This document shows positions 1 to 35,877 of a DNA stretch of 35,877 bases, in pieces (positions within the stretch are counted from its first letter, which is position 1; each line of letters opens with the position of its first letter). The notes under the pieces are model-generated. The model was not told the origin of the DNA and ran no database searches. It worked only from the letters and a program-made list of their open reading frames with translations. Made by a program: the position numbers and the translations under genes. The stretch is from Lachnospiraceae bacterium (GTDB lineage Bacteria > Bacillota > Clostridia > Lachnospirales > Lachnospiraceae): the NCBI GenBank assembly GCA_017470935.1, contig JAFUXG010000057.1:1-35877 (forward strand). Reading direction: 5' to 3'.

Positions 1-3000
1 TGAAATGCTGTAGGAGGTCTTCTTACCATCTGCAGTGGTCACATCGGGCTGATTCACGTATGTCTCGTTGCCGTTATCATCATAGGTGGTTACCGTGGTA
101 TCCCCTGCCTCATTGGTGAAGCTTACCACGTTGCCATATGGGTCTGTTATCGTCTTCTTCTTTGCACCACTTCTTGTGGTAACGGTGGTGGTAAGGTTAC
201 CGTTCGTGTCATCCTCGCTGTAGGCAAACTTCGTCACATATCCAAGAGCATCCTTCTGGCTCTTGACACGTCCCTCCTTGAATGCCTCTCCCATGGCAGA
301 GGCAGCATCCTCCTCCGTTCCTGTCGGGGATATCCTGCCCTCCTCTGATAGAACGTAGGTATTCTCTACGTATGTTATACCATCATCATTGGTAACTGAT
401 GTTATCCTGTGCTTCTTGTCATATGTATAATATGTGCTCTCCCCAAGAGCATTGTCGAACTGCTTAAGACATTTATTCTTGTCATAATGGAAATATGCAG
501 TCCTGTCTCCGTCGGTCACTGATGTGACAAGCTTTGTATCCTTATCAAGCTCATAGATTAAGAATCTTCCGCTGGTCTCGTCAGTTACAGTGAACTCATT
601 GCTGTCGCGCTCTATTGTTATGGACTTGCCTTCCCGATTGGACATCTTAGTCACATTACCCTTTTTATCGAATCGCGTTATGTTCCCCGCCTTGTCCGTA
701 AGGGTATAGGCACCCTTGTCGCTTCTCTTAAGCTCATAGCCCGCCTTATTGTCATTGAGGCACTTGAAGCTCTGCTTCATGGGGATATTGCTGACATCAA
801 TGTAGAGATATCCGTCCTTATCAGTCTTTATCTCCTTCTTACTCTCATAATCCTCTGCAAGAAATGTATAATAACCCGTAGGTGACACATAATATCTCAC
901 CGTTCCGTCCTTCATGTCAAGGATTCTTGTCTCATAATTATGGGTCCAGCCATAGCCGAATTCACCAAGCTCTGCTGTTGCATTGGAATCATAAGAAAGC
1001 TGCGCCAACACCGGATTGACGCCCTGAACTGAAAGAGCTGTAATACTGTCTGTATAGGCTCCGGTACTTACATTCACCGGATCTGCCTCAGAGTTCTCTT
1101 CCGTCTGCTCCTGATATACAAGTGTTGGTACTGCTACATGGGAGCCAACCACAGAAAGCCTTACATCTACACCAAGATTGCTTCCAGCACATGCCTTCCA
1201 CTGCGCTTCCACAAGGCTCTTGTAGTTATACCATTTATCTCCTTCGACGGGTAGGCTTGTCTTATATATTCCCGATATGGATTCACCGGGCTTTAAGCAC
1301 TCTACTGCCACAACATCTCCCTCGGACATAACGGGAACACTCTTTGTTCCATCAGATGATGATATATACCGCTTACTATTATTATGTTGTGTTCCAAAGG
1401 TGGTATGCACATTATAGAACTCCTTGCTACCCTCATTGGAAAGGGTATAGTACACATAATAAGCCTCTCCCTTCTCAGCCCTGTCCTCCGGACAGATTGT
1501 AAGCACAAGCCCCTTACCTGCCGTAACCTCGAATTCATTGGAGTTGAAGCTGCCTGTGAAATCTGCGCCGAAGGGCTGCAATGTTCCGTTAAGCATTGCA
1601 TTAAGCTTATATGTTCCTGGAGCATCTCCTCTCACATACCATGACACGCTTCCGCTTTCTCCACCCTTAAGATCTGGAAGGGAAAGCTTCTGCTCTTGAC
1701 CATTCCTTGTTATCGCAAGAGAAAGTCCTGCCGGAAGATAAAGGGTAGCAGTAAGATCCTTTGCAACTATGGTCTGACTTGTGGCATTATTATATACAAT
1801 AAGTGTCGCCTCATACATATCCTTAAGCCATGATATTGACTGGGTTATGTATATAGTATAATACAGATCAGGCACAGGCTCATCATTATCCCCCTCCTGC
1901 TGTGGCTTGCTATTACCTCCGCCACCGCTACCTGAGGATGGGCCGCCTCCACTACCGGCACCGGCATCTCCTTTGTCCCCACCGCTTACTACTGCTTTGA
2001 CAGGCAGCACCGGTGTATTAATAATAGCTTCTCCCGTACGCGTAGCATCCCCAAAGGAAAGCTTGGTAGTTACTGTAAATACATGCTGGTTTTCAGGAGC
2101 TGACAAGTCGATTCCCGCTGCCACTATCTCATCAAAATCCATCTGGCGTACTGTAAAGTCAGCAGAGATGGTTTCACCCTCGGCAAGAGTGAATACATAT
2201 TCCTTATCTCCATGAAGCTCAATCTCCACACTTTCCTCCACCGCCATGTATCCCGGCTTATAAAGAGCTATCTTATAGGTACCGGGCTTTTCCATAATTG
2301 TGGTGCAGCCCTTGCTGTCAGTAGTAGACAGATTATTCTTCTCAGCAGTGGAATTGACATATACAGTAACTCCCTTAAGCGGCGAGCCTGACGCATTACG
2401 AACTGTAACATATGCTTTACCTGCTCCCGACTTTGGAAGCACTGTTATTCTTGCCGTTGTATAATCGGTATTACCGCTTCCATCCTCCACTGTCAGCTTA
2501 ACTATATATTCTCCCTCTTTGCTATAGGTGTGCTTAGGTGATGGGCCAGTCACTTCGCTGCTTCCGTCACCGAAATCCCATCTGTAGCTTACAATCCTGT
2601 CATTATCGGTTGAATCTGCTCCCGAGAATATTGTCTCATATCCCTCAACCACTGATGTATTGGTGTTGATAACCGATATGGGAGCTATGGAATCAACTGC
2701 CCCCGGCTTAACATATTGAAGGGCAGATGACGCAGTATTGCCAGCCTCGTCCTGTACCATTACCTGATACATATATGTATATCTTGGATTTACATCCGTA
2801 TCTCTATACATAAGGCTGCCTTTGCCAGTGGCAACTGCCGTATAATCCTCTTCCGTCTGTTGATTTCTCCTATACAGCACATAATCCAGGGATGGATCTA
2901 TTGTACAGTGCAGGTCTACGCACCAATCTCCCGATATGCCATAGAGTACAGGTGTCTCCAATGTCACATTATGAATTACACAATCTGATGTCAAAGCCTT

Positions 3001-6000
3001 ACTTACATTACCACTGCCATCAACTGCAGTAACAATAATATCATATTCACCATTGGCGTATTCAGCACTGTCAAAAGAACATTTAACAGCTCCTGCATAT
3101 ATATTCGTGGATATATTATCAATAACAAGCTTTGTACTTCCATCTTCTTTGCTCTTTATGGCAAATTCCACATTAGCCACCCTGTCATTATCTGTCACAT
3201 AGGTAGAGACCTCAACCTTCTTTGCCAGAAGGCTACCCTGTATCGGTGTTATACTGTGAACTACAGGCTTCTTCTCATCCGGAAGCTTCTGTGCAGTGAC
3301 CACGTTAGAACGCGCACTCTCATTACCTGCATTATCATATGCTGTAAGCTGGTAGCAATAGCTCGTATCATATGCAGCACTTCTGTCATAATACCCTATT
3401 GCTCCTATTGAAGCATTAATGCAGGTATAGGAATTAAGGCCTTCCACGCTTCTGTACAGCCTGTATCCGGCAACATCATTATCAAGTGGCTCGTTCCATT
3501 TAAGATGTATGCTTCCAGTATCCACCTCTGCCATCAGATTATCCACAGCAGATGGAGCCGTATGATCTATAATATACTGAATAAGTATCTGCTCCTTATC
3601 CCCTTCATTACCTGCAGTATCTGAAGCATATACACGTACATACAGATTTCCCTCATGCAGTCCCGTAGTATCAAAATCATAGCTTAGCACAGGCTGCTTT
3701 TCAGGCATCTCATATTTCTGTATGTATAATGGCTCCCACATATTTTCATCTGTTGAGTATTCTATAGTGATACTGTCAACGGCACAGTTGTCATAAGCGC
3801 TAACCCTTAACGGTATGCTGCCATTATAATATCCTCCTCCAGGTGTAACATTAGTGATCCGGGGCACAATGGTGTCTGCACCTGCTGTAACATCAAGTCT
3901 GTCAGAGGTCAAGCCTTTATTACCCTGTATGTCATAGAAGGTGACCTGATATGTGGTTGTCTCACCTGGCGTAAGTCCCTCTATAACACATCCTGTTGTG
4001 GTGGTTGCTCTGGTAATTACCTGAATTGTTCCATTTCCAAGTATCTGTTCCACCAATGCATAGGAATAATCCTCATCCTTAGGCGCATCCCATGACAGCA
4101 CCGCCGTAGTTGAATATATCTCCGCCGACAGTCCTGTAGGTGCTGAAGGACCTTCATTATCAATCTTATATGTACATAGGAATTCATCATTACAGTTACC
4201 CTCTTTGTCATATACTGTATAGCACAGAGTAACCTCTTTACCCATTGCTGTTGTGTCAAGCTCATAGACAGCCGTTCCACTCTCTATACTGCATTCTGTT
4301 ATGAGCTCATTTGCATCAGCCTCCTCATGGTATTTTTCAATAACAAGGCGGTGAAGCGCCTTATTGTCGGATGCCTTTACACTGATCTTTACCTTACCTG
4401 TAAGTACTCCGTCAAGAGGTGATACCTCCTCAATTCTCGGTGCCTCTGTGTCTTCATCTGACACAATCACCGCCCCCTCTGACCATTCTCCTTCTAATCC
4501 ACCTGCGTCATATGCAGCAACATAATATGTATATTCCTTGCTGGGCTCTATTGTCTTATCATAATGATATGTCTTATCAGGATTATCACTGTCTATAATG
4601 AGCGTCGCCTCTCCTCCCGCTTCTTTGCGGTATATATGATATCCTGCAATATCTGCTTCCCTGCCCTTTTCGTAGCTAATGACAGCGATACCGTTCCGCG
4701 CTTCGGCAGCTACCTCTTTAAGCTTAGACGGTGCGGTTTTATCAAGATAATATGTATATTCCTGTTCATATTCATATCCGCCTGCATCCGTTATTCTTAT
4801 TATGACATTGATTTCTTCTCCTACTATTTGTGTTGTATCAACATCCGCCTTAGCAGTAATAGTACTTCTGTATGATGTATTTTTTCCAACCTTCCTGTCA
4901 AGCAGAGTGACAGTAGCTTCTTCTCCCTTCTCCTTATACGCCATATATACATTATAGCCCTTTGCACTTCCTGTATTGACAAAGGCTGCTGATATCTCAG
5001 CTTTATTACCCGAAAGAACAGAATAAGCCTTCGGCTGTACCTCACTGACTTCAACTGCCTGAGTGAACATTATTATTTCTTCAGTCTTTTCTGATTCATT
5101 ACCGGTTGTGTCATAGGCAAGTATTTGATAGCTGTATTCGCGATTAGGCTCCAGTCCGCAATCAGTATAGGATGTGGTTTTTACATCACCAACCTGCTCA
5201 CTGTCACGATATATCCTGTAGCCTGCCACAGCAACATTGTCTGATGATTGCGTCCACGACATAGTAAGAGTCTGTCCGCACCTGTCAGACAAGGATAATT
5301 CCTCAGGAACAGAAGGTGCCACATCATCTGCAAGCGTCTTCACCGTCAGCACCTTTGATAAAGCTGACGTATTAAGCACTTCATCCTTTGCTATAACATA
5401 ATAGCTGTATTCGGTATCAGGAGTAAGCCTTTTATCTGTGTATGATGTTCCTGACACAGACATCAGCTTTTTATCATTTCTGTATATATCATATCCGCTA
5501 ACATCTGTATCATCCTCTGATGGTTCCCACGAAAGCTTAAGGGATGTATATCCTATATCTGAAGCAGAAAGTCCTGCCGGAGCAGATGGTGGAGTGATAT
5601 CCTTCACGTCATCAACAAGCTCATTGCACATATCTTCAACATTACGGCTGAATACATAGTAATCCCTTGGCTTTGTAAGAACAAGCTTGTTAAACTTTGC
5701 TGTCTGCGGCATTGTAACTGTCTGTATATGAGCCCTTCCATTGCTTGTCATCTTGCTGCTTAACGTTGTAGTATGATGTTCCTTTACCGTTACGGTACTA
5801 TACAGAAAGTTCACATTGCCCTTAATATCCAGATTGCCAGCTAAAAGATTGAATCTGCCCGTCCCCCCTAGATTCCCTGTTATTTGAACCACATCTTCGT
5901 CCTGTTCCATACAGAGAATTCCTGCACTGTTAAAATACACATTCTGTTTTATCTGCAAGATTCCACCATTAACAACACAGGAATTGTTGAAAGTGGCTGT

Positions 6001-9000
6001 TTCCGCTGTAAGATGATGTCCATTGATATCAAGAGGGCCATTGACGGTAAGCGTTCCTCCGATGCACAGATCATTCTCCAGTACAAGTTCTGACTTCACA
6101 ACAAGATTTCCCTCAAATTTATCAAATTCTGGGGACTCCCCATTATTCCAGTAAATTGACTTTCCCACTGTTCCATGCAGTCTGCTGCTGTTAGTTACAT
6201 GATTGTTTACATACATGTCTGTCATCACCACAACACCACCATAGGAAGTATTGTTGACAACTATTGTTCCTAGCGAACAATAATTATAACCGTTTACTTT
6301 CTGTACATCTTCACCGGAAAATACAAAGCTTATATTATCCGAAAAATCATTACTGATATATAAGGAAATATTACTTTTTAGTTCAAATATTCCGCACTTC
6401 ATTGAATCTGAATATCCATATCTTGGATACAGTACTGACGTCCCTTCTACACAGATATAATCTGAGGGATCATTCATGTAACATAATCCCTTTGAAGATA
6501 TATATTGACCATACTGGTTCTTATCCGCCATGATATAATCGCCTGTAACATATAGTTCCCCGCCGTTCATAGTAACATTGCCGCCGGGCTGGTTAAAATC
6601 ACCTAACACTGTCAGTTTATGCCCATTAAGATTCAGGTTTCCAATAATCAGCGTATAATCACCCTGTACCACAGTATCTTTGGTAAGCGTATATCCCATC
6701 TCGCCATCTATTGGAAAAGACAACTTATGCTCAGCGTCATATATGTTATCTGCCCTAAAAAGCTGTGATGAATACACACCTTCATCTGCTGTATTGCTTA
6801 CTTCAAGCTCATAGAAATACCATAGGTTTCCTGATTCGATATTCTGTTTCTTTGTACCGCTTAATATTACTCGCGCTCCTTCATTAAATGAATAGGCAGA
6901 CATGTTGGAACCTATTTTCATATCACCCTTTATTTCAATAATTCCATCTGACTGAATGCTATATCCTTTGCCATATGATCCGGGGCAAAAAAGCCCATCT
7001 ACTACCAGATGCTTTCCGTTCAGCTTTAAATATCCGGTATCCACATTTCCCTCAACATACAGATCATGAGTTAGCTTCTGCGGTTCTGCGAAATATAATA
7101 TTTCTGCCTTAATATATTCCTCTGTAATACTGCCATACAACATCATAACACCACCGACTGGATTGCCGTTGGTCTGTATATCTCCATAAAAGCCTATATT
7201 TTTCCACCATCTGATATATATGCCGGCTCTATTTCTAAGTTCAATATCACCTATGTACATCTTTCCGGTGTTGCTTGTGAATTCCTGACTCTTCGTTCCA
7301 TCCACTATCAACTTAGTGCCATTACGTAAATCAATCTGCCCGTATTGCACATATATATTACCTGCAATATATATATCCGAGTTATCCACACTTATTTCCC
7401 TTACAATATTCCAGCCGCCATCTATATCTATAATGCTGTTATTGACACGCAGCATTCCATAGTCATAATATGTATCCCAATTACCGCTTATATGAATAAT
7501 GCTGTTATCGATTGACATCAGCATACCACTATCAAAATCCCCTCCTACCGTGACCGAACAGTCACTCATCGTCATAAGATTTCCACTATATCTAAAATAA
7601 TCTTTTACATTAAGTGTGCTTCCGCTTAACGTAAATGAATCACCGTTGAACCAGAAGTATCCGTTGACCGTAAGTTTATGCCCATTCAAATTCATATCAC
7701 CCGCCGCCACGACCAGATCACCATTGATCACCTCATCATGTTGAAGGGTATATCCAAATATTCCGCCATTGGCAAAAGCGATTGTACAACCTGACACATT
7801 ATCAATACTGGAATATTTTAATTCATTGGAAACATATATTCCATCACCGCTTGTATTATTAATTACCAGATGACCAAGCTTCTCCGAATTTACATCCATT
7901 GTAATGGTCTGTTTCACTGTTCCATTAAGTTCAAGAATGGCATTCTTACCTGCGCATCCGCCTGCTGTATTTACTGTCACATCACCTCCTGCGCATATTC
8001 TTCCGTTGATAAATCTCTGAAGGTTCGTATTCATGATAAGACTACCGTAGACAACTATAAGATCGTCCTCATAAGACATTACTAGCCCATAGCCCGCTTT
8101 CCCCTCAATGGCAAAATCACCGCAGTAAACCTTTCCATGTTGTACTACAATATATGAATTATTATTGTTCATATATATTCTGTCTGACACAATAAGATTA
8201 TGCCCATTTACATATAAAGAACTTGATGTTTCAATACTTCCATCAATATTCCAGTCCTGATTCATGCTTACACTTTTCTTGATAATGATATCCCCTGCAT
8301 ATTTTCCTTCTACAAATGAGGCCCCGGTTCCAAGTCCTAATATGCCTGAGACACTACATGTCTGTTCTACTTCCCCGCATGCCATCGGTTTATTATTAAG
8401 AACAACACCTCTGTTATTCTTAAAGCACACTCTGCCAAAATAAGAACTGTTTGAATCAGAAAAAGCAATTGTCTGTTCATCATTTCCTGAAAACACTGTT
8501 GTATGCTGCTTTCCTGCCACATAAGAATCCACTGCACCCGACTGGTAAAAATCTCCTTTGACCTCTAAAATGCCCTTAATAAGTTTATTCCGATGGCTTA
8601 TTGATGATTCCATTCTGAAATCACCATCCACGATTATATGATCATCGGCATGAATCATTGACAAAGTTCCACCTGCAATTGTCAGACTGCCCTTAATATG
8701 GTAGGTATGCCCATTGGGATCTAATATCCCATCAACAATTACCAGATTCCCTTCATATTCGCCATCTTCACCTATACTGAATCCCCTCACCCCACCCGAT
8801 GCATATGACAGAGTCCCCTGCAGCATTGATACATTCACAATCTTAATCCCATCATCAGCAACAACACCGTAAGGATTATCGACCGTAATATTGGCAAATA
8901 CACTGTCATTATGTGTTATTGATATTCTCTGCTCTCTTTCACCTGAGAATATAACCTCTGCATTTTCTCCACATGACATATATGTACCTTCTTTGCCTTT

Positions 9001-10716
9001 AATATCTCCTCCAATTTCTAATATACCCTTTCTAAAATCGCAGCCTTTAGCATCTACTACAAAATCCCCATACACATTAATCTTTCCATTCTCCCCACTC
9101 ATACTCAGTTCAATATCAGACACGTCCATATTGCCAAGTACCGTTATCGTCTTATCAGGTCTGTCAATGTTCAAATGGATTCCTGTTGCTGACAAATTAC
9201 CGGTAACCTTAATGTCATATAATACATATATATAATTCGAACTTCCTGACACATACAGATTACCATGTATTGTCATATCCTTTGCAAATAGATAAGTTCT
9301 CGACACATATATATCGCCATACAGATCATCTCCATTGATCTTAGCATTGCTGATCACAGTCTTGCCTTTGACATTTCCTGATACATGCTCGACTGAACCG
9401 AATACTGTTATCGAACCTCCCCACTCCACACTGCCACTTTCCGGCTGGTCAATTATAAGATTGGCATACTTAAAAAAACCCGTGTAAAGCTTTCCTGTCT
9501 CTATAGTCTGCTTCCCTTCACCAGTAAGCTTCAAGCTATGGCTGCCACCTGTATTAAGCAGCTGATGCGTCAATGTATCATCCGCCTTAATACTGCCCTT
9601 AAGTTCCATGACGCCTGCCTTCATATAATAATATGTATCTACAAGTCCTGAGTCTACATAGTCACCTTCTATGAGAACATAGTCACTCTCTGAAGTCATC
9701 TGCAGTACCCCAACACTGTAATCTGCATATTCCTTTCCATTCAGGGAATATATGTACTGCCTTCTGTAGTCCCCCTTTACCGTAAGTCTTCCACCGTTAA
9801 CAGTTATGACTCCTCCTGCCTGTATAAGATCTCCCTCGACCGTCATATTATGTCCTGCAAGGTCAAGACTTCCATCAATCAGGTAATAATCCCCATAGAT
9901 AACTGTATCCTCCGTCAACGTTCCTCCTTTGTCGCTCTCCACGGCATAATAAAGCTTCCCCCCATTATCCTCAATCTCATCAATATTAAGTATATGCTTG
10001 GAAAACACACCTTCGTCACTTGAATTCTTAATTATAAGATGCTTAATGACTAGTTTGGAATTGGATTGTATATCTATCAGCTGTTTTTCACTCCCTGTTA
10101 ATATAATACTGCAGCCAGCATTATATACAATGGATGATTTGCATATACCGCTATCATTACCTATAATGTTTCCTTCTATTTCAATCGTTCCATAATCAAC
10201 TCTTCTTGATGTATTGTAAGAAGAATTGAATATATAATCACCCTTTATACGTATGAGGTCATTAGTTGAATTCATGCTAATCAAAGCATTATACTGTTCA
10301 CGCACTGATCCAAGTACATACAGAAATCCATCATTCATATATAAAGAACCATTAAGTATAACATCACCATGCACAATAATCTTATGTCCGTTCAGATTTA
10401 AGCTATAATTAATAGTAAGATTGCCCACCTCTATATCTTCATCAAGTGTTACACTTGTCGATATAACCCTGTCCTCATATACCTCGTTATCAATTTCATC
10501 AGCGTCAATTATCTCCTCTGTATCTTCACTTGCTATTCCTGCTGCTTCCTCCGCTGCACGTATCTGTTCTTCAGCTTCTTCGCTTGCCTGTTCATACGCC
10601 TTGGCATCATATTCCAATGCCCTTACCACCGATATTGAGCCACTGAATTCATTGATCCCTATTATCAAAAGCATAAACCATGCTGTCATCCTTCTAAAGC
10701 TGTATCTGCTATTCAT
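1..10716 (-). CDS. Giant secreted RHS/YD-repeat protein (3' end beyond window)
   Basis: One open frame of 3572 codons, with no stop on reading through, runs off the left edge, so the C-terminus is missing. Start chosen at the second of two adjacent ATGs, 6 nt after GGAG. Residues 1-32 look like a signal peptide (MNSRYSFRR, then a hydrophobic MTAWFMLLIIGI core). About residues 60-1690 are beta-rich modules of the type NGHxLxVxGD / GGxLxVxGDY / SGxxxQxI. From about residue 1704 come Fn3 domains (SWxPSxDDxxVxGYxIYR, YSYxVxAxD), alternating with Ig-like domains. A PKD domain (YRWDFGDGS) lies near 2677-2757, then a carboxypeptidase-regulatory-like domain (near 2765-2845) and a Gly/Ser linker (near 2910-2938). 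A DUF6531-like segment (ADPVNVSTGAY...FGYGWTHNYE) starts near 3205, followed by YD repeats. Known RHS proteins end in variable toxin or adhesin tips; none is visible here. Role inferred: surface or secreted polymorphic protein. Confidence 0.85.
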   Translation of the reverse strand, partial: MNSRYSFRRMTAWFMLLIIGINEFSGSISVVRALEYDAKAYEQASEEAEEQIRAAEEAAGIASEDTEEIIDADEIDNEVYEDRVISTSVTLDEDIEVGNLTINYSLNLNGHKIIVHGDVILNGSLYMNDGFLYVLGSVREQYNALISMNSTNDLIRIKGDYIFNSSYNTSRRVDYGTIEIEGNIIGNDSGICKSSIVYNAGCSIILTGSEKQLIDIQSNSKLVIKHLIIKNSSDEGVFSKHILNIDEIEDNGGKLYYAVESDKGGTLTEDTVIYGDYYLIDGSLDLAGHNMTVEGDLIQAGGVITVNGGRLTVKGDYRRQYIYSLNGKEYADYSVGVLQMTSESDYVLIEGDYVDSGLVDTYYYMKAGVMELKGSIKADDTLTHQLLNTGGSHSLKLTGEGKQTIETGKLYTGFFKYANLIIDQPESGSVEWGGSITVFGSVEHVSGNVKGKTVISNAKINGDDLYGDIYVSRTYLFAKDMTIHGNLYVSGSSNYIYVLYDIKVTGNLSATGIHLNIDRPDKTITVLGNMDVSDIELSMSGENGKINVYGDFVVDAKGCDFRKGILEIGGDIKGKEGTYMSCGENAEVIFSGEREQRISITHNDSVFANITVDNPYGVVADDGIKIVNVSMLQGTLSYASGGVRGFSIGEDGEYEGNLVIVDGILDPNGHTYHIKGSLTIAGGTLSMIHADDHIIVDGDFRMESSISHRNKLIKGILEVKGDFYQSGAVDSYVAGKQHTTVFSGNDEQTIAFSDSNSSYFGRVCFKNNRGVVLNNKPMACGEVEQTCSVSGILGLGTGASFVEGKYAGDIIIKKSVSMNQDWNIDGSIETSSSLYVNGHNLIVSDRIYMNNNNSYIVVQHGKVYCGDFAIEGKAGYGLVMSYEDDLIVVYGSLIMNTNLQRFINGRICAGGDVTVNTAGGCAGKNAILELNGTVKQTITMDVNSEKLGHLVINNTSGDGIYVSNELKYSSIDNVSGCTIAFANGGIFGYTLQHDEVINGDLVVAAGDMNLNGHKLTVNGYFWFNGDSFTLSGSTLNVKDYFRYSGNLMTMSDCSVTVGGDFDSGMLMSIDNSIIHISGNWDTYYDYGMLRVNNSIIDIDGGWNIVREISVDNSDIYIAGNIYVQYGQIDLRNGTKLIVDGTKSQEFTSNTGKMYIGDIELRNRAGIYIRWWKNIGFYGDIQTNGNPVGGVMMLYGSITEEYIKAEILYFAEPQKLTHDLYVEGNVDTGYLKLNGKHLVVDGLFCPGSYGKGYSIQSDGIIEIKGDMKIGSNMSAYSFNEGARVILSGTKKQNIESGNLWYFYELEVSNTADEGVYSSQLFRADNIYDAEHKLSFPIDGEMGYTLTKDTVVQGDYTLIIGNLNLNGHKLTVLGDFNQPGGNVTMNGGELYVTGDYIMADKNQYGQYISSKGLCYMNDPSDYICVEGTSVLYPRYGYSDSMKCGIFELKSNISLYISNDFSDNISFVFSGEDVQKVNGYNYCSLGTIVVNNTSYGGVVVMTDMYVNNHVTNSSRLHGTVGKSIYWNNGESPEFDKFEGNLVVKSELVLENDLCIGGTLTVNGPLDINGHHLTAETATFNNSCVVNGGILQIKQNVYFNSAGILCMEQDEDVVQITGNLGGTGRFNLLAGNLDIKGNVNFLYSTVTVKEHHTTTLSSKMTSNGRAHIQTVTMPQTAKFNKLVLTKPRDYYVFSRNVEDMCNELVDDVKDITPPSAPAGLSASDIGYTSLKLSWEPSEDDTDVSGYDIYRNDKKLMSVSGTSYTDKRLTPDTEYSYYVIAKDEVLNTSALSKVLTVKTLADDVAPSVPEELSLSDRCGQTLTMSWTQSSDNVAVAGYRIYRDSEQVGDVKTTSYTDCGLEPNREYSYQILAYDTTGNESEKTEEIIMFTQAVEVSEVQPKAYSVLSGNKAEISAAFVNTGSAKGYNVYMAYKEKGEEATVTLLDRKVGKNTSYRSTITAKADVDTTQIVGEEINVIIRITDAGGYEYEQEYTYYLDKTAPSKLKEVAAEARNGIAVISYEKGREADIAGYHIYRKEAGGEATLIIDSDNPDKTYHYDKTIEPSKEYTYYVAAYDAGGLEGEWSEGAVIVSDEDTEAPRIEEVSPLDGVLTGKVKISVKASDNKALHRLVIEKYHEEADANELITECSIESGTAVYELDTTAMGKEVTLCYTVYDKEGNCNDEFLCTYKIDNEGPSAPTGLSAEIYSTTAVLSWDAPKDEDYSYALVEQILGNGTIQVITRATTTTGCVIEGLTPGETTTYQVTFYDIQGNKGLTSDRLDVTAGADTIVPRITNVTPGGGYYNGSIPLRVSAYDNCAVDSITIEYSTDENMWEPLYIQKYEMPEKQPVLSYDFDTTGLHEGNLYVRVYASDTAGNEGDKEQILIQYIIDHTAPSAVDNLMAEVDTGSIHLKWNEPLDNDVAGYRLYRSVEGLNSYTCINASIGAIGYYDRSAAYDTSYCYQLTAYDNAGNESARSNVVTAQKLPDEKKPVVHSITPIQGSLLAKKVEVSTYVTDNDRVANVEFAIKSKEDGSTKLVIDNISTNIYAGAVKCSFDSAEYANGEYDIIVTAVDGSGNVSKALTSDCVIHNVTLETPVLYGISGDWCVDLHCTIDPSLDYVLYRRNQQTEEDYTAVATGKGSLMYRDTDVNPRYTYMYQVMVQDEAGNTASSALQYVKPGAVDSIAPISVINTNTSVVEGYETIFSGADSTDNDRIVSYRWDFGDGSSEVTGPSPKHTYSKEGEYIVKLTVEDGSGNTDYTTARITVLPKSGAGKAYVTVRNASGSPLKGVTVYVNSTAEKNNLSTTDSKGCTTIMEKPGTYKIALYKPGYMAVEESVEIELHGDKEYVFTLAEGETISADFTVRQMDFDEIVAAGIDLSAPENQHVFTVTTKLSFGDATRTGEAIINTPVLPVKAVVSGGDKGDAGAGSGGGPSSGSGGGGNSKPQQEGDNDEPVPDLYYTIYITQSISWLKDMYEATLIVYNNATSQTIVAKDLTATLYLPAGLSLAITRNGQEQKLSLPDLKGGESGSVSWYVRGDAPGTYKLNAMLNGTLQPFGADFTGSFNSNEFEVTAGKGLVLTICPEDRAEKGEAYYVYYTLSNEGSKEFYNVHTTFGTQHNNSKRYISSSDGTKSVPVMSEGDVVAVECLKPGESISGIYKTSLPVEGDKWYNYKSLVEAQWKACAGSNLGVDVRLSVVGSHVAVPTLVYQEQTEENSEADPVNVSTGAYTDSITALSVQGVNPVLAQLSYDSNATAELGEFGYGWTHNYETRILDMKDGTVRYYVSPTGYYTFLAEDYESKKEIKTDKDGYLYIDVSNIPMKQSFKCLNDNKAGYELKRSDKGAYTLTDKAGNITRFDKKGNVTKMSNREGKSITIERDSNEFTVTDETSGRFLIYELDKDTKLVTSVTDGDRTAYFHYDKNKCLKQFDNALGESTYYTYDKKHRITSVTNDDGITYVENTYVLSEEGRISPTGTEEDAASAMGEAFKEGRVKSQKDALGYVTKFAYSEDDTNGNLTTTVTTRSGAKKKTITDPYGNVVSFTNEAGDTTVTTYDDNGNETYVNQPDVTTADGKKTSYSIS
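5620..10110 (-). repeat. About nine divergent beta-rich modules in the giant protein
   Basis: A module recurs roughly every 450-640 bp. Its most recognisable box is a G-x3-Q-[TIK]-I core followed by a strand such as LVINNTSG or LIIKNSSD. Boxes lie near nt 10105, 9530, 8950, 8500, 7930, 7300, 6860, 6325 and, more degenerate, 5700. Between boxes are short strands of the form LNLNGHKLTVxGD, GGxLxVxGDY and MNGGELYVTGDY. Copies are diverged at DNA level. The pattern suggests a beta-solenoid stalk; that is inference from periodicity, not a recognised family hit. Confidence 0.6.
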
Positions 10717-10837
10717 CATCGTCTCCACCATCCACATTACAATATAGTTACTTATAAATATAATTTATTTCACCGCTTTTGTCCATAGTTTATATACAAA
10801 ATTCCATATACAAATCATTTATAATATAACTATTAAT
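10717..10837 (-). other. Leader of the giant gene, no confident promoter
   Basis: AT-rich stretch between the ribF terminator and the giant gene. TATA-like words (TATAAA, TATATT) occur, but none has a convincing -35 box at 16-18 bp. In-frame ATGs at 10737 and 10731 are possible alternative starts but lack a ribosome binding site. Confidence 0.3.
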
Positions 10838-10868
10838 TGAAAAAAGGCGGTGCATTATACACCACCTT
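10838..10868 (-). terminator. Intrinsic terminator after ribF
   Basis: On the minus strand, AAGGTGGTG and CACCGCCTT form a 9-bp stem with one mismatch and a 7-nt loop, followed by a T run. It lies about 25 bp after the ribF stop, so it should end the long rimP-to-ribF transcript before the giant gene. Confidence 0.85.
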
Positions 10869-10892
10869 ACATACTGTAAAACATATACCACA

Positions 10893-11807
10893 CTAAGAAT
10901 TCTCTAACATCATCTGTATATCATCAGCAATTTGACGTTTCAGCTCTTCTGTATTCTTGAACTTCTCCTCAGGACGAATATAGAACAATAACTCCGTCTT
11001 TAAATACTGTCCATATAAGTCTCCTGTAAAATCAAGAATATATGTCTCAAGTCCCACATGATGAGAATCCACAACAGTAGGCTTTACTCCAAGATTGCTT
11101 ATTGCCTGGTATACCGTATCTCCAATGGTCACACGGCTGGCATATACACCCGGACTTGGTGTAAGCTTATTAGAAGAAAGCTCCTGATTGATTGTTGGAT
11201 AACCGATGGTATGTCCCATGTGCATTCCATGTACCACCGGACTATATACAAAATAGGGATTACCCAGCATTTCATTTGCCACATGGAATTTGCTTTCCAG
11301 CATGTCCCTGATGGCGGTAGAACTGATAACCTTTCCGTGCAGAGTCTTTTTTGCTAGCTCATGCACCTCAAAAAGATACTGCTGTCCCAGTTCCTTTAAC
11401 ACACCAACATTGCCGCTTCTTCCCTTTCCAAAGCGGAAATCCTCACCCACATATATAGAACGAACTCCAAGCTGATCACGCAGGCAGTCTCTTGCGAACT
11501 CCTCCGGAGATATAGAAGCAAATTCCTTTGTAAACGGGTACTCTAACAGAACATCCACACCCAGCTTTTCAAAGTAATAGGCCTTCTCCTCAGATGTATA
11601 TATGACCTTCTGGTTTGCCCCTGATAAAACTTTAGACGGGCTGTTTCCAAAGGTGAATACCACTGTTGTCCTTCCCTTTCTTTTTTCATTAAGCATGGAA
11701 GACAACAGCATCTGATGTCCCAGATGTATCCCGTCAAACTTCCCAAGTGCAATGGCCGTGTTGCTTGTATGAAATTGTCTAGCCTCTTCATCCTGTAAAA
11801 ATATCAT
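10893..11807 (-). CDS. ribF: Bifunctional riboflavin kinase / FAD synthetase
   Basis: Phosphorylates riboflavin to FMN and adenylylates FMN to FAD in the cytoplasm. At 304 aa it has the usual family length. The N-terminal adenylyltransferase domain shows GKFDGIHLGHQ (HxGH at His28/His31), a GEDFRFGKGRSG segment and the ISSTAIR motif. The C-terminal flavokinase domain shows GHTIGYPTIN and the GVYASRVTIG and ETYILDFxGDLYG strands. ATG start with AGGAGA 6 nt upstream. It is the last gene of the cluster, as in many Firmicutes, and sits 181 bp after truB across a hairpin-rich spacer. I saw no FMN riboswitch in that spacer, so expression probably depends on the upstream operon. Confidence 0.97.
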   Translation of the reverse strand: MIFLQDEEARQFHTSNTAIALGKFDGIHLGHQMLLSSMLNEKRKGRTTVVFTFGNSPSKVLSGANQKVIYTSEEKAYYFEKLGVDVLLEYPFTKEFASISPEEFARDCLRDQLGVRSIYVGEDFRFGKGRSGNVGVLKELGQQYLFEVHELAKKTLHGKVISSTAIRDMLESKFHVANEMLGNPYFVYSPVVHGMHMGHTIGYPTINQELSSNKLTPSPGVYASRVTIGDTVYQAISNLGVKPTVVDSHHVGLETYILDFTGDLYGQYLKTELLFYIRPEEKFKNTEELKRQIADDIQMMLENS

Positions 11808-11863
11808 ACTTTTCTCCTATGTATTTTTTGCATTAATATCTTTATATTATATATTATTATAAA

Positions 11864-11990
11864 CCATAGCAGCAAGCACCTCGCGTTCAAAGAACGCTCA
11901 GTGTCGTTACACTCACACATAGACATTAACATAGAATACATCGTCTGCAATCATCCGTGTATTCTATGTTAACGGCTATGGCTCGCCGTT
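11864..11990. repeat. Hairpin-rich intergenic element between truB and ribF
   Basis: About 125 bp with four inverted repeats in a row. GCGTTC/GAACGC has a 3-nt loop (11883-11897). AGTGT/ACACT has a 4-nt loop (11900-11913). A perfect 15-bp pair TTAACATAGAATACA (11926-11940) matches its complement at 11958-11972 with a 17-nt loop. AACGGC/GCCGTT (11971-11990) runs to the truB stop codon. The outer edges carry CCATAGC (11864) and GCTATGG (11975), like short terminal inverted repeats. There is no T run, so it is not a plain terminator. It resembles a small mobile or dispersed repeat; copies are suspected near 19.9 kb and 35.8 kb. Confidence 0.6.
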
Positions 11991-12990
11991 ATACGAACAT
12001 TTTGTATGCCTTCCAGCCATGAATATTCTCATGATATCTGTATATGGCTGTAAATGTGCCTAGATGATCATATACAAGGCAGTCTGCTCCATCTGCCTTT
12101 TGAGGTAAAGTATATATTGTACGATCATTAATGACATTATGAGCAATGTCTTTATTTTGAAAAGCCTCATCATTATCCGTATTGATATCATCGGCACATT
12201 CAAAATCACGCAAAAATAACACATTGCCATTCCTAAGCTTCTTATCTCCCTCCGCTGTCACCTTGACCTTAACAAGCTTAGGAAACATTTTGTCTATAGT
12301 TAAAATGTGCTCTTCGAAATCCCCAGTGCTGACAAGTGCCTCTATCTCATCAAGCTTCAAGGCATCTGATAGCTCAAACCTCATTCCTGTATCTGCAGCA
12401 TTTACACTGCTTCTGACAAGACCATCCATAATACCACCACAGGAAAGCTTCTCACCTATATCCCTGCATAGACTTCTTATGTAGGTTCCCTTTCCGCAGG
12501 AAACTGAAAATCTTACATAGGGAATATTGATTTCCTGAATATCAATGTGGTGAATTATTACCTTTCTTGGAGCTCTGTCAATCTCTATTCCCTGCCTTGC
12601 AAGCTCATATAGCTTCTTGCCACCCACCTTGATTGCAGAATACATAGGCGGTATCTGATCATATTCCCCGACAAAGGACATTACCGCTTCCCTAACCTCA
12701 TCCTCAGTTAAATTAACCTCTTTTTCCGAAAGAAGCTTACCTGAACTGTCCTCCGTATCTGTGGTCTTACCCAGAAGCAGTACAGCATCATAGCTCTTAT
12801 CCTTGCTTGTCAGCATCTCGCAAAGCCTTGTGGCCTTACCAAGACAAACAACAAGCACGCCCTCGGCATCAGGGTCTAAGGTTCCGGTATGGCCAATCTT
12901 TTTCTGCTTTAATATTCCTCTAAGTCTTGCAACCACATCAAAGGACGTATATCCCTTTTCCTTATATACATTGATTATTCCGTCATACAT
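11989..12990 (-). CDS. truB: tRNA pseudouridine(55) synthase
   Basis: Isomerises U55 to pseudouridine in the T arm of tRNAs. GHTGTLDPDAEGVL holds the catalytic Asp39. YSAIKVGGKKLYELARQG and CGKGTYIRSLCRDIG are further family motifs. At 333 aa it is slightly long, with a C-terminal part of about 90 residues containing a PUA-like region and an insertion rich in Asp and Asn. ATG start with a weak GGTGG/GGATGA upstream region. It lies 50 bp downstream of nrnA and upstream of ribF on the same strand. The stop codon overlaps the last hairpin of the intergenic element. Confidence 0.96.
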   Translation of the reverse strand: MYDGIINVYKEKGYTSFDVVARLRGILKQKKIGHTGTLDPDAEGVLVVCLGKATRLCEMLTSKDKSYDAVLLLGKTTDTEDSSGKLLSEKEVNLTEDEVREAVMSFVGEYDQIPPMYSAIKVGGKKLYELARQGIEIDRAPRKVIIHHIDIQEINIPYVRFSVSCGKGTYIRSLCRDIGEKLSCGGIMDGLVRSSVNAADTGMRFELSDALKLDEIEALVSTGDFEEHILTIDKMFPKLVKVKVTAEGDKKLRNGNVLFLRDFECADDINTDNDEAFQNKDIAHNVINDRTIYTLPQKADGADCLVYDHLGTFTAIYRYHENIHGWKAYKMFV

Positions 12991-13040
12991 TCATCCGCCA
13001 CCATCTAATATTAAAATGACCAATCTACAATTATTACCTT

Positions 13041-14006
13041 TTATTTCCTATCCAAAGCATCTAACTGCTCCTTAATGAGCTCTGTGACCTTAAGAATGAT
13101 CGTATCCTTATCCCCTTCTATCTCACAGCCTGCAGCCCTAATATGGCCGCCGCCTCCAAACGCACAGGCAATAAGACTTACATTAACATTCTCAGATGCC
13201 CTTAATGAGCATTTAAATGTTCCCGCCTTTGGATATTCGTACATCCAAAGTGCAACCTCAACACCGTCTGTTATCCTAAGAGCGTCAACCACTCCATCCG
13301 TATCGATATTGGTCGCATCATTTTCATCAAACACATCCTTTGTAAGGCATGATACGATAACCCTGCCGTCAAACATAAGAAATGCTGCTTCAAGAGCCTT
13401 TGCCAGCATTTTGTTCTGCTTAAAGGTCTTCTTGTAGAAGGTTCCGTCGATCACCAGCTGGCTTCTGGCACCCTTCTCGATCAGAACGCCCGCAACCTCC
13501 ATGGTCTGTCTCGTAGTATTGGAAAACTTGAACACTCCAGTGTCGTGTACAAGACCAAGATACAGGCTTTCAGCGCATTCCTGTCCTATCTTGTCACTTT
13601 CAAACAATGTGTATAATGCCTCTGCCGTTGCGCTGCATTCCGTTTTCAAAAAGCACACATCTCCAAAGCCCTCATTACTTATATGATGGTCAACACACAT
13701 TGTCCTTTTTGCGCTATGGAAATATGTGACAAAATCACCATGTCTGTCAAGGTCTCCGCTATCTAAGGATATGCACAGATCATAAGACTTATCCTTCTTC
13801 TCATGCATTATCTTATCGGCACCTCTAAGAAACATAAACTCAGGCTTGAAATCATCCAGATAAATATCAAGCTCCTTATCAGGATAATTATCCAGCACAT
13901 AATTATAGACACCGAGACAGGAGCCTACACAATCCCCGTCCGGTCTCATATGTCCTAACAAAACAATTGTATCCGCATTTTCAATTTCCCTTAAAAAATC
14001 GTTCAT
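13041..14006 (-). CDS. nrnA: DHH/DHHA1 phosphoesterase (NrnA-type oligoribonuclease / pAp phosphatase)
   Basis: Family members degrade 2-5 nt RNA oligomers and dephosphorylate pAp. Visible motifs: GHMRPDGD (metal site, from His19), SLDSGDLDRHG, CVDHHIS (DHH box), HDTGVFKFSNT, and C-terminal GGGHIRAAG (DHHA1 substrate loop). I chose ATG at 14006 because AAGGAG lies 4 nt before it and the protein then starts, like relatives, about 18 residues before the first metal motif (321 aa). An ATG at 14033 overlapping the rbfA stop as ATGA would add nine residues (330 aa). Either way it is coupled to rbfA, as in many Firmicutes. Confidence 0.92.
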   Translation of the reverse strand: MNDFLREIENADTIVLLGHMRPDGDCVGSCLGVYNYVLDNYPDKELDIYLDDFKPEFMFLRGADKIMHEKKDKSYDLCISLDSGDLDRHGDFVTYFHSAKRTMCVDHHISNEGFGDVCFLKTECSATAEALYTLFESDKIGQECAESLYLGLVHDTGVFKFSNTTRQTMEVAGVLIEKGARSQLVIDGTFYKKTFKQNKMLAKALEAAFLMFDGRVIVSCLTKDVFDENDATNIDTDGVVDALRITDGVEVALWMYEYPKAGTFKCSLRASENVNVSLIACAFGGGGHIRAAGCEIEGDKDTIILKVTELIKEQLDALDRK

Positions 14007-14029
14007 AGCTCTCCTTGTCTGCATTGCTG

Positions 14030-14452
14030 TCATATTGTTTCATTATTATCAGTTTTTGCATCATCAGCATCAACGCTGTCCTCAGCATTTCCTGCTGTAT
14101 CATTATTGATCACATCATCAATTTTCTTAGACATATTAATGGCATATTCTATTGATTCATCAAGATAAAATGTAAGCTCCGGTGTATTTCTAAGATTGAT
14201 TCCTGACGCAAGCTGTCTTCTTATATACCCAGTGGCACTTTTAAGTCCGGCAATGGTATCCTGCTTCGCCTTGTCATCTCCCAAAACTGAAATATACACC
14301 TTACACTCCTTAAGATCCGGAGTAACATCAACAGAGGTCACAGAGGTCATAGGAGCAATCCTTGGATCCTTGATCTCATAGGTGATTATCTTAGATAACT
14401 CCTTTTGTACCTCCCCATTAATACGTGTATTTTTAATACTATTATGTCTCAT
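14030..14452 (-). CDS. rbfA: 30S ribosome-binding factor A
   Basis: Assists late 30S maturation around the 5' helix of 16S rRNA. The KH-like fold is recognisable from VQKELSKIITYEIKDPR, then SVTSVDVTPDLKECKVYISVLG and TGYIRRQLASGINLRNTPELTFYLDES. Family length is about 120 aa; this one has 140 because of an acidic Asp/Asn-rich tail of about 25 residues. ATG start with GAGGAG 6 nt upstream. It follows infB after a 95-bp gap holding a strong inverted repeat, and its stop overlaps a possible nrnA start. Confidence 0.96.
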   Translation of the reverse strand: MRHNSIKNTRINGEVQKELSKIITYEIKDPRIAPMTSVTSVDVTPDLKECKVYISVLGDDKAKQDTIAGLKSATGYIRRQLASGINLRNTPELTFYLDESIEYAINMSKKIDDVINNDTAGNAEDSVDADDAKTDNNETI

Positions 14453-14483
14453 AACTCTCCTCTTGCAATTATTCTTTTAAGTA

Positions 14484-14533
14484 TTTGCGAAACTCATTAA
14501 CAGCTTGCACAGTGTACATCTGAGTTTCGCAAA
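14484..14533. repeat. 13-bp perfect inverted repeat between infB and rbfA
   Basis: TTTGCGAAACTCA (14484-14496) and its exact complement (14521-14533) flank a 24-nt loop that itself holds a smaller near-palindrome (TGCACAGTGTACA). There is no T run on the minus strand, so read-through into rbfA is likely. It could be an RNA processing or stability hairpin, or a small repeat. TGCGAAA words recur near 33.2 kb and 34.5 kb. Confidence 0.65.
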
Positions 14534-14547
14534 CAAATTATATTCTT

Positions 14548-17340
14548 TTATCTTGGCACCTCAACCATCTCATAGGCCTCAATGTTGTCATCCTCCTTAA
14601 GATCATTAAAGTCCTCAAGAACAACACCACACTCAAAGCCATTCTTAACCTCCTTAGCGTCATCCTTGAAACGCTTAAGAGATGCTATCGGTCCTTCATA
14701 TATAAGCTCCTCGTCTCTTGTGACACGGACAGATGAGCCTCGTCTGATCAAACCATCAAGCACGAAGCAGCCCGCAATTGTACCAACACCTGATGCCTTA
14801 AATGTCTGGCGTACAATAAGATGGCCTGTTACCTGCTCCTCAAATATAGGATCAAGAATCCCCTTCATGGCAGCCTCAACATCAGCTATTGCATCATAGA
14901 TAACCTTGTAAAGTCTAAGGTCAACCTTCTCACGATCTGCAAGATCCTTAGCCTGTGCATCAGGTCTTACATTAAATCCGATAATAATGGCATTAGAAGC
15001 AGATGCAAGTGTAACGTCTGATTCGTTAATTGCACCAACACCGGCATGGATAACCTTAATGACAACCTCTTCATTTGAAAGCTTCAGAAGACTTTGCTTA
15101 ACTGCCTCAACAGAGCCCTGTACATCAGCCTTTACGACCAGATTAAGCTCCTTAACATTACCAGCCTGAATCTGCGTGAACAGATCGTCAAGGGACATCT
15201 TGACCTTTGTCTCTGCAAGAAGCTTCTCCTTGTCAACAGCTATAAAGGTTTCTGCCATTGTTCTTGCTTCCTTCTCATTCTTCGTAGCAACAAATATATC
15301 ACCTGCTGCAGGCACATCATGAAGACCAAGAATCTCAACAGGAGTTGAAGGTCCTGCTTCATTTACCTCCTGTCCCTTATCATTGATCATGGCACGGATA
15401 TGCCCATAAGCCTTTCCTACAGATATCGTCTCACCCTTTCTAAGGGTACCCTTCTGAACAAGAATAGTGGCAACCGAGCCTCTTCCCTTATCAATCTCAG
15501 CCTCAATAACAATTCCTCTTGCCTTTCTGTTAGGATTAGCCTTAAGCTCAAGCACCTCAGCAGTAAGCAGTATCATTTCAAGTAGATTATCAATACCCTC
15601 CTTAGTATGTGCAGATACAGGACAGAATACAGTAGATCCTCCCCAATCCTCTGCAACAAGCTCGTACTCCATGAGCTCCTGCTTAACTCTGTCAACATTG
15701 GCACTTTCCTTATCAATCTTATTAACGGCAACAATAATTTCAATTCCGGCAGCCTTTGCATGATTGATAGCCTCTATAGTCTGAGGCATAACACCGTCAT
15801 CAGCAGCAACAACAAGAATTGCTATATCTGTTGACTGGGCACCACGCATACGCATAGCAGTAAATGCTTCATGTCCAGGTGTATCAAGAAATGTTATCTG
15901 CTGACCATTAACATCAACCGTATAAGCTCCGATATGCTGTGTAATACCACCAGCCTCGCCGGAGGTTACCGATGTCTCTCTGATTGCATCAAGAAGAGAT
16001 GTTTTACCGTGATCAACGTGTCCCATTACGCAGACAACAGGCGGGCGCTCCTTAAGTAATGCTTCATCCTCTTCCTCTTCACGGAGCATTTCCTCTATAA
16101 CATCAACCTTAACCTCTTCCTCAGCTATACAATTATACTCTAAAGCTATCTCTGCTGCCTTTTCAAAATCAAGGTCTGTATTAACTGTTACAATCTCTCC
16201 GGACATGAACATTTTCTTTATAAGCTGTGATGCCGGAATCTTTAATTTCTCAGCAAGATCACGGACTGACAAAACCTCTGGAAGCTCTATTGTACGTATA
16301 ACCGGCTCAGATGGCTCTTCCTTTTTAGGCTTTGGAGCCGGCTTATTAACAGGCTTTGTACCCTTGACAGTGAAATGCTCATCATTACCCTTCTTGCGAT
16401 TCCTCTTTCTGCTATCGCCGTCCTCAAACTGTGAGGTTCTTTCTCTTTCCTTCTTATCCTTATGACGATCCATACGGTCTCTATCCATAGAGGCACGATC
16501 CATGGGTGCAGGCATAGAAATTCTCTCTTCACGTCTGCCCCCATCCCTGCGTCCTCCGCTAAAATCTCTGCGGTCGCCATCACGTCTTCCGTTACGATCT
16601 CCATCTCTTCTATCACCAGATGGTCTGTTACCAAAATCACGTCTATCACCATTAGGTCTTCCACCGCGGTCATCACGTCTCATTGGACGATCGCCATCTC
16701 TCCTTACCGGACGGTCGCCATCACGTCTTACCGGACGATCTCCGTCTCGCCTTACCGGGCGGTCGCCTTCTCGTCTTACCGGACGCTCGCCTTCTCGTCT
16801 TACCGGACGGTCGCCTTCTCGTCTTACCGGACGGTCGCCTTCTCGTCTTACCGGACGGTCGCCTTCCCGTCTTACCGGGCGGTCGCCTTCTCGTCTTGCC
16901 GGACGATCTCCATCACGTCTAGCTGGACGATCTCCATCACGTCTCACTGGACGATCCCCATCACGTCTTACTGGATGGTCGCCTTCTCGTCTTACTGGAT
17001 TTTCCCCATCTCTTCTTACCGGACGCTCCACTCTCTTAACAGGCTCCACCTGTATTGGACGGTCTATGATTCTGCTTTCTGTATTATCCTTGCTGCTCTT
17101 TGGTGCATCCTTCTTTGCATCTGTATTTTTTCCCTGCTCCTTTGCAGCCGGCTTATCAACCTTAGTCTCTTCCTTTTGCGCATTACCGGATGCATTTTTT
17201 CTAATTTTATCTGCATCTTCATCCGATACAGAACTCATATGATTTTTTACTTCAATTCCATTTTTCTTTAAGAGTTCAATTACCTCTTTACTGTCCTTAT
17301 TCAAGCTTTTTGCTAATTCATATACTCTGATCTTCGCCAA
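14548..17340 (-). CDS. infB: Translation initiation factor IF-2
   Basis: GTPase that places fMet-tRNA on the 30S subunit and drives subunit joining. Domains: N-terminal IF2N module (1-48); a linker rich in Lys and Asp; 15 tandem basic octapeptides (105-224) and a further Arg/Gly/Asp-rich stretch to about 275; a second IF2N (358-405); and a G domain with GHVDHGKT (440-447), [20 protein letters not shown] and SAHTKEG. Domains II, III and C2 ([19 protein letters not shown]) complete it. The full length of 930 aa is normal for Clostridia; the unusual part is the octapeptide array. The start is TTG, preceded by GGAGGTG lying in the last codons of ylxQ, so the two are coupled. Confidence 0.98.
16669..17028 (-). 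repeat. 24-bp tandem repeat in infB (15 octapeptides)
   Basis: Fifteen consecutive copies of a 24-bp unit encode D/E-R-P-V-R-R-D/E-G (residues 105-224). Variants include [24 protein letters not shown] and a last DRPMRRDD. Copies are close at DNA level in the middle and more diverged at both ends, as expected if units expand and contract by slippage or unequal crossing over. The repeat also keeps long false frames open on the plus strand. Confidence 0.95.
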
Positions 17341-17343
17341 TTA

Positions 17344-17667
17344 TTACACCTCCAAATTATCCAATATATCAATCTGTTTCTTAACAGCCTTTGCAAGCCC
17401 CTCATCTACTAATGCAAGACTTGCTCTGAATTCCTTTCCACATGCGTTTCCAAGACTTACTTTATCCGAAAAGAAACAAATTGAAGTCTGATAGTAATTG
17501 CACATGTTCTGAAACTTCTTTTTTGTATTATCAGATGCATTCTCCGCTACTACTACTAAAAAGGCTCTTCCTTCCTTTACAGCCTTTTCCGTGGAAAATT
17601 CACCTGTTACAACCTTGCCTGCCTTTGTTGCAATTCCAAGCATTGACAGGGCTTTATTCTGCTTCAA
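17344..17667 (-). CDS. ylxQ: L7Ae/L30e-family RNA-binding protein (YlxQ-like)
   Basis: Small ribosomal-protein-like factor of the L7Ae/L30e/S12e fold that is encoded between ylxR and infB in Firmicutes; its exact role is unsettled but likely concerns K-turn RNA. Visible features are ALSMLGIATKAGKVVTGE at the N-terminus, RAFLVVVAENASDNTKKK and a C-terminal RASLALVDEGLAKAV helix. 107 aa, normal. I accept a TTG start at 17667, overlapping the ylxR end by 14 nt, because relatives also begin a few residues before the ALSMLG helix and AAGGAG lies 10 nt upstream. An ATG at 17643 would remove part of that helix. Confidence 0.9.
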   Translation of the reverse strand: MKQNKALSMLGIATKAGKVVTGEFSTEKAVKEGRAFLVVVAENASDNTKKKFQNMCNYYQTSICFFSDKVSLGNACGKEFRASLALVDEGLAKAVKKQIDILDNLEV

Positions 17668-17926
17668 TGTCCATCAGCTCCTTCTTTAATTGATCATAAA
17701 CATCCGCTTCTATGGACATTTTAAAAGATCGTTCCAATCCCTTTGATTTAACAGCCTTCTCAAAACACTCTTCACTTAAATGCAGGTATGCACCTCTGCC
17801 ATTTTCCTTGCCCGTCATATCAATTTTGATCTCACCATCTTTATTTTTAACAATTCTCAGCAGCTGCTTTTTTGGAATCATTTCTCCGCACCCTATACAT
17901 TTTCTAAGTGGAGTTTTCTTTGCCAT
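17654..17926 (-). CDS. ylxR: YlxR (DUF448) nucleic-acid-binding protein
   Basis: DUF448 family, found between nusA and ylxQ/infB. RKCIGCGEMIPKKQLLRIVK is the diagnostic N-terminal motif, and ENGRGAYLHLSEECFEKAVKSKGLERSFK the second conserved block. 90 aa, normal. ATG start after AGGATGTGA; 18 bp after nusA. Work on a Bacillus homologue links the family to RNA binding and regulation; here function is inferred from family and position only. Confidence 0.95.
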   Translation of the reverse strand: MAKKTPLRKCIGCGEMIPKKQLLRIVKNKDGEIKIDMTGKENGRGAYLHLSEECFEKAVKSKGLERSFKMSIEADVYDQLKKELMDIEAE

Positions 17927-17944
17927 TAAATCACATCCTATTCA

Positions 17945-19351
17945 TTACTTATCAGAGTTGTCATCATCTTCGTTAGAATCGGCGTCGTCATAATCATCGT
18001 ATTCGCCATCCTCATCATAATCATCCTGATATTCTTCATCATAGTCATCCTGATATTCTTCGCCTTCATAATCATCTGAATACTCTTCATCATCATAATT
18101 ATCGCGATATTCATCATCTTCATAGTCATCTTCATAGTCATCATCATATTCCTCGTCGCGATATTCATCATCATATTCGTATTCGTCAGAATATCCATCA
18201 TCATAGCTGTCAAAGCCCACTCCAACAGCATAGTCATATTCGTAATCATCATCATACGCATCACGTGCCTGGGACTCACTCTTTATATCAATCTTATAGC
18301 CTGTAAGTCTGGCAGCAAGACGAGCATTTTGTCCCTCCTTACCAATTGCAAGAGAAAGCTTATCATCAGGTACCACAACCCTTGCACTCTTTTCTTCCTC
18401 ATTCACACGAACAGAAATCACCTCAGATGGACTAAGCGCATTTTCAATATATACTGCAGGATTTTCATCCCATGTGATAATATCTATCTTTTCACCAAAA
18501 AGGTCATCTACAATATTATTAACACGATTACCATTCTTACCAACGCAAGCTCCTAAGGCATCAACGTTGGGATCATTTGACCATACAGCTATCTTCGATC
18601 TTGATCCAGGCTCTCTTGAAATAGATTTAATTTCTACAATGCCGTCAGAAATCTCAGTAACCTCCTTTTCCAAAAGACGCTTAACAAGATCCTTATGGGT
18701 TCTTGAGACAATAACCTTAGGTCCTTTTGAACCTTTATTCTTCTTATGCTTGCCATCCTTATCAACAGCCTCCTGATTATCATTGGTAGCCTGCTTAACT
18801 CCGACTACATATAACTTTATGCGGTCCTTTGGACGATAATGCTCTGTTTTAACCTGTTCATTTTCCATCAATAAAACATCCATCTTATCATCCAGATTAA
18901 TAGAAATGTTATTGCCAACATATCTCTGCACAACACCGGTAACTATATCCTTTTCTTTTTCAAGGAAGTATTCATATAATAATCTTTTTTCCTCTTCCTT
19001 TATTTTCTGGATAATAATGCTTCTTGCATGCTGTGCTGCTATTCTTCCAAAATCCTTAGGAGTAACCGGAACAGAAACCGTATCTCCAATATCATATTTT
19101 TTGCTGATCATACGTGCCTTTTCAAGAGAAATCTCAATTGCATCATCCTCAACATTTTCCACAACAGTTTTGGCTGCAAAAACCTCCATTTCTCCTGTCT
19201 CACGGTTCATTTCCACTGTGGCATTTTCATTCTTGCCATAGTATTTGTTGTAGGCATCGCTGATTCCCTTTTCAATGGAAGTAATTATTACCTCCTTTGA
19301 TATTCCCTTCTCCTTTTCGATCTGCTCTAATGAAAGCATTAATTCACTCAT
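17945..19351 (-). CDS. nusA: Transcription termination/antitermination factor NusA
   Basis: Binds RNA polymerase and nascent RNA, modulating pausing, termination and antitermination. Order: N-terminal RNAP-binding domain (LMLSLEQIEKEKGISKEVIITSIEKGI), an S1 domain (near 130-200) and two KH domains (GSRSKIAVWS...DALGACVGKNGNRVNNIVDDL and LSLAIGKEGQNARLAARLTGYKIDI). I chose ATG at 19351 (468 aa) because AGGAGG lies upstream and relatives begin there; an upstream in-frame start would add 13 residues with no support. After the KH domains comes an extraordinary acidic, tyrosine-rich tail (listed separately). It sits 45 bp after rimP. Confidence 0.97.
   Translation of the reverse strand: MSELMLSLEQIEKEKGISKEVIITSIEKGISDAYNKYYGKNENATVEMNRETGEMEVFAAKTVVENVEDDAIEISLEKARMISKKYDIGDTVSVPVTPKDFGRIAAQHARSIIIQKIKEEEKRLLYEYFLEKEKDIVTGVVQRYVGNNISINLDDKMDVLLMENEQVKTEHYRPKDRIKLYVVGVKQATNDNQEAVDKDGKHKKNKGSKGPKVIVSRTHKDLVKRLLEKEVTEISDGIVEIKSISREPGSRSKIAVWSNDPNVDALGACVGKNGNRVNNIVDDLFGEKIDIITWDENPAVYIENALSPSEVISVRVNEEEKSARVVVPDDKLSLAIGKEGQNARLAARLTGYKIDIKSESQARDAYDDDYEYDYAVGVGFDSYDDGYSDEYEYDDEYRDEEYDDDYEDDYEDDEYRDNYDDEEYSDDYEGEEYQDDYDEEYQDDYDEDGEYDDYDDADSNEDDDNSDK
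17948..18274 (-). other. Acidic tyrosine-rich C-terminal tail of NusA
   Basis: The last 109 residues are almost only Asp, Glu and Tyr, with repeated words such as EEYQDDYDE and DDDYEDDYEDD. My hand count is about 59 acidic residues, 22 tyrosines and four basic residues. No known NusA domain is recognised; the E. coli AR repeats are different in sequence. The tail is expected to be disordered. Confidence 0.85.
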
Positions 19352-19396
19352 TTTTCTTATTCCTCCTATCATTTTTATTATATATAACACTGATAA

Positions 19397-19870
19397 TTAA
19401 AACTCAATATATAACCTTGCAAGTGAAATATTACTTCTCATAATAACAAGCTCTTCATTATCATCAGTTATTATTGTTATACTATCTGCATCATAACTGG
19501 CAAGCTTACCAGTAAACTCTTTGTTCTTGGCACCCTCTACGGCTTTGAACAATTTGATTTCAATTACTTTCCCAATATTTCTTTCAAAATCCTTATCCTT
19601 TTTTAATGGCCTCAAAAGTCCCGGTGAGCTTACCTCTAATATATAAGCATCTTTAAATTCCTTATCATACTTGTCAAGCTTTGGACTCAACAGTTGACTT
19701 ATCTCTACACAATCATCGATTGTGATTCCTCCCTGCTTATCCGCATATACACGCAAATAGTAGGTCGGTCCTTCCTTAACATACTCTACGTCAACTAATT
19801 CATATCCAAATTGTTCAATAATTGGGAGAACTAGCTGTTCACAGGTTTCTTCAATTTCTTTTTTTGTCAT
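19397..19870 (-). CDS. rimP: Ribosome maturation factor RimP
   Basis: Needed for early 30S assembly. LVLPIIEQFGYELVDVEYVKEGPTYYLRVYADKQGGITIDDCVEISQLL is the classic N-terminal domain and YILEVSSPGLLRPLKKDKDFERNIGK the joining segment; a C-terminal SH3-like domain (FTGKLASYDADSITI) follows. Start set at ATG 19870 (157 aa), preceded by AAAGGGTGG at 5 nt. An upstream in-frame ATG at 19909 falls in a hairpin and has no binding site. It is the first gene of the rimP-nusA-ylxR-ylxQ-infB cluster. Confidence 0.95.
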   Translation of the reverse strand: MTKKEIEETCEQLVLPIIEQFGYELVDVEYVKEGPTYYLRVYADKQGGITIDDCVEISQLLSPKLDKYDKEFKDAYILEVSSPGLLRPLKKDKDFERNIGKVIEIKLFKAVEGAKNKEFTGKLASYDADSITIITDDNEELVIMRSNISLARLYIEF

Positions 19871-19902
19871 TAAACCACCCTTTAATATATTGGCACTTTG
19901 CC

Positions 19903-19946
19903 CATGCAATCATGGCAAGCTGCACCTTGGCTCGTTGCCATCATGG
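19903..19946. repeat. Short hairpin element upstream of rimP
   Basis: ATCATGGCAA and TTGCCATCAT form a 10-nt inverted pair with one mismatch around AGCTGCACCTTGGCTCG. The central GCACCTTGGC resembles the AAGCACCTCGCG and AAGCACCTTGCCGCG of the elements at 11.87 kb and 35.85 kb. It lies in the rimP leader. Confidence 0.4.
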
Positions 19947-19948
19947 AA

Positions 19949-19975
19949 AGAGAGTGGACAAACTGCCCACTCTCT
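19949..19975 (-). terminator. Hairpin between mreB and rimP
   Basis: AGAGAGTGG and CCACTCTCT make a perfect 9-bp stem with a 9-nt loop about 60 bp after the mreB stop. On the minus strand it is followed by only a short TTTCC, so it is a weak intrinsic terminator or an attenuating hairpin ahead of rimP. Confidence 0.45.
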
Positions 19976-20032
19976 TCAAAATCAATATGCTACATTAAAA
20001 ACAATACCACTATTTAACAAAAAATGCAAGCA

Positions 20033-21016
20033 TTATTTATTAATATAATTAACTGACTTTCCTGCACCCATAACCACTGCTTCAAGTGCAGTTGGCGCAA
20101 CCAAGGCTTTGATACCGGTACTTTCCTCCACAAGCTTATCCATTCCATATATCAAACTGCCACCGCCGGTAAGAACAATCCCGTGTTCTGCAATATCAGC
20201 AACAAGCTCTGGCGGCGATATCTCTAAAACATTATGTATCGTATCAAGAATCTGTGCTGTAACCTCTGCAAAGGCTTCAATCGTCTCTTCTGATGATACA
20301 AGAATTCTTGCAGGAAAACCAGTAACAAGATCCCTTCCCTTAACCTCCATTGTAACAGGCTCTTCACGTGGAAAAACAGAACCAATTGTCATTTTAATCC
20401 GCTCTGCTGTAGGCTCTCCAATAAGAAGATTATATGTTCTACGAACATATTTTATAATCGCATCATTATAGTCATCACCGGCAAGCTTAAGTGAATTACT
20501 TTCCACAATTCCGCCAAGTGATATAACTGCAACATCACTTGTTCCACCGCCAATATCAACAATCATTGTTCCTCTTGGCATTGCGATATCAATATCAGCT
20601 CCAATTGCAGCTGCAATTGGCTCTTCCATTATATCAACATGCTTTGCACCGGTATTATATACCGCATCCTCAACAGCTCTTCTCTCAACCTCTGTTACAC
20701 CACTCGGTACACAAACACATATGCGTGGTCGTGAGAACATCTTCTTTTTCTGCATAGCAGTTTCAATAAATGCCTTCAGCATTCTCTCAGTAACTGTGAA
20801 ATCTGAAATAACCCCCTGTTTAAGTGGTCTAATAACCTCAATATTATCGGGCGTCTTTCCCATCATCTGCTTAGCCTTGTTACCTATAGCAATCAATCTT
20901 TTGGTCTTCTTTTCAAATGCGACAACAGAAGGCTGATTGATAACAATCCCTTTCCCCTTAACGTATACCAGCACATTAGCGGTACCCAAATCTATTCCTA
21001 TGTCCATATCAAACAT
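20033..21016 (-). CDS. mreB: MreB/Mbl-family rod-shape actin
   Basis: Actin-like ATPase that forms membrane-bound filaments guiding lateral-wall synthesis. Motifs: IGIDLGTANVLVYVKGKG (phosphate 1), IVDIGGGTSDVAVISLGG (phosphate 2), MEEPIAAAIGA (connect 1), HGIVLTGGGSLIYGMDKL (adenosine) and the C-terminal ALEAVVMGAGK. 327 aa, slightly short of the usual 333-345. ATG start with GGAGG 9 nt upstream. mreC and mreD are absent here, so this is an orphan copy and could equally be the Mbl-type paralogue. It lies directly downstream of the scaffold-like pair, separated by a hairpin terminator and its own leader. Confidence 0.95.
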   Translation of the reverse strand: MFDMDIGIDLGTANVLVYVKGKGIVINQPSVVAFEKKTKRLIAIGNKAKQMMGKTPDNIEVIRPLKQGVISDFTVTERMLKAFIETAMQKKKMFSRPRICVCVPSGVTEVERRAVEDAVYNTGAKHVDIMEEPIAAAIGADIDIAMPRGTMIVDIGGGTSDVAVISLGGIVESNSLKLAGDDYNDAIIKYVRRTYNLLIGEPTAERIKMTIGSVFPREEPVTMEVKGRDLVTGFPARILVSSEETIEAFAEVTAQILDTIHNVLEISPPELVADIAEHGIVLTGGGSLIYGMDKLVEESTGIKALVAPTALEAVVMGAGKSVNYINK

Positions 21017-21036
21017 CGTATTATTCCTCCGTAATA

Positions 21037-21064
21037 GTTACAGCTAACTTTAGCAAATTGTAAC
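21037..21064 (-). promoter_or_regulatory. Nested inverted repeat in the mreB leader
   Basis: GTTACA (21037-21042) pairs with TGTAAC (21059-21064) and encloses a second palindrome GCTAACTTTAGC (21043-21054). It ends 7 bp upstream of the mreB Shine-Dalgarno, so it could be an operator or an RNA hairpin affecting ribosome access. No regulator is recognised. Confidence 0.35.
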
Positions 21065-21092
21065 TGATTCATCTCTCCCACCTATCAATAAT

Positions 21093-21145
21093 AACAAAAA
21101 ATACAGAAAAAACAACTGTTAAATTGTTTTTTCTGCATTTTTGTT
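21093..21145 (-). terminator. Long AT-rich terminator hairpin before mreB
   Basis: Two arms of about 22 nt, AACAAAAA...GAAAAAACAA and its near-perfect complement, flank an 8-nt loop starting 13 bp after the stop of the 1045-aa gene. The minus-strand RNA would end in a U-rich arm. It should separate that gene from mreB, at least in part. Confidence 0.65.
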
Positions 21146-21157
21146 ATATATTAGCAA

Positions 21158-24100
21158 TTATTCAAAATCTGCTGAGACAAGCCTGTGATCCTGTTCGCCT
21201 GTACTCATCTCACGATTATGTGCTTTAGAGATAGCGTTATCAACAAATTTGAGTACCCGGTCAAGATTACCGCTTTCAACCTCCTGCATACGGCGTCTTA
21301 AATTGTTCTCTGCACTAGGCTCACATGGATATCCGGATTTCGACGCATGATTCTTTGCTATTGCGAAAACATCCATATCTGTGATACGATGAACCTGTAT
21401 TAAATGCTTAAACTGACTTGAGATAACAACATTATCTTTAAATATTTTAGACAAGGTCTCAATCTGCCCTGTCATTATTACTACAACATCATTATCAGGA
21501 TTGCTGACAATACGATATATCTCGTCAAGCTTTTCTGTTGATATAACACCTGCATTCTCTATTACAAGACAACCGCCCTGCAGCTTGCTAATGGCATCTG
21601 AAATATTAGCTCTATTAAGCGCACCGGCCTTGATCTTAGCAATAGTTTTTGTCTTACATATTCCCATAGCATGGAAGCTTCTGGCAAAATCTTCTGCAAT
21701 AGTAGTAGTTCCAAAACCATACTGTCCCAAAATAACAACATTTCTTGGCTCACTTGGATTTTCACTAATATATTTTACAGCATTGACAATCTGCTCACTT
21801 ATAGAAGCAACAGACAAATATTTGCCCAGATACTGTTCAGCCCCCACAGGTAAAGAATAATCTCCATCTGATGACGCTGCTTGAGGAGCTGACTGCGGAG
21901 CTTCCTCTGAATGCATTGAAACCTCCTCAAGTGCTCTTCTAGCCTCTTCGGCCTTCTTAGCAGCTTCTTCTGCCATCTTCTGATATTTAAGAGCTTCTTC
22001 CTCTGCTTTACGTTTTGCTTCCTCTTCGGCCTTCTTTCTTGCCTCTTCCTCAGCCTTACGTCTTGCTTCCTCTTCGGCCTTACGTCTTGCCTCTTCCTCA
22101 GCCTTACGTCTTGCTTCCTCTTCGGCCTTACGTCTTGCCTCTTCCTCAGCCTTGCGCCTTGCTTCCTCTTCAGCCTTCTTTCTTGCCTCTTCTTCAGCCT
22201 TGCGCCTTGCTTCCTCTTCAGCCTTTATTCTTGCCTCTTCCTCGGCCTTGCGTCTTGCTTCCTCTTCAGCCTTTATTCTTGCCTCTTCCTCGGCCTTGCG
22301 TCTTGCCTCCTCTTCAGCCTTTATTCTTGCCTCTTCCTCGGCCTTGCGCCTTGCTTCCTCTTCAGCCTTTATTCTTGCTTCTTCCTCGGCCTTACGCCTT
22401 GCTTCCTCTTCGGCCTTTATTCTTGCCTCTTCCTCGGCCTTGCATCTTGCCTCCTCTTCAGCTTTCTTTCTTGCCTCTTCCTCAGCCTTGCGTCTTGCTT
22501 CCTCTTCGGCTTTCTTTCTTGCTTCTTCTTCAGCCTTGCGCCTTGCTTCCTCTTCGGCTTTCTTTCTTGCCTCTTCCTCCGCCTTGCGCCTTGCTTCCTC
22601 TTCGGCCTTTATTCTTGCCTCTTCCTCCGCCTTGCGCCTTGCTTCCTCTTCGGCCTTTATTCTTGCCTCTTCCTCCGCCTTGCGCCTTGCTTCCTCTTCG
22701 GCTTTCTTTCTTGCTTCTTCTTCAGCTTTCTTTCTTGCCTCTTCCTCCGCCTTACGTCTCGCTTCCTCTTCGGCCTTCTTTCTTGTCTCTGCCTCTTCTT
22801 CCTTACGTCTCGCTTCCTCTAATTCCTTAGCCTTTGCTTCTGCTTCTCTAATTCTTCGCTGCTCCTCCTCAGCCTTTCTCATGGCTTCTTCAGCAGCTTT
22901 TCTCTTCTTTTCCTGTTCTTCTCTTCTCTTTTCCTCTGCAAGCCTTTGTGCTTCCTCTGCTTTTCTTGCAGCCTCTTCTTCAGCAGCCTTTGAATCAGAT
23001 GTATAGCCCATTACATCATCATCATCATCATCAAAGTCAATATTATAAGCACTTTGCACATCATTAGAATCCCCAGGTCTCTGCTTAACTGGTACAACAC
23101 TTATCAGATCACCATTTTCATCCACCAAAGAATCTCTTTTGCTTCCAGTTTCAGATTTAACAGTTTGGGGTGTTGTCCCGGCATCACTCCATGTTGCCTC
23201 AACCGAGCCCGCGGAACTATCAGCGCCTGAACTCCAGCCTGCATTTCCATCATCAACAATAATTGTATTACCTGCCCCTACAACTTGTACAGGCTCAGGA
23301 ACAGGCTTATGTGGAGTTGGTTTATTCTGTGGAGTTACATCTTGTGATACCTTAACAGCTCCGGCAGAAGAGCCTGCTTGAGATTTCTCCACCGCTGCAT
23401 TTATTTCCTTTGTATCAAGTGCAATGGTACTTTCATCACTACCAGTAGATGCTTTAGAATTAGCTGTAATATCAATACCTAATCCGCCACCACCAATTCC
23501 ACCTGATAACGTATTCTGACCCTTATTAATATTTGAAAGAGTTGGTCCATTTCCTGAAGGATTAGATAATGTTGGTCCGTTGTTCAAACCACCTAGTCCA
23601 CCAGAAACCCCTGATGATGACAAAGTATCTTTTGGAGATTCTTTAACAGGGCTTTCCTTATTTGAATCTTCTTTAGGCGGAATAACACCAGCCTTTTTTA
23701 ACCGTTTCTTTTCTTCAATCCTCGCCATTTCTTCAGGTGAAATAGTTCTAAATGCAGGCTTTGGTTTATCTCCACTAGATTGAGGACTGCTGCTGTTACT
23801 ATTAGTATTGCTGTTAACAGTATTCGCAGCTGCCGATTCTGCCTTGGCAGCCTTTTCCTTCTCAACTTGGGCTCTTATAGCCGCAATTAACGCTTCTGTT
23901 TGATCCATACTCTTCTCCTGCACCCGCCTTTCAGCTTCAATTTTTGCTTCTTCCTCTGCTCTGAACCGTTCTCGCCTTTCTTCCTCCGCCCTCTGTTCAG
24001 CAATTTTTCTTGCATGCTCAGCAGCAAGCTCTGGATTATTCTTGAGTTCCTCTTCCTCTCTTTTCTGCTGCTCTCTTTGCTTTCTCGCTGCATCTCGCTG

Positions 24101-24295
24101 TTCAAACGCTAAGGCGCGCTGTCTCATTTCTTCCTGCTGTTTGGCTAATGCTTCCTTTGCAGCAACAGCCTGAGCCTCACGCTTTAAACGATTCTCTCTC
24201 ATTTCGGGAGTTTCCTCTATATCATTCATAGACATCCCCTGATTACCTCTAGGTGAATTCTTGTTACCGCCCCCACCTCTTAATTGAATAGCCAT
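21158..24295 (-). CDS. Long-helix protein with degenerate CbxX/SpoVK-like AAA+ domain
   Basis: 1045 aa with no signal peptide or membrane segment, so cytoplasmic. Order: charged helical N-terminus (21-160), Ser/Asn/Gly/Pro-rich low-complexity linker (160-430), a DFDDDDDD acidic spot, charged helix including 33 octapeptides (507-770), and a C-terminal AAA+-like domain (about 830-1030). The AAA+ matches the CbxX/CfxQ layout: VVILGQYGFGTTTIAEDFA, GGCLVIENAG, DNDVVVIMTG, ISSQFKHLIQVHRITDMDVFAIAKNHASKSGY. Key residues are changed: Walker A Lys is Thr, the Walker B DE pair is EN, and the expected arginine finger is Gln961. It is therefore probably not an ATPase. ATG starts 6 nt after the TPR gene stop, so they are coupled. 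Function unknown; a scaffold is inferred. Confidence 0.85.
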   Translation of the reverse strand: MAIQLRGGGGNKNSPRGNQGMSMNDIEETPEMRENRLKREAQAVAAKEALAKQQEEMRQRALAFEQRDAARKQREQQKREEEELKNNPELAAEHARKIAEQRAEEERRERFRAEEEAKIEAERRVQEKSMDQTEALIAAIRAQVEKEKAAKAESAAANTVNSNTNSNSSSPQSSGDKPKPAFRTISPEEMARIEEKKRLKKAGVIPPKEDSNKESPVKESPKDTLSSSGVSGGLGGLNNGPTLSNPSGNGPTLSNINKGQNTLSGGIGGGGLGIDITANSKASTGSDESTIALDTKEINAAVEKSQAGSSAGAVKVSQDVTPQNKPTPHKPVPEPVQVVGAGNTIIVDDGNAGWSSGADSSAGSVEATWSDAGTTPQTVKSETGSKRDSLVDENGDLISVVPVKQRPGDSNDVQSAYNIDFDDDDDDVMGYTSDSKAAEEEAARKAEEAQRLAEEKRREEQEKKRKAAEEAMRKAEEEQRRIREAEAKAKELEEARRKEEEAETRKKAEEEARRKAEEEARKKAEEEARKKAEEEARRKAEEEARIKAEEEARRKAEEEARIKAEEEARRKAEEEARKKAEEEARRKAEEEARKKAEEEARRKAEEEARKKAEEEARCKAEEEARIKAEEEARRKAEEEARIKAEEEARRKAEEEARIKAEEEARRKAEEEARIKAEEEARRKAEEEARIKAEEEARRKAEEEARKKAEEEARRKAEEEARRKAEEEARRKAEEEARRKAEEEARRKAEEEARKKAEEEAKRKAEEEALKYQKMAEEAAKKAEEARRALEEVSMHSEEAPQSAPQAASSDGDYSLPVGAEQYLGKYLSVASISEQIVNAVKYISENPSEPRNVVILGQYGFGTTTIAEDFARSFHAMGICKTKTIAKIKAGALNRANISDAISKLQGGCLVIENAGVISTEKLDEIYRIVSNPDNDVVVIMTGQIETLSKIFKDNVVISSQFKHLIQVHRITDMDVFAIAKNHASKSGYPCEPSAENNLRRRMQEVESGNLDRVLKFVDNAISKAHNREMSTGEQDHRLVSADFE
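21986..22777 (-). repeat. 24-bp tandem repeat encoding 33 KAEEEARx octapeptides
   Basis: Thirty-three consecutive octapeptides K-A-E-E-E-A-R-[R/K/I] (hand count), residues 507-770. The eighth position often alternates R and I or K, giving a 48-bp higher-order unit. Acidic and basic residues sit i to i+4 apart, and the period is eight rather than seven. This favours a charged single alpha-helix or TolA-like rod over a classical heptad coiled coil. Confidence 0.95.
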
Positions 24296-24301
24296 ACCCT
24301 A

Positions 24302-26914
24302 TCATCTACTTTCTTTTAAATCTAACAATCCCTGTATCATCTTGTCTGTTAAAATAATTCTTACTCTTAGATCATGCCTATGATCAAATAATGGATCTTC
24401 ATCCAAACCTTCTACCTGAATTATCGGCTCTTCGCTCAGCTCTTCTTCTGCTGCTGCTTGAATTATCGGTTCTTCACTTGCCTCTTCCTCTATCTGGATT
24501 TCAGTCTCCTGAACATCCTCTTCTAATTGATCTGTTGACTCTTCATCAGGCTCGGTCTTTAATTCATTTTCAACATCTATAGTCTGGTAAGACTCGGATT
24601 CATCAAATGACTTCCATATTGGTTCATCATAGCTGTCCTCGTCATTTTCCCACCTTGGAGCTATAAATGTATCTGCTTCATCACTATTTGCATATGGTTC
24701 AAACTCTGCAGAGTATTTTCCATCTGCTTCCTCATCCTCAGCCGACTCTGTATAATGCTCCTCTGCTGCCTCCTCTATCGGCTCTGCGTAATGCTCCTCT
24801 GCTATCTCCTCTACCGGCTCTGCATTATGCTCCTCTGCTGCCTCCTCTATCGGCTCTGCGTAATGCTCCTCTGCCATCTCCTCTACCGGCTCTGCATAGG
24901 ATTCCTTTACAGGTTCTGATTTCGGCTCTTCTATACTCTCCGTATACTGTTTTGCTTCATCTTTATCTGTATCCGGGATAATTTCTTCAAAATCTATAAT
25001 CGAATTATCAGTATATATTTCTTCTACCTTATATACCTGATCATTAATACTATCATAATCAGCAGCTGTATTATTATCATTAATGCTAACATTTCCGATG
25101 TAATCATTAAATTCATAATCATCAACTTCGAATCCATGATTCTCATAGCTTGCTTTTGATTCAAAGCCTCTCGAATCCTCACCGGTATAATACTCTTTAT
25201 TATCTATCATTCTATGAAGAATGTCTGCAGCCTCTGGAGCTTCATCCTCCATCTTATCATCCACATCAGACTGTACAACCGACATAAAGCCTAATGTCTC
25301 TAACGGTTCGTCCTCTGCTTCCTCCTCATCCTCCTGATCGGCAAGGAAACGATTCTTTAACTCTTCAAAAGAGACCGAAGCAATCGCTTCATTCTTTATA
25401 TTAGAATCAATGACGATAACTTCCTCTGCTTGATCATCAGTATCCCCTGCAGCATCCGCAAGGTCTGTATCCTCTTTCTTGTCAAAGCTGAACAGTTTTT
25501 TCTTGTTTTTCTTTTTATCCTCGATCAGAACAGCAGCTTCTAATGCCTCCAGCTCAAGCTTCTCCTGTTCTTCCTTTCTAGTCTCAAGCTCTTTGACCTC
25601 ATCTGGAGACATTGCTTCTAAGGAATCCGGAACAAGTGCATCAAGCTCCTCATTCGTAACAACCTGGCCTACTGCCTTTTTCGGCGGCTCCAATACACTT
25701 TCAATTATTCCATCTACAAATTCGTCAGTCGGCTCATCATATGTTGCTGCTGGTTTAGCAGCTCCAACAGCATCTCCCAGCGTATCTGCTGCTTTTACCA
25801 CATTATCTATTACAACATCTGTTACCTTCTTAACCTGTTCTTTTGCCTTCTTGGCATCTTCAGTTACATTTCTTGCTATAGCCTTAGATGATTCCCTGAT
25901 TGCTTCGGCATCGACTTTTTTAGCAAGAATTCTATCAAGGGCTTCCTCTCGTTCCTTTTTTACAAGCTCCTTAGCAGCCTCCTGATTTTCACTATCGGCA
26001 TCAATAGCTTTCTTATCATCAGTGTCATCATCAGTCTTATCATCAGCTGTATTTGTATCAGCAGAAGCGTCATTTACTCCTTCTGACTGAGATTCTTGCA
26101 TAGTATCATTATCACTATTCTTATTACGCTTTTCACGCTTCTTCTTTGGCTTCTTCTCCTTAGAAGGCTTAACATCTACCGCATCCTTATCCTCTGCCTC
26201 AACAATAATCTTAGCTTCAGGCGGATACATTCTATAATGGTCGGCTTCTAAAACCTTGTCCTCATGCTCTATAAGCTTTCCGTATAACTCCTTATCTTCA
26301 GCCACTTCTTCCTTTGGATAAATATAAAAATATTTATCCACATCTAATTTGTCATCAATATATTCGATAACAGGCTTAATATAAATAGACTCCTTATAGT
26401 TTTCAAGGATATATTGCGCTTCCTCAAGTGCCTTATCCTTGCGGTCTAGCTTATGATAAAGCAAAACAGCTTCAAAATTCCACTTGTCCTCCGGCATTGT
26501 CTCCAAGATCGGGATCAATATAGAGGCTAATTCTTTGATATCTCCTCCTGCTGCCTTTTTCATAATATATTCCACATAATCCTTTTGTGTATCTTCCTCT
26601 GTGGAATAAAATGTATATTGCTCATAATACTTCTTAGCCCTGGTAAAATAGCCAAGTTCAAGATAAAGTTCTATAAGCTCCGCAATAATACGTGTTCCCT
26701 GTGGCGCCATCTCGTGAGACTTGATAAGAATCCTTCGACTATCATAGTAGCGCTTATTCTCTCTAAAAATCTCACCACTTATCCTCAAAAACTGTGGATT
26801 GATTGACTTATCCAAGTTCTGGGTATCCAATATTTCCAAGGCTTCTGCATATTTCTTTTCTTCTGCCAATTCCTTTATGCGATTAATACTCGATATGCTG
26901 ATTCCCGTACTCAC
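24302..26914 (-). CDS. TPR-like protein with long acidic disordered tail
   Basis: About 870 aa with no signal peptide or membrane segment. Residues 1-210 are paired helices typical of TPR (IKELAEEKKYAEALEILD, ENKRYYDSRRILIKSHEMAPQG, ELIELYLELGYFTRAKKYYEQY, KDKALEEAQYILENYKES). A Lys-rich patch (EKKPKKKREKR) follows, then some 550 residues dominated by Asp and Glu, including four 12-residue repeats. The end is a compact, mixed-charge segment, HRHDLRVRIILTDKMIQGLLDLKESR. GTG at 26914 is chosen because GAGG lies 8 nt upstream; the GTG nine bases earlier is part of that site. Its stop is 6 nt before the next gene. Role unknown; TPR suggests partner binding, probably with the following AAA+-like protein. 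Confidence 0.8.
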   Translation of the reverse strand: MSTGISISSINRIKELAEEKKYAEALEILDTQNLDKSINPQFLRISGEIFRENKRYYDSRRILIKSHEMAPQGTRIIAELIELYLELGYFTRAKKYYEQYTFYSTEEDTQKDYVEYIMKKAAGGDIKELASILIPILETMPEDKWNFEAVLLYHKLDRKDKALEEAQYILENYKESIYIKPVIEYIDDKLDVDKYFYIYPKEEVAEDKELYGKLIEHEDKVLEADHYRMYPPEAKIIVEAEDKDAVDVKPSKEKKPKKKREKRNKNSDNDTMQESQSEGVNDASADTNTADDKTDDDTDDKKAIDADSENQEAAKELVKKEREEALDRILAKKVDAEAIRESSKAIARNVTEDAKKAKEQVKKVTDVVIDNVVKAADTLGDAVGAAKPAATYDEPTDEFVDGIIESVLEPPKKAVGQVVTNEELDALVPDSLEAMSPDEVKELETRKEEQEKLELEALEAAVLIEDKKKNKKKLFSFDKKEDTDLADAAGDTDDQAEEVIVIDSNIKNEAIASVSFEELKNRFLADQEDEEEAEDEPLETLGFMSVVQSDVDDKMEDEAPEAADILHRMIDNKEYYTGEDSRGFESKASYENHGFEVDDYEFNDYIGNVSINDNNTAADYDSINDQVYKVEEIYTDNSIIDFEEIIPDTDKDEAKQYTESIEEPKSEPVKESYAEPVEEMAEEHYAEPIEEAAEEHNAEPVEEIAEEHYAEPIEEAAEEHYTESAEDEEADGKYSAEFEPYANSDEADTFIAPRWENDEDSYDEPIWKSFDESESYQTIDVENELKTEPDEESTDQLEEDVQETEIQIEEEASEEPIIQAAAEEELSEEPIIQVEGLDEDPLFDHRHDLRVRIILTDKMIQGLLDLKESR
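24752..24895 (-). repeat. 36-bp tandem repeat in the TPR gene
   Basis: Four 12-residue units of the form AEP[VI]EE[MAI]AEEH[YN], with odd and even copies more alike (EPVEE[MI] against EPIEEAA), which points to duplication of a 72-bp pair. Confidence 0.9.
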
Positions 26915-26988
26915 AAATGTCACCTCATAAATATACAGTTTCTAGTTTATCATGTCACCTATCGGCTTAATGATCATTACGCAGAATA

Positions 26989-28050
26989 TCAAAATATGCC
27001 TGTATGTTCTGCCATTTTAATAATTTTATCATAAGAAAAAATCTTTGACAATAAAAAACCGCCAAATAATCCAAAGCAAAAGCCACCAATATGTGCTGCA
27101 TTATCTATGCCCACCGTTGTTAGTCCATAGTATATTGTAAGCAGAGCCATGACCATAAGTCTTCTTGCTGTAAGATTTCTATTATCGGACGTACCAGATG
27201 GACCCGCCAAAAGATATACAATCAAGCATCCAATAACTCCAAAGATTGCCCCAGAAGCACCAGCACTTGCAATTTCAGTCTCCCCGATTCTGGCATAATA
27301 CCACAATGATGCCGCATTACCAGCAATCCCACTCAAAAGATATATCAACAGATACCTGATAGATCCTATTCTCTTTTCCAGTTCGCATCCAACGTAAGTC
27401 AACAGCACCATGTTATTAAATAAATGTGATATGCCAAAATGGAGAAACAAGGATGCTACTAATTCATACCATCCTCCATCAATAAAGGTCTCATATGAAA
27501 GTGCTCCCATTTTTAGCATAACGGATGTATCATAGGAGGCAAATATACTGCCATTAATACCAATAACTACTATATATATAATTATATTCAACACTACGAT
27601 TGAAATATTGGCTGGAGTCAGTTTAAATGGCAATCCAGCTTCTGAACTGTTATGAAGTCTAAAAAGATTATTCTCTAAATACTCGGCAAGACCAGAATCA
27701 AATTGTGCCGGCTGATTTTCATAGATATATATCTTACCTGTGTCTGCTGCAAGAAGCCAGACTCCAGAAAGCCCTGCTGCTATATTAGTTAATACCTCAT
27801 CAAAGATCCCATCACGATTAACAATGATCAATAACGTCCGAACCTTTTTCTTATACCTATTGACAACATTGAAGCTTATGCCCTGAACTAATCTTTCGTA
27901 ATCATTAAGTCTTGATTCCTTTTGATATGCATTAAGTATGACCAGAAAAACTTCGCTCTCTGCTTCCTTAACAAAGCTGCCCGTTCTTCCATTAATATCA
28001 TACGGACTATATCCTTTCTGCTGTAAAAGCGATGCGATCTGATTAAGCAA
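26989..28050 (-). CDS. Rhomboid-family intramembrane serine protease (GluP-like)
   Basis: 353 aa. Residues 1-140 are a soluble N-terminal domain (FLVILNAYQKE...TLLIIVNRDG) like that of Bacillus GluP/YqgP. Six or more membrane segments follow, from residue about 148. Catalytic features: HFGISHLFNN (His204, His209, Asn213), GASGAIFGV with nucleophile Ser266, and NAAHIGGFCFGLFGG with His320. It cleaves membrane proteins within or near the bilayer. GluP has a C-terminal TPR domain; this one stops after the last helix, while a TPR-like protein is encoded next. The start is TTG, with GGAGGAG 7 nt upstream. It follows the HAD gene by 28 bp, so the two probably share a transcript. Confidence 0.93.
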   Translation of the reverse strand: MLNQIASLLQQKGYSPYDINGRTGSFVKEAESEVFLVILNAYQKESRLNDYERLVQGISFNVVNRYKKKVRTLLIIVNRDGIFDEVLTNIAAGLSGVWLLAADTGKIYIYENQPAQFDSGLAEYLENNLFRLHNSSEAGLPFKLTPANISIVVLNIIIYIVVIGINGSIFASYDTSVMLKMGALSYETFIDGGWYELVASLFLHFGISHLFNNMVLLTYVGCELEKRIGSIRYLLIYLLSGIAGNAASLWYYARIGETEIASAGASGAIFGVIGCLIVYLLAGPSGTSDNRNLTARRLMVMALLTIYYGLTTVGIDNAAHIGGFCFGLFGGFLLSKIFSYDKIIKMAEHTGIF

Positions 28051-28078
28051 GCTAAAGCTCCTCCATTCAAGAATATAA

Positions 28079-28744
28079 CTATAACAGCTTTAATACATCA
28101 AAAAGCTGCATTGGTCTATCAATAATATAAGAAACCCCAAGCTCTTCATACAGTTCTTTGTCCCTAAATCCCCATGTAACACTCACGCAGGGTAATCCGG
28201 AATTCCTTGCCGTCATAATATCAACCTCTGAATCACCTACATATACAGCCCTATCTCTAGAGCTGTTAAGCTCAGCTAACGCCTTATTAACAGTATCAGG
28301 TGCCGGCTTTCTCGCAATCTTCTCCGATTCCCCTATGGCAACAGGAAAAAGTCCTTCAAAATAATCTTTATTCAAGCCCTTGACCGCGGCGTCAAACTTA
28401 TTCGAAACTATTGCCAGATGATACCCACGGCTTATAAGCTCACGGACAAGCTCCATTATTCCATCATAAGGCTTTGTCTTATTATCCATATGAGCTTTAT
28501 AGTATTCCTTAAATGTATCAATGCAGGCTTTAGTCCTTTCCTCATCAAGTCTTCCATCAATGGCACTTCTCATTAAAACCTCTGCACCATTACCCAGAAA
28601 CCTTCTAACCTCCATCCGGGATCTAGAAGACAGAGCAAAGCATTTAAGTGCATAATTTACACTATCTGTAAGATCATCCAATGTATCCAAAAGAGTTCCA
28701 TCCAGATCGAAGATAATCGTATCAATCTTTGTTATGTCTGCCAT
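28079..28744 (-). CDS. HAD-family phosphatase (phosphoglycolate phosphatase-like)
   Basis: Haloacid dehalogenase hydrolase: DTIIFDLDGTLLDT gives nucleophile Asp13 and acid/base Asp15; AIVSNKFD is motif II; ARKPAPDTVNKAL holds the motif III lysine; VYVGDSEVDIMTARNSGLPCVSVTWGF is motif IV. The helical cap domain (NYALKCFALSSRSRMEVRRFLGNG) is of the Gph/PGP type, so small phosphate esters such as phosphoglycolate are likely substrates; the exact one cannot be read. Start set at ATG 28744 (221 aa), six residues before the catalytic strand; an upstream TTG at 28792 has no binding site. It lies between the YbjQ-type gene and the rhomboid gene. Confidence 0.88.
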   Translation of the reverse strand: MADITKIDTIIFDLDGTLLDTLDDLTDSVNYALKCFALSSRSRMEVRRFLGNGAEVLMRSAIDGRLDEERTKACIDTFKEYYKAHMDNKTKPYDGIMELVRELISRGYHLAIVSNKFDAAVKGLNKDYFEGLFPVAIGESEKIARKPAPDTVNKALAELNSSRDRAVYVGDSEVDIMTARNSGLPCVSVTWGFRDKELYEELGVSYIIDRPMQLFDVLKLL

Positions 28745-28796
28745 AATCGCTGTACTGCCAGTCCTTTCTGAATAGTTCCCATATATAACCAAGGAA

Positions 28797-28819
28797 AGTG
28801 ACCGGAATAACCGGCCACT
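28797..28819 (-). terminator. Hairpin after the YbjQ/zinc-finger gene
   Basis: On the minus strand AGTGGCCGG and CCGGTCACT pair over 9 bp (one G-U) with a TTATT loop, followed by TTTCCTT, 30 bp after the stop codon. A plausible intrinsic terminator, though the T run is short. Confidence 0.6.
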
Positions 28820-28848
28820 CCTAAGCCTTGTATTAATAATCTTATTAA

Positions 28849-29949
28849 TTAATTCTCAAACACCTTAAGAACCTTGTCAAGTACAGTTTCTGTCATATCT
28901 CCTCTGGTCTTCTCATACTGCCTGCCTGATTCCATGATTTCAAGAAGCTCCATACGGTACTTAGCATCAATAGCACCCTTCTTAATATACTCCATAAGAA
29001 TATCCTTCATGGCATCCACATTAGGCTGGCCCTTCATGCGGTCTGTCATTTCCTCATAGTTAAATCCTATATTGACAGAAAGATCAGCTTCCTTTCGTCC
29101 ACAGATAGCACACTCCTCATCACCTGCAGCGTTGATGTAGCCACAGTTACAGATCCATGTTGTGCCATCTGACTTATAACGCTCAACAGCATCCTTGCCG
29201 CGCTTCTCCTTAAGAGCCTCAAGGTTTCTCTTAGAAAGTGTAATATCAATAGGATCAGTATCCGGAGCAAAAACTCCCTTCTCAGTAACATACTTCTTAA
29301 CATAAACCTTTACATCCTTAATAAGAGGAATATCCTTCATTGGAAGCTTACACTCCACAAAATCTGCCTTAAGCTTTGTAACATTGCTCTTCTCAAACAC
29401 GAAATCAATACCCTGCAGGAGCATCTTCTCGCCATAGAAATTAGTGAGCTCTACATCACAGCGGACTGCCTTAATCTCATCCTGGTTATAGTTATAGAAT
29501 GTGGGTGAGATCTTAACAACATTATCCTCACCTGCAAGATTCACCTCAACAGGCCTAGGCATTAACATGTTGTAATAATTGCTTACATATATCTTGGATG
29601 TAACGATCTTATGTATCGGTGCCTTCTTCTTAATGATAACTGCTGTTCCCGAAGCAACTGTTCCAACTGAGCCGCCAGAAAAATTGGTATAGTTAAGCTC
29701 TACACCCACTAATGCATTAGCACCTCTCTTCTCTGCCACCTTCAAAAGATTCTCAATAGCATTCTCACTTGCATTCTCAAGCTTATTAGTAAATGCCGTA
29801 CTCTCCTGTGCTGTGAAATCAGCAAGATTAGAGGACAGATCTTTAAAGAAATTAGAGCTTAATGCAATCTGTCCATTAACAAAGCCAAGATATTCAACAA
29901 TATCATAGCCCTCAAAGTTACTGCCTGATGTCAACATTATGTCTGCCAT
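28849..29949 (-). CDS. YbjQ-like (UPF0145/DUF74) domain protein with RanBP2-type zinc finger
   Basis: 366 aa, soluble. The N-terminal ~105 residues (MLTSGSNFEGYDIVEYLGFVNG ... ENLLKVAEKRGANALVGVELNY) match the pentamer-forming YbjQ/UPF0145 fold, normally a stand-alone ~105-residue protein. A beta-rich middle (110-240) is unassigned. At 265-284 lies W-x-C-x-C-G-x-x-N-x7-C-x-x-C (Trp265, Cys267, Cys269, Cys280, Cys283), as in RanBP2-type zinc fingers. A C-terminal helical stretch (MKDILMEYIKKGAIDAKYRMELLEIME) may be a SHOCT-like tail. ATG at 29949 is chosen for GGGAGGG 9 nt upstream. It has its own promoter and terminator-like hairpin. Function unknown. Confidence 0.8.
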   Translation of the reverse strand: MADIMLTSGSNFEGYDIVEYLGFVNGQIALSSNFFKDLSSNLADFTAQESTAFTNKLENASENAIENLLKVAEKRGANALVGVELNYTNFSGGSVGTVASGTAVIIKKKAPIHKIVTSKIYVSNYYNMLMPRPVEVNLAGEDNVVKISPTFYNYNQDEIKAVRCDVELTNFYGEKMLLQGIDFVFEKSNVTKLKADFVECKLPMKDIPLIKDVKVYVKKYVTEKGVFAPDTDPIDITLSKRNLEALKEKRGKDAVERYKSDGTTWICNCGYINAAGDEECAICGRKEADLSVNIGFNYEEMTDRMKGQPNVDAMKDILMEYIKKGAIDAKYRMELLEIMESGRQYEKTRGDMTETVLDKVLKVFEN

Positions 29950-29986
29950 AATCACATACCCTCCCAAATATAAAAATCTGTTGATA

Positions 29987-30014
29987 ATTATACCACAGAT
30001 CAGCCCCTAAACAA
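29987..30014 (-). promoter_or_regulatory. Sigma-A-like promoter of the YbjQ/zinc-finger gene
   Basis: On the minus strand TTGTTT (30009-30014) and TATAAT (29987-29992) are 16 bp apart, about 38 bp before the ATG. The rest of 29950-30083 is AT-rich, with two GTGTAAAA words and no clear folA terminator. Confidence 0.55.
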
Positions 30015-30083
30015 AGCACTTTTTATAAATTTTACACTTTTTTATAAAAAAAATTGTCTATTTTACACTAACCATTTAAAAAT

Positions 30084-30590
30084 CTAGTCAATTGGCTTAG
30101 GATTTTTATTTTCATACTTGTAAAAATAATATTCAATGTCAAAATATGTATGCTCGTCGCTGTCGGCAACAATATGCCAATCATCATCCTTATCCAGATC
30201 CGGAAAATACTTATCTGCCTGATAGCTGTAATCAATCTTCGTAACATGGGCTGTATCACAGTATTCATACATCATGTTATAAATACTCTCCCCCCCTATA
30301 ACAAATACATCATCCGAATCATACTTCTTCAACTCCTCAAACAATTCTTCCCTGGAGTGGACAACAACGGCATCCTTTACATTATAGTCTTCATCTCTCG
30401 ATAAAATGATATTAGTTCTGCCCTTAAGCGGTAAGCCGTTAGGAAATTCATCCAATGTCTTACGACCTAATACAACCACATGTCCCATGGTAGTACTCCT
30501 GAAAAATTTCTGATCCTCTGGAATGCGAACCAAAAGCTTATTGCCATTGCCAATAGCCCAGTTATTATCTACCGCCACTATCAACTGCAT
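30084..30590 (-). CDS. folA: Dihydrofolate reductase
   Basis: Reduces dihydrofolate to tetrahydrofolate with NADPH, regenerating the folate oxidised by ThyA. LIVAVDNNWAIGNGNKLLVRIPEDQKFFRSTTMGHVVVLGRKTLDEFP contains the substrate and cofactor loops; DVFVIGGESIYNMMYEYCDTAHVTKI is the second NADPH motif. 168 aa, normal. The active-site acid is Glu in IPEDQKFF, at the position where many DHFRs have Asp. ATG start with AGGAGG upstream, 15 bp after thyA; thyA-folA is a common operon. Confidence 0.96.
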   Translation of the reverse strand: MQLIVAVDNNWAIGNGNKLLVRIPEDQKFFRSTTMGHVVVLGRKTLDEFPNGLPLKGRTNIILSRDEDYNVKDAVVVHSREELFEELKKYDSDDVFVIGGESIYNMMYEYCDTAHVTKIDYSYQADKYFPDLDKDDDWHIVADSDEHTYFDIEYYFYKYENKNPKPID

Positions 30591-30605
30591 TACAATCTCT
30601 CCTCC

Positions 30606-31454
30606 TTATACCGCAATGGGAATATTCTTAATCTGCTCCCCCGCCTGATAATTCTCAATTGTGAAATCATCTGTAGTAAAATCATAGAAATTCTTAATAT
30701 CAGGATTAAGGGTGAACTTAGGCGCCGGGTATGTTGGACGCTTTATAAGCTCCTTAACAATATCTATATGCCTGTCATAAATGTGTGCATCAGCAATAAC
30801 ATGAACAAGCTCTCCCGGCTCCATATCACTTACCTGCGCAAGCATATGAACAAGCACCGCATACTGTACCACATTCCAGTTGTTAGCTGCCAGCACATCC
30901 TGCGACCTTTGATTAAGTACCGCATTGAGAGTAAGCTTATCATGGCTTTTCTTTTTTGTAACATTAAATGTCATACTGTAAGCACAGGGATACAGATTCA
31001 TCTCAGAAAGATCAGCATGCACATAAAGATTAGTCATGATCCTCCGGCTGAAGGGATTATTTTTAAGATCATATAAAACCCTGTCTACCTGGTCCATCAT
31101 ACCTTCACTATACTTATGCTTTACACCCATCTGATATCCGTAAGCCTTGCCTATTGAGCCATCAGCATCGGCCCACTCATCCCATATATGAGACTTAAGG
31201 TCATTAATATTATTAGACTTTCTCTGCCATATCCACAAAACCTCGTCTACAGCAGATTTCACATAGGTTTTCCTAAGAGTTAACGCTGGAAATTCCTCAG
31301 ACAAGTCATAGCGGTTAACAACACCAAACTTCTTAATAGTATAGGCAAAGGTTCCATCCTCCCATTTCGGACGAACAAGCTCATTTTCTGTGCTGCAGCC
31401 ATTCTCGATTATATCTGAGCACATATCAATAAATAAATTATCTGCATAACTCAT
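30606..31454 (-). CDS. thyA: Thymidylate synthase (ThyA type)
   Basis: Methylates dUMP to dTMP using methylene-tetrahydrofolate. LYPCAYSM carries nucleophile Cys157; NPFSRRIMTNLY gives the phosphate-binding arginines; LNQRSQDVLAANNWNVVQYAVL and DAHIYDRHIDIVKELI are the dUMP and folate motifs. 282 aa, normal. It differs from E. coli ThyA in a longer N-terminal segment (ENGCSTENELVRPKWEDGT), as in other clostridial members. ATG start; the GTGAGTG upstream is a weak ribosome site. First gene of thyA-folA. Confidence 0.95.
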   Translation of the reverse strand: MSYADNLFIDMCSDIIENGCSTENELVRPKWEDGTFAYTIKKFGVVNRYDLSEEFPALTLRKTYVKSAVDEVLWIWQRKSNNINDLKSHIWDEWADADGSIGKAYGYQMGVKHKYSEGMMDQVDRVLYDLKNNPFSRRIMTNLYVHADLSEMNLYPCAYSMTFNVTKKKSHDKLTLNAVLNQRSQDVLAANNWNVVQYAVLVHMLAQVSDMEPGELVHVIADAHIYDRHIDIVKELIKRPTYPAPKFTLNPDIKNFYDFTTDDFTIENYQAGEQIKNIPIAV

Positions 31455-31566
31455 TACATCTTACACTCACTTTCATTAAAATTTTTACAAACTCAGCTCC
31501 ACCTTAGCAATACAAGAGTTCACAACATGTTTAATACATTTTTATTAATGTGTCCCTATTCAAAAC

Positions 31567-31596
31567 GAATGTGCCATATATCAATATGACACATTC
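31567..31596 (-). terminator. Hairpin between the SprA-like gene and thyA
   Basis: GAATGTGCCATAT and ATATGACACATTC make a 13-bp stem with one mismatch (G-U on the minus strand) and a 4-nt loop, followed on that strand by GTTTTG. It lies 80 bp after the upstream gene stop. The surrounding 31455-31678 is otherwise AT-rich, with no gene seen and no clear thyA promoter. Confidence 0.5.
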
Positions 31597-31678
31597 ATAA
31601 ACAAACACCAAAAATAATAAATATGTTATGTTTTTTCTATATTCTTTTATGCAAGATATTCCTATATCTTATATTTTT

Positions 31679-32143
31679 CTAAGCTATGGCATCAATACGG
31701 TTACCCTTTGTTGCCTCACTCTCAAAGGACTTCTGATTCTTGCTATAGGGATCGCTGCCGTAGGTTTTCATCACAGTTCTTGTTGTTCCACCTGCAACAT
31801 ATGCCCTTCCACATTCCGGGCAAATAGCTGTCTTCAGATTAACTGTTGCGGAAACGAGTTCCTTGTCCTTCTCATTACCCTCTGCAATCGCATTGGCAAC
31901 ATGCTCCTTCTCGTGACTCATAACCTTGCCATAAGACTCTCCGGGATCAATATGTCCACCGGTCTTAAATGATACCATCTCGTCAGAGCCATCCTGATAC
32001 CTTCTGTTCTTACAGGTCTGACACTCTATAGGCTTGACCTTGCCGGAGCTGTCTACTGTGTTATCCGCATTGATAGGTGTGACGTAATCAACATTAGAAA
32101 CAGGTATTATATATCTGTTGCTCATACCCACTGGGCCTAACAT
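31679..32143 (-). CDS. SprA-like putative metallopeptidase (HExxH)
   Basis: 154 aa. Cys41-x2-Cys44 in CQTCKNRRYQDGSDE, then VSFKTGGHIDPGESYGKVMSHEKEHVANA with an HExxH zinc motif (His77, Glu78, His81), then Cys108-x2-Cys111 in ICPECGRAYVAGGTTRTV. This arrangement matches the SprA-related family of putative metallopeptidases; activity is inferred from the HExxH only. No signal peptide is seen. ATG start with AAGGGGAG 8 nt upstream. Its candidate promoter shares a -35 box with the divergent TetR-type gene, about 165 bp upstream, which suggests joint control. Confidence 0.75.
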   Translation of the reverse strand: MLGPVGMSNRYIIPVSNVDYVTPINADNTVDSSGKVKPIECQTCKNRRYQDGSDEMVSFKTGGHIDPGESYGKVMSHEKEHVANAIAEGNEKDKELVSATVNLKTAICPECGRAYVAGGTTRTVMKTYGSDPYSKNQKSFESEATKGNRIDAIA

Positions 32144-32306
32144 AGCATCACTCCCCTTCTATCAAAAATAATTTGACCAAAAGTATTTAACAAAAAATAT
32201 TTTAATCAAAATATATTTGTCGAATCTGTATATCCAAATACGTGTCAGCTCAGTCATAGCAAAACACAAAAGCACAAAAAACTTACTTTGAACAGAATTA
32301 TTAATC

Positions 32307-32335
32307 ATTATACTACACATATCTTGTGGTTGCAA
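32307..32335 (-). promoter_or_regulatory. Minus-strand promoter of a divergent pair
   Basis: TTGCAA (32330-32335) and TATAAT (32307-32312) with a 17-bp spacer, reading toward the SprA-like gene. The -35 word is its own reverse complement and also serves the plus-strand promoter. The expected leader is about 155 nt. Confidence 0.6.
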
Positions 32336-32358
32336 GTATTAAACAAATATAATATAAT
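32330..32358 (+). promoter_or_regulatory. Plus-strand promoter of the TetR-type gene
   Basis: TTGCAA (32330-32335), 17-bp spacer, perfect TATAAT (32353-32358), about 50 bp before the ATG. GTGTTAGACAC (32389-32399) lies just before the ribosome binding site and is an imperfect palindrome that could be an operator. Confidence 0.65.
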
Positions 32359-32413
32359 GTAGTTCTATAGATAAAGCACAGATATAGTGTGTTAGACACG
32401 GGGAGGAATTATT

Positions 32414-33112
32414 ATGGCAGGAACATACCAGGCTGGAGACAGAACTAAATCAGAAATATTAGAGGGCAGCAAGAAGCTGTTTTATAAAAAAGGATACACT
32501 GACACAACATATAATGATATAAGCGAGCTGCTCGGCATTAACCGCGCTCTCATCCCCTATCACTTCAAGAGCAAGCAGACTCTTGCACTCACCGTATATA
32601 ATGAGATTATTGATCATGTAGCAGCAAGAGCAGATGAATTATTAGACACTGCATCTATGTCAGATGACTTATCAGCTGCATTTCATTTAATTATCTTTTA
32701 CAGATTATTTGTCAGTAAGCAATTTACAAACCTTGTATGCCAGCTTTTAAAGGAGAATTCAGAGCTTCTTATAGACTCTGATGCAGAAAAAGCATTTCTG
32801 ATCAAGCTTTCAGACAGCTATTCTAACAAGAGCATTGAGAACGATCTAAGCATTAGCAGTATGAATAATATAAGATTTTCCCTAATAAAAATGATAAAGG
32901 ATAACAATTATTCATCTGAAAATGCCGCTAATAAAAAGAGCAATCTAAGTTCTTCGGATATATATGCAAAAACGTACATTAACTATGCATTAAGATATGT
33001 AGGTACAGCCGATGATACGATTAATGAATTGTTTAATGCAGCAGTACAGCTTGCCAATCTGATCGATGTAGAGATTAGACCGGATTTCAAGGTTATTGTA
33101 TCATACAAATAA
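32414..33112 (+). CDS. TetR/AcrR-family transcriptional regulator
   Basis: 232 aa. The N-terminal helix-turn-helix domain is typical: KSEILEGSKKLFYKKGYTDTTYNDISELLGINRALIPYHFKSKQTLALTVYNEIIDHV (about 12-70). The remaining ~160 residues are a helical ligand or dimer domain with no recognisable family signature. ATG start with GGGGAGG 7 nt upstream. It is divergent from the SprA-like gene and convergent with fabV. Autoregulation and control of the divergent gene are the usual arrangement and are inferred from position; FabV as a target would be a guess. Confidence 0.9.
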   Translation: MAGTYQAGDRTKSEILEGSKKLFYKKGYTDTTYNDISELLGINRALIPYHFKSKQTLALTVYNEIIDHVAARADELLDTASMSDDLSAAFHLIIFYRLFVSKQFTNLVCQLLKENSELLIDSDAEKAFLIKLSDSYSNKSIENDLSISSMNNIRFSLIKMIKDNNYSSENAANKKSNLSSSDIYAKTYINYALRYVGTADDTINELFNAAVQLANLIDVEIRPDFKVIVSYK

Positions 33113-33148
33113 CACAACAATTCAATCCATAAAGCCAGAAATACAACA

Positions 33149-33191
33149 ATAAAACTCCTATCCTCATGCATTTGCAGGATAGGAGTTTTAT
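33149..33191. terminator. Bidirectional terminator between tetR-type gene and fabV
   Basis: ATAAAACTCCTATCCT and its exact complement form a 16-bp stem with an 11-nt loop. The A-rich and T-rich arms give a T run in both directions, serving the convergent regulator gene (+) and fabV (-). Confidence 0.9.
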
Positions 33192-33258
33192 ATTCAGTAT
33201 TCAAAATTTCAGATATAATTTAACTGATAAATCCTTTTTATTATTGCGAAATATACAG

Positions 33259-34425
33259 TTACACCTCAACATCTGCTAAGTAATTTACACCTTCAATTTT
33301 AAATCCAAACATATGGTAAAAATCTAACCAGTATCCATCTGTATCAGCCAGCTCGAGCAGATTATCACTATCGATCCTCTCCCAGATATCCATTACCTCA
33401 TCCTGTACCTCCGGCTTCATTTCATAATCATCAACACGAAGTATGGAGCCATCCGCCCCCGACACCGTATCACCTGCATATACCCTGTCACGATAAAGCC
33501 TGTCCATCTGCTCTATGCACCCCTCATGCAGTCCCTTTTCCTTCATAACCTTATAAAGCACTGAAAGATACAACGGAACAACAGGGATTGCTGCACTTGC
33601 CTGTGTCACAAGGGCTTTATTGACAGAAACAAATGCTTTGATTCCATTAGAGCTCATATATCTTGATGTAATCTCTTCTGCAGTCCGCAGAAGATGAGCC
33701 TTAGCCTGGCCTATCGTTCCCTCATGATAGATCGGGTAAGTCAGCTTTGGACCAATATATGAATATGCTACTGTAATGGCATTATCCTCAATAGCCTCAG
33801 CCTCCACTAAGGCACCTATCCAATCACTCCAGTCCTCTCCCCCCATAACCTTAACCGTGGACAAAATCTCCTCCTCTGTGGCAACAGGTATGGTGGCATC
33901 ACTGATCGTATTATCCCTGAGATTCCAGTTCTTCTGGGTAAAAGGCTGTCCCACTGTTTTAAGTGTGGATGTATATGTAGTGCCAGAATCATCTGTTCTT
34001 CTTGGCGCTGCTAATGAATATACCAAAAGATCTATCTTCCCCAAATCCTCTTTAATAATTCTGATAACCTCATCCTTCATTTCTTTTGAGAAGGCATCAC
34101 CATTCAACGATTTTGAATATAGTCCTTCCTTGGAGGCTGCCTCATCAAAAGCCCTTGTATTATAGAGTCCTGGTGTGGCTGTTCTTTTCCCTGAGGCTTC
34201 CTTTTCAAAAGAAACGCCAATTGTGGCAGCACCCATTCCGAATGCAGCAACGATTCTCGATGCTAATCCATAGCCTGTGGATGCTCCCAAAACAAGAACC
34301 TTCTTTGCACCTTCCAGCTTTCCCTGCTTCTTAACATATTCAATCTGATTAAGCACATTGCGCTCACATCCTGCAGGATGGGCAGTTGTGCAGATAAATC
34401 CTTTAACCTTAGGCTCAACAATCAT
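33259..34425 (-). CDS. fabV: Enoyl-ACP/trans-2-enoyl-CoA reductase FabV
   Basis: NADH-dependent reduction of trans-2-enoyl thioesters, in fatty acid synthesis or in butyryl-CoA formation. N-terminal KVKGFICTTAHPAGCERNV, the nucleotide-binding GASTGYGLASR (47-57), VYSLAAPRR, and the catalytic Tyr-x8-Lys (Tyr233, Lys242) within YPIYHEGTIGQAK are all present. DYEMKPEVQ near the end is also typical. 388 aa, family length. ATG start with AAAGGAG 9 nt upstream. No fab genes adjoin, so whether it serves membrane lipid synthesis or redox balance cannot be told here. Confidence 0.95.
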   Translation of the reverse strand: MIVEPKVKGFICTTAHPAGCERNVLNQIEYVKKQGKLEGAKKVLVLGASTGYGLASRIVAAFGMGAATIGVSFEKEASGKRTATPGLYNTRAFDEAASKEGLYSKSLNGDAFSKEMKDEVIRIIKEDLGKIDLLVYSLAAPRRTDDSGTTYTSTLKTVGQPFTQKNWNLRDNTISDATIPVATEEEILSTVKVMGGEDWSDWIGALVEAEAIEDNAITVAYSYIGPKLTYPIYHEGTIGQAKAHLLRTAEEITSRYMSSNGIKAFVSVNKALVTQASAAIPVVPLYLSVLYKVMKEKGLHEGCIEQMDRLYRDRVYAGDTVSGADGSILRVDDYEMKPEVQDEVMDIWERIDSDNLLELADTDGYWLDFYHMFGFKIEGVNYLADVEV

Positions 34426-34464
34426 TAAGTTATACTCCTTTCAACCCCGTGATAATATATATAA

Positions 34465-34488
34465 TTCGCAAAACTATAATAATGCGAA
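34465..34488. repeat. Short inverted repeat between queH and fabV
   Basis: TTCGCA and TGCGAA flank a 12-nt AT-rich loop in the 68-bp gap, upstream of the fabV ribosome site. It uses the TGCGAA word also found in the infB-rbfA inverted repeat. Weak. Confidence 0.3.
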
Positions 34489-34493
34489 AACAT

Positions 34494-35156
34494 CTAAATA
34501 TCAACATTTTTGTTTGCTTTTTTTCGTTCACTCTCCTCTTTACTGTATCTGCAGCCACAATAATCCTGCCTGTATAAATGATATTGCTCCGACAGCTCTA
34601 TGGAACGTTTATAGCCATTACGTTTTTTAAAATCCGCATAAAGATACTCAACGCCATATTCCTTAGAAAAACGCTCCCCAATCTCATTTAACCACCTTGC
34701 ATTCTTATATGGGCTGATGGAGAGTGTTGTGGTGAAATAGTCAAAGCCTTTATCGGCTGCCACTCTTGCCGTTTCCTTAAGACGTAATTCATAGCATGCA
34801 TAACAGCGCCGGCTTCTTTCCCCCAATGTCTCAAGCCCCTTAACCGCATCATCAAATTCAGCCGGTATATATGAGCCCTCCAAAAGCTCCACCTGATTTT
34901 CTACAGGAAGCTCTTTGATCAATCTTTCAAGCTCTGAAACCCTCTTCCGATACTCCGTCTCTTCAGATATATTAGGATTGTAATAAAAGCTTGTGATATT
35001 GAAATATGAATTAAGATATTCCAATACATATGATGAACAGGGAGCACAGCACCCGTGAAGAAGCAGAGATGGTAAATCGTCTCCTTTCTCACGAGACTTT
35101 ATGATCTCCTCTATTTTTTTATCCATTTTTAGTTGAAAATTAATATTTGAATCCAT
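34494..35156 (-). CDS. queH: Epoxyqueuosine reductase QueH
   Basis: Last step of queuosine biosynthesis: reduces epoxyqueuosine in tRNA to queuosine. The non-QueG family (DUF208) is shown by LLLHGCCAPCSSYVLEYL (Cys36, Cys37, Cys40), RSRRCYACYELRL (Cys118, Cys121), TTTLSISPYKN, and RQDYCGCRYS (Cys200, Cys202), the cysteines binding an iron-sulfur cluster and metal. 220 aa, normal. ATG start with GGAG 7 nt upstream. Other queuosine genes are not in the window. It is divergent from the small orphan gene and 68 bp before fabV. Confidence 0.95.
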   Translation of the reverse strand: MDSNINFQLKMDKKIEEIIKSREKGDDLPSLLLHGCCAPCSSYVLEYLNSYFNITSFYYNPNISEETEYRKRVSELERLIKELPVENQVELLEGSYIPAEFDDAVKGLETLGERSRRCYACYELRLKETARVAADKGFDYFTTTLSISPYKNARWLNEIGERFSKEYGVEYLYADFKKRNGYKRSIELSEQYHLYRQDYCGCRYSKEESERKKANKNVDI

Positions 35157-35241
35157 TATAATACTCCATATTAGAAAATTTCACCAAAGGCTTTTTGAAA
35201 ACATTCACAAGCAAGTCAACCATTTTGTGCATTATTGCTAA

Positions 35242-35270
35242 TTGACTTTGTGAACAATAAACAATATACT
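35242..35270 (+). promoter_or_regulatory. Sigma-A-type promoter of the 77-aa gene
   Basis: TTGACT (35242-35247), exactly 17 bp, TATACT (35265-35270). This is one of the best promoter matches in the window, and gives a leader of about 70 nt before the ATG. Confidence 0.75.
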
Positions 35271-35276
35271 ATTGTT
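35253..35276 (+). promoter_or_regulatory. Candidate operator over the -10 box
   Basis: AACAATA (35253-35259) and TATTGTT (35270-35276) are exact inverted arms with 10 bp between them, overlapping the spacer and the end of the -10 box. This position would suit a repressor. The region is AT-rich, so chance is possible. Confidence 0.4.
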
Positions 35277-35349
35277 AAAAGAACATATATAATTATGTAT
35301 AGATTATGACTGTTTGTCAATTCAAAAATTTATTTAGGAGGTGTCTCAT

Positions 35350-35583
35350 ATGACAGTCGAGCAGGCAGTTAAGAAGTTCAAGCTTGAGCCCCTTAATGTA
35401 TATACGGCCAAAGCAAAGGCAAAGGAACTGAATGTGGATGAAGTGTTATATATGAATGTTCAGAAGAACAAATATGCATATATCGTAAAGGATGGCGCAC
35501 GAGGATATGTTCTCTACCAGGATGAGATGAGCTTTTACACAAAGATGTATAAGGGTCTTAAGATGACTCCCCTGGATCCCTGA
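35350..35583 (+). CDS. Small hypothetical protein, 77 aa
   Basis: ATG at 35350 with AGGAGG 8 nt upstream; the GTG at 35341 belongs to that site. The product is small and mixed alpha/beta: a helix (TVEQAVKKFKLEPL), a second charged helix (TAKAKAKELNVDEVL), then strands YAYIVKDGARGYVLYQD and a tail FYTKMYKGLKMTPLDP. It has no signal peptide, membrane segment or cysteine, and is basic. I do not recognise the family. It forms a complete single-gene unit with its own promoter, candidate operator and strong terminator, so it is probably well expressed. Confidence 0.8.
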   Translation: MTVEQAVKKFKLEPLNVYTAKAKAKELNVDEVLYMNVQKNKYAYIVKDGARGYVLYQDEMSFYTKMYKGLKMTPLDP

Positions 35584-35621
35584 CCATTTCTTTATTTCAA
35601 TATAATATAATTGTCTTTGGG

Positions 35622-35676
35622 GGCAGCCGGATTGATATTACCTCATGTGGTAGTATCCGGCTGCCTTTTTATTTTT
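35622..35676 (+). terminator. Strong intrinsic terminator after the 77-aa gene
   Basis: GGCAGCCGG (35622-35630) and CCGGCTGCC (35657-35665) make a GC-rich stem extended inward by ATATTACC/GGTAGTAT (one G-U, after a 4-nt bulge), then TTTTTATTTTT. It lies 38 bp after the stop. Confidence 0.9.
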
Positions 35677-35751
35677 CTGAATATTATCATCTGCTTCATC
35701 AAATACTACCCTAATAAAGAATATTACTGTTTAGGTCAGTTTTCTTTTCTT

Positions 35752-35874
35752 ATGGCGGACGCAGGTAAGCTGGCAGCATGGTGCGTTTTGTATGACTTTC
35801 TGTACGGTGATAAGAGTTTCTAAGTATCCCGTTAAAGCTTCGATGACGTACGCGGCAAGGTGCTTAGTCGCCAT
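35752..35874. repeat. Candidate dispersed intergenic element at the right edge
   Basis: About 123 bp, opening with ATGGCGGAC (35752-35760) and closing with GTCGCCAT (35867-35874), imperfect terminal inverted repeats. Reversed, its closing end reads ATGGCGACTAAGCACCTTGCCGCG, similar to CCATAGCAGCAAGCACCTCGCG at 11864. No gene is seen in 35677-35877. Confidence 0.4.
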
Positions 35875-35877
35875 CCA

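Follow-up and report, generated by a model that had tools for sequence, protein, structure and literature searches.

A TPR–linker–pseudo-AAA+ protein of the Lachnospiraceae that is split over two genes beside mreB in one genus and lies next to glycogen genes in many relatives

Two adjacent genes, here called T and A, in a stretch of Lachnospiraceae DNA of 35,877 nucleotides (GenBank assembly GCA_017470935.1, contig JAFUXG010000057.1; the whole stretch is referred to as the window) almost certainly encode the two halves of a single protein of the Lachnospiraceae, made up of a TPR domain, a long acidic flexible linker and a CbxX-type AAA+ domain. The protein is a single chain in most genera surveyed and is encoded by two adjacent genes in the genus of the window and in two others, G027 and G034. 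Judging from the sequences, we favour the reading that it is a scaffold without motor activity, whose ancestral tie was to glycogen metabolism and which was split and moved beside mreB in the window genus; taken whole, function included, we would give this reading slightly less than an even chance.

The first-pass annotation of the window had described a TPR protein and an inactive-looking CbxX-type AAA+ protein encoded by two genes 6 bp apart, with a rhomboid gene upstream of T and mreB downstream of A, and this layout was confirmed (Table 1). On the minus strand the gene order is thyA, DHFR, YbjQ-like, HAD phosphatase, rhomboid, T, A, mreB, rimP and nusA, followed by what we take from the usual gene order, rather than from a family search, to be ylxR and then infB. 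The GTG at 26914 has a good ribosome site in front of it. Both proteins do contain the extremely long, low-complexity charged regions that had been reported: the acidic region of T covers ∼600 residues, with a net charge of −141 (computed on the mechanical 873-aa ORF), and the charged helix of A, separated from the N-terminal segment by a glycine/serine-rich stretch, contains 34 KAEEE units.

Table 1. Features of the T/A region in the window.
Feature	Position	Strand	Basis or remark
T: TPR domain, long acidic low-complexity region and short conserved C-terminal tail; 870 aa, GTG start	24302..26914	−	Kept as its own gene in the genus
TPR domain of T, the orthologue of that at the N-terminus of the fused protein	26333..26908	−	Match to fused-only profile
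Acidic tandem repeat in T, period 36/72 bp	24735..24898	−	
Split-point end of T: conserved C-terminal tail, LRVRIILTDxMxxGLLDLKESR	24305..24379	−	Comparison within the genus and with G027
A: conserved N-terminal segment, long charged helix and CbxX-like pseudo-AAA+ domain; 1045 aa	21158..24295	−	
N-terminal segment of A, at the split point; ends EKxMDQTEALIAAIRAQVEKEK	23846..24295	−	High conservation in the genus
Charged-helix repeat of A, KAEEEARR type, 24/48 bp	21993..22829	−	
Pseudo-AAA+ domain of A, CbxX kind	21161..21871	−	
Degenerate Walker A of A, GQYGFGTT	21704..21727	−	Sequence and family comparison
Degenerate Walker B of A, GGCLVIENAG (canonical paralogue, GGVLFIDEAY)	21548..21577	−	Sequence and family comparison
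Terminator-like hairpin and U run, between A and mreB	21097..21142	−	z −6.75
Rhomboid protease gene, upstream of T	26989..28050	−	Genus-level neighbour, also in G027
mreB, downstream of A	20033..21016	−	Genus-level neighbour

Two further ORFs of the window were recorded on the same strand. A 154-aa ORF (31679–32143) had no Pfam match at 0.001 and adjoins thyA in all seven genus loci compared. At positions 1–10737 an ORF of at least 3579 aa, which runs past the window edge and carries fibronectin type III, PKD, DUF6531 and RHS-repeat domains, encodes a giant surface or RHS-type protein.

We surveyed 91 Lachnospiraceae loci: the window, 10 loci from a first search and 80 from the best matches to a profile of the TPR domain. 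The last were hand-picked from the best-scoring places listed, with long contigs favoured, and weak-scoring lineages are therefore under-sampled. In 86 of the 91, both domains lie in one ORF of 690–1538 aa, so that the earlier remark that similar parts are fused in one chain elsewhere holds true inside the Lachnospiraceae itself, and T/A is orthologous, in split form, to a protein found across the family. The five other loci comprise three split forms (the window, L070 of G027 and L077 of G034) and two that are cut by contig ends (L072 and L249). Profiles built from the 86 fused proteins only matched both members of the window pair, the double match by which we define the TPR–linker–pseudo-AAA+ family here: T was matched with an E-value of 7.3e-26, and the C-terminal domain of A with 4.4e-35, compared with 1.7e-17 for the canonical CbxX protein of the same genome. 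The split and fused states are separated by a single change on a quick tree of 89 rows, in which the split rows sit on long branches. An apparent giant fusion in one relative, an ORF of 2473 aa, runs through undetermined bases and was discarded.

The TPR profile matched 283 of 299 Lachnospiraceae genomes representing 298 genera, and 236 of the 245 of good quality; the AAA+ profile matched 288 of the 299, its weaker matches including other CbxX proteins. Of 196 genomes drawn from across the order, 25 matched, 22 of them Lachnospiraceae and three, weakly, from outside the family. Eighty named public loci were collected by a TPR domain 67–75% identical to the query. Most bear the name Lachnospiraceae or that of a genus (Acetatifactor, Parablautia and Blautia among others); the titles of some go no further than Bacillota, Clostridia or bacterium, and one reads Candidatus Gastranaerophilales. 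Among the Pfam and NCBIfam models scanned none fits the protein, and the open-access texts covered, in part, by a literature search yielded no description of a TPR–linker–pseudo-AAA+ protein. The initial impression that no named system has this form therefore stands for these models and texts.

Tabulating neighbours across the Lachnospiraceae, as the first-pass annotation had proposed, brought out a family-wide association with glycogen genes that is not visible in the window. In 59 of the 91 loci the +1 gene, oriented like the core gene, encodes the branching enzyme GlgB; the gap between the two has a median of 30 nt, and they overlap in three loci. One neighbouring GlgB that was scanned passes the NCBIfam cut-offs, and two show by eye the motifs typical of GlgB. 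Glycogen phosphorylase (GlgP) is encoded at −1 in five loci, and a GH13 amylase at +1 in two and at +2 in one. At least one of these three enzymes is encoded within five genes in 71 of 91 loci, as against 0 of 20 control loci of canonical CbxX genes in Lachnospiraceae genomes, the control being 20 of the 33 canonical places listed, with 4 to 10 neighbours each and mostly from genomes other than those surveyed. Neighbours were delimited with a simple greedy ORF caller that takes the first possible start, which gave 2 to 10 of them per surveyed locus. The window is one of the 20 loci in which no gene for any of the three lies that close, and in the genus genomes G002, G005 and G009 the nearest GlgB genes are on contigs other than those of T/A.

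The most serious competitor to the scaffold reading, one that we consider possible though clearly less probable, is that the protein serves the Lachnospiraceae in some general way, in housekeeping or under stress, and that glgB is adjacent through old inherited synteny rather than shared function. Neighbour turnover bears on both sides of this question. When changes were counted alike on the 89-row tree, a quick tree with the split clade on long branches, and each neighbour family was treated as a state of its own, there were at least 21 at +1, 47 at −1 and 53 at +2; because the +1 neighbour changes less than the other two, the glycogen link appears to have been held longer than the other surroundings. 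Scored as two states, ‘GlgB at +1’ changes four times and ‘any of the three nearby’ seven times. Upstream neighbours are often genes of a housekeeping kind (rsmA, tatD, aconitase), however, and the commonest of them (18 loci) changes only five times, about as stable as GlgB, so that part of the GlgB link may be inherited synteny. Nor is a common operon proof of a common function. One clade has recR and a HAD gene as neighbours instead, and the loci that lack any nearby glycogen gene also fit a housekeeping role. On the other hand, clades that do not have glgB at +1 sometimes have glgP or a GH13 gene as neighbours, and glycogen neighbours were absent throughout the canonical CbxX control.

Nor does the presence of the protein follow that of glycogen synthase, GlgA, as the housekeeping role would allow. 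GlgA was found in 289 of 299 genomes and is thus almost universal, so that co-occurrence says little. Among the 10 genomes in which it was not found, nine have the TPR domain, and among nine genomes in which neither domain was found, eight have GlgA, several of these genomes being incomplete; co-occurrence is uninformative to negative.

Other genes recur in these neighbourhoods. Three clusters of genes that follow the fused gene and GlgB (29, 26 and 24 loci) each include a scanned member with a match, to DUF6240, flagellin and FliS respectively, and glycogen and flagellar genes share a neighbourhood in L205, L207, L214–L217 and others. In the clade of L268, L271, L278, L282 and L284 the core gene lies beside a colicin-V-production-like gene, with recR in four of the five; its AAA+ domain aligns poorly and no glycogen gene is present within five genes. 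Further upstream in this clade are presumably ybaB and dnaX, guesses that we base on size and usual order. As to the literature, the sections of PMC10395257 covered contain a single mention of Lachnospiraceae glgB, and a bacterial scaffold for glycogen storage was not found described in the open-access texts searched, which were covered in part.

The neighbourhood in the window had suggested a link of the pair with MreB or with the rhomboid protease, and a cell-shape or envelope scaffold working with both is the next alternative. In the other genomes of the genus, the TPR domain was found in 22 of 25 (as fragments in two) and a strong match to the AAA+ domain in 19 of 25. Adjacency of T and A in relatives had been set beforehand as a test of the first reading, and the two genes are adjacent, with rhomboid upstream and mreB downstream, in all seven genus genomes that have both on one contig; with the window, the order rhomboid–T–A–mreB is thus found in 8/8 loci. 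In 11 of the 18 other genus genomes that have both, T and A are on separate contigs, as expected if assembly breaks in repeats, and draft assemblies will therefore under-report the pair.

Outside the genus, mreB was not found within five genes in any of 90 surveyed loci. The rhomboid gene is beside T in the window genus and in G027, and is a neighbour in no other genus surveyed; in G027 it is argininosuccinate synthase that is encoded downstream of A. Moreover, a terminator-like hairpin between A and mreB was judged present in seven of the eight genus loci, and mreB is therefore probably its own transcription unit in most members of the genus; the exception is L085, where mreB begins ∼40 nt after A and the U-rich hairpin is absent. 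The link to MreB is accordingly weak and that to the rhomboid is confined to two genera, and we regard a role in cell shape or at the envelope as improbable, certainly more so than a housekeeping role.

By sequence and by fold, the AAA+ domain of A belongs to the CbxX/CfxQ superfamily (CbbX, SpoVK), and its nearest solved relative is CbbX. The last 237 aa of A nevertheless score only 32.7 bits with the CbbX model (cut-off 459.25) and 34.3 bits with that of SpoVK (cut-off 422.95), and the window A has none of the motifs characteristic of CbxX/CfxQ proteins, namely Walker A (GxxxxGK[ST]), Walker B (DE), the pore loop (GYxG) and the arginine finger. Much the same applies to the family at large, in which the rows of the L278-type clade align poorly. 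The Walker A lysine, missing from the window, is kept in 49 of 90 members; the Walker B aspartate is present in 5/90 and the glutamate in 6/90 (EN in the window), and the finger arginine in 4/90 (Q in the window). In no member do the Walker A lysine, the catalytic glutamate and the finger arginine occur together (0/90). The pore-loop glycine plus aromatic (GY) is found in 0/90 compared with 21/21 canonical CbxX proteins, and the sensor-2 arginine, lost in most of the family, is present together with the finger arginine in all 21. As the Walker B motif was the criterion for choosing this canonical set, its 21/21 for Walker B is by construction; in a separate set of 20 canonical loci not chosen in this way, Walker A and B are intact in 20/20.

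Since nearly all members lack the Walker B acids, the arginine finger and the pore loop, the domain is unlikely to thread substrates as a normal ATP-driven motor would, and it looks like a pseudo-motor that has kept the AAA+ fold. Retention of the Walker A lysine, which is not tied to a GlgB neighbour, means that nucleotide binding may still matter. The loss of the motor parts, together with glycogen genes that are often adjacent in relatives, makes a scaffold more likely than an engine, and to this extent the scaffold-like character proposed from the window alone gains support from the family's sequences.

CbbX remodels Rubisco, an enzyme of carbon metabolism. As CbbX is also the nearest solved relative, the protein might by analogy be an active remodelling ATPase with a glycogen enzyme as its substrate, in effect a GlgB activase, and the lysine kept by about half of the members would suit such a role. 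The near-absence of the Walker B glutamate and the finger arginine, and the complete absence of the GY pore loop, argue against it, and we consider an activase very improbable. The family differs from CbbX, SpoVK and CbxX/CfxQ proteins in general by the additional TPR domain and long acidic linker as well.

In EccA, the cytoplasmic ATPase of type VII secretion, a TPR-type region is followed by a CbxX-type AAA+ domain in one chain. The fused relatives have the same order, in the window the two parts are split over two genes instead, and EccA had been put forward as the point of comparison; an EccA-like ATPase is nevertheless scarcely credible here, the kinship extending no further than the shared CbxX superfamily. 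Matches to EccA were weak: the model TIGR03922 gave 22 bits with the last 237 aa of A and 33.4 bits with the fused protein L213, far under its cut-off of 466.65, and the family AAA+ profile matched EccA1 (9lur) with an E-value of 8.8e-10. EccA was not listed by the TPR profile at 0.01, nor was it among the fold matches listed, which excludes nothing. The proteins studied here also differ from EccA in the length of the linker (210–1049 aa), in the loss of most motor residues and in a TPR domain that is not specifically EccA-like. Furthermore, the EssC-type ATPase of type VII secretion exceeded its cut-off in only seven of 22 genus genomes (G001, G009, G015, G016, G018, G019 and G021); it did not do so in the window's own genome, which is 78% complete, or in 14 of the 21 others, and T/A occur in genomes without EssC, such as G002, G005 and G013. 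In the parts of PMC11217815 covered, EccA is described for ESX systems, the AAA+ protein of clostridial T7SSf is said to lack detectable homology to EccA, and no T/A-like protein was found among the type VII variants. On the model score and the EssC distribution we rejected an EccA identity; as a whole, the first reading is partly supported.

Two other candidates were discarded. A exceeds the cut-off of a TolA model (TIGR02794, 104.6 against 59.45 bits) by way of its charged alanine-rich helix. The best match, at residues 661–824, is mostly a low-complexity stretch, and the C-terminus of A models as an AAA+ domain; A is also far below the cut-off of the stricter model PRK09510. We take this match, and one to Cornifin that is likewise over the cut-off, to be compositional. 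For anti-phage defence, PADLOC returned nothing for T or A and a single ATPase match of 17.8 bits for a fused member.

In the 86 fused proteins the linker has a median length of 480.5 aa and a median net charge of −96. Short conserved elements are embedded in it. The motif EKQITGQMSIEDILAEWE, a pattern composed after the sequences had been inspected, occurs in 51 of the 86, compared with a mean of 0.175 in 200 shuffles, and a profile of it matches 69 of 2625 ORFs, all of them core ORFs of this protein and 51 of them training rows. Neither pattern nor profile is found in any of the three split forms (window, L070, L077). A second motif, NTxNLQxELA, occurs in 30 of the 86 and in none of 200 shuffles. 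In a structural model of fused L213 (860 aa; mean pLDDT 76.4, pTM 0.39), the TPR and AAA+ domains are confident singly and their mutual placement is not; the linker motifs fall on a helix at 245–261 and across the start of a predicted helix at 350–402, into which EKQITGQMSIEDILAEWE extends.

The split forms are conserved at the cut itself. Within the genus, T ends with LRVRIILTDxMVxGLLDLKESR or a close variant, a tail to which that of G027 is only partly alike, and A opens with about 130 conserved residues, the terminal stretch of which recurs in G027. Conserved ends amid fast-changing sequence suggest that T and A bind one another there, and the halves probably rejoin through the C-terminal tail of T and the N-terminal segment of A.

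On the scaffold reading that we favour, the TPR domain would grip a partner, the linker would present its short conserved helices, and the AAA+-shaped domain may serve as an oligomerization or passive binding platform. Conserved gene order makes GlgB, GlgP and the GH13 amylase the most likely ancestral partners. In the window genus the two halves would meet again through the ends described above. A fuller and more speculative version, which we hold to be rather unlikely in all its particulars, is that an AAA+ scaffold without motor activity organizes GlgB and GlgP on glycogen throughout the family, and that in the window genus a cut in its tether gave rise to two genes; these would have come to lie beside mreB, perhaps acquiring a link to the envelope, and the new ends of their products would rejoin.

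Nearly all of the Lachnospiraceae genera sampled carry this large protein, and none of the Pfam and NCBIfam models scanned describes it. An AAA+ motor domain seems here to have been converted in nature into a component without motor function, and the arrangement of the genes points to a specific connection with glycogen storage that experiments can address. The split version offers a naturally occurring experiment in which a fused protein would have become a two-subunit complex.
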